This document shows positions 1-64,000 of a stretch of 64,000 nucleotides of DNA, in pieces (position 1 is the stretch's first letter; every line of letters begins with the position of its first letter). The notes under the pieces are model-generated. The model was not told the DNA's origin. It was given only the letters and a program-made list of their open reading frames with translations, and ran no database searches. This DNA comes from Nonomuraea montanisoli (GTDB lineage: Bacteria; Actinomycetota; Actinomycetes; Streptosporangiales; Streptosporangiaceae). The stretch spans positions 434,001-498,000 of the forward strand of contig NZ_JABWGN010000001.1 of NCBI RefSeq assembly GCF_013363975.1, read 5' to 3'. The position numbers and the translations under genes were made by a program.

Positions 1-374
1 TGTTCGACCGCAGTTCGCTCATCCCGGGAACGTTCCTTTTCAGACCGCCCCCGCCCCGTACCACCGGAGCGCCAGTCCCCTGAGTACTCGGACGGACGCG
101 GCGCCTGCCACAGCCCTGCGGCCGGCCGGCCACTCGCGGACGAATCAGACGAGTCGCCGGTCCGCCGCGAGCCAGGAGGGACCTGCGAATCACCAGCCCG
201 CCGTGAGCCTGGAGCGACCGGCGAATCACCCGGCCGCCGCGATCCGGGCACGGCCGACGAATCACCCTGCTCTGGCGCAGAGGAAGGAACCGGCGGGACC
301 GGTCGGCCGGGGAGGCGTGGCCGGTCGCCGGTGGGGTCGCGCCATGGCGGTCCGGGTGGCTCTGGCGTCGGCAT
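1..374 (-). CDS. Pro/Arg/Ser-rich protein, 3' end beyond window (partial)
   Basis: An open frame of 124 codons begins at ATG 374 and is still open at base 1. The start has a strong ribosome site (AAAGGAG about 6 nt upstream). The visible part is disordered: a Pro-rich start (MPTPEPPGPPWRDPTGDRP) followed by three degenerate copies of a GSRRxGDS unit. It lies 18 bp after the small frame at 393-452 and continues the Tad pilus gene order. No domain is visible in the N-terminal part, so no function is assigned. Many actinobacterial tad operons are followed by a large regulator or LysM-type protein, which would fit a disordered N-terminus, but that is a guess. Confidence 0.55.
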   Translation of the reverse strand, partial: MPTPEPPGPPWRDPTGDRPRLPGRPVPPVPSSAPEQGDSSAVPGSRRPGDSPVAPGSRRAGDSQVPPGSRRTGDSSDSSASGRPAAGLWQAPRPSEYSGDWRSGGTGRGRSEKERSRDERTAVE

Positions 375-392
375 CGCCTCTCCTTTCTCAGT

Positions 393-452
393 TCAAGCGT
401 GGGTGCTCATCGCTCCCGCATCCATCGACCGGCGGGAATCGGTCTGGCTCAT
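393..452 (-). CDS. possible 19-codon coupling mini-ORF
   Basis: The ATG at 452 overlaps the TGA of the TadG-like gene as ATGA, the same junction used by the other genes of this operon. The frame encodes MSQTDSRRSMDAGAMSTHA and stops 18 bp before the next start. It may only carry ribosomes to the next ribosome site, or the overlap may be accidental. Confidence 0.2.
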   Translation of the reverse strand: MSQTDSRRSMDAGAMSTHA

Positions 453-970
453 CTCGCCTCGGGCCCGGCCGACGCCTCTCCTCGCATGTCGCCGCCCTGG
501 AACCCGAGCGCGCCCAGGAAGAACGCCCGCCAGGCGACGTTCACCCCGACCGTGACCACGGCCTGGTCGCCGCCCACCTCGCACGAGGCCGAGCCCACCC
601 CGTCGCCGCCCTGCGCGGTGATCAGTTCCTCGGCGCGGGCGCAGACCTGGCCCTGGTCGAGCAACCGCGTCTCGCCGGTCGCGCGCAGGTGGTCGACGTC
701 GATCTTGTCGGCACCGGCGCGGGCGGCCTGCTCGGCGATGTCGGCCGCCCGGAGCCGCGCGTTGATGGCCGCTCCCCCGTCGACCAGCAACCCGGCGAGC
801 ATGAACACCACGACGGAGAACAGCACGGTGAACACCGACATGGACCCGCGCTCCCACCCGCCACCTCTCGGTGCCGGCAGTCCACGCAGCCCTGTCGGTT
901 CCGCCAGCCCCGGGGGTCCCGCCAGTCCTCGCAATTCCGACTGCCTTCGGCTGCGCTGAAGCGTGTTCAC
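449..970 (-). CDS. TadE/TadG-like minor pilus protein
   Basis: This 173-residue protein is likely a minor subunit or anchor of the Flp pilus. The GTG start at 970 overlaps the previous stop as GTGA. A leader of about 42 residues, rich in Pro, Gly, Leu and Arg, precedes RGSMSVFTVLFSVVVFMLAG, the hydrophobic helix typical of TadE/G-like proteins. The Glu at +5 of classical prepilins is Phe here, which fits TadG-like rather than TadE-like members. The helix is followed by NARLRAADIAEQAARAGA, a signature of this family. The rest is a small extracytoplasmic domain. It is the last of three consecutive minor pilin genes. Confidence 0.75.
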   Translation of the reverse strand: MNTLQRSRRQSELRGLAGPPGLAEPTGLRGLPAPRGGGWERGSMSVFTVLFSVVVFMLAGLLVDGGAAINARLRAADIAEQAARAGADKIDVDHLRATGETRLLDQGQVCARAEELITAQGGDGVGSASCEVGGDQAVVTVGVNVAWRAFFLGALGFQGGDMRGEASAGPEAR

Positions 971-1578
971 TCCACCCTCCTGAGCTGCTCCAGGGGCACC
1001 ACGGCGGTCCCCGTCATCCGCCGCGTTGCCCCGAACCCGAGGAAGCCGAGGTCGAGCTCGCAGGTGACCTCGGCCGACACCTGCCCACCCGCCTCGAAGC
1101 GGGACTTGCCGAGCGACACCGCGGGCTGAGCGCAACTCCCCTGAAGCGCCGCGGTGGTGGCCTCTTCGGCCGCCCGTCCCGCCGCGTCGAGATCGCGCTG
1201 CACGGAGGCGGCGCGGGCTGCGTCACGGGCGGCGCCGTTGACCTCGCCCTGGGCCTCCACCACCCGCCCGGCTCCGGCCAGGAACATCAGGAACAGCAGG
1301 AAGACGGGCGCGAGCATGACGGTCTCCACCGCCATGGACCCACGATCCCCGCGCCACCTCGACCTACGACCAACCGCCCCATACCTCGATCTACGGCCAA
1401 CCGCCCTGTACCGCGGCCTACGGCCGGCCGCTCCACGCCTCGGCTTACGATCAACCGTCCCGCATCTCGACTCAGGACGAACGTCCCCGTACCGGACCGG
1501 TCCGCCGCCTGCAGCACCGCACGTTCCAGCCCGGCAGCAGGCCGCCGCCCCGTACGCTCCCGCCCCGTTCCCCGTCAT
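967..1578 (-). CDS. TadE/TadF-like minor pilin with long basic leader
   Basis: This 203-residue protein starts at ATG 1578, overlapping the stop of the preceding pilin gene (ATGA). Residues 1-80 are an Arg/Gly-rich leader containing repeats such as RRSRYGAVG. The helix then begins at G80-SMAVE, which matches the prepilin pattern of Gly at -1 and Glu at +5 (E85). The hydrophobic core is TVMLAPVFLLFLMFLAGAG. The C-terminal domain has two Cys residues and is probably extracellular. Prepilin leaders are usually short, so 80 residues is unusual. No good in-frame start lies nearer the helix, and the overlapping junction supports the long form. Confidence 0.72.
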   Translation of the reverse strand: MTGNGAGAYGAAACCRAGTCGAAGGGPVRYGDVRPESRCGTVDRKPRRGAAGRRPRYRAVGRRSRYGAVGRRSRWRGDRGSMAVETVMLAPVFLLFLMFLAGAGRVVEAQGEVNGAARDAARAASVQRDLDAAGRAAEEATTAALQGSCAQPAVSLGKSRFEAGGQVSAEVTCELDLGFLGFGATRRMTGTAVVPLEQLRRVE

Positions 1579-2270
1579 TGGCAGTCGTCGCCCCCGTTGT
1601 CGGGACGGAAGCACTCGACCGGCCCACCCGACGTGGCGGTGATCGTGAACGTGAGCTGCGGCAGCAACGGGATGACCTGCACCGCGTTACCCGTCACGGT
1701 GACCCACCGCTGGTCGGGTTCGCGTTCGGCGGTCGTCGCCGTCGCGCCGGCCAGCAGCTGGGGCCCGATGGCGCGTATGACGTCCGTGGCCTTGGTCGTG
1801 GCCGCCGTCTCCCAGTCGCCCGAGTCGAAGGGCGCCGAGCGCGCCACGCGGGCGCCCTCGCGGGCCGCCGCCTCGGCCACCTGGCGACCGTGGAACCACA
1901 GCGCCACCTGCACGATGAGCAGCACGACGGCGAGCACGACCGGCATCAGCAGCGCCAGCTCGATCACGGTGGCCCCACGCTCGCGCCCGGACCGCTTACC
2001 GAAACGCCCGCCAGCACTCCCGAAGCCCTGACGAACCCCCTGGAAGCGCAGGCGAAATCCCCCAAAGTGCGGGTGAGCACTCTGGAGACACAGCCCCTCG
2101 CCCTCCGAGCGCGCGCGAGCACCCTGGAAGCGCAACGGCTGCCTGGCGCGCAGGCGAGCACTCCCGAAGCTCGGACGAAGCCCCTGCGAGCCCGGGCGAG
2201 CACGCGCGAACCGCGCACGCACTTTTCGCAAGCGCGGGCGACGGCGGAGAGGGGGGCGGGCGGCGATCAT
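1575..2270 (-). CDS. TadE-like minor pilin with ~99-residue repeat-bearing leader
   Basis: This 231-residue protein starts at ATG 2270, which overlaps the Flp pilin stop (ATGA). Residues 1-99 are basic and built of degenerate units resembling RFQGxRxxFGS. The pilin helix follows as G99-ATVIE with Glu104 at +5, then LALLMPVVLAVVLLIVQVAL. The sequence AAREGARVAR after the helix is typical of TadE. The C-terminal domain has two Cys residues near the end. It is presumably processed by a prepilin peptidase, none of which lies in the window, and would act as a minor subunit in pilus initiation. The leader DNA looks like a decayed tandem repeat that stayed in frame. Confidence 0.75.
   Translation of the reverse strand: MIAARPPLRRRPRLRKVRARFARARPGSQGLRPSFGSARLRARQPLRFQGARARSEGEGLCLQSAHPHFGGFRLRFQGVRQGFGSAGGRFGKRSGRERGATVIELALLMPVVLAVVLLIVQVALWFHGRQVAEAAAREGARVARSAPFDSGDWETAATTKATDVIRAIGPQLLAGATATTAEREPDQRWVTVTGNAVQVIPLLPQLTFTITATSGGPVECFRPDNGGDDCQ
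2000..2245 (-). repeat. degenerate tandem repeats inside the TadE-like leader
   Basis: Related segments containing GAGCACTCCCGAAG-like and CTGGAAGCGCA-like cores recur several times (plus-strand reading). They encode the basic leader of the pilin gene at 1575-2270. The copies are imperfect and their spacing varies. Confidence 0.5.
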
Positions 2271-2488
2271 GTGTTGCCGTTGCCGCCACCGAAGCTGGTC
2301 TGGATGTCGCCCTGCTTCTGCTCCACGAGCGTCCGGATGAGCGTGGCCAGGCCGAGCGCGACGCCGGCGATGATCGCGGTGATGATCACCCATTCGACGG
2401 CCGAGGCGCCGCGGCTGGGCGCGGTGCGGGCGCGGTGGATGCGCACGCCGAGGTACGCGCGCAGGTAGACGATCCAGGGATGGTTCAT
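2267..2488 (-). CDS. Flp-family major pilin
   Basis: This 73-residue protein starts at ATG 2488, sharing one base with the TadC stop (TGATG). A basic leader of about 27 residues ends at SRG, followed by ASAVEWVIITAIIAGVALGL. That matches the Flp prepilin rule: cleavage after Gly, Glu at +5 and a long hydrophobic helix. The tail is polar and Gly/Asn-rich. Size and position make it the main pilus subunit. It is translationally coupled both upstream (TadC) and downstream (TadE-like). Confidence 0.8.
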   Translation of the reverse strand: MNHPWIVYLRAYLGVRIHRARTAPSRGASAVEWVIITAIIAGVALGLATLIRTLVEQKQGDIQTSFGGGNGNT

Positions 2489-3408
2489 CAGGACCCCAAC
2501 ATCTTCATAGCGGCCGGAAAACTGAGAAAGATCACGAACCCGGCGCAGAGCAGAAGCTGCGCCACGAGCATCGACTGGGAGCGCTCGCCCGCCCGGCCCT
2601 CGACCTCGGCCAGTTCACGGCGGCGCAGTGTGGCGGCCCTGGCCGTCAGCGAGGCGCGTACCTTGGCCCCGTCGTCGGCGACCAGGCCGAGCGCCGCGGA
2701 CAGGTCGCGCAGCTCGTCCACGTTGATCTCCTCGCCGAGCTGGCCGAGCGCCTGCCACGGCGTGATGCCGACGATCCGCGCGCCGCTCAGCGCCTCGCGG
2801 ATGCGGGACATCGCCCAGTTGGGCTGGTCGCCGCTGATGGTGACCGCCATCATGAGCGCCTCGGGCACGCCGCGCCCGCCGGCGAGGTTCATGGAGACGA
2901 GGTCGAGGAACGCGCTGACGACGTGCCGGAAGTCGCGCCGTTTGGCCGCCGCGTCGCGTTTGACCTGGAGGTCGGGCAGGAAGAAGAAGACGGCGGCCGC
3001 CGCCACGGCCACCCAGAACGGGATCGTCAGCGACACCCCCCAGCCCATGAGGAACAGCCAGGCGATCAGCACGGGGAAGGCCAGCAGCCCGGCCGCGGCG
3101 AGCAGCGCCTTGGTGGCCAGGAAGCCCTCGAACGAGCGTCCCACCAGCGCCAGGTCGGACTTGGTGGAGCGGATCTCCCAGCCGCGTGCCCGGTACAGCC
3201 GTGCCAGCCGTACGCCGAGACCGCGCCGGAAGGCGCTGGCCTCCTCCTCGGCGGTTACGAGCTGAACACGCGGCGCGCCCGCGTCCTCGCGCACGGCCTC
3301 GATCGCCAGCAACCGCGCCACCAGGCCGGGACGGGCCGGGAACAACGCCCGTACCAGCAGGAACAGCCCGAGGCCGAGCACACCGCCCGCCAGCACTCCC
3401 TCAACCAC
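2488..3408 (-). CDS. tadC: Flp pilus platform protein TadC (type II secretion GspF domain)
   Basis: This 306-residue inner-membrane protein partners TadB to form the platform of the pilus machine. I chose the GTG at 3408 because GGGAGG lies 5 nt upstream; a longer frame to 3504 adds only low-complexity sequence. Membrane segments are visible at the N-terminus (GVLGLGLFLLV), in the middle (FPVLIAWLFLMGWGVSLTIPFW and AAAAVFFFLPDL) and at the C-terminus (LLLCAGFVIFLSFPA). The GspF-type cytoplasmic region contains the family motif EALSGARIVGITPWQALGQ. The downstream pilin gene overlaps its stop. Confidence 0.85.
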   Translation of the reverse strand: MVEGVLAGGVLGLGLFLLVRALFPARPGLVARLLAIEAVREDAGAPRVQLVTAEEEASAFRRGLGVRLARLYRARGWEIRSTKSDLALVGRSFEGFLATKALLAAAGLLAFPVLIAWLFLMGWGVSLTIPFWVAVAAAAVFFFLPDLQVKRDAAAKRRDFRHVVSAFLDLVSMNLAGGRGVPEALMMAVTISGDQPNWAMSRIREALSGARIVGITPWQALGQLGEEINVDELRDLSAALGLVADDGAKVRASLTARAATLRRRELAEVEGRAGERSQSMLVAQLLLCAGFVIFLSFPAAMKMLGS

Positions 3409-3679
3409 GGCCGCCTCCCGGACAAGTCGGCGCCACCACAGGCATGCCCCCGACAGCTCCCGAGCACCCCGACGCAACCACGAGCACGCCCCCGACCACG
3501 ACACCCCCGGGACAACCCGGCGCCATCACAAGCGCGCCTTCAGCCCCGGCCGCCCGCAGGCCACACGACGCCGCAGACACCGCAGAAGAAGGGCTGGCGG
3601 CGGGCATCCACATCGCAGGCACGCGCTCGATCACGGCTGCCCCGGCCTCCGATCCCCTCGCGGTCAGCACGTCATCCAT
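3401..3679 (-). CDS. possible 92-residue ORF bridging tadB and tadC
   Basis: The stretch between tadB and tadC is the only long gap in the operon (about 263 bp). It contains a frame starting at ATG 3679, with GGAGG 5 nt upstream, and ending at 3401, overlapping both neighbours by a few bases. The product is Ala/Gly/Val/Pro-rich with repeats resembling VVAxGCxGxVGG and shows no recognisable domain. Fit with the coupled layout argues for translation; composition argues for decayed repeat DNA. I lean towards non-coding. Confidence 0.25.
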   Translation of the reverse strand: MDDVLTARGSEAGAAVIERVPAMWMPAASPSSAVSAASCGLRAAGAEGALVMAPGCPGGVVVGGVLVVASGCSGAVGGMPVVAPTCPGGGRG

Positions 3680-4514
3680 GGCTGCCTCCGACGAGGAGCC
3701 GCGTGGGCTTGTCGAAGCGGGCCAAACGCCGCATCCAGGCGAACCCGGCCCCGAACAACCCCGCCACGACCACCAGCACGGCCTGGCCGAGCAGGCTGGT
3801 GTACTCGCTGACGTACGACGGGTTGAACACGACCAGCAGCCCCGCGAACACCAGCGCGGTGATCACCACGATCTGCACGCTGCGGCGGGTGGCCCGGCGC
3901 TCGGCCTCGACGCGGCGGCGCATGTCGAGCTCCTCGCGCGCCGACACCGCGAGGGCGCCCAGCACGTCGCGCAGGCCGGGGCCGCGCAGCCGCGCGTTGA
4001 GCATGAGCGCCGCCACCACCAGGTCGGCGGACGGGTCGTCGAGCTCGTCGGCGAAGAGGGCGAGCGCATCGGGCAGGGCCATCCTGGTGTGCAGGCGGTC
4101 GATGAGGGCCCGCAGATGAGGCCGGAGCGTGGGCGCGGCGGCCCTGATGGACGACGGGATGGCCTGTTCGAGGCCGGCGGCGCCGGCGATGGTGTCGCGC
4201 AGCGACTCGGTCCAGGCGGCCAGCCCTTCGAGCCGGCGCATGGCCGCGCGTTCCTCGGCGGCGCCGCCGGACAGACCGCGCCAGGCGAACACCAGCAGCA
4301 CCGTGCCCGCGGCGAACACCGGCCAGCGGGTCACCGCGAGGACCACCGCCGCGGCCACGGCGGCGATGGCGCCGCGCGTGGTCAGCATCCTGACCAGGTC
4401 GCGGCGTTGCCGGGCGGGGCGGGGCCGCATGCCGTACAGGGAGAGGACGAGCAGGTAGAGGCCGCCGCCGACGGCGGCGCCGGTGAGGAGGGCGAGCGGG
4501 TCGAGGCCGGTCAT
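3672..4514 (-). CDS. tadB: Flp pilus platform protein TadB (GspF domain)
   Basis: This 280-residue protein starts at ATG 4514, overlapping the cpaF stop by one base (TGATG). Two upstream GTG codons are less likely starts. N-terminal membrane helices (PLALLTGAAVGGGLYLLVLSLYG, then AIAAVAAAVVLAVTRW) are followed by the GspF cytoplasmic domain (RLEGLAAWTESLRDTIAGAAGLEQAI) and two C-terminal helices (IVVITALVFAGLLVVF and AVLVVVAGLFGAGFAW). Together with TadC it links the CpaF motor to pilin assembly in the membrane. Confidence 0.85.
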   Translation of the reverse strand: MTGLDPLALLTGAAVGGGLYLLVLSLYGMRPRPARQRRDLVRMLTTRGAIAAVAAAVVLAVTRWPVFAAGTVLLVFAWRGLSGGAAEERAAMRRLEGLAAWTESLRDTIAGAAGLEQAIPSSIRAAAPTLRPHLRALIDRLHTRMALPDALALFADELDDPSADLVVAALMLNARLRGPGLRDVLGALAVSAREELDMRRRVEAERRATRRSVQIVVITALVFAGLLVVFNPSYVSEYTSLLGQAVLVVVAGLFGAGFAWMRRLARFDKPTRLLVGGSHG

Positions 4515-5809
4515 CACCACACCCCCGGGGTGTAGCCGTGGGCCATGAGCTCCTGCAGGCAGGCGATCGGAGCGTGGGGCACGGCCGGGCCGTCCGGTCC
4601 GGGCACGAACACCTCGCTGGACAGCACGCGGCCGTCGCAGCCGTTGACCTCGCGGATGCTGGAGGCGTACCGGCGCAGGGTGCCGCCGCGCTGGTAGTCA
4701 TTGCGCTTCTCCACGAACACCACGAAGTCGATGGCTCCGGCGATGAGCATGTGGGTCGCGTCGATGGGCAGGCGCTCGCTGGCCTGGAGCGCGTAGGTGG
4801 CGATGCGGTTGAACACCTCCATGCTGGAGTTGGCGTGGATGGTGGACAGGGAGCCGTCGTTGCCCTGGGTCATGGCGTTGAGCATGGTGACGATCTCGTC
4901 GCCGAGGACCTCGCCGACGATCACGCGGCTGGGGTTCATGCGCAGGGAACGGCGGACCAGCTCGGCCATGGTGATCTCGCCCTGTCCCTCGGAGTTGGGC
5001 AGGCGCTGCTCGAAGGCCACCACGTTGGGATGCAGTTCGGGGAACTGGTCGAGGCCGAGCTCCAGGGCGCGTTCGACGGTGATGAGCCGCTCCGTCGGCG
5101 GGATCTCGTTGGCCAGGGCTCGCAGCAGGGTCGTCTTTCCGGCGTTGGTGGAGCCGGCGATCATGATGTTCTTGCGCGCGGCGACCGCGGCCGTGAGGAA
5201 TCTGCCGATCTCAGGACTGATGGTGCCGTTGCCGACCAGGTCACTGAGGAACACCTTGCCCAGGCGGGCGCGGCGGATCGACACGGCGGGCCTGATCGTG
5301 ACGTCCATGACGGCGCTCAACCGGGAGCCGTCGGGCAACCGCAGGTCGAGCTGCGGGTTGGCGGTGTCGAACGGCCTGCTGGACAGACCGGAGTAGGCCG
5401 CCAGGATCTGGATCAGCTCGATGAGCTCGTCGTCGGAGTCGGCGACCGGCTCCTGCATGAGCTCCTGGCCGTCGGCGTAGCTCACGAAGACGCGATCGCA
5501 GCCGTTGATGTCGATGTTCTCGACGTCGGGGTCGTCGAGCAGCGGCTGGAGGCGGCCGACGCCGAAGAGCGCGGCGTGGATGCCCGCCGCCAGCCCTTCC
5601 TCCTCCTCGACCGTGGGCGGCGTGCGGCCGAGCCCGATCTCGCTGCGCGCGTGCTCCTCCAGCACCTGGGAGATGAGCGCGCGGGCGAACTGGCGCTCGT
5701 CCTCGCCGGTCATCGCGGCCAGGCCGTTGGCCTGGTCGAGCCTGCGCTGGTGGGCCAGGCGGTCGCCGACCTCCTGCCGGAACCGCTTGACGAGGCTGTG
5801 GTCGATCAT
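4514..5809 (-). CDS. cpaF: Flp pilus assembly ATPase CpaF/TadA
   Basis: This 431-residue secretion ATPase powers pilin polymerisation. The start at ATG 5809 (MIDHSLVKRFRQEVGDRLA) overlaps the TadZ stop as ATGA. A longer upstream frame is a shadow of tadZ. The N-terminal domain is followed by the RecA-like core with Walker A GSTNAGKTT and the Walker B/His-box region SRVIVGEVLGDE...LSTIHANS. This is the conserved VirB11/CpaF arrangement. Length is normal for the family. It sits between the localisation factor TadZ and the platform protein TadB. Confidence 0.93.
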   Translation of the reverse strand: MIDHSLVKRFRQEVGDRLAHQRRLDQANGLAAMTGEDERQFARALISQVLEEHARSEIGLGRTPPTVEEEEGLAAGIHAALFGVGRLQPLLDDPDVENIDINGCDRVFVSYADGQELMQEPVADSDDELIELIQILAAYSGLSSRPFDTANPQLDLRLPDGSRLSAVMDVTIRPAVSIRRARLGKVFLSDLVGNGTISPEIGRFLTAAVAARKNIMIAGSTNAGKTTLLRALANEIPPTERLITVERALELGLDQFPELHPNVVAFEQRLPNSEGQGEITMAELVRRSLRMNPSRVIVGEVLGDEIVTMLNAMTQGNDGSLSTIHANSSMEVFNRIATYALQASERLPIDATHMLIAGAIDFVVFVEKRNDYQRGGTLRRYASSIREVNGCDGRVLSSEVFVPGPDGPAVPHAPIACLQELMAHGYTPGVW

Positions 5810-6522
5810 GGTCGGCTCACCAGCCGTCCCGCGAGGTCTCGTGCCGTACGGATGAGCAGAGAACGGTCTAGGCGGCCACCCCACTGGCCGCGCAGCAGCT
5901 CGGCGCCCTTGGGGTCGTGGGCGAGACCGTGGACGAACGCCACGCTCGGCCCGACGATGCGGCGGACGTCGTCGATCGAGGAGCGGTAGTTGCGCGGGTC
6001 GGCGATCACGACGACACCGTGGGCCTTGGTGATGGACAGGCGTTCGCGCAGGTGGGCGACGTGGTCGAGGGTGGCTCTGGTCAGCAGGAGCACGGTCTCG
6101 GCCTCGGCGAGCAGGTCGCCGAGTTGGGGATGGGCGCCCAGGCGGCCGCAGTCGGCGATCACGTCGGCCTGGGGGATGGCGGCCAGCGCCCGGCCCAGCG
6201 GGCCCCACAGCCAGGTCAGGCCGGCGGCCTGCTCACCGTGGGTGAGACCGGCGAGGACGTCCAGCCCGCCGACGATCTTCTGGGTGTGCTGGTGGATCTG
6301 GCCCGGCTCCAGACCGCGCCGCGCGCCGGCGGCGAGGGTGAGCAGGCCCTTGCCGGGGTTGAGCACACCGCCGTCGGCCGCGGGGAGCCGGTAGGCGATG
6401 TCACCGCCCGCCGGGTCGCACTCGGCCAGCAGCACAGGCCGCGGCCAGACGGCGGCCAGGGCCGTGGCGGCTGTGGTGACTCCGGGCGCGCCCTTGTCGG
6501 CGGCCAGCACGATGAGCGCCAC
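5806..6522 (-). CDS. TadZ/CpaE-like ParA-family pilus localisation protein
   Basis: This 238-residue protein starts at GTG 6522, one base after the CpaB stop. The N-terminus MALIVLAADKGAPGVTTAATALA is a deviant P-loop of the MinD/ParA family with the canonical Gly-Lys-Gly spacing altered (DKGAPGVTT). The switch-like motif LAECDPAGGD follows. Such proteins place the Tad machine at a cell site. No response-regulator receiver domain is present, so it resembles the short actinobacterial version rather than Caulobacter CpaE. Confidence 0.8.
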   Translation of the reverse strand: MALIVLAADKGAPGVTTAATALAAVWPRPVLLAECDPAGGDIAYRLPAADGGVLNPGKGLLTLAAGARRGLEPGQIHQHTQKIVGGLDVLAGLTHGEQAAGLTWLWGPLGRALAAIPQADVIADCGRLGAHPQLGDLLAEAETVLLLTRATLDHVAHLRERLSITKAHGVVVIADPRNYRSSIDDVRRIVGPSVAFVHGLAHDPKGAELLRGQWGGRLDRSLLIRTARDLAGRLVSRP

Positions 6523-6523
6523 G

Positions 6524-7198
6524 TCAGCGCGCTCCCGGCAGCTCGGCCACCGCGATCTCGCCGCTGGAGGCGTAGCGGAGGATCTCGGGTGAGGCGGTGG
6601 CGTCGACGATGACGGTGATCAGGCCGTTGCCGCCGCTGCTCCCGGTGCGGCCGGGGGCGCCGACGCTGAAGACGAGCGCCTTGTCGGCGAGCACCCGGCT
6701 CTCGGCCTGGCTCGTACGGGCGGGGACGTAGACGACCTGCACCCGGTCGCCCTGCCGCAGCCCGGCCGGCGCCTGGCCGGCCTTGAGCGCGAGCCCCACC
6801 TTGGCCTTGCCGGGGACGAGTTCGGAACTGGCTCTCACACCCATGGTGTTGGTGAGCAGCGTGCCGGGGAGGATGGTCACCGCGGCGAAGCTGTTGAGCA
6901 CCTGCTGCCGTTGCGCCCAGCTCACGTAGTCGAGGCCGGTGTCGGCGATCTGCACCTCTTCGAGGGCGTCCGCCGTGAACTGCTGGCCCGCGCCGATCTG
7001 CTGGGTGACGCGGACGGCGGAGATCCGGTCGCCGCTGCGCATGACGAGCAGCGTCGTCGCGAGCGCCCCGCCCAGGATCAGGAGCACCGCGAGGGCGGCC
7101 AGCGCAGGCTTCCGCTCACGTGGAGGGACGGGCAGCTTGCGCGAGGCCGGCCCGGCCAACCCCGCCGCGTCGACGGCGGGCTTTTCGCTGGTCCTCAT
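6524..7198 (-). CDS. cpaB: SAF-domain pilus assembly protein CpaB/RcpC
   Basis: This 224-residue protein is the first gene of the tad operon. A cytoplasmic basic tail is followed by one membrane helix (ALAALAVLLILGGALATTLLV) and a SAF domain (residues about 65-125, ending with LPGTLLTNTMGV), then a second beta-rich domain. CpaB/RcpC proteins sit outside the membrane and are thought to contact the pilus channel or peptidoglycan. The 5' side is a long AT-richer region that probably carries the operon promoter. Confidence 0.82.
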   Translation of the reverse strand: MRTSEKPAVDAAGLAGPASRKLPVPPRERKPALAALAVLLILGGALATTLLVMRSGDRISAVRVTQQIGAGQQFTADALEEVQIADTGLDYVSWAQRQQVLNSFAAVTILPGTLLTNTMGVRASSELVPGKAKVGLALKAGQAPAGLRQGDRVQVVYVPARTSQAESRVLADKALVFSVGAPGRTGSSGGNGLITVIVDATASPEILRYASSGEIAVAELPGAR

Positions 7199-7994
7199 GG
7201 GTGGGGGGCTCCCATTTAGTGGAATTTTCGGAATTCACGCCATTATGTGCAGCCCGACCGCGAGGCGGGGCGGGAATGCGAGGAACCATGCTCGTTTCGC
7301 AGGTGGGAACCTGTCAACTCAACGTATTCAATACTTATTGTTTCTACCAAGTTGACGGCATTGGCGTTTTGGGGCTATGTGTCACAACTGTCACATCAGT
7401 CCCTATATGTTTCGGGCCTTTATGTCACATTTCAGCGGACCGTACCGATCTGGCGGTTCAACCCTGAGGCCGTCGGGGCTCCTCGCCGGATTCGGACGGC
7501 TTCGATGCTGGCTCCGGTACGAGGTCAGCAGGCCTCCGGCTGCTGATCCGGCCGCCGGAGAAGTGAAGCAGGACGTCGACCGCTCACCCGCCCAACCGCT
7601 CTCCCACGCGCCTGCACGCCCGCCCTGCCGTCACCAGCTCCCCCGCCCACCTGCTCCCCCGCTCGCCCGCTCGCCGAAGACGAGAACGGGACGGTTAGCC
7701 GGCGACATAGATGCGTACTTCGCTCACTCTGCCCGAACACGAACCGGGATTCGCCATCCACCCAGCGCAGGCGAAACCGGAACCGTTCACCGGAAACCGG
7801 AGGCGAACGGCCGGGTGCGCCACCACGAACACTACGCTCGGCGGCGAAAAACCCGGGCGTGTCATCCACAGGCCATTTCCTGGGACGCCCGGTTATCCAC
7901 AGCCCGCCGTTTCCATGCCATTGGCGTCAACCCGGAAGCCTAATCTCGCCGCGGGCGCTACCTTGGCGCCGAGATCCGACTGAGGAGACGGCAC
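7199..7994. promoter_or_regulatory. divergent intergenic region between tad operon and the EssC-like gene
   Basis: This 796-bp stretch holds no convincing gene. The 7200-7440 part is AT-rich for this genome and probably contains the leftward tad promoter. It has an inverted repeat GTCAACT (7313-7319) / AGTTGAC (7350-7356) and three copies of TGTCACA at 7380-7386, 7389-7395 and 7423-7429. The remaining part is GC-rich with Pro/Arg-coding decay. TTATCCACA (7893-7901) and TCATCCACA (7862-7870) resemble DnaA boxes but are only two. Confidence 0.5.
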
Positions 7995-10900
7995 ATGCGG
8001 ATCATGCTCACCGTGCTCGGCGAGCGGGGCGACCGTGACATCGTTCTCGACGGCGACGACGGAGCCACTGTCGCCGCGGTGAGTGAGGCGCTCGACCAAC
8101 GGGAGCCGCTCACCAACGTGGTCCGTCTACCCCGTGCGCGCGCCCCCTACGACCCCTCCGGGGCCGCTTCTCCGTCATGGGGCGCCGAGCCAGGCGCGCG
8201 AAGGGCCGAGCGTGGCCCGCGACGGGCAGACACGGGCGCGCCGGGTGCCGGACGCGGTACGCAGCGGACCGAGCCCGGCGGACGGAACGCCGGCTCGGGC
8301 GGCACGCTGTGGCGCAACGGGCGGCCCCTCGATCCCCGGGCCCCCGCCACGGCCGTGCTGCGCGACGGCGACAAGGTGACGCTCGACCCCCACCTGGCGC
8401 CCGCGACGATCGTCGAGGAGCCTGGCGGGGTGGCCGAGGTGCGCGTGGTGGGCGGTCCCGCCGCCGGCGCCGTCCATCGGCTGGGCCTCGGCGTCCATGT
8501 CATCGGCTCCGACCCCATGTGCGCGCTCACCGTGGCCGACCCCGCGCTCGCGCCCGAGGCCGTCGTCCTGCGCGTGACCCCCGGCGCGATCACCGCCGAG
8601 CCGGTCCGCCGGGCCGTCCCCGACGCTCCACGGCTCAAGCTCAAGGGCCGGTGGGCCGACGAGGTGGCCGAGATGACGGCGCGGGTCGCGGAGCGGCAGG
8701 CCGCCGAGGCCGCGTCGGAGTCGTGGCAGCCGCCCGAGCTCGACGGCCGCCCGCTCGACGGACCGGCCGACTGGCTGGAGCACGCGGTGCTGACCTGCGG
8801 GTCGTCCGTGTTCGCGCTGACGGCGATCGAGCCCCAGGACGCGCATCTGGCCCCGAGGCCCGAGGGTGGGGTGGCCTACAACCGGCCGCCGCGGCTGCGC
8901 CGCTCCGCCGGGGAGCGCGCGTTCGAGCGGCCCGCCGAGCCGCGCCGCTCCGAGGGCATGCGGCTGCAACTGCTGGCCGCGTTCTTGCCGGCCGTCCTCG
9001 GCTGCACGCTGGCCTACGTCATGCACCAGTGGTACTTCCTGCTCATGGCCCTGATGACGCCCGTCATCATGATCGGCCAGTGGTGGAGCGACCGGCGGCA
9101 CGGCCGCAAGCAGCATCGCAAGGCGCTCAAGGAGTTCCACGAGCGGCTCAGGGCGTACGAGCGGGCGGTGGAGCAGGCCAGGGCCCGCGACGAGGTGACG
9201 CGCCGGTCCGACGCCCCCGACCCGGCCGAGGTGCTGCTCACGGCGACGGGCCCGCGCAGGCGCCTGTGGGAGCGCCGCATCCACGATCCCGACGCGCTCC
9301 GCCTCCGGATCGGACTGGCCGATCTGCCCGCCGACCTCGACCTGACCGAGGAGCAGGGCGGGCCGATCGACCCGCCGGTCTGCCGGGCGGTTCCCGTGGC
9401 GCTGGCCATGCGCCGGCTGGGCGTCGCCGGCATCACCGGACCGCGCGACGCCGCGACGGGCCTGGCGGGCTGGCTGGTGGGCCAGGCCGCCACCCTGCAC
9501 AGTCCGCGCGACCTGGCCATCGTGGTGCTGTCCGCGCGCGGTGACGGCGAGCGGCGCTGGGGCTGGGTGCGCTGGCTCCCGCACTGCGCGCCCCGCGCCG
9601 GAGAGGACTGCGTGGCCCTCGTGGGCACCGACCCGGAGTCCGCCGCGCGGCGCGTCGCCGAGCTGGCCGCGCTCATCGACGAGCGGCAGAACACCGCCAT
9701 CCCCGAACTGGGCAAGATCCCTACCGGCTGGGACGATCTCGGCGGGCCCGAAAGACCCGTCTTCTCCACGTACGACGACCGTCCGTACGACGTGCTGGTC
9801 CTGCTCGACGGCGCCCAGGCCCTGCGCGGCCTGCCCGGCATGCCGCAGGTGCTGCGCCAGGGCCCGCGGGCCGGCGTCTACACCCTCGCCATCGACGAGG
9901 ACCAGCGGCTGCTGCCGGAGGAGTGCGCGACGGCGGCCGCGTGCGGCACCGACGGCTACGTGCGGCTGCGCGGCGGCGGCCTGGACGTCATCGGGCCGGT
10001 CCTGGCCGACCTCGTGTCGCCCACCTGGTGCGACCGGCTGGCCCGCGCCCTGGCCCCCATCCGTGACGTGAGCCGGGACGACCCCGCGGGCAACCTGCCC
10101 GCCGCGGCGCGCCTGCTCGACCTGCTCGGCCTCGCCACGCCCACCGGCCAGGCCGTCGCCGCCCGCTGGCGCGGGCGCGGCTCCACCAGGGCGATGATCG
10201 GCATCGGCCCCGCGGGGCCGTTCGCGGTCGACCTCGCCCTCGACGGCCCGCACGGGCTCATCGCCGGCACGACGGGTGCGGGCAAGTCCGAGCTGCTCCA
10301 GACGTTGATCTGCTCGCTGGCCGTGGTCAACCGTCCCGACCAGCTGACGTTCGTGCTCATCGACTACAAGGGCGGGGCCGCGTTCAAGGAGTGCGTCCGG
10401 CTGCCGCACACCGTGGGCATGGTCAGCGACCTCGACGGCCATCTGACCCAGCGGGCACTCGACTCGCTCGCCGCGGAGCTGCGGCGCCGCGAGCGCCTGT
10501 TCCAGGCGGCGGGGGCCAAGGACATCGACGACTACACCGGCGATCCGCTGCCGCGGTTGGTGCTGATCATCGACGAGTTCGCGGCACTGGTGGCGGAGCT
10601 TCCCGACTTCGTCGCCGGTCTGGTGGACGTCGCCCGCAAGGGCCGTTCGCTGGGCATCCATCTGATCCTCGCGACCCAGCGCCCCGCCGGCGTCGTCACG
10701 GCCGAGATCCAGGCCAACACCTCGCTCCGCATCGCCCTCCGGGTCACGGAGCCCATGGAGTCATCTGACGTCATCGACATGCCGGACGCCGCGCACATCT
10801 CGAAGAGCACCCCCGGACGCTGCTACGTGAAGTCGGGGGCCGGCGCGGCGACGGCCGTCCAGACAGCCAGAGTGGGTGGCCGCAGCCCCGTCCTCCGCCC

Positions 10901-13900
10901 TCACGCCCCTCGCCCTCTCCTTTCGGCTCCAGTCCCCGAAGATGACGACCCCTTCGCGCCGTCACCTCAGGGAAGCGACGGTGTTCCCCCAGCTCCGCCC
11001 CCTGGAAGCGACCGCCTCCCGCCAGTACCGCCCCTTGCAGGCGACGGTCTCCTCGTGACGCGGCCCCCTGGACGCGACGGTTTCCTCCCGGCCTCATCTC
11101 CTGAAGGCGATGGCCTCTTTCCAGCGTCATCGCTGGACAACAACGGCTTCCTCCCAGCTCCACGGCCCGGAAGCGACGGTTTCCTTCCTCCGCCGCCTTT
11201 CGGTGGTGGCGCCCCTCTCTCAGCACCATCCCCTGGAGATGACGGCCTCTTCCCGGCACCACACTTCGGAGGTGACGACTCCCCCCTCCCAGGGGCACCG
11301 TCTCCTGCGAATGACAGCACAAGCAGAGGAGACGACGGTGCCGACGGCGTCGGCCGCGCCGGTCGTGGTGGCGGCACCAGCCCAGTAGCCTTCGACAGCA
11401 GCGGGCACGCAGGTGGACAGCCTGCCCCGCGCCACTCGCGCCCTCGCCCCGACGGCCATCCTTACGGCTCCCGCCCCCTGCCCGGCAACGCCGCCAACGC
11501 CCCGCAGGCCGGGCGAAGGAGCGACGGCCGCCACCATGCCCCCTACACGCGCCCGTCCTACGACGCCCTCCCCGAGGAAGCACCCGGCCTCCCCGCCGCC
11601 GACGGGCACCTCACGCCACGGCGCGGTACGGCGGATGATGCCGCTCGCTCCATGCCGCATGGTGCACCGACCGCTGACGGCCCAGCCCGAGACTGGCCTC
11701 CGCACACCATGCCCCCGAGCGCCACACGACCGGGAAGCGCCCCTCCCGACCCGCTAGGGGCATGGGGCACATCCCCGGCTGACCAGGACCCCGGAGACGC
11801 TCGCCGTGGCGCGACTCCCGGCGGAAGGGACGCCCGCGACACGTCCCCTTCTGGACAGGCACCGGACGTCCGCGACACGTCTCCTGGACGGGCACCGGAT
11901 ACCCGTGGCACGTCTCCTGGACAGGCACCGGATGTCCGTGGCACGTCTCCTGAACAGGCACCGGATGTCCGTGGCACGTCTCCTGGAGGGGAACCGGATA
12001 CCCGTGACACCTCTCCTGGATGGGCACCAGGAGAGGTGACTCCTGGCGGATGGCCACCGGAAGACATGCCAGCCATGCCAGCCTCGGACGGCATCACCGA
12101 CGACCCGACTCGCGCAGGTGGCGCATCATCCGGCTTGTCCGGCCGAGGCAGCCACTCTCCGGGCGACCGGTTCCCCGGTGTCACCCCACTGCCCCGTACG
12201 GACGGCCTGTCGGTACGCGGCAAGGCGCCAGGGGCGGATGGCATGCCTGGGCACGGCTCTGCGCCCGATCCCGGCTTCGTCGGCGACCCCGGAGTCGCCG
12301 GACGTGGCTCCGGAGTCACCGGACGCGGCTTCGGCCAGGACAGGCTTCATGAAGCGCTGGACGTCCTTGGCCCCGCCGACCTCGGGAGACCGGGCGAGTG
12401 CACTGGTCGGTTCGAGATGAGCGACGGCGGTCCGGGGAGCGTACGGGTCGTGGATGTGGATTGGCGGTCTCTCGGCCGGCCCTTGCCCGCGCCGCCGGAG
12501 CCTCCGGAGGAGTCGACCGTCACCGACCTGTCCATCCTGGCGGACGCCATCGTGGAGGCGACCCGGCTGACCGGGGTACGGCGGCAGCCCAGTCCGTGGC
12601 TGGAGCCGTTGCCGGCACATCTGGTTCTCGACCAGGTCCATGCCATGACCGGGCGCCCCCGGGCGTACACGGGAATGGGTGGCGAGTCGACCACGCGTCA
12701 GGAGCGGCCTGAACGCCCAGGGACGCACACCGGACCGGCCCCTCAGAGCGGCCGCTCGGCGACACACCGGCATCCAGCCGAACACCCTGACTCGCACACC
12801 GGAGCGATCCCCCAGATCGACTACTCGGGCACGCACCGCCATCCGGCCGCACACCCTGACGCGTACATCGGACCGGATCCTCGAAGCAGCCTCCTTGGGT
12901 CACACGACGATCCGGCCGAACGCCCTGATGCGCAGCACACAGGGTGGAGTTCTCCGACCGGTCGCACGGGGCCCCCGCGAGGCCCGGTCGAACGTCCTGA
13001 GGCGTACACCGGGCCGGTCTCCGAGAACGACCCCACGGGGACGCGCCGAGGTCCGGACGAAGGCCCTGATGCGCATACAGGCTGGAACCAGCAGACCAGC
13101 GCCATGGGGACATACGGCCGCCCGGCCGGGCATCCCGATGTGTATGCCGGGCCGGGCCCTCGGATCGGACATATGGGGACGCATTCCGATTTTGGCTCGT
13201 CCGATTTCATGGAGGTGGAGCCGATCCCGTTCGGCGTCATCGACCGGCCATGGGCGCAGGATCGGCGCCCCCTCGCGCTCGACCTGCCTCACGGTGGTCA
13301 CCTGCTCATCGCCGGGTCGGCGCGCACCGGACGGTCCACGGCACTCCGCACGGTCGCGGGCGCGATCGCGGCGCAGGCGTCCCCGGCCGACGTCCACGTG
13401 CACGCGATCGACTGCGGTTCCGGGGCGCTGCTGCCGCTCGTGGCGATGCCGCACTGCGGTGCCGTGGTGACACGCGACCAGCTCGACCGGGTCGAACGCC
13501 TTCTCGGCCGGCTCCGGGCCGAGGTCGGTCGTCGTCAGCAGTTGCTGGCGGAGGCGGGGCACGCGTCCTTGGCGGAGTACCGGGCGGCGGGTCACCGGCT
13601 TCCGTGGCTGGTGTTCATGCTGGACCGCTGGGAGGGGTACGTCGCCGCGTTCGAGAGCTACGACTACGGGCGGCTGATCGACGCGGTGCTGCAGTTGCTG
13701 CGGGAAGGGCCGGCGGTGGGCCTGCGGGCGGTGGTGACGGGCGACAGGTCGTGCCTCATGGGACAGGTCTCCACGGTGTTCGACGACCGGCTGATCCTGC
13801 GGTTGGCCGATCCCGCCGACTACGGGCTCGCGGGGTTCCCTCTCAAGGGCTTGCCCTCGTCCATGCCGCCCGGACGGGCGCTGTCGATCGGCGAGCACGG

Positions 13901-14762
13901 CGTCGTCGAGAGTCAGATCGCCCTTCTGACGGCTGATCCTTCCGGCCCGGCCCAGGTGGGAGCCTTGCAGGACCTCGCGCGATCGGCGTCCGGCCACGAA
14001 AGGGGCCAGGGGACGATGGTTGCCGGCCCGGGTGGTGCCGATCGAGGGGCGTGGCTGCGGGAGGGTGAGCCTCCGCTGCGGGTGGACGCGTTGCCCATGC
14101 GTATCACCGCCGGCGAGGCCGCAGCCCTGGCCCCCGCCTTCAGCCGTCCGTCGCCGCTGTGGGCGCTGGTGGGAGCGGGCGGGGACGCTCTGGCGCCGCT
14201 CGGCATCGACCTGTACGCCCAGGGGCCCGGCGCGGTGATCGCCGGACCTCCTCGCTCCGGCCGGTCCTCGGTGCTGCTCACCGCCGCTCACTCACTCATC
14301 GCGCACGGCACGCCGGTGGTGGCGGTCGCGCCGAGACGCAGCCCGTTGCGTGACCTGCGGGGTGCCGTGGCGGTCCTGGACGGCAACGCCACCGATCTCC
14401 AGGAACTGCTGGCCGAGCACAAGGAGTACGTGGTGCTCGTGGACGACGCGGAGCTGATCAGCCCGGACGGCCCTCTGGGCATGGCACTGGAGGAGGTGCT
14501 GCGGTCCGGGCGCGACGGAGACCACGGGCTGATCATCGCGGGGTCCACCGGTGATCTGACGCAGGCCTATCGGGGGTTCGTGGCGGAGACCCGTAAGTCA
14601 CGGACGGGAGTGTTGTTGTCGGTGCAGAGTCCGGCGGATGGGGATCTGCTGTCGGTACGGCTGCCGCGTGGCGCCGTTGGGGGTCCGCCGGGGCGAGGGC
14701 TTCTCGTCACGATGGGCACCATGACCCCCATCCAGGCAGCCCTCCCGGAGGGCGGTGTGTAG
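7995..14762 (+). CDS. EssC-like FtsK/SpoIIIE ATPase with giant low-complexity insert
   Basis: This 2255-residue membrane ATPase starts at ATG 7995 with GAGGAGA upstream. The order is: an N-terminal ubiquitin/FHA-like region (residues 1-220, including VHRLGLGVHVIGSD); two membrane helices near residue 325; and a first FtsK domain with Walker A GTTGAGKSE (about 757) and Walker B LVLIIDEFAAL (about 855). Residues about 965-1743 are low-complexity repeats. Two further ATPase modules with weaker P-loops follow: GSARTGRST (about 1772) and GPPRSGRSS (about 2082). The three-module plan matches EssC/EccC motors of type VII secretion, but such proteins are usually 1300-1500 residues. It lies beside the Tad operon, about 15 kb from the ESX genes, and no small substrate gene adjoins it. 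Confidence 0.82.
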   Translation: MRIMLTVLGERGDRDIVLDGDDGATVAAVSEALDQREPLTNVVRLPRARAPYDPSGAASPSWGAEPGARRAERGPRRADTGAPGAGRGTQRTEPGGRNAGSGGTLWRNGRPLDPRAPATAVLRDGDKVTLDPHLAPATIVEEPGGVAEVRVVGGPAAGAVHRLGLGVHVIGSDPMCALTVADPALAPEAVVLRVTPGAITAEPVRRAVPDAPRLKLKGRWADEVAEMTARVAERQAAEAASESWQPPELDGRPLDGPADWLEHAVLTCGSSVFALTAIEPQDAHLAPRPEGGVAYNRPPRLRRSAGERAFERPAEPRRSEGMRLQLLAAFLPAVLGCTLAYVMHQWYFLLMALMTPVIMIGQWWSDRRHGRKQHRKALKEFHERLRAYERAVEQARARDEVTRRSDAPDPAEVLLTATGPRRRLWERRIHDPDALRLRIGLADLPADLDLTEEQGGPIDPPVCRAVPVALAMRRLGVAGITGPRDAATGLAGWLVGQAATLHSPRDLAIVVLSARGDGERRWGWVRWLPHCAPRAGEDCVALVGTDPESAARRVAELAALIDERQNTAIPELGKIPTGWDDLGGPERPVFSTYDDRPYDVLVLLDGAQALRGLPGMPQVLRQGPRAGVYTLAIDEDQRLLPEECATAAACGTDGYVRLRGGGLDVIGPVLADLVSPTWCDRLARALAPIRDVSRDDPAGNLPAAARLLDLLGLATPTGQAVAARWRGRGSTRAMIGIGPAGPFAVDLALDGPHGLIAGTTGAGKSELLQTLICSLAVVNRPDQLTFVLIDYKGGAAFKECVRLPHTVGMVSDLDGHLTQRALDSLAAELRRRERLFQAAGAKDIDDYTGDPLPRLVLIIDEFAALVAELPDFVAGLVDVARKGRSLGIHLILATQRPAGVVTAEIQANTSLRIALRVTEPMESSDVIDMPDAAHISKSTPGRCYVKSGAGAATAVQTARVGGRSPVLRPHAPRPLLSAPVPEDDDPFAPSPQGSDGVPPAPPPGSDRLPPVPPLAGDGLLVTRPPGRDGFLPASSPEGDGLFPASSLDNNGFLPAPRPGSDGFLPPPPFGGGAPLSAPSPGDDGLFPAPHFGGDDSPLPGAPSPANDSTSRGDDGADGVGRAGRGGGTSPVAFDSSGHAGGQPAPRHSRPRPDGHPYGSRPLPGNAANAPQAGRRSDGRHHAPYTRPSYDALPEEAPGLPAADGHLTPRRGTADDAARSMPHGAPTADGPARDWPPHTMPPSATRPGSAPPDPLGAWGTSPADQDPGDARRGATPGGRDARDTSPSGQAPDVRDTSPGRAPDTRGTSPGQAPDVRGTSPEQAPDVRGTSPGGEPDTRDTSPGWAPGEVTPGGWPPEDMPAMPASDGITDDPTRAGGASSGLSGRGSHSPGDRFPGVTPLPRTDGLSVRGKAPGADGMPGHGSAPDPGFVGDPGVAGRGSGVTGRGFGQDRLHEALDVLGPADLGRPGECTGRFEMSDGGPGSVRVVDVDWRSLGRPLPAPPEPPEESTVTDLSILADAIVEATRLTGVRRQPSPWLEPLPAHLVLDQVHAMTGRPRAYTGMGGESTTRQERPERPGTHTGPAPQSGRSATHRHPAEHPDSHTGAIPQIDYSGTHRHPAAHPDAYIGPDPRSSLLGSHDDPAERPDAQHTGWSSPTGRTGPPRGPVERPEAYTGPVSENDPTGTRRGPDEGPDAHTGWNQQTSAMGTYGRPAGHPDVYAGPGPRIGHMGTHSDFGSSDFMEVEPIPFGVIDRPWAQDRRPLALDLPHGGHLLIAGSARTGRSTALRTVAGAIAAQASPADVHVHAIDCGSGALLPLVAMPHCGAVVTRDQLDRVERLLGRLRAEVGRRQQLLAEAGHASLAEYRAAGHRLPWLVFMLDRWEGYVAAFESYDYGRLIDAVLQLLREGPAVGLRAVVTGDRSCLMGQVSTVFDDRLILRLADPADYGLAGFPLKGLPSSMPPGRALSIGEHGVVESQIALLTADPSGPAQVGALQDLARSASGHERGQGTMVAGPGGADRGAWLREGEPPLRVDALPMRITAGEAAALAPAFSRPSPLWALVGAGGDALAPLGIDLYAQGPGAVIAGPPRSGRSSVLLTAAHSLIAHGTPVVAVAPRRSPLRDLRGAVAVLDGNATDLQELLAEHKEYVVLVDDAELISPDGPLGMALEEVLRSGRDGDHGLIIAGSTGDLTQAYRGFVAETRKSRTGVLLSVQSPADGDLLSVRLPRGAVGGPPGRGLLVTMGTMTPIQAALPEGGV
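10950..11290 (+). repeat. in-frame repeats, PGxDGFLPAP type
   Basis: The first part of the ATPase insert consists of about ten imperfect copies of a Pro/Gly/Asp unit (for example PPGSDRLPPVPPLAGDG and PRPGSDGFLPP), about 33-36 bp each. Confidence 0.6.
11830..12035 (+). repeat. 33-bp tandem repeat, TSPGQAPDVRG type
   Basis: Six near-identical 33-bp units encode an 11-residue repeat (TSPGQAPDVRG with small changes). This repeat lies in the middle of the insert of the EssC-like ATPase and preserves frame. Confidence 0.75.
12690..13190 (+). repeat. ~75-bp repeat, HPDAYTGPxP type
   Basis: About seven imperfect copies of a 24-26 residue unit occur (ERPEAYTGP...GTHRHPAEHPD style). They end just before the second ATPase module of the EssC-like protein. 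Confidence 0.65.
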
Positions 14763-14863
14763 GGCACGGCATCCCCTTGTGCATGCACGGCATCTTCCTG
14801 TGCATGGTGCCGGGTGCATGATGCGGCGTCATCGAGCTCGGTCACCGCCTGAAGGCCATCGCC

Positions 14864-15604
14864 GTGGAGACCTCCGTCCCGGAGAACGCCGCCGTGGACG
14901 CCGACGTCCCGAAAGACGCCGCCGTAGAGGCCGACGTCCCGAAAGACGCCGCCGTGGACGCCGTCGCCCCGAAAGACGCCGCCGTAGAGGCCGACGTCCC
15001 GAAAGACACCGCCGTGGACGCCGTCGCCCCGAAAGACACCGCCGTGGACGCCGTCGCCCCGAAAGACGCCGCCGTAGAGGCCGACGTCCCGAAAGACGCC
15101 GACCTGGAGGCCGTCAACCCTCAGGCCACCTTGAAGACCGTCGTCCCGGACGTCCGCGTCCTGGAGGTGAAGTCAGTCGCCAGGCTCGGCCGGGGCAGGG
15201 GCCAAGTGAGACGGGCAGTGGGGACATCCGTGCCACGTTCGCGTCCTGCTGAGCGGCAAGGTGAGAGGGTGGGGCTGTGGGCGGAGCAGGGCACGCCTCG
15301 CCATGTGCCCGTCCCGACGCGGGAGCAGGCGCCCATTCCCAACGCCGGGGCAGGTGCCTCCCGCGACGCAGAGGCCGATGCTCCTCTCGGTGCAGAGGCC
15401 GATGCTCCTCTCGGTGCAGAGGCCGATGCTCCTCCCGCCCCAGGGGCAGGTTCCCCTACCGGCGCGGGGGGCAGGTTCCCGTCCCGCTGCGGCGGCGCCC
15501 CCGGGGTTGGGTCGTCATTGTCATCGCAGGGGCGGGCGGCAGGCCCAGGTGGCCCAGCGCCACAGCCATTCCAGGGGACCTTGGCGGTATGTCCGCAGCC
15601 ATAG
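14864..15604 (+). CDS. doubtful repeat-protein ORF
   Basis: A 246-codon frame opens at GTG 14864 with GAAGG about 9 nt upstream. Residues 5-85 are eight copies of a 10-residue Ala/Val/Asp/Pro/Lys unit ([10 protein letters not shown]), followed by basic and Pro/Gly-rich sequence with a second repeat (AEADAPLG). No domain is visible. Its end overlaps the 3' end of the DUF418 gene on the other strand. It may be only minisatellite DNA; the Arg-rich and Ser-rich readings in other frames are equally open, as expected of a repeat without stops. Confidence 0.2.
14881..15120. repeat. 30-bp minisatellite, 8 units
   Basis: Eight consecutive 30-bp units occur in exact register (start points every 30 bp from 14881). 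They differ mainly at two variable blocks, GTGGACGCCGTCGCCC or GTAGAGGCCGACGTCCC. The shuffled order of block types suggests unequal crossing-over rather than drift. Confidence 0.85.
15368..15440. repeat. 24-bp tandem repeat, 3 units
   Basis: Three copies of a 24-bp unit beginning GCAGAGGCCGATGCTCC follow directly one after another. Confidence 0.8.
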
Positions 15605-16705
15605 CGTGGACCACAGCCACTGGACAGCGAGGATGCCGCCGGCGATGGGCACAACCGTTGCCGAGGTCCAGCCGTCGGGCGAGCTGCCGATGAGGCGGGC
15701 GGTCACCAGGACGAGGAGGGTGGCGGTCAGGTAGTTGGTCAGCGCCATCCGGCCCAGCGGCGCGAAAACCCTCTGGAGCAACGACCGGAGCGGGGTTTTG
15801 AGCAGGAGCAGCACACCGCACACGTACGTGCCTGCGGTCAGCAGCCCGGCGATGCCGAACCAGGGGTTGAAGTGCGCGTCATCGGCCGATGCCTCGATCT
15901 GCAGCCAAGCAGCGGGCACCGCTCCAGCCACGAAGACCAGGAACAGCGCGACCGGTCCCCATGTGGCACGCTCGATCCTGCCGATCACGCCGTACCGGGT
16001 CAGCGCCGAGCCCAGCAGGAACAGTCCGGGCACCTCCGGCACGCCGTTGCTGCCCAGAACCGGTGGCAACGCGATCAGGATGGCGGCGAGCCCCGCGACG
16101 GCCCAGCGCGGCAACCAGGTCGAGGGCAGGAGCACCACCAGGCCGACGACGGCATAGATGGTCAGGATGTCGCCCCGCCACAGCAGGAACATGTGCACCA
16201 GGCCGATGGCGAGCAGCGCCAGGAGGCGGCGCAGCAGGAGCACCCAGGGGCGCGGGACAGTTCGGCTCGCTGAGTCCAGCAGCAGCGAGAAGCCGACACC
16301 GAACAGCAGGGAGAAGATCGGGAAGAAGCGCTGGTCGACGAACAGGCTCGGCCATTCCTCACCGCTCTGCCCCTTCGTCCCCACAGCCTGCGTTACCGAT
16401 ACGGCGTCGACCATGTGGGCGATCGGCTTGACGTTGGCCAGCAGGATTCCGCACAAGGCGAACCCGCGGATGACGTCGAGTGCGGCAATGCGAGGGCGGC
16501 CCCGTGCTGGTGCGGCGGAGTGGGATTGGGGGGCTGGTGCGGATGCTGCGGGGCGGTATTGAGGAGCGGGTAGTAATGCGGCGTTCGGAGAGGGGGCGGG
16601 TGCCGGTGCGGCTGTGTGTGGGCGGGCGGGTGGACGGCTGTCGGGGTCGGGGTAGTCGGGGTGGTGTCGGGCTGGCTCAGCCGGGGGGAGTTCTTCGTGT
16701 GACAT
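15521..16705 (-). CDS. DUF418-family (YeiB-like) integral membrane protein
   Basis: This 394-residue protein has a disordered Pro/Ala/His-rich N-terminus (1-67). A polytopic membrane region starts at [21 protein letters not shown], the diagnostic opening of the YeiB/DUF418 acyltransferase-3-like family. About eight to ten helices follow, and the C-terminus holds the DUF418 motif region [17 protein letters not shown] and [12 protein letters not shown]. Members are membrane proteins of poorly defined transport or acyl-transfer role. The start at ATG 16705 is the longest; the disordered extension could be shorter. The gene stands alone, and its upstream side is repeat DNA. Confidence 0.85.
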
Positions 16706-17316
16706 GAGGACTCATCCTGCGGGCCCGGGGTTGGGAGCGGCACGGGTCGAAAGCAGGGTTCGCGGCTTGAGACACCGTACTTTCGGCCGGTACGGGGAGA
16801 CCGCCGCGACGGTTTGGTCTGTTGGGTGGACACAACGTGCATTCGGGGCGCTGGCGCTGCGTTCAGGGTGCTGGAGCAGTGGCGGGGTGGGAGCTTACTG
16901 GGCTGCGCGGGGTAACAGTGGGGTGCGCGGAGGGGCAGGGAGGGGCGGTCACCCCCCGATGTCGGACGAGTGTTCGCGTAGCGGGACACTGACACAGGCG
17001 TCGGATCGGCGAGTGGGGCGCGGGGACACTGACGTGGGCGTCGGACCAGCGGGTTGGAAACGGGAACACTGACACGGGCCGCGGACCAGCGGATTGGAAA
17101 CGGGAACACTGACACGGGCCGCGGACCAGCGGATTGGAAACGGGAACACTGACACGGGCCGCGGACCAGCGGATTGGAAACGGGAACACTGACACGGGTG
17201 TCGGATCGGCGAGCGGGCGCGGGACACCGACGCCGGCGGGACGTGGGCGGGACGTCGGCGGCTGGGGTACGGGGTCTGAATCGGGTGTTGGGCCGGCGGC
17301 TGTGGCGGGGGCCAGG
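16706..17316. repeat. repeat-rich intergenic DNA with 40-bp tandem array
   Basis: No gene is supported here. From about 16975 to 17225 a 40-bp unit recurs. Copies beginning CGGGAACACTGACACGGG at 17061, 17101 and 17141 are essentially identical, with 17181 and two upstream copies degenerate. There are no unique spacers, so it is not a CRISPR array. The array precedes the DUF418 gene and follows the TetR gene, both on the minus strand. Confidence 0.8.
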
Positions 17317-18177
17317 TCACTGCTCCCGCACCTCTGCGGCTGCCTGGCTGGTGCGGTCGAGGAGGACGGCGATGCCGTCGAGCATGCGGTGCAGTCCGAA
17401 CTCGAAGATGTTGTCCGGTTCGGCCGCCTCGAACGCCTCCGGGCCGAACTCCGACACCATGGGCAGCCGTGCCTCCCGAATGGAGCGGTCGAAGCTCTCG
17501 CGCCGGGCCGCCGTCCACTGCTCCCGGGTATGGCGGCTCCTGCGGGCCGCCTGCGTCTCGTAGGCCAGCGGCGCGGCGGCGCTCTGCAGATAGGTGCCGA
17601 TCATGATGGCGATCTTGGTCAGTGTGGCGAAGTCCAGGTCGTGGCCGGCCAGGGCGCGCATGCGCCAGTCGGTGTACGCCATGAGGTGCGGGGCGTTGGG
17701 CGGCCGGGTGGTGGCCACGACGAGCTGCGACAGCCAGGGATGTCTGCGGTGCAGCGCCCATTCCTGGCGCGCGGACAGCTCCAGCTTGTCGCGCCATCCG
17801 TCGGGGCCGGGTTCGGGGAGGGGGTGGTCGGCGAAGACCGTGTCCACCATGAGGTCGTTGAGTTCCTCCCGCCCGGCCACGTACCGGTAGAGCGACATCA
17901 CCCCAACCCCGAGGTCGGCGGCGATGCTCCGCATCGAGACGGCGGCGACGCCCTCGCGGTGGGCGCGGGCCAGAGCGGCCCGGACGATGACCTCCCGGTC
18001 CAGGACGGCGTCGACGTTGCCCGGCGACTGCGGCTGCCGGCGTGCCTCGACCGTGGCCGGGCGTTCGGCCATCCGGGCCCGGTAGGCACGCGTCCGGCAG
18101 GCGCGCGAGCAGTAGCGCCGCGGGCGGCCGCGTTCGGCTGGGCGCAACGCCCTGCCGCACATCTCACAGGTCATCAT
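17317..18177 (-). CDS. TetR-type transcriptional regulator with Cys-rich N-terminus
   Basis: This 286-residue regulator begins with a zinc-knuckle-like segment, CEMCGRALRPAERGRPRRYC followed by SRACRTRAYRAR, that has four Cys in a CxxC...CxxxC pattern. A TetR helix-turn-helix follows (MRSIAADLGVGVMSLYRYVAGREEL), then a helical C-terminal ligand domain. I took ATG 18177; GTG 18183 and ATG 18174 are alternatives. It is divergent from the ABC exporter at 18.7 kb, separated by 550 bp of repeats, and may control it through the inverted repeat at 18664-18694, which I infer from position only. Confidence 0.85.
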   Translation of the reverse strand: MMTCEMCGRALRPAERGRPRRYCSRACRTRAYRARMAERPATVEARRQPQSPGNVDAVLDREVIVRAALARAHREGVAAVSMRSIAADLGVGVMSLYRYVAGREELNDLMVDTVFADHPLPEPGPDGWRDKLELSARQEWALHRRHPWLSQLVVATTRPPNAPHLMAYTDWRMRALAGHDLDFATLTKIAIMIGTYLQSAAAPLAYETQAARRSRHTREQWTAARRESFDRSIREARLPMVSEFGPEAFEAAEPDNIFEFGLHRMLDGIAVLLDRTSQAAAEVREQ

Positions 18178-18248
18178 GATCACCGCACCTCATCACAGGC
18201 CACCGCCCACCGCAACGCCGGCTCCACATCGCAAGCCGCCCTCCCTCT

Positions 18249-18400
18249 ATGAGCTCACCACGCGTCGGCCCAGCCGTGCGTCGCCCCCATGAGCTCGCCA
18301 CGCGTCGGTCCAACCAGGCGCGGGCGACCCTCCACGAGCTCGCCACACGTCGGTCCAACCAGGCGCGAGCGACCCTCCACGAGCTCGCCACGCGTTGGCC
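18249..18400. repeat. 45-bp tandem repeat
   Basis: Two near-identical 45-bp units (18291-18335 and 18336-18380, beginning GAGCTCGCCACGCGTCGGTC) are flanked by a degenerate upstream copy and a truncated downstream copy. No gene is supported across 18184-18729. Confidence 0.8.
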
Positions 18401-18466
18401 TGCCCCTGCGCGGCCTCGGCCACGCCTCGACCTGAAGGTGCGCGGCGGCCGCATCACGCTGGCGCC

Positions 18467-18620
18467 ACTCACGGGCCGGGCGCCGTTCCTCTCGCATCAC
18501 CGTTCACGGGCGTCGCTCACGGGCGCCGTTCCTCTCGCATCGCCACTCACGGGCGTCGCTCCTCGCGCGTCGCCGCTCACGGGCGCCGTTCGCGGGCGCC
18601 GTTCCTCGCGCATCGCTGCT
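18467..18620. repeat. ~30-bp repeat array
   Basis: About four imperfect units of a CTCACGGGCGCCGTTCCTC-type sequence follow the 45-bp array. They differ by small deletions. Sequence is GC-rich and non-coding as far as I can see. Confidence 0.65.
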
Positions 18621-18663
18621 CATCTACGCCGGCCTCCTGCGTACACCGGGCTCCTCAGCTCGT

Positions 18664-18700
18664 ATTTCGTCACAGCGCTTATTCGTGACGAAATTATAGT
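18664..18700 (+). promoter_or_regulatory. candidate operator and promoter of the ABC exporter
   Basis: A perfect inverted repeat, ATTTCGTCAC (18664-18673) and GTGACGAAAT (18685-18694), is separated by 11 nt. It abuts TATAGT (18695-18700), a plausible -10 element about 30-50 bp before the first start codons. The position fits repressor binding over the promoter. Confidence 0.6.
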
Positions 18701-18729
18701 TCATCCCTTTTCAAATGCAGTAATCGGAT

Positions 18730-19617
18730 ATGCAGTACGGTGTATTTATGACTCGTGCAGCGTACGCACATCAAGTGACGAACAAGACCACGCACGCCCT
18801 GGAGCTCCGCGACGTGACGAAACGTCACGGCGCCGGCGACACGGCCGTGACCGCGTTGGACCGGGTGTCGCTGTCGATCCCGCGCGGCACCTTCACCGCC
18901 GTCATGGGACCGTCCGGATCGGGGAAGAGCACCCTGCTCCACTGCGCGGCCGGGCTCGACCGGCCCGACTCCGGGTCCGTGGTCCTCGACGGACACGAGC
19001 TGACCGACGCCGACGAGACGGCGCTGACCCGCCTGCGACGCGAGCGCATGGGGTTCGTGTTCCAGTCGTTCAACCTGGTGCCCACCTTGACCGTGGCGCA
19101 GAACGTGGCTCTGCCTCTGGAGTTCGCCGGCCGCCGTGTGGACGGGCCGCAGGTGCGGGGGCTGCTCGCGCGGCTCGGGCTCGGCGACCGGCTCGACCAC
19201 CGTCCCGCCGAGCTGTCCGGCGGGCAGCAGCAGCGGGTGGCCATCGCGCGCGCCATGCTGTCCCGGCCGGCCGTCGTCTTCGCCGACGAGCCCACCGGAG
19301 CGCTCGACACCCAGGCCGCGCGCGACGTGCTCCGCATCCTGCGCGAGGCGGTCGACGCGGGCGGGCAGACGATCGTGATGGTGACGCACGACCCCGTCGC
19401 CGGCGCCTACGCCGACGCCGTCGTGTTCTTCAGCGACGGCCGGATCGTGGACAGCATGACCCGGCCCGACCCCGCCTCGGTGGCCGCGCGCATGGCCCGC
19501 CTGTCCACGCCCGTCCCCCAGGGCGGAAACGTCCCGGCCGCGCCGATCCGCCAGGGCGGCGTCCAGCAGGGCGGCGTCCAGCAGGGCGGCGTCCGGAGGG
19601 GTGGTGACGTCCGATGA
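18730..19617 (+). CDS. ABC transporter ATP-binding protein (MacB/LolD-type)
   Basis: The protein has up to 295 residues and energises the FtsX-like permease encoded next. The ATPase shows Walker [11 protein letters not shown]-loop FVFQSFN, signature LSGGQQQR, Walker [13 protein letters not shown] and the switch His in MVTHD. All are intact, and the order is that of the LolD/MacB exporter family. Neither ATG 18730 nor ATG 18748 has a clear ribosome site, so the start is uncertain and the mRNA may have a short leader. The C-terminal tail has a repeated [10 protein letters not shown] segment absent from most relatives. It overlaps the permease by 4 nt. Confidence 0.9.
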
Positions 19618-20948
19618 GGTGGCGGCTGGCCTGGGCCACGGTACGCGCGCACCGCACCTCCTCGCTCGCCTCGGCCGCCGTCATGGCGGCCGGCACCGCG
19701 CTGCTCACCGCGTTCGCGAGCCTGCTGGAGACCGGCCTGGCGACCGGCCGGGACAGCGGCTTCCTCATCATGCTGCCGGCGATCCTGGGCGGCTGGACGG
19801 TGGCGATCGTGGCGTTCGGGGTGGTCTCCACCGTCTCCCTGACGATCCAGCACCGCGAGCAGGAGCTGGCGCTGCTGCGGTCGATCGCGGCGACCCCCCG
19901 GCAGATCCGGCAGAACGTGGTGGTGGAGACGCTCATCACGGCCGTCCCGGCGGCGGTGGCGGGCCTGCTGCCCGGGTTCGGGCTGGGGGCGGTCGTCCTC
20001 GGCCGGCTGGTCGGCAGCGGGCTGGTCGGCGCGGAGACGCGCCTGGCGACGGGCTGGCTGTGCGTGGTGACGGGCACGGGCGCCTCCCTGCTGGCGGCGC
20101 TCGCGGGAGCGCTGATCTCCAGCCGGCGCGCCGCCTCGATCCCGCCCGTCCGGGCGCTGGCCGCGGCGGCTCCCGCCGAGCCCGGCCGGGCACTGGCCCG
20201 GGGCCGGGTGACGGCCGGGATCATTCTGCTCGCGGCCGGGCTGGGCCTGTCGGCCGGGACGCTGTTCATGGACGACGGGCCGCTGCTGTCGAGCACCGCG
20301 GGCCCGGCGGGGGTCGCGGTCGCGGTCGGGCTGGCGCTGCTCAGCCCGGCGGCCCTGCGGCCGGTCCGCCGGCTGTCGGACGCCCGGCTCGGCGCGACCG
20401 CGCGGCTGGCCGCGCGCAACGTCCACGCCCGCGCCAGGCAGAGCGGCAGCGTGGCCTCCCCGCTGATCCTGCTGGTCGGCATCGCCGGCGGAACCCTGTA
20501 CATGCAGACCACCGAGGACAGCGTCCCCCACGCCGCCGGTGACGTCAGCCCGCAGCTCGCCTCGGTGAACTACCTGGTCGTCGCCATGATCATCGCTTTC
20601 TCGGCGATCGTGGTGGTGAACACGCTGATCGCGGCCACCCGGCGGCGCCGCCGCGAGTTCGGGCTGCTGCGGCTGTCGGCCGCCACCAGCGGACAGGTCC
20701 TGGCCATGGTCGCGGTCGAGGCCGCGATGACGGCGGCGCCGGCCGTCGTGCTCGGCACGGCCGCCGCCGCGGCGACCACGATCCCCTACAGCCTCGTCAA
20801 GACCGGCTCCCCGCTTCCCTCCGGGCCGCCCTGGATGTACGCCGCCATCGTCGCGGGGGCGTTGCTGCTGGTCATGGTGGCCGTGATCCCGACCGCCGTG
20901 GCGGCGCTGCGCACCCGGCCGGTCGACGCCCTGACCGCGGCGGCTTGA
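19614..20948 (+). CDS. FtsX-family ABC transporter permease
   Basis: This 444-residue membrane protein is translated from an ATGA overlap with the ATPase gene. Two FtsX-like halves are visible, each with the long helix set. The first half includes VAIVAFGVVSTVSLTIQHREQELALLRS around residue 60-95; the second includes LVVAMIIAFSAIVVVNTLIAATRRRRREFGLLR near residue 320. The extracytoplasmic domains are very short, so it is smaller than classic MacB-type exporters. The substrate cannot be told from sequence. Confidence 0.88.
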   Translation: MRWRLAWATVRAHRTSSLASAAVMAAGTALLTAFASLLETGLATGRDSGFLIMLPAILGGWTVAIVAFGVVSTVSLTIQHREQELALLRSIAATPRQIRQNVVVETLITAVPAAVAGLLPGFGLGAVVLGRLVGSGLVGAETRLATGWLCVVTGTGASLLAALAGALISSRRAASIPPVRALAAAAPAEPGRALARGRVTAGIILLAAGLGLSAGTLFMDDGPLLSSTAGPAGVAVAVGLALLSPAALRPVRRLSDARLGATARLAARNVHARARQSGSVASPLILLVGIAGGTLYMQTTEDSVPHAAGDVSPQLASVNYLVVAMIIAFSAIVVVNTLIAATRRRRREFGLLRLSAATSGQVLAMVAVEAAMTAAPAVVLGTAAAAATTIPYSLVKTGSPLPSGPPWMYAAIVAGALLLVMVAVIPTAVAALRTRPVDALTAAA

Positions 20949-20973
20949 TCACAACACCGCGAACGGATGCAGG

Positions 20974-21026
20974 GGCCAGGGCATCGGCCGTGCGGACGGT
21001 GGACCGTCCGGCCGAAAGCCCTGGCC
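20974..21026. terminator. bidirectional hairpin terminator
   Basis: Between convergent genes, GGCCAGGGC and GCCCTGGCC form the outer stem. The nested CGGACGGT-GG-ACCGTCCG makes a long structured hairpin without a U tract. Confidence 0.7.
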
Positions 21027-21054
21027 GCTCCGCGCGATCCCAGGGCCCGCGGCG

Positions 21055-22500
21055 CTACCCCAGCTTGTCGGAGACGGCGTCGTCGTAGGCGCCTTCCGTC
21101 CAGTGCTCGTCGTCGATGTGCAGCCAGTACTGGCTCTGCCGGTCCGATTCCTGTTCGCCACCGCCGCCCCCGCCCATGTGCCCCACGGGGAAGCCCGACC
21201 CCAAGCCGCCGGCGCTGGTGGAGCCGCGGGCGGCGAGCTGCTGGGCGTTGGCCGCCGCCGAGCCGTCGCCGCGGCCCGTCGTGGAGACGCCGTCCGCCGT
21301 CGAGGCGCCGTTGGGGTTGTAGGTGCCGTTGGGGTTGTAGGCGCCGTACGGGGAGGAGGTGCTGTGCGGGTTGGTGGTGCTGTTCGGGCCGGTCGTGGTG
21401 GGGGAGGTGTAGCTGGTCGGGTTCCAGCCGGAGGTGGTCGCGTCCGGGACGTTGGGCCGCTGGTAGTCGGCGAGCTGCGTCGCCGTGGAACCGCCCGGCA
21501 TGGTGATGCCCTTGCTCGGGTCCGTGATGCCCTTGCTGGGGTCGGTGATGTGGGTTCCCGGCGTGGTGCCGCCCTGGGAGGGGTCCGTGACGCCGCCGCC
21601 GGGGGTGTTGACGCCGCCGGAGGTGTCGATGCCGCCGGGCGTGCCGACGCCGCCCGTGCCCGTGTCTCCGCCGGTGCCGCCGCCCGGCGTGGAGCCGCCG
21701 GGGCCGCCCGGCATGCCGGGGACGTTGACGTCGCCCGAGCCGCCGTCGCGCTTGCTCGGGTCGTCGAGGCCCAGGCCGCCGCCCGGGGTGTTGATGCCGT
21801 TGCCGTTGAGGCCGCCGCCGTTGAAGTCCCCGCCGTTGTACCCGGCGGGCATGACCCCGCCCTTCTTGAAGGGGTTGTCGAAGTTGACATCCTTGATCCC
21901 GTCGGCGCCCGGCGGCGTCGGGTCCTTGATGTCAGGCAGGTCCTTCTGGACGAAGTCCGGGAAGTGGGCGTACGCCTCGTACAGGTCCTTGTTGAAGGCG
22001 GCGAGGTGCTTGCCGGCCAACTCGTCCTGCGAACCCCACTCGATGCCCTGGTCGATGGTGTGGTAGAAGTCCGCGACGGAGTCGTTGAAGGTGAACTGGT
22101 TGTCGCTCCAGGCCATGGCCTTGTTCTGGACGAAGTCCGTGTGCTCGCGGACGCGGTCGGCGAGGTGCTGCATCGGCTTGGCCATGCCGTCCATGCCGCC
22201 GGAGAGGTTGACGATGGTGTCGTGGAGCTGCCGCAGCGCCTTCTGGGCGTCCACGGACGCCTTGCCCTTCCAGATCTTGGCCAGCTCGCCGCTGACCTCG
22301 TCGATCACGTCCAGCGTCTTCGCCAGCCGCTCCGCCGCGTCGGCGTACGCGGTGGCGGCGCCGTCGAAGGTCTCGGGCGCGAGCTTCAAGATGAAGTTCT
22401 TGACCTCGGCGACGCTCCTGCCGTCGTCGTCGACGCTGAAGTTGTCGCACTGGGTCTTGATCCAGTGTGTCGCCTTGGGGCTCTTCGTGGAATCAGCCAT
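21055..22500 (-). CDS. ESX substrate, WXG-type helical domain with Pro/Gly linker and C-terminal Trp motif
   Basis: This 481-residue protein is a likely type VII substrate. Residues 1-190 are alpha-helical with a WXG turn (ELAKIWKGKASVDAQKAL, near residue 75). Residues 200-330 are Gly/Pro/Thr-rich with DPSKGIT-like repeats, then a TQLADYQRPNVPDATTSGW segment and a Ser/Thr/Asn linker. The C-terminus has GHMGGGGGGEQESDRQSQYW then LHIDDEHW. The YQ and terminal Trp/acid motifs recur in the proteins at 27157-28398 and 28404-29876. It is the second gene after the small protein at 22507-22899 (6-bp gap). Confidence 0.75.
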   Translation of the reverse strand: MADSTKSPKATHWIKTQCDNFSVDDDGRSVAEVKNFILKLAPETFDGAATAYADAAERLAKTLDVIDEVSGELAKIWKGKASVDAQKALRQLHDTIVNLSGGMDGMAKPMQHLADRVREHTDFVQNKAMAWSDNQFTFNDSVADFYHTIDQGIEWGSQDELAGKHLAAFNKDLYEAYAHFPDFVQKDLPDIKDPTPPGADGIKDVNFDNPFKKGGVMPAGYNGGDFNGGGLNGNGINTPGGGLGLDDPSKRDGGSGDVNVPGMPGGPGGSTPGGGTGGDTGTGGVGTPGGIDTSGGVNTPGGGVTDPSQGGTTPGTHITDPSKGITDPSKGITMPGGSTATQLADYQRPNVPDATTSGWNPTSYTSPTTTGPNSTTNPHSTSSPYGAYNPNGTYNPNGASTADGVSTTGRGDGSAAANAQQLAARGSTSAGGLGSGFPVGHMGGGGGGEQESDRQSQYWLHIDDEHWTEGAYDDAVSDKLG

Positions 22501-22506
22501 GTGCGA

Positions 22507-22899
22507 TCACGTGTCCAATGAGATCTGCTGGTTGGCCTTGTCGTAGATCCCGCCGCCGACCAGGATGAGGTCGATGGCGATGCGGAGCTTCTCGTTCACC
22601 TGCGTGTAGATGTCGGTGAGCTGCTCCTGGCCCTTCTGCGCCGTATCGAGGAAGACCTTGCCGCCGTCCCAGCGCTTGACCTGCTTGAACTCGTAGCGCA
22701 GCGATGACAGGTCGGCCTTGGCCTGCACGTCCGACACGGAGCCGGGCTTCATACCGGTCAGCGCGGTGAGTTCGGCGGTGAGCCGGTCGGCGAGACCCTG
22801 GAACTTGGTCTTGGGATCCTCGGGATGCTCGACACCGTCGCGGTCGGCATCAAGTCCGGGCCACTTCTGGCCGCAATGCCGGTGATCCTTGGCAGGCAT
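22507..22899 (-). CDS. small ESX-associated protein (WXG100-like partner)
   Basis: This 130-residue protein has GGGAGG upstream of ATG 22899. An early Cys/His-containing segment (MPAKDHRHCGQKW) precedes a long helical region with LRYEFKQVKRWDGGKVFLDT, where WDG may be the WXG turn, then a second helix. It is co-transcribed with the longer substrate at 21055-22500 and probably pairs with it, as PE pairs with PPE proteins, but that is inference. It is divergent from eccB, with which it shares a 128-bp promoter region. Confidence 0.65.
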   Translation of the reverse strand: MPAKDHRHCGQKWPGLDADRDGVEHPEDPKTKFQGLADRLTAELTALTGMKPGSVSDVQAKADLSSLRYEFKQVKRWDGGKVFLDTAQKGQEQLTDIYTQVNEKLRIAIDLILVGGGIYDKANQQISLDT

Positions 22900-23027
22900 G
22901 ACACCCTCCCCACTGGCTCTTGATCCGCAACTTTACTCGCATGGCTATCGTGCCGTACAGAAGTTGACATATCCCCCATGCCGCTCAGCCGTAACATTAC
23001 GCGGGAGCCGGACCGGAACGGAGTGGC

Positions 23028-24452
23028 ATGCAGACCCGCAAGGATCTCTACCAGGCGCATCGGTTCATGACCCAGCGCCTCGGCATGGCCCTGTTGCAGG
23101 GCGAGCCTGACCTGCCCGAATCACCCATGCGCCGGCACAACGTCGCGACGTTCGCCGGTGTGCTCATCGGAATCCTCATCGCGGCGGGCTTCGGCATCTA
23201 CGGCATGCTGAAGCCGGGCGGGGCCACCAAGCTCACCGACCCCGGGCAGCTCCTCGTCGAGGAGGAGACCGGCGCGACCTATGTCTACAGCGAGCAGGAG
23301 AGCCGGCTGCTGCCGGTCGCCAACTACGTCTCGGCGCGCCTGCTGCTGGACAGCGACCAGGTCAAGGTGCGCAACGTGTCGTCGGAGTCGCTGGCGGGCT
23401 TCTCGCGCGGGCCGATGGTGGGCATCGCGGGGGCGCCGAACTCGCTGCCCAAGCCGCAGCGGATGGTCAAGACGCCGTGGTCGGCCTGCGTGACCGAGGG
23501 CCAGGACGCCGCGGGGACCCGCCGGTCGTACGTGACGCTGGTCGGCGGCACCGAGGTCGGCGGCGTGTCCCCCGGCGCCGCCGACGCGCTGCTCGTGAAC
23601 GACGGCGGGAAGAACTGGGTGCTGTGGGCCAACCAGCGGATGGCGGTCAACAACGTCGACCGGCTCACCGACCAGGCCCCGCGCCGGGTGCCCCTCTCGT
23701 GGATCAACTCCATCCCCGAGGGCAACAGGTTCGCCGCGCCCACGATCACCGGACGCGGCAGGCGGCTCCCCGGCACGTCCTTCCGGGTCGGGCAGGTCCT
23801 GAAGGTGGACGCGCTGGCGGGCAGCCCGGCCCGCTGGTACGTGCTGCTCTCGGACGGCCTCGCGCCCATCACCCAGACCCAGGCGACCCTCCTGATCCAG
23901 GACCCCGCCAGCCAGGTCGCATACGGCCGCAACCGCGTGCGGGAGATCCCGATCGACGCGGCGAGCGCCAACGCCACCAAGCAGTCCGCCCAGAACATCA
24001 GGGGCGGCGGCATGCCGGAGACCATGCCGCGCTTCCAGGCGCCGGCGACGTCGGCCCCGCTGTGCATGGTGTACGCCGACCTGCTCAAGGGCTCGGTCAA
24101 GGGCCGGCTGACGGTCGGCAGCACGGTGCAGATCCGGGCGCCGAAGTCGACCGGCAGCTCGGACAAGTTCGACCAGGTGGTGCTGCCGCCGGGTGGCGCC
24201 GCCGTGGCCGGCCTGCTGCCGGGCGAGGGTCAGCTCCCGTCGGTCACCCAGTTCTACCTGATCAGCGACCAGGGCAAGAAGTTCCGGCTGGTGACGCCCG
24301 ACGTCGTGACGAAACTGGGTTACAGCGCCGCGGACGTGGCACCCCTGCCGCCCCTCCTGCTGCGGCTGATCCCGGACGGGCCGGCACTGGATCCCGCCGC
24401 GGCCCTCACCCCGATGGCCGACACGGCGGGGCTGCGCTCCTCGGGGTCGTGA
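23028..24452 (+). CDS. eccB: type VII secretion membrane protein EccB
   Basis: This 474-residue core component of the ESX complex starts at ATG 23028 with GGAGTGG upstream. The N-terminus MQTRKDLYQAHRFMTQRLGMALLQGEPD is diagnostic for EccB. A single membrane helix follows (FAGVLIGILIAAGFGIYGML, about residues 44-63), then a large extracytoplasmic domain of repeated beta modules with LLVEEETGATYVY near its start. Conserved Cys residues flank the core (near 154 and 348). EccB anchors the channel to the periplasmic side. Usual length is 450-520, so it is complete. Confidence 0.95.
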   Translation: MQTRKDLYQAHRFMTQRLGMALLQGEPDLPESPMRRHNVATFAGVLIGILIAAGFGIYGMLKPGGATKLTDPGQLLVEEETGATYVYSEQESRLLPVANYVSARLLLDSDQVKVRNVSSESLAGFSRGPMVGIAGAPNSLPKPQRMVKTPWSACVTEGQDAAGTRRSYVTLVGGTEVGGVSPGAADALLVNDGGKNWVLWANQRMAVNNVDRLTDQAPRRVPLSWINSIPEGNRFAAPTITGRGRRLPGTSFRVGQVLKVDALAGSPARWYVLLSDGLAPITQTQATLLIQDPASQVAYGRNRVREIPIDAASANATKQSAQNIRGGGMPETMPRFQAPATSAPLCMVYADLLKGSVKGRLTVGSTVQIRAPKSTGSSDKFDQVVLPPGGAAVAGLLPGEGQLPSVTQFYLISDQGKKFRLVTPDVVTKLGYSAADVAPLPPLLLRLIPDGPALDPAAALTPMADTAGLRSSGS

Positions 24453-24466
24453 ACTGCGCATTTCAT

Positions 24467-24533
24467 GGACGGTAAATACTGGTAAACGGTAGTATCAGGG
24501 GGTTTAGTGTTCCTTTAGTGGTTTGGGGGGCAT
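24467..24533 (+). promoter_or_regulatory. probable promoter upstream of the 24534 gene
   Basis: An AT-rich stretch after eccB contains two GGTAAA copies and TAGTAT (24490-24495) as a candidate -10 element. GGTTTGGGGGG near 24521-24531 can serve as ribosome site. It suggests a separate transcript for the two downstream genes. Confidence 0.4.
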
Positions 24534-24878
24534 ATGGGGGACGCTGCCAATGGGTACGACGTCATACCGAAGAATCTGACCAAGGCCGTGCAGTCCTGTG
24601 CGAACCAGATGCAGCCCGTCAAGGACTGCATCGCCGCCTTCGGGCCCGCGAGGCTCACCAAGAGCGACTTCTCCCAAGCCCCGCAGGCTGACGAGCTGGC
24701 CGCCTCCTACGTCGACGGCACACAGGAGATGAACTTCAACGACAAGCGGTACGAGTCCGTCGTCGACTACCTGAACGACCTGCACGACGCGCTGCAGTGG
24801 CTGTCCGACTCCCTCGACGCGTCGGCGTACAACTACAAGGTCGCAGAGGCGGCCAGCCAGGGCAAGGCGACACCATGA
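24534..24878 (+). CDS. small ESX-associated helical protein
   Basis: This 114-residue protein has predicted helices throughout and no membrane segment or signal peptide. Two Cys occur early (SCANQMQPVKDC). Its size and place, upstream of and overlapping a WXG-LysM gene by 4 nt, fit a partner or chaperone that pairs with that product for export. I recognise no named family. A WXG turn is not obvious; LQWLSDSLDA occupies a similar place near the C-terminus. Confidence 0.6.
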   Translation: MGDAANGYDVIPKNLTKAVQSCANQMQPVKDCIAAFGPARLTKSDFSQAPQADELAASYVDGTQEMNFNDKRYESVVDYLNDLHDALQWLSDSLDASAYNYKVAEAASQGKATP

Positions 24879-26335
24879 CCGAAGGCCACATCAACCCGCT
24901 GCAGTGGAACTGGACCAGGTGGCCGTTCGACTTCGACCTCGGCTCGGTCCTCAACCCCGAGCCGCTGATCGCCACGATCAAGGCGATGTGGTACTCCATC
25001 CCCTCGTTGGTCGGCGGCGACGACGCCGAGGGGCGGCTGCGGCACGCGGCCGACGCGCATGAGCTCATGGCCGCGAAGCTCGACAAGATCTTCGACGTCC
25101 TCGACACCCGGACCCAGGGCCAGAGCGACGGCTACATGGACCGGATCATCAAGGAGTGGAAGGGCAAGGCCGCCGACGAGTTCCGCAAGGTCTGGGGCGA
25201 GGTCGTCAAGCACGAGAACCGCCAGGCGGTCGCCACCAGCGCGACCGGCATCGCGAAGATCCTGCGGGCCGTGGCCGACTCCTCGGCGATGACCAAGACA
25301 GCCCTGATCGAGCTGCTCAAGGCCGCGGCCATCTGGGCCGGCGTCTTCATGGCCCTCAGGTGGATCGCGCGCACGTGGGGCGGCGTCATCGCCGCCCAGA
25401 TGGCCACCTACGCCGCGTACCTGCGCACCACCCGCCTGGTCGGCATGGCCCTCCAGGTGCTGATCAGGTTCCTGTCGATGCTGCGCACCTGCGCGCTGGC
25501 GCTGCGCAACCTGCCCGTCGTGGGCCGGCTCCTCCTGCGCATGCCGGGAGCGGCCAAGCTGCGCTCGCTGAAGGCCGCGGCCGCGATGTCCAGGGTCGAG
25601 GTGGAGCTCGCGAAGTTCACCAAGTACGCGGGCTACGCCGAGAAGGCCGGAAAGACGAGCTTCTCCAGCTTCGCGAAGACCTCCGGCTGGGTCTACACCG
25701 GCGTCATCGGCTCCCAGATGCTCTCCCAGGGCATGCAGGGCAACAGCATCTTCAACCTCGACCCGCTGACCTTCGCCCAGGCCGCGCGCATCACCACGGG
25801 CGCCACGCTGGCCGCCACCTTCGCGCCCCTCTCGGGCCTCAGCACCAAGGGCCTCGCCAGCGGCGGCACCGCCGGGTCCTTCACGGCGCCCCTGACCAAG
25901 TCGGGGCAGGCCGTGGTCGAGTCCGGCGAGGCGTTCGGCGGCTTCGTCGCGCTGCGCAACCCGGCGTACGAGGCGCTCAAGAAGAAGCTGCCGACGATCG
26001 GCGGCCGGGGCAACGGGCACAAGACGTTCTACCAGGCCCTTCCGACGGCGGTCTTCCGCGTGTGGCGCCCCCTGCACACCACGGAGAAGCCCGAGGAACT
26101 GCCGCAGTGGCAGCAGCCGAGCACCGGCGAGCAGACGTTGAAGGAACCGCCGCGGGTGCAGACGGCGAAGGTCGGCTACTGGCCGGTCAACGGCGACCTG
26201 GAGACCATCGCGCAGAAGGTGTACGGCGATGCGAACCGCTGGCGCGAGATCTACGACGCCAACAGGGACGCCATCGGGCCGGACCCGCGGAACCTGCGGC
26301 CGGGCCAGATCCTGCGCATCCCGCTGGACGACTGA
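24875..26335 (+). CDS. ESX substrate: WXG-type domain plus C-terminal LysM
   Basis: This 486-residue protein starts at ATG 24875 in an ATGA overlap. Residues 1-120 form a helical WXG domain (IKEWKGKAADEFRKVWGE near 90-107). Hydrophobic helices follow around 140-180 and 205-240 (AAIWAGVFMALRWIA), then a flexible Ala/Gly region. The C-terminal 55 residues are a LysM domain (DLETIAQKVYGDANRWREIY and RNLRPGQILRIP). LysM binds peptidoglycan, so the protein may be anchored in the wall after export. The convergent terminator at 26341-26377 follows it. Confidence 0.75.
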   Translation: MTEGHINPLQWNWTRWPFDFDLGSVLNPEPLIATIKAMWYSIPSLVGGDDAEGRLRHAADAHELMAAKLDKIFDVLDTRTQGQSDGYMDRIIKEWKGKAADEFRKVWGEVVKHENRQAVATSATGIAKILRAVADSSAMTKTALIELLKAAAIWAGVFMALRWIARTWGGVIAAQMATYAAYLRTTRLVGMALQVLIRFLSMLRTCALALRNLPVVGRLLLRMPGAAKLRSLKAAAAMSRVEVELAKFTKYAGYAEKAGKTSFSSFAKTSGWVYTGVIGSQMLSQGMQGNSIFNLDPLTFAQAARITTGATLAATFAPLSGLSTKGLASGGTAGSFTAPLTKSGQAVVESGEAFGGFVALRNPAYEALKKKLPTIGGRGNGHKTFYQALPTAVFRVWRPLHTTEKPEELPQWQQPSTGEQTLKEPPRVQTAKVGYWPVNGDLETIAQKVYGDANRWREIYDANRDAIGPDPRNLRPGQILRIPLDD

Positions 26336-26340
26336 GGCAC

Positions 26341-26377
26341 GCCGGGGCGGCCGGAGGACACCCCCGGCCGCCCCGGC
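26341..26377. terminator. bidirectional terminator, 14-bp perfect stem
   Basis: GCCGGGGCGGCCGG (26341-26354) pairs perfectly with CCGGCCGCCCCGGC (26364-26377) across a 9-nt loop. It lies between convergent genes. Confidence 0.8.
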
Positions 26378-26394
26378 GCCCGCGAGCCGAAGTC

Positions 26395-27156
26395 CTAGAT
26401 CTTCATGGTCTTGCTCGGGTCGTCCATCTTCTGGCTGAGGCCGAGGCTCTTGTCGTACTGGAGCGCGGTGCCGGAGAACGGCGGCATGCCGGTGCCGTTC
26501 TTCAGGGAGCTCATCTCCGTCGGCAGGCCCGTCTTCATCATCGGGAAGAGCTTGCCGGTCATCTCGGCCTGCTGGTTGGCCATGTAGAGAACGCCGCCGA
26601 GGGAGGCGAGGACCATGAGCTGCTTCTTCGCGGTGCCCTTGGCCACGCCGGTCGTCGTGGCGCCCTGGACGGCGGACTCGCCCTCCGCGATGACCGCGCC
26701 GGCCGGGTGCACCAGGCTCATGATCCGCTTGCGGATACCGAAGATCAACATGCCCGTCGCGACCACGCCGCACAGCAGCACGACGTAGCCGAATATCTTC
26801 TCGGCGGCCTTCACCCCGTCACCGTTGAGGTTGCGCAGCTTGCCCAGGTCCTCGGCGCCCTTCCGGAACGAGTCGTAGACGCCTTCGAACGCCTCCCAGG
26901 CGGAGCCCTCCCACTTGCCCTCGTCCTGGAGGCGTTTCTTGAAGGCGGCCATATCCTCCATGAGCTCGTCGAGCTCGCCGATCAGGCCCTGCTCCCCCGT
27001 GGTCTTCCACAGCTGGGTCGTCTGCCCCATCCCGCTGACGTGGCCGTACAACGTGCCCATGATGCCCACCACGTACCAGGGCCACTTGCCGCCGATGAGG
27101 CCCGCGGCCGCCGTCGCCGTGGCGATGGCGGCGGCCATGATTCTCTCGTCGGCCAT
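26395..27156 (-). CDS. ESX-locus membrane protein with WXG-like helical domain
   Basis: This 253-residue protein is the last gene of the six-gene minus-strand cluster; its ATG directly follows the TAA of the previous gene. A short hydrophobic N-terminus (AAAIATATAAAGLIGG) precedes a helical domain containing DEGKWEGSAWEAFEGVYDSF, whose WEG turn fits the WXG100 fold. Two membrane helices follow (FGYVVLLCGVVATGMLIFGI and QLMVLASLGGVLYMA). It may be a membrane-bound partner or immunity-like factor for the cluster's products. I do not recognise a named family. Confidence 0.6.
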   Translation of the reverse strand: MADERIMAAAIATATAAAGLIGGKWPWYVVGIMGTLYGHVSGMGQTTQLWKTTGEQGLIGELDELMEDMAAFKKRLQDEGKWEGSAWEAFEGVYDSFRKGAEDLGKLRNLNGDGVKAAEKIFGYVVLLCGVVATGMLIFGIRKRIMSLVHPAGAVIAEGESAVQGATTTGVAKGTAKKQLMVLASLGGVLYMANQQAEMTGKLFPMMKTGLPTEMSSLKNGTGMPPFSGTALQYDKSLGLSQKMDDPSKTMKI

Positions 27157-28398
27157 TTAGGTGTCCACCCCGATCGTGGTGGGCGCCGTGGGATCGTCGC
27201 CGCCCCAGACGCTCTCCTCCGCGCGGAGCCCGTACTTGTCGTCGCTGTCGCCGGACTGGTCCTGGCTGTGCGGCGGGCTCATGGGCATCATCGGCGCCAT
27301 CGGCATGCCACTGCCCGTCAGACCTGCCGTCGCGGAGCGCAGGCCGGCCTGCAGGGCGGCCGCGTTAGCTCCTCCGCCGTTGAACGTGCCACCGCTGGTG
27401 CCCGGACTGGTGGAGGTCTGGACCGGGTTCACGGCCCTCGCGACGCTGTTCGGGTCGGCGTTGAGGGCGCTCATGTCGGGCGTCCTCACCTGGGGCGCCT
27501 GGTAGTCGGAGAGCTCCGTGCCCGTCGGGACCTTGGTATTGATGCCGGACATGTCGGGCATCCGCTGGCCGTTGAGCGCCGAGTTGATGTCGGGCACCTT
27601 GGTGTCGACCCCGCCCGGACCGTTCGGCAGGTCGGTGCTCGGCATCTTCGGAAGGTCCGTGCTGGGCATCTTCGGCAGGTCGGTGCTGGGCATCTTCGGG
27701 ATGTTCGTCTTCGGCGAGTCCGGGATCCCGTCGCCGTTCAGATCGACGTCGGGGATGCCGTCGCCGTTCAGGTCCTTGTCCGGGATCCCGTCGCCGTTGA
27801 CGTCCACGTCGGGGATGCCGTCGCCGTTCAGATCGACGTCGGGGATCCCGTCGCCGTTGAGATCCTTGTCCGGGATCCCGTCGCCGTTGACGTCCACGTC
27901 GGGGATGCCGTCGCCGTTGAGGTCGGGCAGCCCCTTGCCGCCGAGGTCGGGCAGCCCTCCCGGGCCGGGGAGGTTCTTCAGGCCGCTCATGTCGCCGAGG
28001 CCGCCCAGGTTCCCCAGGCCGTTGTTGATCTGCTGCATGGTGTCGCTGCCGGCGCCGGTGTAGTTGGCGTCGGAGTCGTAGAGCGCCCGTTTCCAGCTGT
28101 CCAGGGACTCCTGGGCGAGCTTGCCCGCGTCGTTGTGGGTCGTGATCGCCTTCTCGTGCACGGTGTTGACGCCCATGCCCATCAGGGAGAAGTGCGGCCA
28201 GGGCACGCCCAGGCCGCCGTTCTTGCCGTCCAGGCTCGACAGCGTGTCCTTCTGCTGGTCGAGCCCCTTGCCGGCGCTCGCGAGCTTCCCCTCGGTGAAC
28301 GAGACGCGCGACACCGCCCCGGCCGTCAGGCCGTTGAGAGCGCCGTTCGTGCTGAGGGCGCCGAACGCGTCGTTCGATCCGTTCGCCGGGTTCGCCAT
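27157..28398 (-). CDS. ESX substrate with NGDGIPD calcium-loop-like repeats
   Basis: This 413-residue protein has a helical N-terminal module (residues 1-135, with WKRALYDSDANYTGAGSD). Seven 10-residue repeats containing NGDGIPD follow (residues about 158-227), resembling the DxNxDGxxD calcium loops of thrombospondin type 3 and dockerin domains. After them come a PKMPSTDL repeat, an ELSDYQAPQVRTPD segment and a C-terminus with KYGLRAEESVWGGDD. The YQ and Trp/acid ends are shared with the paralogues at 21055 and 28404. The WXG turn itself is weak or absent. It would be an exported protein that stiffens on calcium binding, if the loops function. Confidence 0.7.
   Translation of the reverse strand: MANPANGSNDAFGALSTNGALNGLTAGAVSRVSFTEGKLASAGKGLDQQKDTLSSLDGKNGGLGVPWPHFSLMGMGVNTVHEKAITTHNDAGKLAQESLDSWKRALYDSDANYTGAGSDTMQQINNGLGNLGGLGDMSGLKNLPGPGGLPDLGGKGLPDLNGDGIPDVDVNGDGIPDKDLNGDGIPDVDLNGDGIPDVDVNGDGIPDKDLNGDGIPDVDLNGDGIPDSPKTNIPKMPSTDLPKMPSTDLPKMPSTDLPNGPGGVDTKVPDINSALNGQRMPDMSGINTKVPTGTELSDYQAPQVRTPDMSALNADPNSVARAVNPVQTSTSPGTSGGTFNGGGANAAALQAGLRSATAGLTGSGMPMAPMMPMSPPHSQDQSGDSDDKYGLRAEESVWGGDDPTAPTTIGVDT
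27718..27925 (-). repeat. 30-bp repeats with 90-bp higher order
   Basis: Seven 30-bp units encode NGDGIPD plus a variable triplet (VDV, KDL, VDL). The three unit types recur in the same order, giving a 90-bp higher-order period. Confidence 0.8.
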
Positions 28399-28403
28399 GT
28401 CGC

Positions 28404-29876
28404 CTACACCTGCTCCTGTCCTCCGAGGACCCCGCCGGGCAAGCCATGCACCCCAGCGACGTCCCAGTCCTGCGCGAGGTAGTAGTTCCGCGGCAGCTCC
28501 TCGCCGTCCTGACCGCCCGCGCCGCCGCCGAGGAGCGGCGCGACGGGCATGCCGGTCGAGCCGCTGGTCGCGGACCCGCGCAACGAGCCGGCCGGGAGCA
28601 CCTCTCCCGCCACCGAGCCCGCGCCGCCGTGCGGGTTGCCCAGCACCGACGGCACGTACGGCGTGCCGCCCGTGGGGGTGACCGTGTTCAGGGGCCCGAC
28701 CGTCGTGGTGGGCGTGGTGAACGGGTTGGAGTACGTCGTGGTCGTCGGCGACCAGCCGGTGGTGGTGGGCGTGGTCAGCGTGTTGGTCGGCTGGTAGCTC
28801 TCCATCTGGGTCTGGCGTGACGGGGTGTCGTCACGGCCGAGGACCGGCGGGGTGGTGCCGTCCCGGCTGCCGGAGGTGGAGCCGGGGTCGTGCGTGCCGG
28901 GGGTCTGCCCGTCCGGGCCGCCCGGGGTCTGGCCGTTCGGGCCGCCGGGGTTCTGCCCGTCGGTGGAGCCGTCGCCGGTGCCCGTCCCCGTGCCGCCGTC
29001 GGAGCCGTCCTTGCCACCCGTGCCGCCCGTGCCGTCGGAGCCGCCTGTGTGGCCGGTGCCACCGGTTCCCCCGGTGCCGCCGTGGTCGCCGGTCGAGCCG
29101 CCGTGGCCGCCGGAGCCACCCGTGTGGCCGGTGCCGCCGGTGCCGCCCGAGCCGCCCGTGTGGCCGGTGCCGCCGGTCCCGGTGGAGCCGCCGGTCCCGT
29201 CGTAGCCGGAGCCGCCGCCCGAACCGCCGTTGCCGCCGCCGTCGATGCCGCCGACGCTCGTCGGGTACTTGGGGGTGGCGTACGAGCCCGTGCCGCCGGG
29301 GACCGCCACGGCGGGCAGCTCGTAGGAGACGTCGTGCGGCACCTGGAGGGTGTACAGGTCGACGATCTTCTTGTTGAGGTCCCGCATGGCCTGCTGGGCC
29401 TCGCGGTCCTCGGCCGCCTTCTTGGCCGCCGCCTCGGCCGCGGTCTTGGTCTCGGCGTCGCCGTACGTGCCGCCGCCGCCGTTCTCCTCCGTGGCCTTGA
29501 TGCCCTCGACCTTGGAGATGGTCTCGGGGATGTAGCCGGCGTACTGGCGCAGCGCCGAGCCCATCATCTCCAGCTTGGTGGCCAGCTCGCCGCCGGTGGC
29601 GTGCATCATCTGGATGGCGTGCTTGGCCTTGGTGGCGTCGGCGCCCTTCCAGACCTGGAGAATCTTGCCGGCGTGCTCCTCCAGCGTCTTCATGCTGCTC
29701 TCGACGGCGCTGGCCGCCTTCTCGTACGCGAAGCCCGCGTCCTCGATCTGCGACGGCTGCGTCTTGTTCAGCAGTTGCAGGATCTCGTCCTTGGACGCGT
29801 TGACCGTGCCGCCCTCGGGCATCTTGTCGAAGGACAGGATGACGACGACCTGCCGGCCCGTCTTGCGCTCGGCCAT
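28404..29876 (-). CDS. ESX substrate, WXG-type domain with Gly/Thr linker and C-terminal Trp/acid motif
   Basis: This 490-residue protein starts at ATG 29876, overlapping the previous stop (TGATG). Residues 1-190 are helical with the WXG turn GKILQVWKGADATKAKHA near residue 75. Residues 200-320 are Gly/Thr/His-rich (GGTGHTGGSGG repeats) and a Pro/Gly/Asp linker follows. The segment TQMESYQPTNTLTTPTTTGW and the C-terminus GMPVAPLLGGGAGGQDGEEL then NYYLAQDWD match the layout of the genes at 21055 and 27157. The very end (about 20 residues) is a longer Gly/Val tail than in the paralogues. Confidence 0.75.
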   Translation of the reverse strand: MAERKTGRQVVVILSFDKMPEGGTVNASKDEILQLLNKTQPSQIEDAGFAYEKAASAVESSMKTLEEHAGKILQVWKGADATKAKHAIQMMHATGGELATKLEMMGSALRQYAGYIPETISKVEGIKATEENGGGGTYGDAETKTAAEAAAKKAAEDREAQQAMRDLNKKIVDLYTLQVPHDVSYELPAVAVPGGTGSYATPKYPTSVGGIDGGGNGGSGGGSGYDGTGGSTGTGGTGHTGGSGGTGGTGHTGGSGGHGGSTGDHGGTGGTGGTGHTGGSDGTGGTGGKDGSDGGTGTGTGDGSTDGQNPGGPNGQTPGGPDGQTPGTHDPGSTSGSRDGTTPPVLGRDDTPSRQTQMESYQPTNTLTTPTTTGWSPTTTTYSNPFTTPTTTVGPLNTVTPTGGTPYVPSVLGNPHGGAGSVAGEVLPAGSLRGSATSGSTGMPVAPLLGGGAGGQDGEELPRNYYLAQDWDVAGVHGLPGGVLGGQEQV

Positions 29877-30280
29877 CACTTACCGCCTTCGGTGGCGACG
29901 TCGGCGGCGCCATGGTTGGCGGCGTTCGCCTCGATGGCCGCGACGACGTCCTTGAGGGCCTGGATGTACTGCTTGTACACGTCGGCGAACTTCTGCCCGC
30001 CGCTGTTCTTGCCGACCGTGGACGCGAAGGCACTGGCGTCGTGCCAGGTGCCGATCTGCGCCTCGGTGAGCTGGCAGTGGTCGAGGATGGCATTGACCGA
30101 GCCGGTCGCGCCCCCCTTGGCCGAGCCGGAGCCCTCCAGGGCGCTGATGGCGGTCTTCAGCTCCTCGGCGATCTTCCGCATCGCGGAGGGCGAGTGCTCC
30201 CGCGCCCCGCCGCCATCGAAGAGATCAGGATCGATGTACAGGGGATCGGTACCCCCGTCAATCGCGTCCTTCTGGGTCAT
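29876..30280 (-). CDS. small ESX-associated helical protein
   Basis: This 134-residue protein starts at ATG 30280 with a G-rich ribosome site. A short acidic N-terminus (DPLYIDPDLFDGG) precedes two helices; IGTWHDASAFASTVGKN sits near the turn. No signal peptide or membrane helix is visible. It overlaps the start of the larger substrate gene at 28404, which is the usual arrangement for a small partner followed by its PPE-like companion. I infer a pairing role. Confidence 0.6.
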   Translation of the reverse strand: MTQKDAIDGGTDPLYIDPDLFDGGGAREHSPSAMRKIAEELKTAISALEGSGSAKGGATGSVNAILDHCQLTEAQIGTWHDASAFASTVGKNSGGQKFADVYKQYIQALKDVVAAIEANAANHGAADVATEGGK

Positions 30281-30357
30281 CCCAACCCCCTAGACGAGCG
30301 AACTCGGCCACCGCGCCACGCGATGACCGAGAGAGAGAACGGCTGCCGCGTGCGGCG

Positions 30358-30675
30358 TCAGTCAGACCAGATCGCGATGTTGCGCTTCTCGGCGTTCTTG
30401 TAGTTGCCGTTGGCGATCTGGACCACCTGGGCCGCGTTGAAGAGCTGCTCGCCCATGCGGACCTCGTGCTCGTTCCACTCGCGCTTCTTGTCCTCGAACC
30501 AGGTGCGGGCGCCGCCGACCCAGATCTCGTGGAGCTCGTTGTGGAGGTCCTGGTAGAGGTCGTCCGTGGCCTTGTCGAGCTCGGTGATGACTTTCTTCAG
30601 GTCCTCGTACGCGAGGTCCATGTTGCCGAAGTGGATCTTTACGCGGTCGTCGAGGTAGTCGTTCGGGTTCGGCAT
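30358..30675 (-). CDS. WXG100-family protein
   Basis: This 105-residue protein has GGAGG 6 nt before ATG 30675. It forms a helix-turn-helix hairpin: helix 1 ends at LHNELHEIWVGGARTWFEDK, where WVG is the WXG turn. Length and charge fit the ESAT-6/CFP-10 class. The gene is 26 bp after another WXG100 gene, so the two likely form the secreted heterodimer that leads this six-gene cluster. The C-terminus ends NIAIWSD. Confidence 0.82.
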   Translation of the reverse strand: MPNPNDYLDDRVKIHFGNMDLAYEDLKKVITELDKATDDLYQDLHNELHEIWVGGARTWFEDKKREWNEHEVRMGEQLFNAAQVVQIANGNYKNAEKRNIAIWSD

Positions 30676-30701
30676 GATGATCCTCCGTGTCGTTCAGGCG
30701 C

Positions 30702-31073
30702 TTAGCGGGCAGCCGGCGTGTTCGCGTTGATGAGCGAGTCGATGCCGCCGCTCTGGCCGGTCTGCATCAGGCCGTGGACGAGGTCCATGTCGTGCTCGGC
30801 GGCGTTGGCGTACACACCCGCACCGATGTTGAGCTTGTCGTAGATGCCCTCGAGAATCTTGATGACCTGGTTGAACTCGATGTCCCACTGGTCGAGCGCC
30901 CGGCCGAAAGCCCTGGCGGCGTTGGACTCCCAGTTGGCCATGATGTAGGCCTTGATGTCCTGGACACGTCGGCGCTGGCCTTCGATGTACTGGGCAGTGG
31001 TCTGGCAGTAGCCCGCCGCCTTCTTGAGGGACGTCGGGCTGGTTGCCGCCAGAGCGGCGTCGATGTCCGCCAT
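30702..31073 (-). CDS. WXG100-family protein, first of the substrate cluster
   Basis: This 123-residue helical hairpin protein has GGAGG upstream of ATG 31073. The turn is YIMANWESNAARAFGRAL, with WES in place of WXG, a common variant. The C-terminal tail includes DMDLVHGLMQTGQ. It is the promoter-proximal gene of the six-gene cluster and lies beside the related gene at 30358. The upstream region is AT-rich, suggesting strong expression. Confidence 0.8.
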   Translation of the reverse strand: MADIDAALAATSPTSLKKAAGYCQTTAQYIEGQRRRVQDIKAYIMANWESNAARAFGRALDQWDIEFNQVIKILEGIYDKLNIGAGVYANAAEHDMDLVHGLMQTGQSGGIDSLINANTPAAR

Positions 31074-33190
<2,117 letters not shown>

Positions 33191-33202
33191 GCCGGGACGA
33201 AC

Positions 33203-33925
33203 ATGGACCTCTACGCCAGTGGTACGACCCTCTACACCTCCGGGATCGCCTCGAGCGTGGCCGCGGCGGGCATAGCCACCAACCCCATCCTCAAGATGAT
33301 CGCCCGGTACCTCGCCACTTCCTGGGGCACCCTGTTCTCCAGTCCGAGCGACATCTGGGACGAGGCCGTCAACTGCGGGACCATGGCCGTCGACGTGGAG
33401 GTCGCCGGCGGGAGTCTCAAGACCGTCATCCACGGCGTCAGCAAGGACGACTGGGAGAAGATGGGCCGCGAGGAGGCCAACACGACGGCCTCGAAGTTCG
33501 ACGCGGACGCCACCGAGGTCAAGGAGATCTTCGACACCCTGCAGGACATCTTGAAATCGCTGGCCGCCTGGTCGATGGGCGGTGCCGTCGGGTGCGTCAC
33601 GACCGGGGGCATCATGCTGTTGGTGGCCTGGGCCAACAGCGCGGGGAAGATCCTGGGGCCGGCCGCGGTGGCCTCGGAGATCACAACCGTGGCCTCGGGC
33701 AACGCGCTGCTGGCGGCGGTGAGGGGCGCCGTGGGCAAGAACGTGAAGGTCTACATCACGGCGGCGACCGTGGCCATGGCACTCAAGGCCGTTCTGGCGC
33801 AGCACTCGATGTCGGCGCTGCGCGCCGCCGCGCATCCCGTCGACAAGGTCCCCGAGTTCGAGCAGGTGTACATCCCGGACCTGCCCACGACGGACAAGAA
33901 GGGCAAGCCGCTCGGCGACGCCTGA
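33203..33925 (+). CDS. ESX-locus membrane protein, helical
   Basis: This 240-residue protein begins 12 bp after the preceding gene and is probably co-transcribed. The N-terminal helical part has DDWEKMGREEANTTASKFDA. A central pair of hydrophobic helices follows (MGGAVGCVTTGGIMLLVAW, then ILGPAAVASEITTVASGNALLAAV) and a short polar C-terminus. The layout (helical bundle plus two membrane helices) resembles the proteins at 26395 and 49992. Function is unknown; it may be a membrane partner of the upstream product. Confidence 0.6.
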   Translation: MDLYASGTTLYTSGIASSVAAAGIATNPILKMIARYLATSWGTLFSSPSDIWDEAVNCGTMAVDVEVAGGSLKTVIHGVSKDDWEKMGREEANTTASKFDADATEVKEIFDTLQDILKSLAAWSMGGAVGCVTTGGIMLLVAWANSAGKILGPAAVASEITTVASGNALLAAVRGAVGKNVKVYITAATVAMALKAVLAQHSMSALRAAAHPVDKVPEFEQVYIPDLPTTDKKGKPLGDA

Positions 33926-33964
33926 GGCCGCCGGCCCGCGCGGCCGCCCCCGACCCGCGCGGAG

Positions 33965-33996
33965 CCGCCGGGCTCCCGATCGCTGGAGCCCGGCGG
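33965..33996. terminator. bidirectional terminator, 12-bp perfect stem
   Basis: CCGCCGGGCTCC (33965-33976) pairs with GGAGCCCGGCGG (33985-33996) over an 8-nt loop, directly before the stop of the YbaB-like gene and after the convergent plus-strand gene. Confidence 0.8.
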
Positions 33997-33997
33997 G

Positions 33998-34441
33998 TCA
34001 GAGGTCGAGGCGGCGGCGGATGCGGTCGAGCTCGCCCATGACGTCCTCGAACGTCCGGTTGTACGCCGCCTCCGCCTCCTTGATCTTGTTGAGCGCCTCG
34101 TCGGGATTGTTGACGAACTTCATCGGGTTGTCGTCCTCGCCGAACGCCTCCGACATGGCGCCGCTGATCTGGGTCTGCAGGTCGGCGGCCGCGTCCCGCA
34201 GGACCACCTTGATCAGGTCGGCCAGCTCTCCCGAGGACAGCCGCATCGCCTTGGGGTGGAGATGGAGATCACGCAGTCCCTCGCTGCCGTACTCGACCGT
34301 CACCAGGCCGTCCTCGTCCTGCCCGCGACCGACGATCGTGGACATGGACGTCTGGAGCTCCTCGATCCGGGCGAACTGCTCGTCAGCCCCCTTGAGCAGC
34401 TTGTCGATGTCGATGTTCGCGAAGTCTCCGAATTCCTGCAT
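33998..34441 (-). CDS. YbaB/EbfC-family protein of the ESX locus
   Basis: This 147-residue protein has the YbaB fold: an N-terminal helix (ADEQFARIEELQTSMSTIVG), a central beta strand block with DGLVTVEYGSEGLRDLHLHP, and a C-terminal helix (LADLIKVVLRDAAADLQTQI). In other ESX loci YbaB-like proteins such as EspL act as chaperone or stability factors for secreted Esp proteins rather than as DNA-binding proteins. It follows eccD by 44 bp and is probably its operon partner. A second member lies at 51262. Confidence 0.8.
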   Translation of the reverse strand: MQEFGDFANIDIDKLLKGADEQFARIEELQTSMSTIVGRGQDEDGLVTVEYGSEGLRDLHLHPKAMRLSSGELADLIKVVLRDAAADLQTQISGAMSEAFGEDDNPMKFVNNPDEALNKIKEAEAAYNRTFEDVMGELDRIRRRLDL

Positions 34442-34485
34442 TACCGCTCCACCTTCGCATCACAGTTAAATCGCGCAGCAACCTA

Positions 34486-36039
34486 TCAGCCAGACAATCC
34501 GCGCACCCACGAATAGACCTCAAGAACCCCGAGCGCGAGCGGGAAGAGCTCCACGATGAGCACCACGTCCAGGATGTCGCCCGCGCGCCCCCAGAACGGC
34601 GACGGCTTGCCCGAGGGCAGGAACAGGCCGATCCCGACGGCCATCAGGCCCAGCCACAGCGCGCCGATCGCCACGACCACGGCCCCGATCACGCCCGAGC
34701 CGGAGCCGAGCGTGAAGGCGAGCACGCCGAAGGCCGCCAGCCCCGTCATGATGAGCCACAGCCGCTGCCGGACCCCGCGGAAGATCCGCGCCCGCATGAT
34801 GAGCGTCAGCCCGAGCGTGCCGATCATCAGGTCGGCGATCCAGCCGTCGTCGGTGGACAGCAGCGCCATCGTGACCAGCGACGTCAGCGCGATGGCGATG
34901 ATCATCCCGGTCGCGTAGCGCTGGGCGATCGCGGTCCGCTCCTGGATGCCCGCGCTGTCGAGCCGCTGGTTGTCGCTGCGCAGCTCCTCGGCCGTCGTGG
35001 GCATGGCCGGCAGAGGCACCTTGGCCAGGCGGAACGACAATGTCGGCACGAGCGGGCTGAGCGCCAGCAGCACCGAGATCTCCACGGCGGCCACGCCCGC
35101 GGGCGGCGCGGCGAACACCATGATCACGGCCGCGCCGACGGCCCCGGCGGCCGAGGCGATGGACGTGCCGAGGAAGCCCGGCACGCCGTCCGAGATGAGC
35201 ACGCCGCCGATCGTCGCGACCAGCGCGGTGCAGGCGAACGCGGCCAGCGCGTGCGGCGCGCCGACGCTCGCCAGCACGCCCCCGCTCGCCGGGGCGAACA
35301 GCCCGGCCAGGAAGCCGTACGGCAGCGCGGCGTGACCGATGAGCGCGCCCGCGAGCGAGTCGCCGACCGCCCTGGACAGCACCGCGCCCGTCGCCAGCAG
35401 CACGACGGAGAGCACCCCGGCGACCACCGTGCCGACCAGCGCCGGCGCCCCCGAGGTCATGAGCGCGATCGCGCCGGCGACCAGCACGCCGAGGGCGCCG
35501 GTGGCGCCCGCGAGCCTGGTGTGCCGGTTGGTCCAGGGGCCGGCCGCGTTCTTCACGCCGGTCGCGACCACGTCGGCCACGTCGTCGAACAGCGCGGGCG
35601 GGAGGATCGCCTCCCGCGGGCGCAGGTAGAGCACCTCGCCGTCGAGGATGCCGAGCTCGCCGAGGCTCTGGCCGAGGTCGAGGGGGGCGCCGCCGAGCCG
35701 CTGGAGGGTCCAGCCGGGGGCCGCCGCCGCGTCGCCGCCCACCTCGTCGAGCGCGCGCAGCAGGTTCGGCAGCACGTGCGGGAGGGGGATGTCGGCGGGC
35801 AGCGCCAGGTCGGCCTTCTTCTTCGGCCCCACGATCGTCACGTGGCACAGCGGCGGCAGCGGCACGGGCACCTGCGCGAGCGCGCCCTGCCGGATCGGCC
35901 CCTGGAAGGGCCCCTGCGGCGGTCCCGGCAGATGCGGGGGCCCAGGTGGATACGGCGGCCCGGGTGGGCCGGGAGGCCCCGCCGGCGGGCCGTGCGGGAT
36001 CGGCCCCGATACGGCCGGTCCATGGACCATAGGTCCCAT
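34486..36039 (-). CDS. eccD: type VII secretion integral membrane protein EccD
   Basis: This 517-residue channel protein has a Pro/Gly-rich tail of about 55 residues (PPGPPGPPYPPGPPHLPGPP). A ubiquitin-like domain follows (VPLPPLCHVTIVGPKKKADLALP, residues about 58-130), then about eleven membrane helices to the C-terminus. Conserved EccD features include LRPREAILPPALFDDVADVV before the first helix. EccD forms the membrane vestibule around the pore. The start is at ATG 36039, and the gene is divergent from eccC. Confidence 0.93.
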   Translation of the reverse strand: MGPMVHGPAVSGPIPHGPPAGPPGPPGPPYPPGPPHLPGPPQGPFQGPIRQGALAQVPVPLPPLCHVTIVGPKKKADLALPADIPLPHVLPNLLRALDEVGGDAAAAPGWTLQRLGGAPLDLGQSLGELGILDGEVLYLRPREAILPPALFDDVADVVATGVKNAAGPWTNRHTRLAGATGALGVLVAGAIALMTSGAPALVGTVVAGVLSVVLLATGAVLSRAVGDSLAGALIGHAALPYGFLAGLFAPASGGVLASVGAPHALAAFACTALVATIGGVLISDGVPGFLGTSIASAAGAVGAAVIMVFAAPPAGVAAVEISVLLALSPLVPTLSFRLAKVPLPAMPTTAEELRSDNQRLDSAGIQERTAIAQRYATGMIIAIALTSLVTMALLSTDDGWIADLMIGTLGLTLIMRARIFRGVRQRLWLIMTGLAAFGVLAFTLGSGSGVIGAVVVAIGALWLGLMAVGIGLFLPSGKPSPFWGRAGDILDVVLIVELFPLALGVLEVYSWVRGLSG

Positions 36040-36138
36040 GTGTCGTCACTCCGTCCCACGAACGCCATGGACAACAGAGAACATACTGGGTCCCTTCTGG
36101 TAAGAAGGGCACCAACCGATACGGAGGACCGTCTCACG
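36040..36138. promoter_or_regulatory. eccD/eccC divergent promoter with small hairpin
   Basis: This 99-bp region separates the two core genes. CCCTTCT (36092-36098) and AGAAGGG (36103-36109) form a 7-bp hairpin in the leader of eccC. GGAGG (36123-36127) supports the GTG start at 36139. Confidence 0.5.
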
Positions 36139-39100
36139 GTGAGCATCGTCGTAGTAAGGCGTCCCGAGCGGCGCCCGAGCCCCAAACCACCCCGCGGAGA
36201 GATCCTGCTGGAGTCGCCGCCGGAGATCCCGGAGGTGCAGGGGCAGGGGTTCATGATCGTGCTCACGTACCTGCCCATGCTGGCGGGCGGCGCGGCGATG
36301 GCGCTGATGTTCACGGCGGGCGGCAACTCCAACCCCATCATGTACGTGGCCAGCGGCATGTTCGCGGTGTCCATGGTCGGCATGACGATCGGCCAGATGG
36401 GCCGGCAGGCCGGCGAGCGCAGGTACCGGCTCAACGGCTCCCGCCGCGACTTCTTCCGTTACCTGTCGCAGGTGCGCTCCAAGGTCAGGCGGGCCGCCAA
36501 GCAGCAGCGCGAGGCGCTGGAGTGGAGCGGCCCCGAGCCCGACGCGCTGTGGTGGATCGCGATGGGCCCCCGCCTGTGGGAGCGCCGCCCCCGCGACGAC
36601 GACTTCAGCACGGTACGGCTCGGCACGGGCGTGCAGAAGCTGGCCATCCAGCTCATCCCGCCGGACTCCAAGCCCGTCGAGGACCTCGACGCCCTGTCGG
36701 CCGGCGCGCTGCGCAGGTTCGTGCGGGCGCACGCCACGGTGGCACGGCTGCCCGTGGCCGTCGCGCTCGGCTCGTTCGCCCGGATCAGGATCACCGGCGA
36801 CCCGGTGGCGGTGCGCGACATGGTGCGGGCCATGGTCGGCCAGATGGCGGTGTTCCACTCGCCGGACGACCTGCGCGTCATGGTGTGCGCCGACCAGGAG
36901 TGGATGGCCCACTGGGAGTGGATCAAGTGGCTGCCGCACGCGCTGCACCCCGACGAGATGGACGGCGCCGGCCAGGTCCGGCTCATGGCCGAGAACCTCG
37001 GCGAGCTGGACCGCCTCGTGGGCAACGAGCTGAAGGAGCGCGCCCGGTTCCGGCCCGGCTCGGCCGGTGACTCGTTGCCGTACCACGTGCTCATCGTGGA
37101 CGGCGGGCACGTGCCGCACGACTCGCAGCTCGGCACGGACGCCATCCAGGGCGTCACGGTGCTCGACCTGTCCGGCAACACCGGCGCGGTCGAGGAGAAG
37201 AGCACCCTGCGGCTGGACGTGCAGCCCGACGGGTTCCACATGGTCAAGATCGACCACACCGGCAAGGAGACCAAGACCCGCCTCGGCGACGCCGACCAGC
37301 TCGACTACCTGCGCGCCGAGGGCCTGGCCAGGCAGCTCGCCCCGCTGCGCGCCTCGGCCAACAACGCCGGCGAGCCGGAGGACGTGCTCGCGGCCAACAC
37401 CACGCTGACCGACCTGCTCGGCATCGGCGACCCTCTGCGCCTCGACACGGCGCTGAGCTGGCGGCCGCGAGCCGGCCGCAACCGGCTGCGCGTGCCCATC
37501 GGCCTCGGCGCCGACGGCCGCGTCGTCGAGCTGGACATCAAGGAGTCGGCGCAGGGCGGCATGGGCCCGCACGGCCTGGTCATCGGCGCCACCGGCTCCG
37601 GCAAGAGCGAGCTGCTGCGCACGCTGGTGCTCGGCCTGGCCGTCACCCACTCCTCCGAGATCCTCAACTTCGTCCTCGTCGACTTCAAGGGCGGCGCCAC
37701 GTTCCTCGGCCTGGAGTCGCTCTCCCACGTCTCCGCGGTCATCACCAACCTGGAGGACGAGCTCCCCCTGGTCGACCGTATGCACGACGCGCTGCACGGC
37801 GAGATGGTGCGCCGCCAGGAGCTGCTGCGGGCGGCCGGCAACTACGCCTCGCTGCGCGACTACGAGCGGGCCCGCGAGCAGGGCGCCGAGCTGGCGCCGC
37901 TGCCGACGCTGTTCGTGGTGCTGGACGAGTTCAGCGAGCTGCTGACGGCCAAGCCGGAGTTCATCGAGCTGTTCGTGATGATCGGCCGGCTCGGCCGCTC
38001 GCTCGGCGTACACCTGCTGCTCGCCTCGCAGCGGCTGGAGGAGGGCCGCCTGCGCGGCCTCGACACCCACCTGTCGTACCGCATCGGCCTGCGCACGTTC
38101 TCCGCGATGGAGAGCCGCGTCGTGCTGGGCGTGGCCGACGCCTACGAGCTGCCGCCGGCGCCCGGCAACGGCTTCCTCAAGTTCGACACGACCGGCATGA
38201 CCCGGTTCAAGGCCGCGTACGTGTCCGGGCCCTACCAGGCCGACCCCCGCCACGTCCCGGCCGACGCCGGCTCCGTGCTGCAGACCCAGATCGTCGAGTA
38301 CGGCCCCGGCCACGTGCCGATCCCCGTGGTCGAGCAGCCCGCGAAGGAGGTGGCGCCGGCCGAGGAGAAGGGGCCGCAGCGCAGCCTGCTCGACATCGTC
38401 GTGGAGCGGCTGGCCGATCAGGGCCCGGCCGCCCACCCGATCTGGCTGCCGCCGCTCGGCGAGCCGCCCACCCTCGCGCACCTGCTGCCGCCGCTGTCCG
38501 TCACCCCCGAGCTGGGCCTGTCCACGCCGGGCTGGGACGGCCGGGGCCGCCTGCACGCCGTCGTCGGCATCATCGACAAGCCGTTCGAGCAGCGGCGCGA
38601 CCCGTACTGGCTGGACCTGTCGGGCGCGGCGGGCCACGTCGGCGTCGCCGGCGGCACCCAGAGCGGCAAGAGCAACACGATCCGCACCCTGATCACCAGC
38701 ATGGCGCTCACCCACACGCCGCGCGAGGTGCAGTTCTACTGCCTCGACTTCGGCGGCGGCACGCTCGGCTCGCTGGAGGGACTCCCGCATGTCGGCGGCG
38801 TGGCCAGCCGCCTCGACGCCGAGCGGGTCCGCCGGACCGTCGCCGAGGTCTCCGGCCTGCTTCAGCGGCGCGAGCGCGACTTCACCGAGCGGGGCATCGA
38901 CTCGATGATCACCTACCGGCGGCAGGTCGCCGACGGCACCATCGAGGGCGACGGCTGGGGCGACGTGTTCCTGGTGGTCGACGGCTGGCTGACGATCCGC
39001 CAGGAGTTCGAGGGCCTGGAGGCCGTGATCACCGACCTGGCCGCCCGCGGCCTCGGCTACGGCATCCACGTGATCGCCTCCACCAACAAGTGGTCGGAGT

Positions 39101-40119
39101 TCCGGGCCAGCATCCGTGACCTGTTCGGCACGCGGCTGGAGTTCAAGCTCGGTGACGCGTACGAGTCGGAGGTCAACCGCAAGGCCGCGCTGGCCGTGCC
39201 CGAGGGCACCCCGGGCCGCGGCCTGACCAAGGAGGGCATGCACTTCCTGTCGGCGCTGCCGCGCATCGACGGTGTCCGCGTCACCGACGACCTGGCCGAC
39301 GGCGTGCGGTCGCTCGTGGACATCATCAGCGCCTCCTGGCAGGGCCCGCAGGCCCCTCCGGTGCGCCTGCTGCCGTCGCTGCTGCCCGCCGCGTCCCTGC
39401 CCGGACCGGACGAGACCGGGCCGGGCCGGATCGCGCTCGGCATCGACGAGGCGTCGCTGTCGCCGGTGCTGCTCGACTTCGACACCGACCCGCACTTCGT
39501 GGTGTTCGGCGACACCGAGTGCGGCAAGAGCAACGTGCTGAAGCTGATCATGGAGGGCCTGGTCGCGCGCAAGACGCCCAGGGAGGCCATGATGATCGTG
39601 ATCGACTACCGCCGGTCGCTGCTCGACACGGCGGTCACCGACCACCGCATCGGTTACGCCGCCTCCAGCAAGGCCGCGACGGACCTCGTCAACGACGCCC
39701 GCAGCGCCCTGCTCAAGCGGCTGCCGCCCGCCGACCTGACGCCCGAGCAGCTTCGCTCCCGGAGCTGGTGGGAGGGGTCCGACCTGTACATCGTCGTCGA
39801 CGACTACGACCTCGTCGCGACCTCGTCGACCAGCCCGCTGCAGGGGCTGGCCGACCTGCTGCCGCAGGCCCGCGACATCGGCCTGCACCTGATCCTCGCC
39901 CGCCAGATGGGCGGCGCCAGCCGGGCCCTGTACGACTCGGCGGTGCAGCGGATGAAGGAGATGGCCTCCCCGGCGCTGATCATGTCCGGCAACAAGGACG
40001 AGGGTGCGCTGTTCGGCAACGTCCGGCCGCAGCCGCTGCCGCAGGGCCGCGGCTTCTACGTGGACCGCCGGTTCGGCGCGCGGCTCGTCCAGACCGCCTA
40101 CCTGGAGCCGTCCGAGTAG
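36139..40119 (+). CDS. eccC: type VII secretion motor ATPase EccC
   Basis: This 1326-residue motor starts at GTG 36139 (MSIVVVRRPERRPSPKPPRG), the usual EccC opening; an upstream ATG 36067 is less likely. Two membrane helices lie near residues 38-75. Three FtsK-like ATPase modules follow. D1 has GATGSGKSE (about 482) and LFVVLDEFSELL; D2 has GGTQSGKSN (about 837) with FLVVDGW lacking the catalytic Glu; D3 has GDTECGKSN (about 1123) with YIVVDDYD. As known for this family, D1 is the main ATPase while D2 and D3 bind substrate signals. Length is normal. Confidence 0.95.
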   Translation: MSIVVVRRPERRPSPKPPRGEILLESPPEIPEVQGQGFMIVLTYLPMLAGGAAMALMFTAGGNSNPIMYVASGMFAVSMVGMTIGQMGRQAGERRYRLNGSRRDFFRYLSQVRSKVRRAAKQQREALEWSGPEPDALWWIAMGPRLWERRPRDDDFSTVRLGTGVQKLAIQLIPPDSKPVEDLDALSAGALRRFVRAHATVARLPVAVALGSFARIRITGDPVAVRDMVRAMVGQMAVFHSPDDLRVMVCADQEWMAHWEWIKWLPHALHPDEMDGAGQVRLMAENLGELDRLVGNELKERARFRPGSAGDSLPYHVLIVDGGHVPHDSQLGTDAIQGVTVLDLSGNTGAVEEKSTLRLDVQPDGFHMVKIDHTGKETKTRLGDADQLDYLRAEGLARQLAPLRASANNAGEPEDVLAANTTLTDLLGIGDPLRLDTALSWRPRAGRNRLRVPIGLGADGRVVELDIKESAQGGMGPHGLVIGATGSGKSELLRTLVLGLAVTHSSEILNFVLVDFKGGATFLGLESLSHVSAVITNLEDELPLVDRMHDALHGEMVRRQELLRAAGNYASLRDYERAREQGAELAPLPTLFVVLDEFSELLTAKPEFIELFVMIGRLGRSLGVHLLLASQRLEEGRLRGLDTHLSYRIGLRTFSAMESRVVLGVADAYELPPAPGNGFLKFDTTGMTRFKAAYVSGPYQADPRHVPADAGSVLQTQIVEYGPGHVPIPVVEQPAKEVAPAEEKGPQRSLLDIVVERLADQGPAAHPIWLPPLGEPPTLAHLLPPLSVTPELGLSTPGWDGRGRLHAVVGIIDKPFEQRRDPYWLDLSGAAGHVGVAGGTQSGKSNTIRTLITSMALTHTPREVQFYCLDFGGGTLGSLEGLPHVGGVASRLDAERVRRTVAEVSGLLQRRERDFTERGIDSMITYRRQVADGTIEGDGWGDVFLVVDGWLTIRQEFEGLEAVITDLAARGLGYGIHVIASTNKWSEFRASIRDLFGTRLEFKLGDAYESEVNRKAALAVPEGTPGRGLTKEGMHFLSALPRIDGVRVTDDLADGVRSLVDIISASWQGPQAPPVRLLPSLLPAASLPGPDETGPGRIALGIDEASLSPVLLDFDTDPHFVVFGDTECGKSNVLKLIMEGLVARKTPREAMMIVIDYRRSLLDTAVTDHRIGYAASSKAATDLVNDARSALLKRLPPADLTPEQLRSRSWWEGSDLYIVVDDYDLVATSSTSPLQGLADLLPQARDIGLHLILARQMGGASRALYDSAVQRMKEMASPALIMSGNKDEGALFGNVRPQPLPQGRGFYVDRRFGARLVQTAYLEPSE

Positions 40120-40129
40120 GTTGGCCGCC

Positions 40130-42535
40130 ATGTCGGAGGTGCGTTACCGGGTGGCGGGGCCGTCCTTCCCCGGCCTGGTCGAGCTGACGGCCGGGCCGGA
40201 GGGCGTCGTCCGGCTCCGGCACGAGACGGCCGCCGGGGTGCGGGGCTGGACGGCCGAGCCGGACCCGGCGGTGTGGCCGTGGCTGCTGGACGCGCTGCGC
40301 GAGGCGGGCTTCCCGGACGCGGCCCCGGAGCCGCCGGTGCCGGGCGGCCCGCTGTGCGAGATCACGGTCACCGGGACGGAATCGGCGGGCACGCTGGTGG
40401 TGCCCTGGCCGGGCGGCGGGGCGGCCGGGCTCGGGGGCGCGCTGCGGATCCTGGACGCGCTGGTGCGGCAGGTCGGCGGCGACGCGCTGGGCGAGCGGGG
40501 GGCGGGCGTACCGGACGAGCTGCCCCCACTGGTCCGCCGCCGCGCCCCGGACCCCGCTGCCTCCTCACCCGACCCCGCCGCCTCCTCTCCTGACTCCGCT
40601 GACTCCTCTCCTGACTCCGCTGACTCCTCACCTGAGCCTGCCGCCGCCGCGCCGCCCGGTGGGGCCGGGGCGTCGTCGGGCGTCCCGGTGAGCGGGCGCT
40701 TCGGCGCGCCGGGCGCCGCCGCGTTCGGCGTGGCCGGTGGGCGGCCCGCGTACGCCGTGTCCCGCCCGGGCGTCGCCTTCGCCCTGTACGGCCTGCCGGA
40801 CGAGGAGCCGCTGGGCGGCGCCACCGTGACGGACAGGCCCGCCCACGCCCTCGCGCTGGGCACGACGGGCGGCCGCGACCTCGTCGCCACCGGCGGCGAC
40901 GACGGCGTCATCCGGGTCTGGGACACCGCGGACGGGCGGCGGCTGCACGCCGCGACCGGGCACGGCGGCCCCGTCAGGGCGCTGGCGGCGAGCGGCGGAC
41001 TCGTCTACACGGGCGGCGACGACGGCCGGGTGCGGGTCTGGGACGCCGAGGGTTCCCTGGGCGCCGTGCCGGACGGCCACGAGGGCGCGGTCACAGCCGC
41101 CTGCGTCCATGGCACGCTGCTGGTCACGGGTGGGGAGGACGGGGTGGTCCGCCTCCTGGACGCGGCGGACGGCCGTCTCCTCCGGGTTCTGGGCGGCCAC
41201 GACGGCTGGGTGAACGCGGTCGCCGCCCGGGAGGGGCTCGTCGCCTCGGCAGGCTCGGACCGGGTCGTCCGGCTCTGGGACCCGGTGACCGGCGAGCCCG
41301 CGGGCACCCTGGACGGGCACGGGGCGAGCGTGACCGGGCTGGCGTTCCTCATGGTGGGGGGACGGGCGGCGCTGGCCTCCTGCGGTCTGGACGGCGAGGT
41401 GGTGGTCTGGGACCTGCGGGCGGCGGCGCCGACGGCGCGCTGGCGTGCGGGCGCGTGGGCGGCCGGCCTCACGGCGCTGGACGGCGACACCGCCGACCAC
41501 CGACTGCTGAGCGCGGACGACCGACCCGCGGGTGCGGATGACCGACCCGCGGGTGCGGATGACCGACCCGCGGGTGCGGATGACCGGGTCGTGAGTGCGG
41601 GGGACGGCGTGCGGGTCTGGGAGGCGGACGGCACGCCCCTGACGGTCCTCTCGACGGCCCCGGCGACGGCGGTCGCCCGAAGTGCCGGGCATCGGGGGGA
41701 ACGCGTCGTCGCGGGGTTCCCGGACGGAGTCGTGCGGGTCTGGCGGCTCGCGGACGGTGCGCCCGCCGCCGCCGAGGAGGCGCACGGGCCAGGCGGCGGC
41801 GTCGCGACCGAGGCGGTCTGGACGGACGGCGGTGTCACCGCTCTGGCGCTGGACGGGACGACGATCGTCTGCGGCACCGCCTCCGGCGCCGTGCGCCTCC
41901 ACGACACCCTGAGCGGAGTGGCCGTGGTGCCCACGCCGCACTCCGGGCCCGTGACGGGGCTCGTGCTCGACGGAGGGCTGCTGGTGTCCGGCGGCCTGGA
42001 CGGGACCGTGCGGACCTGGGACGTGCTCTCCGGACGGCCGCTGCGCCGCCTGCTCGGCCACACGGCGGGCGTCACCGCCGTCGTCACCGGCCGGGTGAAC
42101 GGCAGACGGGTCATCGCTTCGAGCGGGTACGACCGGGTCGTCCGGGTCTGGGACGCGGAGACGGGCGAGCCGCTGCTGATCGCCCACGGGCATCCCTTCC
42201 CCGTGTACGCGCTGGCGTTCGGCGAGGCCCCGGACGGCCGCACCGTCCTCGCCTCGGGCAGCTACGACGGCCGGATCCCCGTACGCGATCCGGTGACCGG
42301 CGACGACGTCGCCGTGCTCGGCGGCGCCCCCGGCGTGGTCCGGTGCCTGGGCTTCCTCGGCCCCGGAGTCCTGGCGGCGGGCACGGGCGACGGCACCGTA
42401 CGGGTGTGGCGCATGCCGGAGGAGGAGCCGGTCGCCGAGACGCGGCTGGCGGAGACCCCGCTGGCGCTGTCCCCGGGCCCATACGCGGTCACTCAGGGCG
42501 GAGTGATCAGCCTGACCACGTCGTACCCGGGATAG
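40130..42535 (+). CDS. WD40-repeat protein encoded next to eccC
   Basis: This 801-residue protein starts at ATG 40130, 10 bp after eccC. Residues 1-125 form an unrecognised alpha/beta domain. Residues 140-215 are linker with 7-residue repeats (DPAASSP, DSADSSP). From 240 onwards about eleven WD40 blades follow, with repeated GGDDGxxRVWD and GHxGxVxAL motifs, enough for one or two propellers. A 21-bp triple repeat encodes DDRPAGA inside the blades. No membrane helix or signal is seen, so it probably acts in the cytoplasm as a scaffold at the EccC motor. Its 3' end overlaps the next gene, on the other strand, by 43 bp. Confidence 0.8.
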   Translation: MSEVRYRVAGPSFPGLVELTAGPEGVVRLRHETAAGVRGWTAEPDPAVWPWLLDALREAGFPDAAPEPPVPGGPLCEITVTGTESAGTLVVPWPGGGAAGLGGALRILDALVRQVGGDALGERGAGVPDELPPLVRRRAPDPAASSPDPAASSPDSADSSPDSADSSPEPAAAAPPGGAGASSGVPVSGRFGAPGAAAFGVAGGRPAYAVSRPGVAFALYGLPDEEPLGGATVTDRPAHALALGTTGGRDLVATGGDDGVIRVWDTADGRRLHAATGHGGPVRALAASGGLVYTGGDDGRVRVWDAEGSLGAVPDGHEGAVTAACVHGTLLVTGGEDGVVRLLDAADGRLLRVLGGHDGWVNAVAAREGLVASAGSDRVVRLWDPVTGEPAGTLDGHGASVTGLAFLMVGGRAALASCGLDGEVVVWDLRAAAPTARWRAGAWAAGLTALDGDTADHRLLSADDRPAGADDRPAGADDRPAGADDRVVSAGDGVRVWEADGTPLTVLSTAPATAVARSAGHRGERVVAGFPDGVVRVWRLADGAPAAAEEAHGPGGGVATEAVWTDGGVTALALDGTTIVCGTASGAVRLHDTLSGVAVVPTPHSGPVTGLVLDGGLLVSGGLDGTVRTWDVLSGRPLRRLLGHTAGVTAVVTGRVNGRRVIASSGYDRVVRVWDAETGEPLLIAHGHPFPVYALAFGEAPDGRTVLASGSYDGRIPVRDPVTGDDVAVLGGAPGVVRCLGFLGPGVLAAGTGDGTVRVWRMPEEEPVAETRLAETPLALSPGPYAVTQGGVISLTTSYPG
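41513..41583 (+). repeat. 21-bp tandem repeat in the WD40 gene
   Basis: Three exact 21-bp units (GACCGACCCGCGGGTGCGGA plus one base) encode DDRPAGA and sit in a loop of the propeller. Confidence 0.8.
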
Positions 42536-45500
42536 CGGATCTCGGTGACCCCCGTCGCGATGTAGGCGTTGTCCAGCATCTCGCTGCGCCGCGTCCACGC
42601 CAGCTTGACGCGCTGGGCGTCGACCGGCCGGGCGGACGGCGCGAGCCGGGGCGCGTGGTGCGTGGCGACCAGCCGCCCGTCCGTCGTGACCGACAGGACG
42701 TACTGTGCCCTGGCCAGGGGAAGCCCCCGCGCCCCCGGGCCCTCCACGGCACGGTAGTCGAGGGAGAAGTAGAGCCGGCCGCGCTTCAGGCTCCACTCGC
42801 CCAGCTCGGCGCGGACGTTCGCTCCCGGGTACTCGACCTCGGCGACCCGGCGCAGCCACGCCTCGACGGCGTCGGGGTCGGCGCTCTCGGAGCGCAGCAC
42901 GTCCCGCAGGGTCTCTCCCGGCGGCAGCTCGTGCGGCGCCGCCTCGACGACGTCCTCGCCCCGGTCGCCCCACCGGGCCGCCGCACGCTCCAGCGGCGTG
43001 GCGGCGTCGTCGAGCGCGGCCCGGACGGTCAGCGGCGCCTGGTCGAGCTCCTGTTTGGCCCGCTCCAGCAGCGCGGCGGGCGAGCGCTCCTCCCGCACCC
43101 CCAGGGGCGTCCGGTCGTGACGGCCGGCGAGCCCGCCGAGGAAGTGGACGTCCTTCTCGGTGAGCGGCTGCTCCGGCGGCCGGCCCAGCAGCTCGTTCAC
43201 GGCGTCCCGCAGCCAGCCGCCGTCCGGGAGCGCCTCGTACGGGCCCCGGCCGAGCCACACCGTCAGGCCGTGCAGGCGGATCAGCTCCTCGGCGTTGAAC
43301 GAGTGGTCGCGGTGCGCGCCGTACACCTCGGCGGCGAGGTCGCCCAGCGCCCTGGTGTAGCGGAGGTGCTCGGGCGTGATCTGGTTGAAGGTGAGCCGGT
43401 CGCCGACGCGGTTGTCGCCGAAAAGGGTCACGACGCGGTCCAGCAGCCGGGCGTGCTCCAGCCACGAGCCGTCCACGGGGAAGCGCTTCAGCAGGACCCG
43501 GATGTGGTTCGGCACCATGCCGCGCTCCGGGTCCGTCCTGCTCCAGGGCGTCGGCACGAGGGGCTCGCCGTGCGGCAGCCGGTGCAGGGGAATCATCGGC
43601 TCGGGGACGTCCTCGCGGATGAGGTGCTCGTTCAGGGCCCACAGGTGGCGGTCGCGCAGTCCGGCGAGCTCGGGCACGGCGAGTCGCTGGAGGTCGTGCA
43701 CGCCGACCCAGCCCCGGCCCGGGCGGGCCCACTGCACGACGGCCGGACCCATGACGCTGCCGTCGCGAGCCGGCTGCTCCAGGTCCAGGACCCGCGTGGT
43801 CTTGCGCATGCGCGGGTCGAGGGACTCCAGATCCAGGCCGAGCAGCTGCCCGATCTTCTGGGCGTGGAGGTGGAGCGGCGCCAGCTCGGCCAGCATCGGC
43901 TGCTCCGCCCAGGTCTTCCAGCGCTCGGGAACGCGGCGTGTGAGCTCCACCCGCTCGCCCTTGCCGGCGCCGGCCGGGGCCCGCTCGAACCGCACGCGCA
44001 CGTGGAGCTGTGAACGGTCCACCGGGAGCCGGTGCTGATGGTTGAAATGCAGGTCGACGGCATCGCGCACGTCGGAGAAGAGCTTCAGCGCCGCCTGGGG
44101 CGACAGGTCCTTCGGCGCGCCGTACCGCAGGGTCAGCGTGAACTCGGTGACCCGCTGGAGCCGCCCGTCCGCGGCGCGCGCCTGCATTCTGCGCACCTCC
44201 AGCGTGTGCGCCGCGTCGCGGGTGACGACGTGGGCCTCGACGTCCTGCCGCACCTCCGCCATGGAACGCTCGCTCACCGTCCTGCGCGGGTCGAGGGCGT
44301 AGGCGTACTCCTGCCGGAGGATCTCCCGCATCTCCCCCGCCGCGACCAGCGGAGCGCGGGGCCCGGCGTCGTTGGCCGAGGCGCGGGGCTCGGGAGCGGA
44401 GCCGTCCTGGACACCGGCGTGAGCGGTCTCCGTGTCATGCCGGACGAGGTCGGACCGGTCCGCCCATGCCGGGTCGAGCCAGGTGGGCGCCTTCACCGGC
44501 TCCATGCCGAGCTGGCGGACGACCTGCTGTACCAGGACGAGGTCGGGTGCCTCGGTGCGGAAGTCCAGCGGTCCCCGCGCCGTGGAGTGGTCTCCGCGAG
44601 CGACCGTGCCCATCCAGGGGCCCACTGCCCGTTCGACCTGGACGCGCACGTGGAGCTGGTCCCCGTCGGCCGTGCGGTGCCGGCCGTTGACGTACCGGTC
44701 GAGCCCTTCCTGCAGGCGCGCGTTGAAGGCCCGCATCTCCTGCGGCGACAGGTCGGGCCAGGCGAACCGGAGCCGGACCGTGTACTCGGTGATGTGCCTG
44801 CGCTCACCCGCGGCGTCGTAGCCCTCGAAGCGACGCTGCTCGACGCGGGACGCCCCGGCATCGGCCGCCCGGAGCGTCAGGACGTCGGCGTGGGCGCGCT
44901 GGGCCTCCGACCGGGACGGCGCCACGGCGTGCTCGGGGTCGAGCGCGAAGGGGTGCGCTCCCCAGTCGTCGAGCATGGCGGCGACGGCGGCCCGCTCCCT
45001 CGGGGCGATCTCGTGGTTGGGCGGGAACGGGTGCGGCTCGTCCGGCCCGCCCGGCCGTGCCGGGGACGGCATGGTGCCGCCCGGCCGGCTGTCGACGCCG
45101 TAGAGCCGGTCCACCATCCGGCCGAAGTCCTCGCCGTCGATGGCCCGGCCCCACCACGGGCCGTTCTGCAGCTCGCGGAGCTTCTGCGTGATCACCCCGT
45201 GATCGACCCTGCCGTCGGACAACATCGTGGAGTGCTCGGCCGCCGTGGCGAACAGCTCGGCCGCCCGCCGCGTGAGCTCGGGGCCGGGGGGCTTGGCGAA
45301 GAACTCCGCCGCCGCCCTGTGCAGCGCCTCCGGGCCGATCTCGTGCGCCCGCGGTGTGCCGTACATGTGGCTGTTCCACTCCGCCAGGCGGGCCAGTCCT
45401 TCGAGCGTGCGCGGCGTGACCGGCTCGCTGTCCCCCAGGACGGTGGCGGCGTCCTCGAGGATCGAGCGGCCGTCGAGGTCCGCGCCGAGGTAGTAGAAGA

Positions 45501-48084
45501 GCTGGACCGCGCGCTCCACGTCCTTGACCCTCAGGTCGGCCGGAGCGGCTCCGTAGATCGTGCGCATGGCCTCGTGCAGGTTCCTGACGTAATCGATCTG
45601 GTCCCAGCTGGTGACGCCGTTCTCGAAGAGCCAGTCGGCATGGTCCAGCACGCGCAAATGGTCGAGCAGGTCGCCGTTCTGGTGCGGGTACTGGTGCAGC
45701 AGGTCGCGCAGGTGGGGCGGTATGGCGAGGTTGTCGGCCACGTGCTCCGAGCGGGAGAACTCGTGGGCCCGCACCCGGTAACCGGCCTCGCCGACGCTCC
45801 CGCCCTCGCGATGCCCGGGCGTGTCCACCCGCCGGCCCTCGGCCTCCGCCCGCCGCAACAGGCCCTCGATGCGCTGCAGGTGATGGTCCCGCAGACCGGC
45901 CAGCGGCGGCACCTCGTGACCGAGGTGGTCGACCATCAGCTCACCGTCGCCCCAGCGGGGGGCGGCCGCGTCGGCCATGAGGTTGGGGCCGAATGCGCGA
46001 CCGCCACTCGTCAGCGTCCGGCGTTCGGCGTAGCGGGCGTCGCGGTACTCGTCCATCAGGCCGAGGTGGTGCCCCAGCTCGTGCGCCTGGATGTGCGGCG
46101 CGTCACCGGCGTACCAGGTGACCTGGGTGGCGCGCCCCTCTCCCCCCAGGAAGGTGACCACGTCGTCGGCGCCCGGCTTGGCGCCGTCGGCCCGCTCGAA
46201 CGTGAGCCTGACGTGGAGCTGGCTGCCGTCCGAGAGCCGGTGCTGGTGGTTGAAGTAGAGGTCGACGCCGTCCATCGCGCTCGCCTGCATGTACAGGGCC
46301 TTGGCGTGCGTGACACCGAGGCCGGCCACCCAGCGGACCTTGACCTCGACCTCGGTGACCCATCGCGTCTCACCACCCGCGCGCACGCCGATGCGGCGGA
46401 CCGTCACGTCGGCCGACCGGTCGAGGTCCGCCTTCTTGCGCGCCGTCGCCTCCGTCTCGGGGAACCGGTTGTCCCGGTTCACGCCCGAACGGTCCTCCAC
46501 CCGGTACGCGGGGGCGTCCTCGCGGAGGTGGGCCCATTCGCTCGCCCGCAGAGCCTCGCGCGGCTCGATGCGGTTGGCCTGGGCGCCCCGGAGCTGGGCC
46601 AGTTCCTCCACGGTGTGGACGGGGAGGAGGGGAGGGCGCATGTCCGGGCTGACCACGGCGCCGCCCGGAAGGCGGACGATCGGATTCGGGACGCCGTCAC
46701 GGGCGGCACGGGGTGACGCGGGGACGTCCGCCTGCTCCCGCTGGGCGGCCGCCACGGCCGGGTCGTCGCCCCGTGCCCCCTGACCGTGCTCGCCGGGATG
46801 GTGGGAGGCCGCCGCTTCGGTGCGGCGGCCGGTGAACGTGGTGTCCGAGTCCTCGAAGCGCACCGAGCCCGCGGGCGGGCCGCCGTCCCCCTGCCGGGCG
46901 GCGTGCGGGGCGGGGGTGTCCGAGGAGGAGGCGTGGGTGGGCTGAGGGTCGTGCGGGACGGCGCGGTTGATCATCGCGTCCACCGTGCCGCGGTCGGCCG
47001 TCTGGACGTGCCCTCCACGGTCCGGCCCGGCCTGCGGCGCGTCCGCCAGGACCGTGTGCCGGGAGTGCTCTCCGGCGGGCACGTCGACGTCCGGCCGCCT
47101 TCGCGCTCCTCCCGACTCTCCGTCGGCGGGATGGTCACCGGGCGGGAGGGGGTCCCCCTTCACCCCGCGATGGGCGGGCTCCGGCCCGGAAGGGAGGGAC
47201 GGGGACGCGTCGAGGTCCGCGTCGATCGCCTTCGCGGCGCCCCCCAGGTGCTTCACGCCGCCCCCGGGGCTCCAGGTCCCCCAGTGGGCGTCGGCGCCTC
47301 CGACGGCGCCCGAGGTCATGCCCTTCAGCACGAGCTTCCAGTCGACGCCGTCCCTGCCGTCGAGGAGCTCGGAGACCAGCGTCGCCCCGCCGCCGGCCAG
47401 CGCGGAGTGCGCCATCAGCGTCCACAGCGACCGTACGGGCATCGCCCAGGCCAGGCCCGTCATCAGCCCGCCGTTCAGCGCGCCCATGCCCGCGGACGTG
47501 CCGACCTGCTTCCAGTCCACGCCGTCGCGCCTCGACTGCGTCGCCTGCACCAGGAGGTCGAGGCCGCCCATCAGGCCGCCGAACAGCGCGATGTTGAGCA
47601 GCAGCCGCCTGGCGAACTGCTTGACCGTCCACCGCGCGGCCTGGGCCCGCAGCTTCATCAGCCGCAGCGCCAGGCGTCCCGCCGGGGTCATCAGGGCCAG
47701 CGACAGGGCCACGAGCTGCACCACCAGCAGCAACACCGTGAGGCGCATCAGCCGCTTGGTGAACTGGATCTGCACCCCGAGGTCGTTGCACGCGATGGCC
47801 AGCCCGACCAGCCGGGACACCAGCGAGGCGCGCCGGCCGCCCACCTCCCGCCGGACCCGCGCGACGAAGGCGCGCAGCGCGGCGCCGTCCCAGGAGTCGC
47901 CGATGCCCCGCAGCAGCCCGGCCCCGTCGCCGTCGGCCCCCCGCGCGACGCCCTTCGCGGCGGCGAGCAACGCGTCGGCCAGCCGGAACAGGGCGTTCTC
48001 GTCGCCCTTCGGCCAGTCGGTCCCCAGCACCCACCCCACCCACGGGCGGATCCAGGCCGGCACCGGGATGCCGTCGATCCACAT
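42493..48084 (-). CDS. giant ESX effector: WXG-type N-terminus, membrane helices and three metalloprotease-like domains
   Basis: This 1863-residue protein starts MWIDGIPVPAWIRPWVGWVLG. An N-terminal helical domain has WDG (IGDSWDGAALRAFVARV), then hydrophobic helices (residues 115-260) and a disordered region (290-510). A metalloprotease-like module follows at about 570-745 with HELGHHLGLMDEY at 668-680: two His and Glu of HExxH, then a Gly and acidic residues. Related modules at about 1085-1210 and 1305-1455 keep the surrounding motifs (FNHQHRL, QLHVRVxxER, LAGLRDRHL) but lack HExxH. Helical segments follow modules 1 and 3. The C-terminus (PGANVRAELGEWSLKRGRLY) is unrecognised. It is probably exported as an envelope or extracellular protease. 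The small gene at 48091 precedes it. Confidence 0.75.
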   Translation of the reverse strand: MWIDGIPVPAWIRPWVGWVLGTDWPKGDENALFRLADALLAAAKGVARGADGDGAGLLRGIGDSWDGAALRAFVARVRREVGGRRASLVSRLVGLAIACNDLGVQIQFTKRLMRLTVLLLVVQLVALSLALMTPAGRLALRLMKLRAQAARWTVKQFARRLLLNIALFGGLMGGLDLLVQATQSRRDGVDWKQVGTSAGMGALNGGLMTGLAWAMPVRSLWTLMAHSALAGGGATLVSELLDGRDGVDWKLVLKGMTSGAVGGADAHWGTWSPGGGVKHLGGAAKAIDADLDASPSLPSGPEPAHRGVKGDPLPPGDHPADGESGGARRRPDVDVPAGEHSRHTVLADAPQAGPDRGGHVQTADRGTVDAMINRAVPHDPQPTHASSSDTPAPHAARQGDGGPPAGSVRFEDSDTTFTGRRTEAAASHHPGEHGQGARGDDPAVAAAQREQADVPASPRAARDGVPNPIVRLPGGAVVSPDMRPPLLPVHTVEELAQLRGAQANRIEPREALRASEWAHLREDAPAYRVEDRSGVNRDNRFPETEATARKKADLDRSADVTVRRIGVRAGGETRWVTEVEVKVRWVAGLGVTHAKALYMQASAMDGVDLYFNHQHRLSDGSQLHVRLTFERADGAKPGADDVVTFLGGEGRATQVTWYAGDAPHIQAHELGHHLGLMDEYRDARYAERRTLTSGGRAFGPNLMADAAAPRWGDGELMVDHLGHEVPPLAGLRDHHLQRIEGLLRRAEAEGRRVDTPGHREGGSVGEAGYRVRAHEFSRSEHVADNLAIPPHLRDLLHQYPHQNGDLLDHLRVLDHADWLFENGVTSWDQIDYVRNLHEAMRTIYGAAPADLRVKDVERAVQLFYYLGADLDGRSILEDAATVLGDSEPVTPRTLEGLARLAEWNSHMYGTPRAHEIGPEALHRAAAEFFAKPPGPELTRRAAELFATAAEHSTMLSDGRVDHGVITQKLRELQNGPWWGRAIDGEDFGRMVDRLYGVDSRPGGTMPSPARPGGPDEPHPFPPNHEIAPRERAAVAAMLDDWGAHPFALDPEHAVAPSRSEAQRAHADVLTLRAADAGASRVEQRRFEGYDAAGERRHITEYTVRLRFAWPDLSPQEMRAFNARLQEGLDRYVNGRHRTADGDQLHVRVQVERAVGPWMGTVARGDHSTARGPLDFRTEAPDLVLVQQVVRQLGMEPVKAPTWLDPAWADRSDLVRHDTETAHAGVQDGSAPEPRASANDAGPRAPLVAAGEMREILRQEYAYALDPRRTVSERSMAEVRQDVEAHVVTRDAAHTLEVRRMQARAADGRLQRVTEFTLTLRYGAPKDLSPQAALKLFSDVRDAVDLHFNHQHRLPVDRSQLHVRVRFERAPAGAGKGERVELTRRVPERWKTWAEQPMLAELAPLHLHAQKIGQLLGLDLESLDPRMRKTTRVLDLEQPARDGSVMGPAVVQWARPGRGWVGVHDLQRLAVPELAGLRDRHLWALNEHLIREDVPEPMIPLHRLPHGEPLVPTPWSRTDPERGMVPNHIRVLLKRFPVDGSWLEHARLLDRVVTLFGDNRVGDRLTFNQITPEHLRYTRALGDLAAEVYGAHRDHSFNAEELIRLHGLTVWLGRGPYEALPDGGWLRDAVNELLGRPPEQPLTEKDVHFLGGLAGRHDRTPLGVREERSPAALLERAKQELDQAPLTVRAALDDAATPLERAAARWGDRGEDVVEAAPHELPPGETLRDVLRSESADPDAVEAWLRRVAEVEYPGANVRAELGEWSLKRGRLYFSLDYRAVEGPGARGLPLARAQYVLSVTTDGRLVATHHAPRLAPSARPVDAQRVKLAWTRRSEMLDNAYIATGVTEIRYPGYDVVRLITPP

Positions 48085-48090
48085 GCGTGC

Positions 48091-48420
48091 TCAGCGCTCC
48101 GACTGCTGCCTGGCCGTGTCGTAGTTCTTGGCGCTGGTGCGCATGCCCTCGTGGGTGCCCTCCAGCTCGGCGATGTAGGCGTGGAACTCCTCGATGACCG
48201 CGTCGCGCCGCTTGGGGAAGGACTTGTCGAGCTCGGCGCCGTACATGTCGTCCCCCATGGGGCGGCCCTCACGGGCGAACACGCCGAGCAGCTCGTCACG
48301 CAGGGCGCGCGCGTGGTCGGCCTCCTCGCGGGCCTCCTCGGCCCGGCGACGGATGCCGGACGCGCTCGCGTCGTAGCCGTCGGACGGGTGCCCCAAGAGT
48401 TTCTCCTTCATCACGGACAT
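48091..48420 (-). CDS. small helical partner of the giant effector
   Basis: This protein of about 109 residues is helical and charged (GIRRRAEEAREEADHARALR and RRDAVIEEFHAYIAELEGTH). It has no signal peptide and lies 6 bp upstream of the metalloprotease gene, as small WXG100-like proteins do for large LXG/WXG effectors. No WXG turn is clear; the segment between the helices is GRPMGDDMYG. The start could be ATG 48420 or ATG 48408, neither with a strong ribosome site. It is divergent from the next gene, which is 60 bp away. Confidence 0.6.
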   Translation of the reverse strand: MSVMKEKLLGHPSDGYDASASGIRRRAEEAREEADHARALRDELLGVFAREGRPMGDDMYGAELDKSFPKRRDAVIEEFHAYIAELEGTHEGMRTSAKNYDTARQQSER

Positions 48421-48482
48421 CAAGATTGTTGTCCACTATGCTCGGTTTTCGCTCGCTTCGTAGCAAGAAGGCGGTTAGTTCC

Positions 48483-48794
48483 ATGAGTGAATGGGTGGAC
48501 GTCCACTTCCAGGCTCTCGAAACGTGCGGCAAGAGGGCCCGCTCCGCGGCGAACATGCTCACCGTGGAGGACGTCTTCCAGGACTCCTCGGCGAAGAAGC
48601 CCGCCGACGCCGCGCAGGCGAGCATGTTCGGCGACCTGAGCCACTCCGGGGCGCTCGCCGGCAAGGTCAACGACGTCTGGTCGGCGCTCAAGGAGGAGCT
48701 CGGCACGGGCCGCAGCCGCCTCCAGGGCGTGGAGAAGGCGATCGACCAGGTGGAGACGAACTTGCGCAAGGCGACGAAGGCGGCCACGGTATGA
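48483..48794 (+). CDS. small WXG100-like protein, partner of the transglycosylase
   Basis: This 103-residue protein starts at ATG 48483 (MSEWVDVHFQALETCGKRAR). Two helices are separated by LTVEDVFQDSSAKKPADAAQ. The second has VWSALKEELGTGRSRLQGVEKAI. It overlaps the transglycosylase gene by 4 nt (ATGA), so the two are translationally coupled and probably exported together. A canonical WXG is not present. Confidence 0.65.
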   Translation: MSEWVDVHFQALETCGKRARSAANMLTVEDVFQDSSAKKPADAAQASMFGDLSHSGALAGKVNDVWSALKEELGTGRSRLQGVEKAIDQVETNLRKATKAATV

Positions 48795-49981
48795 GCGGGG
48801 GGACTCCGGCGACGCTGGCCGGGATCGCCTCGCTGCGGGCCAAGGTGAAGGGCGACCCGCAGGCGATCCGCGACCACGCGGCCGCGTTGCGGGTGGCCGC
48901 CGGCCACGTCGCGAGCGCCACCGGCAAGCTCCCCTCGGCCGTCAAGGCGGTCAACGCGGCGTGGGAGGGCGCCTCGGCCGACGCCTTCGCCGGCTACATG
49001 AGCGCCTACCCGAAGGCCGGCACCGGCCTCAAGGAGGCGCTCAACGCCTGCGCCGACGCCCTCGACCGGGCCGCGAGCACCCTGGAGGACGCGTACTCCA
49101 AGATCGGCGCCCTGTACGACGACGCGGTGTCCCGCTCGAACACGTACAAGCAGCGCTATCTCCAGCTGAACCCGGACGCCAAGGAGAGCGACGCCGAGAC
49201 GGCGCTGGCCGCCACGACGATCGTCAGCGGCAACGTCACCCGCGCCCAGGAGATCGTGGCCAAGGCCGACTCGGTGCTCGGCGAGGTGAAGAAGGCCCTG
49301 GACGGCCAGGTCGGCTCCGACAAGGAGTTCGGCTTCTTCGGCGCGATCAGGGGCGCCGGCGGCGCCGACTTCGAGCCGGGCACCAAGAAGGTGGAGTGGA
49401 TCAGGACGTCCGCCAAGGACCGCACGGCGCTCCAGGCCGCCGCCACCGACGAGTCCGGCGTGACGATGGGCGTCAGCGGCAGCGGAAGCGTCGCGGGCGG
49501 GGGCGGCGGAGGCGGGTACGCCTACGCCGGCGGCACCTCGTCGGCGGGCAGCGTCCCCCTGCCCCGGGCCGACATCGTCGCGTACATCAAGGAGGCGATC
49601 CGGGTCATCAGGTCGCCGGAGATGTCCTCGGCCATCGAGGCCAAGCAGCGGGGCCTGCTGAACAAGCTCAAGGACCTCGACCCGGACGACCCCAGGGACA
49701 TCCAGCGGATCTGGACGATCATCTACCACGAGTCCGGCGGCAACCCCAGCGCCATCAACAACTGGGACATCAACGCCAGGAACGGCATCCCGTCCCAGGG
49801 CCTGATGCAGACGATCCCGCCCACGTTCCAGTCGAACGCGCTGCCGGGCCACGGGAAGATCCTGGAGCCGGTGGACAACATCATCGCCGGCGTCCTCTAC
49901 ACCTACCGCCGCTACGGCTCGCTGGCCGGGCATCCCGGCATCAGCTCGCTGGAGAGCGGCGGCGGGTACCGGCCCTACTGA
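48791..49981 (+). CDS. ESX-exported lytic transglycosylase (WXG domain plus SLT domain)
   Basis: This 396-residue protein has a WXG-type N-terminus (VNAAWEGASADAFAGYMSAY near residue 55) continuing in helices to about 200, then a Gly/Ala linker. The C-terminal domain (about 265-396) is a soluble lytic transglycosylase fold. The catalytic Glu is E314 in IIYHESGGNPSAINNWD, followed by the GLMQTIPPTFQ motif. The enzyme cleaves the glycan backbone of peptidoglycan. With no signal peptide, the WXG domain should direct it to the ESX channel. The overlapping small gene upstream is its likely partner. Confidence 0.85.
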   Translation: MSGGTPATLAGIASLRAKVKGDPQAIRDHAAALRVAAGHVASATGKLPSAVKAVNAAWEGASADAFAGYMSAYPKAGTGLKEALNACADALDRAASTLEDAYSKIGALYDDAVSRSNTYKQRYLQLNPDAKESDAETALAATTIVSGNVTRAQEIVAKADSVLGEVKKALDGQVGSDKEFGFFGAIRGAGGADFEPGTKKVEWIRTSAKDRTALQAAATDESGVTMGVSGSGSVAGGGGGGGYAYAGGTSSAGSVPLPRADIVAYIKEAIRVIRSPEMSSAIEAKQRGLLNKLKDLDPDDPRDIQRIWTIIYHESGGNPSAINNWDINARNGIPSQGLMQTIPPTFQSNALPGHGKILEPVDNIIAGVLYTYRRYGSLAGHPGISSLESGGGYRPY

Positions 49982-49991
49982 GCCGGCACGG

Positions 49992-50813
49992 TCAGGGGGT
50001 CCTCGGCTCGCCCTTCTTCTGCATGGGCTCGACCCAGTCGAACTGGTCGTAGCCGGGCGGCAGGTCACCGGGCTTGGCCGGGGCGCGGAAGGACGGGTAC
50101 TTGCTCACGTTCATGGTGGCCTGGGTGAAGTCCACGGCCGCCGCGCCGCTCGGCAGCACGTAGCCGAACTGGTGCTGCCTGCGGACCATGGTCATCACGT
50201 TGTCCAGGGCGCCCTGCAGGGAGGAGCCGAGGATCAGCGTCATGGCGGCCACGCCGCCGTTGGCCCCGGCCGCGATGGCCGCCTCCAGCATGCCGCCCCA
50301 GAACTTGGTGTGCGGGAACGCCTTGAGCCTCTTGGCGAAGACCAGCAGCACCGCCGTCATGGTGGCGAGCACGGCGAGCCGCACCCAGTAGCTCCGGTAG
50401 CCGGCGGCGACCTCGTCCAGCACGGCCGCGATCTCGCCGAGGGCGCCGCGCAGCGCGCCGACCTCCCGGCTGAACAGCGACACCACGCGCTCGAACTCCT
50501 GCTGGTCCCCCGCGATCCAGCCGTTCTGCGAGGCCCGGGTGAGCTGCGGCAGGAGCTGCTTGATGCCGTCGTCCAGGCGGGCCGACACGCCGTACTTCCA
50601 GTTGGCGGCGGCCTGCGCCATGGCCGGCTCGTTGGCGATGGCCATGCTGGCGATGACGCCCGCCGGCACCAGCCAGAGCGACATCTTGCCGAGCCGCTTG
50701 ACCTGCGTCAGCACCTTGGGCCCGAGCGGCTCGGGTGTCGGGGGCTTGGGGTACGGGCTGTACGGTCCGAGAATGGGGAGAGGGCCGTACGCGGAGCTGC
50801 CGAAGGGTCCCAT
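49992..50813 (-). CDS. ESX-locus membrane protein with Pro/Tyr-rich tail
   Basis: This 273-residue protein has an N-terminal Pro/Tyr/Gly tail (GPYSPYPKPPTPEPLGPKVL). A first helix (LWLVPAGVIASMAIA) is followed by a helical region (EFERVVSLFSREVGALRGAL), a second and possibly third helix (WVRLAVLATMTAVLLVFA and IAAGANGGVAAMTLILG) and a C-terminal Pro/Lys tail. It is co-transcribed with the small gene at 50815 (1-bp gap). The architecture resembles the proteins at 26395 and 33203. Its role is unknown. Confidence 0.6.
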   Translation of the reverse strand: MGPFGSSAYGPLPILGPYSPYPKPPTPEPLGPKVLTQVKRLGKMSLWLVPAGVIASMAIANEPAMAQAAANWKYGVSARLDDGIKQLLPQLTRASQNGWIAGDQQEFERVVSLFSREVGALRGALGEIAAVLDEVAAGYRSYWVRLAVLATMTAVLLVFAKRLKAFPHTKFWGGMLEAAIAAGANGGVAAMTLILGSSLQGALDNVMTMVRRQHQFGYVLPSGAAAVDFTQATMNVSKYPSFRAPAKPGDLPPGYDQFDWVEPMQKKGEPRTP

Positions 50814-50814
50814 G

Positions 50815-51138
50815 TCAGCGGTACTTCACGATGCTGTGGTCCTCGGCGGCCCGCCAGTTGCGCTGGCACTGGTCGAGCGTCCGCACCCAGCTCTCGACCG
50901 CCTCCTGGGCATCGCCGAGCAGGCCGTCGGCCTCGCGGCGGATGGCGTCGTAGGTCGTTCCGATGACATGGTCGCCCACGATGCCGAAGCCGGGCGGGTC
51001 GATGGTCAGCGTGGCGACGATGTGCCGGAGGTGGACGAGCCACTCCTTCAGCTCGTCGTCGCACCGGTCGCGGACATGCGCGATCGTGTGGGACGTGACG
51101 TTGATTTCCTGCCCGGGCGTGGCTGCCAATGTGCTCAC
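50815..51138 (-). CDS. small helical ESX-associated protein
   Basis: This 107-residue protein has a two-helix pattern. The N-terminus is beta-like (GQEINVTSHTIAHVRDRCDD), followed by LKEWLVHLRHIVATL and, in the second half, AQEAVESWVRTLDQCQRNWR. No WXG turn is clear, although RNWRAAEDHS may be a relic. It precedes the membrane protein gene by one base and is divergent from the second YbaB gene. Function is inferred only from the setting. Confidence 0.5.
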   Translation of the reverse strand: MSTLAATPGQEINVTSHTIAHVRDRCDDELKEWLVHLRHIVATLTIDPPGFGIVGDHVIGTTYDAIRREADGLLGDAQEAVESWVRTLDQCQRNWRAAEDHSIVKYR

Positions 51139-51194
51139 ATGTACGGATTTTGCATGATTCAGAGGGGCGCGAATCGTGATCCGGACAGCTTTAA

Positions 51195-51227
51195 TGATCA
51201 GTTAGACGCCCCGTCAGGCACTGATCA
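51195..51227. promoter_or_regulatory. inverted repeat upstream of the second ybaB-like gene
   Basis: TGATCAGT (51195-51202) and ACTGATCA (51220-51227) are a perfect 8-bp inverted repeat with a 17-nt spacer in a 123-bp divergent promoter region. It could be an operator. Confidence 0.45.
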
Positions 51228-51261
51228 GCATGCGTTCACCTGCCGGCGGTGGCGTGAACGC

Positions 51262-51684
51262 ATGGACTTCACGGAACCCCACCTCGGCGACCTCGACCGG
51301 ATCCTGCGGGACAGCGAGCGCACGATGCGCGAGCTGGAGCAGGCCATGCAGGAGCTGAGCCGACTGACCGGAACGGGCGAGAACCGCGCGGGAACGGTGA
51401 CGGCGCGGGTGGACTCCGAGAGCCGGCCGATCGAGGTGCGGATCAGCGCCCGGGCCATGCGCCTCGACCCGGACGAGCTGGGAGAGCACGTGGTCGAGGC
51501 CGTGCGGGCCGCCCAGGAGGACCACGAGCGCCAGGCCCGCGAGCTGATGGCCTTCTCCCCGGCCCCCGACCCCTCCGCGCTGGGCACGTTCAGGCGCGAC
51601 GTGGAGGAGATGCAGGACGCGTACCGGCGCGAGATGGGCGAGCGCATGGACGGCGTGCGCCGGCGCCGCCAGGACGACTTCTGA
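51262..51684 (+). CDS. second YbaB/EbfC-family protein
   Basis: This 140-residue protein starts at ATG 51262. The N-terminal helix (LGDLDRILRDSERTMRELEQ) is followed by a strand block (AGTVTARVDSESRPIEVRIS, then ARAMRLDPDELGEHV), the core of the YbaB fold, and a long C-terminal helix. It differs from the copy at 33998 in lacking its acidic EDG loop. By analogy with EspL it may be a chaperone for secreted proteins of the locus. Whether the two copies pair with each other is unknown. Confidence 0.75.
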   Translation: MDFTEPHLGDLDRILRDSERTMRELEQAMQELSRLTGTGENRAGTVTARVDSESRPIEVRISARAMRLDPDELGEHVVEAVRAAQEDHERQARELMAFSPAPDPSALGTFRRDVEEMQDAYRREMGERMDGVRRRRQDDF

Positions 51685-51700
51685 GCCCACGGACACGGGA

Positions 51701-51735
51701 ACGGCGGCCGGGAGGATCGTCCTCCCGGCCGCCGT
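51701..51735. terminator. bidirectional terminator, 16-bp perfect stem
   Basis: ACGGCGGCCGGGAGGA (51701-51716) pairs with TCCTCCCGGCCGCCGT (51720-51735) over a 3-nt loop between convergent genes. Confidence 0.85.
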
Positions 51736-51756
51736 CATGTCAGGGGCCGGCGGGGG

Positions 51757-53973
51757 TCAGCCGCAGTTGTCCCAGCCCTGGCCGCCGCTGCCGCTGGCGG
51801 TGCTGCCGGAGAACTTCACGCACTTGCCCTTGGCCGGAAGATAGACCGGGCCGGCGTAGTAGTCGTAGCTGCCGCTGTCGGTCTTGCTGCCGCCGCCCTG
51901 AACGTCCAGGGTGGCGCTGACGGAGGTCTTCTTGCCGATGTCCGTGGTCTTGAGCGTGACCACGCAGTTCTGGCCGGTGCCGTTGTTGTAGAGCAGGAAC
52001 GCCGTACCGCCCGTGAACGAGGCCTGCCGCTGGACGTAGTACCCGGAGCCGCACACCGCGGTGGGGCTGTGGGGATTCGTCGTCGGCGCCTCGGTGGTCT
52101 TGGTCGGCGTCGGCTTCGGGGCCTCGGTCGTCTTCGTGGGCGTCGGCTTCGGAGACTGGGTCGTCCTCGTCGGCGTCGGCGTCGGCTTCGGGGACTGCGT
52201 GGTCCTCGTCGGCGTCGGCTTCGGCGCCTCGGTGGTCCTCGTCGGCTCCGGCTGCCTGGTCGGCTCCCTCGTGGGCTCCTTCGAGGGCTCCGGCTGCCTG
52301 GTCGGCTCCCGGGTGGGCTCCGGCTCCCTGGTCGGCTCCTTCGTGGGCTCCTGCGTCGGGGTCGGAGTCGGCTCCGGCGCCTTCGTCTCGGTCGGAGCCG
52401 GCGACGGGTCCTCCTCCGGCTTCCTGGTCGGCTTCCGGGTGTGCCGCTCCGTCGGCGTCTCCGTGGGCTGCTGCGCCGGAGTGGTCGCCGTCGGCTGGAC
52501 CGGGACGGTCGGCTGCGCGGTCGGCTGCGTCACCACCGGCTGGGTGGGGATCGCGGCCGGGGTCGGCACCGTGCTGAACTCCGGCGGCGTCGGCCCCTCC
52601 GTGGTCGGCCACTCGGTCGGCAGCACGATCGGCGCCACCTCCGTCGGGTCCGGGCTGGCGGAGGCGGCCCAGGGCACCGTCAGCTCCGGCTGCGTCTGCT
52701 GCGGAGCGGGCTGGCCGGGCTGGGCCGGCTGCTGGCCCACGGGGGCGTCGCCGCCGGAGCCGCCGATCGCGGCCACGCCGCCGCTCGGGGTGGTCGTGCC
52801 CTGCGCGGCCACCGGCGTGAGGGTCTGCGTGTCCGCGTACCGGCCGGCGCCCCACAGGCCCACGGCCGAGAGCACCACGGCGGCGCTGACGGCGGCGACC
52901 AGCCCGACCGGGAACGACCGGCGCGGCGAGCCGCCCTGCTGCTGGCCACCGGCGGACATCTGGTAGACCTGCTGCGGCCCGTTCGGCCCCTGAGGACCGT
53001 GCGGGCCGTTGGGGCCGTCCCAGCCGTTGGCGGGCTGGGGCACCGGCGGCGGGCCCCACGCGGGCTGCGGGTTCGGGACCGGCACGCCCTCCAGCGGGGG
53101 CAGGTACTCGGTCATCTCCTGCGACGGCTGGTGAAGGTGCTCGGTGGGCTGCATCGGGACCGGGACCGGCGCGATGACGCTGCCGGCGACCGGCCCGCCG
53201 GGGACGGAGCCGTCCGCGGCGCCGATCGCGCCCTTGTCGCCGAGGAGCTGGAGCAGCGCGGTGTACGTGGTGGGGCGCTGGGCGACGTCCTTGGACAGAG
53301 CCGAGAGGACGACCCGGCGCATCGGGTCGGCGAGCGCGCCGACCTCGGGCTCGGCGTTCAGCACCGCCTGCTCGTCCTGGCCGAACGGCGCGTGGCCGGT
53401 CGCCGCGAAGGCGATCACCGCGCCCCAGGCGAAGACGTCGGCGTACGGGCCGTAGCGCAGGCCGCCGATCTGCTCCGGCGAGCGGTAGCCGACCTCGCCG
53501 ACGGCCTCGCCGAGGTCGATGTCGGTGACGCGCGGCCCCTCGGGGCCGAGGATGACGTTGTGCGGGGTGAGGCCGCGGTGGGTGACCCCGGCCAGATGGA
53601 TCGCGGTCAGCGCGGTCAGCACGCCGACCGCGACGCGCTCCAGCGTGTCGCCGTCGAGCGGGCCGTCGGCGGCCACGGTCTCGGCGAGGCTGCGGCCCTC
53701 GATGTGCTCGCGGACGACGTACGGCTGCTCGCCGTGCATGCCCGCCTCGATCGTGCGGGCCACGTAGACGCTGGAGATGCGCTGGACGCCGGTGAGACGT
53801 TCGGCTTCCTCGGGGCCGGCACCCGGGACGGCCGGCAGTAACTTGATGACTCGCGTGGGCGCGTCGTCGGCCTCACGGCCGAGGAAGGCGGCGCCGCGCG
53901 CCCCTTCATCGAGCCGTCCGAAAATCGCGTACACGCCCAACCGCTCAGGATCCCCCGGCCGCAGAGGGTGCAT
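51757..53973 (-). CDS. kinase-like receptor, probable pseudokinase, with extracellular beta domain
   Basis: This 738-residue protein resembles Ser/Thr kinases at residues 10-270. Lys44 (RVIKLLP), Asn139 and DLG (153-155, in place of DFG) are present, but HRD is HRG (132-134), so the catalytic Asp is missing. The first Gly of the loop is also changed (RLDEGARG). One membrane helix lies near residues 355-380 (FPVGLVAAVSAAVVLSAVGL). Outside are a Thr/Pro/Glu repeat stalk (PEPTREPTRQPEP) and a C-terminal beta domain with four Cys (VCGSGYYVQRQ to WDNCG). It lies between ESX genes and mycP and may be a signalling or sensing partner. Confidence 0.8.
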   Translation of the reverse strand: MHPLRPGDPERLGVYAIFGRLDEGARGAAFLGREADDAPTRVIKLLPAVPGAGPEEAERLTGVQRISSVYVARTIEAGMHGEQPYVVREHIEGRSLAETVAADGPLDGDTLERVAVGVLTALTAIHLAGVTHRGLTPHNVILGPEGPRVTDIDLGEAVGEVGYRSPEQIGGLRYGPYADVFAWGAVIAFAATGHAPFGQDEQAVLNAEPEVGALADPMRRVVLSALSKDVAQRPTTYTALLQLLGDKGAIGAADGSVPGGPVAGSVIAPVPVPMQPTEHLHQPSQEMTEYLPPLEGVPVPNPQPAWGPPPVPQPANGWDGPNGPHGPQGPNGPQQVYQMSAGGQQQGGSPRRSFPVGLVAAVSAAVVLSAVGLWGAGRYADTQTLTPVAAQGTTTPSGGVAAIGGSGGDAPVGQQPAQPGQPAPQQTQPELTVPWAASASPDPTEVAPIVLPTEWPTTEGPTPPEFSTVPTPAAIPTQPVVTQPTAQPTVPVQPTATTPAQQPTETPTERHTRKPTRKPEEDPSPAPTETKAPEPTPTPTQEPTKEPTREPEPTREPTRQPEPSKEPTREPTRQPEPTRTTEAPKPTPTRTTQSPKPTPTPTRTTQSPKPTPTKTTEAPKPTPTKTTEAPTTNPHSPTAVCGSGYYVQRQASFTGGTAFLLYNNGTGQNCVVTLKTTDIGKKTSVSATLDVQGGGSKTDSGSYDYYAGPVYLPAKGKCVKFSGSTASGSGGQGWDNCG

Positions 53974-54081
53974 TGTGGTCCCTTCAGGTCAAAGCATGAA
54001 CTGAGGCATATTCAACCAAAGTCGCCACTTTTGTATCAGGAGTTTCGGGCAGCCACCTGACAGTTCACGGTCAGGACATCT

Positions 54082-55248
54082 TCACGACGGACGGCCCGCG
54101 CGCCACCGCCGGCGCCTTCCCAGCGGCAGCACCCACGTCCCAGCAGCGGCGATGCCCGCCAGCGCCATCGCGCCGCCCATGACGCCCAGCGCCACGTTGA
54201 CGGTTTTGTGATCGGGTGGCGGCACCTTCGTTATGGCTCCGGCGGGCAGCGGGGAGGCCGCGGGCTGTGCCACCACGGGGGCGTCCGCCGGCTCGTACGG
54301 CAGCACCGCCGTCACGGCCAGCGTCGGGTTGACCATCCCCGTCCCGGTGGCCTTGCCGACGGTGCCGTCGGCGGTCGCGATGATGCGCTGCCGTACCTGC
54401 TGCTGGTCGAGCTTGGGGAAGTGCGAGCGCACCAGCGCGGCGACGCCCGCCACGAACGGCGTCGCGAAGCTCGTGCCCTCCAGGTTCACCTGGTACCCGC
54501 CGCCGGGCCACGGCGCGGTGATGCCCACACCCGGCGCGAGGACGCTGACCGGCGTCGCGGTGCTGGAGGAGTCGGCGCGCCGCCCGTCCGGGGCGGCCGA
54601 GCCGACCGACAGCACGCCCTCGTAGGAGGCCGGGTAGGCGGGCTCGGCGACGCCCTCGTCGTTGTCGACGTTGCCGGCCGCGGCCACGATCACGATGTCG
54701 TGCTCCAGCGCCTCCTGGACGGCCGCCCGGAGGGCTGGGTGGTCCGAGGCCTTGATGGACACGTTGATGACGTCGGCCTTGAGGTCGATCGCCTGCTTGA
54801 TGCCCGTGGCGAGGTCGCGGACGTCGCCGTCCTTGCTGTTGCTCTGCTTGATGGAGATGATCTGCGCCTCGGGCGCGACGCCGTGGAAGGGCACCCCCGT
54901 GACGTACCTGCCGCCCAGGATGCCGGCGATGGCCGTGCCGTGCCCCACGCAGTCGCGGTAGCCGGTGTGGGTGACGTCGATGAACTTGGAGACCCGCAGT
55001 TGCGGGTGCCGGTAGTCGATGCCGCTGTCGATGATGGCCACGGTCACGCCGGCGCCCCTGGTGAGATGCCAGGCGTTCTTGATGTCGAGCCGTTTCTGCG
55101 CCCACGGCTCCTGGGCGGAGAGCTTGACCGTGCCCTTCCCGGGGTCGCACTCCTGCGGCGCCGTCACGGCCCGCGCGGCAGGCGCGGCCACGGGGGCGAG
55201 CACGGGTTGCAGGGCCAGCAGGCTTGCCAGGACGACGCGACCCATCAT
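54082..55248 (-). CDS. mycP: mycosin, type VII secretion-associated serine protease
   Basis: This 388-residue subtilase has a signal-like N-terminus (VVLASLLALQPVLAPVAAPA). The catalytic triad is Asp74 (AIIDSGID), His103 (GHGTAIAG) and Ser260 (GTSFATP), with the oxyanion Asn193 (AAAGN). The Pro-rich stretch near 330-350 precedes a C-terminal membrane helix (GVMGGAMALAGIAAAGTWVL) and a basic tail, as in mycosins. The family stabilises the ESX membrane complex and processes substrates. ATG 55248 or 55245 is the start; no strong ribosome site is seen. Confidence 0.95.
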   Translation of the reverse strand: MMGRVVLASLLALQPVLAPVAAPAARAVTAPQECDPGKGTVKLSAQEPWAQKRLDIKNAWHLTRGAGVTVAIIDSGIDYRHPQLRVSKFIDVTHTGYRDCVGHGTAIAGILGGRYVTGVPFHGVAPEAQIISIKQSNSKDGDVRDLATGIKQAIDLKADVINVSIKASDHPALRAAVQEALEHDIVIVAAAGNVDNDEGVAEPAYPASYEGVLSVGSAAPDGRRADSSSTATPVSVLAPGVGITAPWPGGGYQVNLEGTSFATPFVAGVAALVRSHFPKLDQQQVRQRIIATADGTVGKATGTGMVNPTLAVTAVLPYEPADAPVVAQPAASPLPAGAITKVPPPDHKTVNVALGVMGGAMALAGIAAAGTWVLPLGRRRRWRAGRPS

Positions 55249-55299
55249 GGCGGAAAAGCGTAGCTTGTCCCGGCCTGGCGCGGACGTCCGGCGTGACGA

Positions 55300-55325
55300 A
55301 GCCCCGGCGGGCGGGCGCCGGGGCT
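55300..55325 (-). terminator. hairpin terminator after the WXG100 gene
   Basis: AGCCCCGGCG (55300-55309) pairs with CGCCGGGGCT (55316-55325) across 6 nt, just downstream of the WXG100 stop at 55337. It separates that transcript from mycP. Confidence 0.7.
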
Positions 55326-55336
55326 CCGGGCGGTGC

Positions 55337-55609
55337 TCAGCGGGTCGCGGACTCGATGTTGCCGCGGTAGGTGTTGATGACCCGGGCGGCCTCCTGCAGT
55401 TCCTCGGTCATCCGCTGGAACGCGGTCCGGTAGTTCTGCCAGGCACCCTGGAAGCGCTCGGCCCCGGGGCCGGTCCAGGCAGTGCCGACCTTCGACGCCT
55501 CGCGGTCGAGGGCGGTCATCGTGGTGCGCACCGCCTCCGACTGCTGGGTGAACTGCGTCGCCATCGACTGCATTTCCGCGGGGTCGCCACCGAGCAGGCT
55601 CTGGCCCAT
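55337..55609 (-). CDS. WXG100-family protein (EsxA-like)
   Basis: This 90-residue helical hairpin starts at ATG 55609 with AGGAGG at ideal spacing, the best ribosome site in the region. The turn TAWTGPGAERFQGAW has the WXG motif (WTG). Helices flank it (ATQFTQQSEAVRTTMTALDR and RMTEELQEAARVINTYRGNI). It stands alone with its own terminator, suggesting high expression. Length and features match the ESAT-6 superfamily most clearly of all the small proteins here. Confidence 0.9.
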   Translation of the reverse strand: MGQSLLGGDPAEMQSMATQFTQQSEAVRTTMTALDREASKVGTAWTGPGAERFQGAWQNYRTAFQRMTEELQEAARVINTYRGNIESATR

Positions 55610-55804
55610 GCATACCTCCTGGATCGTCGTGATAGCGCACTCACCATAGGCGCGTGGCGGGGGCCCATCGCCCCTGTTATGCCGAGCGGCTATGGTCGTC
55701 CAGAGGATCATTCGGTTTTTCCCGCGTGGACCGGGGCGCGTGGGGGAAGGCGAAGGCCGGCACCTAGACTCCGTTGAGTGCCCGTCGAGGAAGGACGAAC
55801 GTCG

Positions 55805-57559
55805 GTGCAGAAGGTTCTCATCGCCAACCGGGGCGAGATCGCCGTGCGCGTCGCCCGCGCCTGCAAGGACGCCGGCATCGCCGCCGTCGCCGTCTACGCC
55901 GACCAGGATCTCGACGCCCTGCACGTCAGGACGGCCGACGAGGCGTACGCGCTGGGCGGCCAGTCCCCCGCCGAGACGTACCTCGACATCGCCAAGCTGC
56001 TGGACGTCGCCCGCCGCTCCGGCGCCGACGCCGTCCACCCCGGCTACGGCTTCCTGTCCGAGAACGCCGACTTCGCGCAGGCCGTGATCGACGCCGGCCT
56101 CGTCTGGATCGGGCCGCCGCCCGCCGCCATCGCCGCGCTCGGCGACAAGGTGCGCGCCCGGCACATCGCCCAGAAGGTCGGCGCGCCGCTGGTCGCCGGC
56201 ACCAAGGACCCCGTCTCCGGCGCCGACGAGGTCGTCGCGTTCGCCGAGGAGCACGGCCTGCCGATCGCCATCAAGGCCGCGTACGGCGGCGGCGGTCGCG
56301 GCATCAAGGTGGCCCGCCGCATCGAGGAGGTCGCCGAGCTGTACGAGTCGGCGGTGCGCGAGGCCGTGGCCGCCTTCGGCCGCGGCGAGTGCTTCGTCGA
56401 GCGCTACCTCGACCGCCCCCGCCACGTCGAGACCCAGTGCCTGGCCGACCGGCACGGCGGCGTGGTCGTCGTCAGCACCCGCGACTGCTCCCTGCAGCGC
56501 CGCCACCAGAAGCTCGTGGAGGAGGCGCCCGCGCCGTTCCTGAGCGACGCGCAACGGGAGATCCTCTACTCCAGCTCCAAGGCCATCCTGCGCGAGGCGG
56601 GCTACGTCGGCGCCGGCACCTGCGAGTTCCTCGTCGGCCAGGACGGAACGATCTCCTTCCTGGAGGTCAACACCCGCCTCCAGGTCGAGCACCCGGTCAC
56701 CGAGGAGGTGTCCGGCATCGACCTGGTCCGCGAGATGTTCCGCATCGCCGACGGCGAGCCGCTCGGCTACGACGACCCGGCGCTGCGCGGCCACTCGATC
56801 GAGTTCCGGATCAACGCCGAGGACGCCGGACGCAACTTCCTGCCCGCGCCGGGCACGCTGACCGAGCTGCGTCCCCCGGCTGGGCCGGGCGTCCGGCTCG
56901 ACTCCGGCTACGAGGCGGGCATGACCGTGCCGGGCACGTTCGACTCGCTCATCGCCAAGCTCGTCGTCACCGGGCGCACCCGGCGGGAGGCGCTGGAGCG
57001 CAGCCGCCGGGCGCTGGCCGAGTTCGAGATCGGCGGCATGCCGACCGTGCTGCCGTTCCACCGGGCGATCGTGTCCGACCCGGCCTTCACCGCCGAGCCG
57101 TTCTCCGTCCACACGCGGTGGATCGAGACCGAGTTCGACAACACGATCCCGCCGTACGACGGCGAGCAGGCCGCGGCCGAGCCCGCCGCCCGCGAGAGCG
57201 TGACCGTCGAGGTCGGCGGCAAGCGGCTGGAGGTCGTGCTGCCGGCCGGCCTCGGCTCGACGGCCGCCGCCGCGCCCGCCCCGGCGGCGGGCCGGCGGCC
57301 CAAGCGGGGCGGCGGCGGCGCGCAGAAGGCGGCCGCGGGCGGCGACGCCCTCGTCAGCCCCATGCAGGGCACGATCGTCAAGGTCGTGGCGAGCGACGGC
57401 GACACGGTGTCCGAGGGCGACACCGTCGTGGTCCTGGAGGCCATGAAGATGGAGCAGCCGCTGGCCGCCCACAAGTCCGGCACGATCACCGGGCTCAGCG
57501 CGGCCGTGGGACAGCCCGTCACCGCGGGCGCGACGCTCTGCGAGATCAAGGACGCCTGA
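55805..57559 (+). CDS. acyl-CoA carboxylase alpha subunit (biotin carboxylase plus BCCP)
   Basis: This 584-residue enzyme carboxylates biotin with ATP and bicarbonate and carries it for acetyl- or propionyl-CoA carboxylation. The start is GTG 55805 ([20 protein letters not shown]), the standard opening; an earlier GTG 55778 adds nine residues. The ATP-grasp core has [11 protein letters not shown], and the Glu/Asn motif [16 protein letters not shown] follows. The C-terminal biotinyl domain has EAMKMEQ with the biotinylated Lys. An Ala/Gly/Arg linker lies before it. The beta subunit is not adjacent, which is common in actinobacteria. Confidence 0.95.
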
Positions 57560-57742
57560 CCGGGCAGCCTGTCCCGGGGGAGGTCTGCCCCGGAGGAGAC
57601 CGGGTAGGACATCTGACCTCACCGGCCTCCCAGGAGGCCCGTCACGCGCCGCACCCACCTCATACGAAACGAGTTACCTGCCACAGTGAGGAACTTCGCC
57701 GACCGCCCGTTCGTCCTCAAGGACGAAGGAGGCATGCTGCCC
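57560..57742. other. intergenic region between bccA-like gene and secreted protein
   Basis: This 183-bp spacer has no gene. GGCCTCC (57624-57630) and GGAGGCC (57633-57639) could pair with a 2-nt loop, though too tight for a typical terminator. Confidence 0.4.
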
Positions 57743-59146
57743 ATGACCCATTCGCTGCGCCGAGCCGGGGCCGCGACCGCGGCTCTGTTCGCCGGTCTAC
57801 TCGTCGTCCTCGCGCTGTCCCCCGCCGCCACGGCGGCCACGGCGCCGCCCGACGCCCAGTCCATCGTGTCCTACTGGAAGGACAAGAAGGACCGCCTGTA
57901 CGTGGAGCCGGGCTCGCCACTCACCTCGGACCAGCAGTCGGCCATCCGCGACACGCTGAAGGACTCCAAGAGCAACGTCTACGTCGCCGCGCTGCCCGAC
58001 GGCACGGTGACCGACCCGAAGAGCTACGTCAGCGGGCTCGGCAAGGCCACGGTGCAGGCCAAGGGCGGCGGCCAGGTGACCGTGGCCGTGCTCGACGGCA
58101 CCTCGCTGTACGCCATGTCCAACTTCGGCCGCGCCGGCATGACCGACCAGCTCTCCAAGCTGGCCGTCCGCAACCACAAGGACGACCTGACCGCGGGCAT
58201 CGACGAGTTCGTCTCCCGGGTCAACCTGATGGCCGAGGGCAAGCGGGCCGCGCTCGACTCCGGCCCCGTGGGCGGCGACGGCGGCGGCGCCGGCGTGCTC
58301 GTCGGCCTCGGCGCGATCGCGCTGGTCGGCGGTGGCGGCTACTTCCTGTACTCCAAGAACAAGAAGAAGAAGCAGGCCATCCAGGACGCCAAGGACCTGG
58401 CCGCGGTCAAGCAGACCGTCGAGGAGGACGTCACCAAGTTCGGTGAGGAGATCACCGCGCTCGACACCGACGTCACCCTGGCCGGTCAGGGCGGCTCCAA
58501 CATCCAGGAGTGGCAGCAGGCGCTCGACTCCTACGAGAAGGCCAAGACGCAGCTCGCCGCCATCCAGCGGGCCGACCAGGTGCGCGAGGTCACCCAGACG
58601 CTGGAGGACGGCCGCTACGCGCTGGCCGTCGTGAAGGCCAAGGTCAACAACCAGCCCGTGCCCGAGCGGCGGGCGCCCTGCTTCTTCAACCCGCAGCACG
58701 GCCCGTCGGTGCGCGACGTGCGCTGGGCCCCGGCCGGCGGCGCGGTGCGCGACGTGCCCGCCTGCGCGGCCGACGCCGAGGCCGTCGAGCGCGGCTTCGA
58801 CCCGCAGACCCGCGAGGTCATGGTCAACGGCGAGCGCCGGCCCTACTACGACGCCGGTCCCGCCTACCAGCCGTACGCCTACGGCTACTACGGCGGCTTC
58901 GGCGACATCATGACCGGCATGTTCATCGGCACCATGATGGGCAGCATGTTCCACGGCGGCTGGGGCGGCTACGGCGCCGGCTACGCCGAGGGATACTCCG
59001 ACGGCGGGGGCGACTTCGGCGGGGGCGGCGGCGACTTCGGCGGTGGTGGAGGCGACTTCGGTGGCGGCGGTGGCGGCGGCTGGAGCGACTTCGGCGGCGG
59101 CGACTTCGGTGGTGGCGACTTCGGCGGCGGCGGCGGCGACTGGTAG
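57743..59146 (+). CDS. secreted/membrane protein with TPM-like domain and Gly/Phe/Asp tail
   Basis: This 467-residue protein starts at ATG 57743, ten nt after AAGGAGG. A signal peptide (GAATAALFAGLLVVLALSPA) is followed by an extracytoplasmic domain (40-170) resembling TPM-type domains. One membrane helix follows (GVLVGLGAIALVGGGGYFLY, about 190), then a coiled region (KKQAIQDAKDLAAVKQTVEE). A Cys-containing segment (ERRAPCFFNPQHGPS) comes next. The last 75 residues are a Tyr/Gly then GGGGDFGGGGGDFGG tail. Function is unknown; the layout resembles proteins bound to the membrane near the septum or wall. Confidence 0.75.
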   Translation: MTHSLRRAGAATAALFAGLLVVLALSPAATAATAPPDAQSIVSYWKDKKDRLYVEPGSPLTSDQQSAIRDTLKDSKSNVYVAALPDGTVTDPKSYVSGLGKATVQAKGGGQVTVAVLDGTSLYAMSNFGRAGMTDQLSKLAVRNHKDDLTAGIDEFVSRVNLMAEGKRAALDSGPVGGDGGGAGVLVGLGAIALVGGGGYFLYSKNKKKKQAIQDAKDLAAVKQTVEEDVTKFGEEITALDTDVTLAGQGGSNIQEWQQALDSYEKAKTQLAAIQRADQVREVTQTLEDGRYALAVVKAKVNNQPVPERRAPCFFNPQHGPSVRDVRWAPAGGAVRDVPACAADAEAVERGFDPQTREVMVNGERRPYYDAGPAYQPYAYGYYGGFGDIMTGMFIGTMMGSMFHGGWGGYGAGYAEGYSDGGGDFGGGGGDFGGGGGDFGGGGGGGWSDFGGGDFGGGDFGGGGGDW

Positions 59147-59169
59147 ACCGTCACGTCACACGGCATGAT

Positions 59170-59197
59170 CGGGCGCGTCCCTGCGGGGGCGCGCCCG
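59170..59197. terminator. bidirectional terminator
   Basis: CGGGCGCG (59170-59177) pairs with CGCGCCCG (59190-59197); TCCC and GGGG in the loop extend the stem. It lies between convergent genes. Confidence 0.6.
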
Positions 59198-59338
59198 TCG
59201 CGTCGATGAGGCCGGCCGTCGATCACGCACCGCGGCTCCGCAGGACTTCCCGCGCACCTGCGACCACCATCGCTGCCACACCGCGCTCGGCGGCCGGCCT
59301 CCGATCGCCCACGTCGACCAGCCCGCGGGTCACCACAT

Positions 59339-60247
59339 CTAGGCTCCGGCCGGGAAGCTCAGGTCGAGCAGCGCGCTGGGGCGGGGCAGCGTCCCGGTCA
59401 GCGAGGATTCCGGCGCCACCTGCGCGGGACGCGGAGCCGAGACGCGCATGCGCAGCGTTCTCGGGTGGTCGCGGCCAGGGTACTGGGTGAAGACCCCCAC
59501 CCGGCGCCCGCCGGAGACGGGCCAACTGGCGCTCAAGGTGAGGGCCTGACCCACCTCGTCGTCGACGTGCAACGCCCAGTCGATCTTCGTCGTGGCGACC
59601 GCCGAAAGGGACCGGCTGCCGATCAGGGCGCGGAAGGTGGGAGAGACCGTGTGCAGCTGCTTGAAGGTGATCGCGCCACGGTACATGGTCGCCTTCAGGT
59701 CGGAGCCGTAGGTGTCGGGTCGCTTGCTGGACGCCGTGGCCAGCAGCGTCTTCAAGGTGGCAGGCTCGAACACGTTGATCGGCTGGTCCCCGTACGCCGC
59801 CGCGGTGGCGCTCCTGCGTCCCGCCGCGGCCCACGTCCTGCCCTCGGGCACCACGGGCGCGTACAGCGTGCCGGACCGGTAGAGCTGTCCGTCGACCGCG
59901 ATCGAGCGGTTGGGCTTGGACTCCGCCGCCACCTTCGCCGCGTCCCAGGCGCCCGCCTTCATCTGATCGCGCATCCGGAACCCGGGACGAAGGGTACGGG
60001 TCATGTCGGCCGCGCCCACGCCCGTCCCGCCGAGTATCAGGACGCCCCGGTTCTCCACCTGGAAGATGTCCTCGTCGCGGCTGAGGTACAGGCCGCTCAA
60101 CTCCACCACCCGCACCGCCTGACGCTTGGCGATCTGCTTGTTCAGCGAGGCGACCGGGTCGGCGACGGCGGCCCGGGCAGGTGAGGGTGGCGTGACGAAC
60201 GCGGTGGAGACCAGGCTCACGGCCAGCAGGGTGATCCAGCGTTTCAT
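59339..60247 (-). CDS. secreted protein of unknown function
   Basis: This 302-residue protein starts at ATG 60247 with GAGAGG 5 nt before it. A clear signal peptide (MKRWITLLAVSLVSTAFVTP to SPARA) is followed by a mixed alpha/beta domain. Motifs seen are ASLNKQIAKRQAVRVVELSG near the mature N-terminus and VLILGGTGVGAADMTRTLRP after it. The C-terminal half has repeated beta-like segments (FRALIGSRSLSAVATTKIDW and WPVSGGRRVGVFTQYPGRDH). I recognise no family. The gene stands alone, convergent with the previous one. Confidence 0.7.
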   Translation of the reverse strand: MKRWITLLAVSLVSTAFVTPPSPARAAVADPVASLNKQIAKRQAVRVVELSGLYLSRDEDIFQVENRGVLILGGTGVGAADMTRTLRPGFRMRDQMKAGAWDAAKVAAESKPNRSIAVDGQLYRSGTLYAPVVPEGRTWAAAGRRSATAAAYGDQPINVFEPATLKTLLATASSKRPDTYGSDLKATMYRGAITFKQLHTVSPTFRALIGSRSLSAVATTKIDWALHVDDEVGQALTLSASWPVSGGRRVGVFTQYPGRDHPRTLRMRVSAPRPAQVAPESSLTGTLPRPSALLDLSFPAGA

Positions 60248-60489
60248 GGGCCCTCTCATCATGATCAGGAACGGACCGGCACATTCTGCCGGTACGTCCG
60301 CGGCTGTGTCACGCGCCCGGAACGCCGGAGCAGGTGGGGATCGTCGGGAGGGCGGCGGCGGCGCCGACGAGCCGCGGACGCGGGTCCTGGGAATGCCTCT
60401 CGCGAGGGAGGGGCCCCGGTCGAGCGCGGGTGTGGAAACGCCTGACCGGCAGCGCGAGGCGCTCGGTCACACTCCCGTGACGCTCGGCC

Positions 60490-64000: not shown

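What the first reader, a model, noticed from the sequence alone, without database searches (positions are those of the whole stretch)
21055..29876. Three paralogous substrates share ends but not linkers
The proteins at 21055, 27157 and 28404 share an N-terminal helical module, a YQ motif (LADYQ, LSDYQ, MESYQ) and a C-terminal Gly-rich segment followed by aromatic and acidic residues with Trp. Their middles are unrelated repeats. This looks like a conserved secretion or assembly signal at both ends with a freely evolving linker. The C-terminal Trp/acid motif could be a recognition tag.
Basis: seen in the sequence. Interest (0 to 1): 0.62.

Follow-up and report, generated by a model that had tools for sequence, protein, structure and literature searches.

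The report
EspB-like tail on three ESX proteins
Three large proteins encoded in a soil bacterium's type VII secretion locus end in the same short acidic tail, which also ends the secreted protein EspB of mycobacteria, so a tail known from one protein appears to be a widespread label on secretion-system substrates whose job can now be tested.

Summary
P1 (21055-22500), P2 (27157-28398) and P3 (28404-29879), all minus strand, lie in a T7SSa (ESX) locus of a Nonomuraea-genus genome. Their last ~50 residues are homologous: profiles built from the other families score the window tails at 24-35 bits, against at most 15 bits in 11,500 shuffled tails. The upstream YQ motif also recurs, more weakly.

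The N-terminal claim is half right. P1 and P3 have a WXG100 domain (PPE-like fold in the P1 model); P2 has a different, EspC-like hairpin.

In its own genome the tail occurs only on these three proteins. In 116 relatives it co-occurs with EccB (61/1/8/46), and 136 of 150 tails lie within 10 kb of EccB. It is also the C-terminus of EspB-family proteins (profile-profile score 42 versus 8.5±2.0, maximum 16.6, in 200 column shuffles).

Best reading: EspB-type substrates with the PE-like and PPE-like halves on separate genes, each large chain carrying the EspB tail. The tail most likely acts before or during export as a docking tag for co-secretion and is then trimmed by mycosin. Homology and ESX linkage are shown; the mechanism is inferred. 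New variant of a known kind.

The parts
21055..22500 (-). P1: WXG100/PPE-like N-domain (residues ~20-190), disordered Gly/Pro/Thr linker, T-x-L-x-x-YQ motif, C-terminal EspB-like tail
   Evidence: translation; PF06013 4.9e-8; AF2 and PDB comparison; tail profile E 4.8e-13
21058..21207 (-). P1 tail (last 50 codons)
   Evidence: cross-family profile scores; alignment A1
22507..22899 (-). Small helical partner gene directly upstream of P1 (g22507)
   Evidence: synteny in relatives, including copies away from the core locus:
27157..28398 (-). P2: EspC/PE-like hairpin, NGDGIPD-type repeat linker, T-x-L-x-x-YQ motif, C-terminal EspB-like tail
   Evidence: translation; PF10824 in 3 of 38 orthologues; AF2 hairpin; tail profile E 3.1e-12
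27160..27309 (-). P2 tail (last 50 codons)
   Evidence: cross-family profile scores
26395..27156 (-). WXG-like protein with hydrophobic segments, directly downstream of P2 (g26395), proposed P2 partner
   Evidence: present next to P2 in all 41 loci incl. the window; weak PF06013 0.0024
28404..29879 (-). P3: WXG100 N-domain, Gly-Thr-His repeat linker, T-x-M-x-x-YQ motif, C-terminal EspB-like tail
   Evidence: translation; PF06013 3.8e-6; tail profile E 1.4e-10
28407..28556 (-). P3 tail (last 50 codons)
   Evidence: cross-family profile scores
29876..30280 (-). Small helical partner gene directly upstream of P3 (g29876), related to g22507
   Evidence: synteny; both profiles hit the same ORFs
30358..31073 (-). 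Two WXG100 genes (30358-30675, 30702-31073), Esx-type pair
   Evidence: PF06013: 2.7e-5, 1.1e-11
23028..24452 (+). EccB
   Evidence: TIGR03919 8.5e-83
34486..36039 (-). EccD
   Evidence: PF19053 8e-91
35251..40119 (+). Open frame that contains EccC (FtsK/SpoIIIE ATPase); true start not determined, probably after 36039
   Evidence: PF01580 1.2e-90
33998..34441 (-). YbaB/EbfC-family gene, same family as the gene next to EspB (EspL position) in L142
   Evidence: PF02575: 8.8e-8 (window) and 2.9e-12 (L142)
54082..55248 (-). Mycosin-like subtilisin (candidate tail-trimming protease)
   Evidence: subtilisin-type motifs and C-terminal hydrophobic segment read in the translation; not tested against a profile library

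Best explanation
P1, P2 and P3 are EspB-type substrates of one T7SSa (ESX) system. In EspB a PE-like and a PPE-like half are fused and followed by a disordered linker and one C-terminal tail. Here the halves are on separate genes: P1 and P3 are WXG/PPE-like chains, each preceded by its own small helical partner, and P2 is an EspC/PE-like chain next to a WXG-like membrane protein. Each large chain keeps a disordered linker and its own copy of the EspB tail. The folded N-terminal pair is the export module recognised by EccC. The tail most likely works on the cytoplasmic side or in transit as a short docking peptide, read by a chaperone, another substrate or the machinery, so that the substrates leave together; it is then removed by mycosin, as part of the EspB C-terminal region is. 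Shown here: homology of the tails, their restriction to T7SSa genomes and loci, homology with the EspB tail, N-domain similarity, synteny. Inferred: export, pairing, docking role, trimming.
For: Tails of the three families are homologous beyond shuffles. Tail matches outside the three families are C-terminal and in T7SS loci in distant Actinomycetes. Own genome: only these three proteins. Co-occurrence with EccB 61/1/8/46 in relatives and 38/1/63/194 in the class; 136 of 150 tails within 10 kb of EccB. EspB-family proteins carry the tail. P1 N-domain resembles PPE and EspB-PPE structures. Partner genes syntenic. Low dN/dS of the tail in most P2 pairs. Literature: MycP1 processes the EspB C-terminal region and a protease-dead MycP1 leaves mainly full-length EspB in the supernatant (PMC5082899, PMC10140165); the conserved acidic C-terminus of PPE68 is needed for EspE but not EsxA secretion (PMC9765416).
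Against: No export, binding or cleavage was measured. In EspB the chaperone EspK binds the helical tip, not the tail (PMC9811218), and EspB secretion survives loss of mycosin activity. P3 tails are not clearly more constrained than its linker, and in the window clade the tails are diverging. The link to the PPE68 acidic stretch is an analogy; its sequence was not compared. Partner assignments rest on gene order. Sensitivity limits mean many ESX systems show no tail (63 of 101 EccB genomes in the class sample).
Confidence: 0.5

Rival explanations
1. The tail is an assembly or anchoring motif that works after export: tail-bearing subunits bind each other or a wall/membrane component outside the cell, and the Gly-rich linkers act as spacers.
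For: Several tail proteins per locus (usually three), long disordered linkers, and purifying selection on the tail. EspB assembles into rings after export.
Against: EspB rings form from the N-terminal region after C-terminal residues are removed (PMC9811218, PMC10140165), so in the best-studied bearer the tail is not part of the assembled form.
Confidence: 0.2
2. The tail is only a substrate-recognition element for mycosin (MycP): it recruits the protease, which cuts near the YQ motif, and has no role in targeting or co-secretion.
For: EspB is the one known MycP1 substrate (PMC5082899) and bears this tail. The shared YQ motif lies 105-140 residues from the C-terminus, roughly where EspB cutting is reported (residues 332 and 392 of 460, PMC10140165). 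A mycosin-like gene is in the window.
Against: No cut site is known here; mycosin is present in ESX systems in which no tail was found; the PPE68 tail effect is on co-secretion, and its surface processing was unchanged in a MycP1 active-site mutant (PMC9765416).
Confidence: 0.2
3. The similarity is chance or low-complexity convergence of Gly-rich, acidic C-termini, or inheritance from a common ancestor without function.
For: The tail starts with a low-complexity Gly/Met/Pro stretch, and P1 and P3 share a paralogous N-domain.
Against: Shuffled, reversed and column-shuffled controls do not reproduce the scores. P2 has a different N-domain but the same tail. The tail is retained across families of Actinomycetes and constrained in most P2 pairs.
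Confidence: 0.04

Closest known systems
EspB (ESX-1 substrate; Pfam PF18625 + PF21856, NCBIfam NF052471)
   Same: Helical PE/PPE-type N-domain, disordered Gly-rich linker, homologous C-terminal tail, YbaB-family (EspL-type) gene and mycosin in the locus
   Different: EspB fuses PE and PPE in one chain and was the only tail match in the mycobacterial-type genomes sampled; here the halves are on separate genes and three chains bear tails; no EspB domain model matches P1-P3
PE/PPE pairs, including PPE68
   Same: P1 N-domain aligns with PPE domains over their length; a small helical gene precedes each large one; PPE68 also has a conserved acidic C-terminus needed for secretion of another substrate (PMC9765416)
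   Different: Only one of 32 P1/P3-type proteins matches the Pfam PPE family; the small partners are not recognised as PE by Pfam
EspC/EspA-type ESX-1 pairs
   Same: P2 orthologues match EspC (PF10824) in 3 of 38 cases and carry YxxxD/E; the adjacent protein is WXG-like with hydrophobic segments
   Different: P2 adds a long repeat linker and the EspB-like tail; window P2 itself lacks the YxxxD/E and does not match EspC
LXG proteins with small partner proteins (T7SSb)
   Same: Helical N-module with small helical partner genes and a variable C-terminal part
   Different: T7SSa locus (EccB, EccC, EccD); no toxin domain recognised by Pfam in P1-P3; conserved C-terminal tail

Membership tests
EspB | Fused PE (PF18625) and PPE (PF21856) domains in one chain | tested here: not met
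   no match of P1, P2 or P3 to either model up to E 1
EspB | EspB-type C-terminal tail | tested here: met
   profile-profile score 42.1, probability 95%, versus maximum 16.6 in 200 column shuffles; tail profile hits EspB-family ORFs at 1.2e-8 to 1.7e-6
EspB | WxG and YxxxD/E on the same chain | tested here: not met
   WxG in P1/P3 orthologues without a YxxxD/E at a conserved position; YxxxD/E but no conserved WxG in P2 orthologues. Window P1 and P3 do hold single YxxxD/E matches
EspB | Cleavage by mycosin on export and ring assembly | not testable with these tools
   needs experiment
WXG100 / PPE-like fold (P1, P3) | WXG100 model match | tested here: met
   PF06013 33.6 and 27.5 bits, cut-off 27.3; 23 of 32 family members match
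WXG100 / PPE-like fold (P1, P3) | PPE-domain structure | tested here: inconclusive
   P1 model vs PPE15: Z 10.5, 150 residues, rmsd 2.9 A; the tool warns that Z under about 13 is not decisive for helical bundles
EspC (PF10824), for P2 | PF10824 match | tested here: inconclusive
   3 of 38 orthologues match, best 3e-6 and over the cut-off; window P2 does not
T7SSa substrate | Encoded with EccB, EccC, EccD and WXG100 genes | tested here: met
T7SSa substrate | Exported in an ESX-dependent way | not testable with these tools
   needs experiment

The most novel reading that the evidence does not exclude
Actinobacterial T7SSa has a second, C-terminal targeting signal besides the WxG/YxxxD-E signal: a ~50-residue tail, carried by EspB and by families of other substrates, that is read by a common ESX component or chaperone and groups unlike substrates for co-secretion. 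In the window clade, where P2 has lost YxxxD/E, the tail may carry more of the targeting.
Probability: 0.25. Interest if true: 0.75.

Novelty: new variant of a known kind. Interest (0 to 1): 0.55.

Why it matters
The C-terminal region of EspB has stayed structurally unresolved and its role open (PMC10140165). Finding its tail on several unlike substrates outside mycobacteria separates the tail from EspB's host-directed roles and points to a general part in T7SSa export or processing. It also gives a profile that lists candidate T7SSa substrates in actinobacteria, and non-mycobacterial species in which to test the tail.

Tried and rejected
The tail profile A1 against PDB sequences gave only two chance-level mannanase hits; solved EspB was reached through the intermediate L131. 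No Pfam or NCBIfam model of the tail was hit in P1-P3. The first alignment was too diverse for the collection scan; a P2-only tail alignment (A2) worked. Two class-level hits (L136, L137) are internal matches in ORFs with no ESX gene found in the 20 kb fetched and were set aside as chance. Low-complexity convergence was rejected by three kinds of decoys. YxxxD/E as a conserved signal in P1 and P3 was not supported, because positions vary between orthologues. A strict link between the tail and an adjacent YbaB gene was not supported: several tail loci show none. The literature searches showed no description of this shared tail in titles, abstracts or the passages read; subscription papers are mostly outside the library, so a prior description cannot be excluded.

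Full report
Setting. The window is contig 11, 434001-498000, of a 9.76 Mb genome. Genomes of the same genus in the collection carry contigs identical in length to named Nonomuraea records (for example G042 contig 28 and N. wenchangensis, both 252,516 bases), so the organism is taken to be a Nonomuraea. The locus is a T7SSa (ESX) system: EccB 23028-24452, EccD 34486-36039, EccC inside the frame 35251-40119, WXG100 genes 30358-30675 and 30702-31073, a YbaB-family gene 33998-34441 and a mycosin-like subtilisin 54082-55248.

The observation. The genes are tightly packed: 29876-30280, P3, P2 and 26395-27156 follow each other with gaps or overlaps of a few bases, and 22507-22899 precedes P1 by 6 bases. 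P1 and P3 carry WXG100 domains. P2 does not; its orthologues match the EspC family in 3 of 38 cases and carry a YxxxD/E at about residues 90-113 in 32 of 41 cases, but window P2 and its two nearest relatives lack it. AlphaFold2 gives P1 a mostly confident N-domain (residues ~20-190) that aligns with PPE domains (PPE15 Z 10.5, 150 residues, rmsd 2.9 A; EspB PPE part Z 8.4) and leaves linker and tail at low confidence, as expected for disorder. Z of this size is not decisive for helical bundles. P2 is modelled as a two-helix hairpin with low to moderate confidence.

The tail. Orthologues of the three proteins were collected from 40 relatives. Their C-termini share a pattern close to GMPxMPMGGxGxGxxxxERExxTxLxEDxDVWGGxxDxxxPxIG. 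To test this without circularity, a profile was built from each family with the window member left out and run on the other families and on 11,500 composition-preserving shuffles: window tails score 24-35 bits, the best shuffle 15.0. With the pooled profile, reversed ORFs reach 12.6 bits at most in 13,208, and all 120 domains of 20 bits or more in the relatives' loci end within 45 residues of a stop codon. The YQ motif is the core of a second, weaker shared motif, T-x-[LM]-x-x-[YF]-[QD]-P, about 105-140 residues before the C-terminus.

Linkage to T7SS. In its own genome the tail profile finds the three window proteins; the next match has E 0.9. Among 116 relatives, tail and EccB co-occur in 61, tail alone in 1 (a 63% complete genome), EccB alone in 8 (none in the same family), neither in 46 (Fisher 8e-23); 136 of 150 listed tails lie within 10 kb of EccB and 143 within 50 kb. 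In a class-wide sample of 296 genomes the table is 38/1/63/194 (Fisher 2e-19). Two of the class-level matches (L136, L137) are probably chance. Genomes are related to each other, so the Fisher values overstate the number of independent events. The search scores only part of its candidates, so tail counts are lower bounds. Tails outside the core locus still sit directly behind a small helical partner gene (L180, L183).

EspB. Four class-level hits (L130, L131, L139, L142) lie two genes from a mycosin-like gene. The tail-bearing ORFs of L130 and L131 match NF052471 (below its cut-off), and those of L130, L131 and L142 match PF21856 and PF18625 above cut-off. The ORF downstream of EspB in L142 is a YbaB-family protein, the position of EspL. 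L131 aligns with full-length solved EspB through its C-terminus. The alignment of these EspB tails against the tails of the Nonomuraea and related genomes scores 42.1 (probability 95%), against 8.5±2.0 (maximum 16.6) for 200 column shuffles. The tail is therefore taken to be homologous to the EspB tail. P1-P3 are not members of the EspB family, because the EspB PE and PPE domain models do not match them.

Gene pairs. In the relatives, P1- and P3-type genes are preceded by a small helical protein of the 22507/29876 family, and P2 lies next to a WXG-like protein with hydrophobic segments (26395 family). This resembles the pairing of PE with PPE genes. The picture is of an EspB whose halves are on separate genes, several times over, with a tail on each large chain.

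Constraint. Pairwise dN/dS on about 50 tail codons is 0.02-0.20 in P2 pairs outside the window clade and 0.16-0.58 in P1 pairs, while linkers show more indels and, in P1, ratios from 0.33 to 1.5. P3 shows no clear difference, and the window clade has higher tail values, 0.3-1.1. The numbers are noisy because the regions are short.

Mechanism. Known from the literature: MycP1 cuts the C-terminal region of EspB on export, and a protease-dead MycP1 still allows secretion, with mainly full-length EspB outside (PMC5082899, PMC10140165). EspK binds the helical tip of EspB, not the tail (PMC9811218). In PPE68, whose paralogues differ in the C-terminal domain but share an acidic C-terminal stretch, deleting the last 10 residues blocks secretion of EspE but not of EsxA (PMC9765416). 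A tail that is conserved, always with T7SSa, shared by unlike substrates and perhaps trimmed on export fits best with a docking tag used before or during export for joint secretion. This step is inference; the rivals are assembly outside the cell and pure mycosin docking.

Novelty. No Pfam or NCBIfam model of the tail was hit in P1-P3, and no paper found in the open library described it as a shared module in the parts seen. Papers outside that library were not checked.

Noticed in passing
31364-33190 (+) with 33203-33925 (+): A 608-aa protein with a long Gly/Thr/Asp-rich N-terminal part and, at its very C-terminus, a domain homologous to the P2 N-domain (P2 profile E 5.6e-7 in the window, 2.4e-14 in the L059 orthologue, residues 541-627 of 629). 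The next gene is a WXG-like protein with hydrophobic segments. This looks like a reverse-domain T7SSa substrate candidate; PMC11217815 states that it was not known whether T7SSa secretes such proteins.
   Followed up: partly
27157-28398 (-), around residues 105-115 of P2: Window P2 and its orthologues in the two nearest relatives lack the YxxxD/E export motif that 32 of 41 P2-type proteins keep.
   Followed up: partly
24534-24878 and 24869-26335 (+): Small protein with a C-terminal YxxxE, followed by a WXG-like protein with hydrophobic segments and a LysM-like C-terminus (NF008399 3.6e-8, below its cut-off); found in only 8-9 of 40 relatives' loci.
   Followed up: partly
48491-49981 (+): WXG100 protein (G000 C11:482845-483093) whose C-terminal part reads like a lytic transglycosylase; the true start is probably inside the listed ORF.
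   Followed up: no
42493-48084 (-): 1863-aa protein with a WXG100_2 N-domain (2.3e-10) and internal repeats around a HFNHQHRL-like motif; possibly a large T7SS effector.
   Followed up: no
27718-27925: P2 linker repeats of the NGDGIPDVDL type (90-base period, 94% matches), matched by FG-GAP/Ca-binding-like models; orthologues have DLPxx-type pentapeptide repeats instead.
   Followed up: partly
L117, L118, L121, L126, L128, L134: In one group of the same family the tail is followed by about 60 more residues ending in a basic stretch of the type GNRRGR; EspB tails are also followed by a short basic stretch.
   Followed up: no
L180 (G031 C1:4748100-4768000): A P1-type tail protein with its small partner lies 333 kb from the only EccB found in that genome, without other ESX genes recognised in the 20 kb fetched.
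   Followed up: partly
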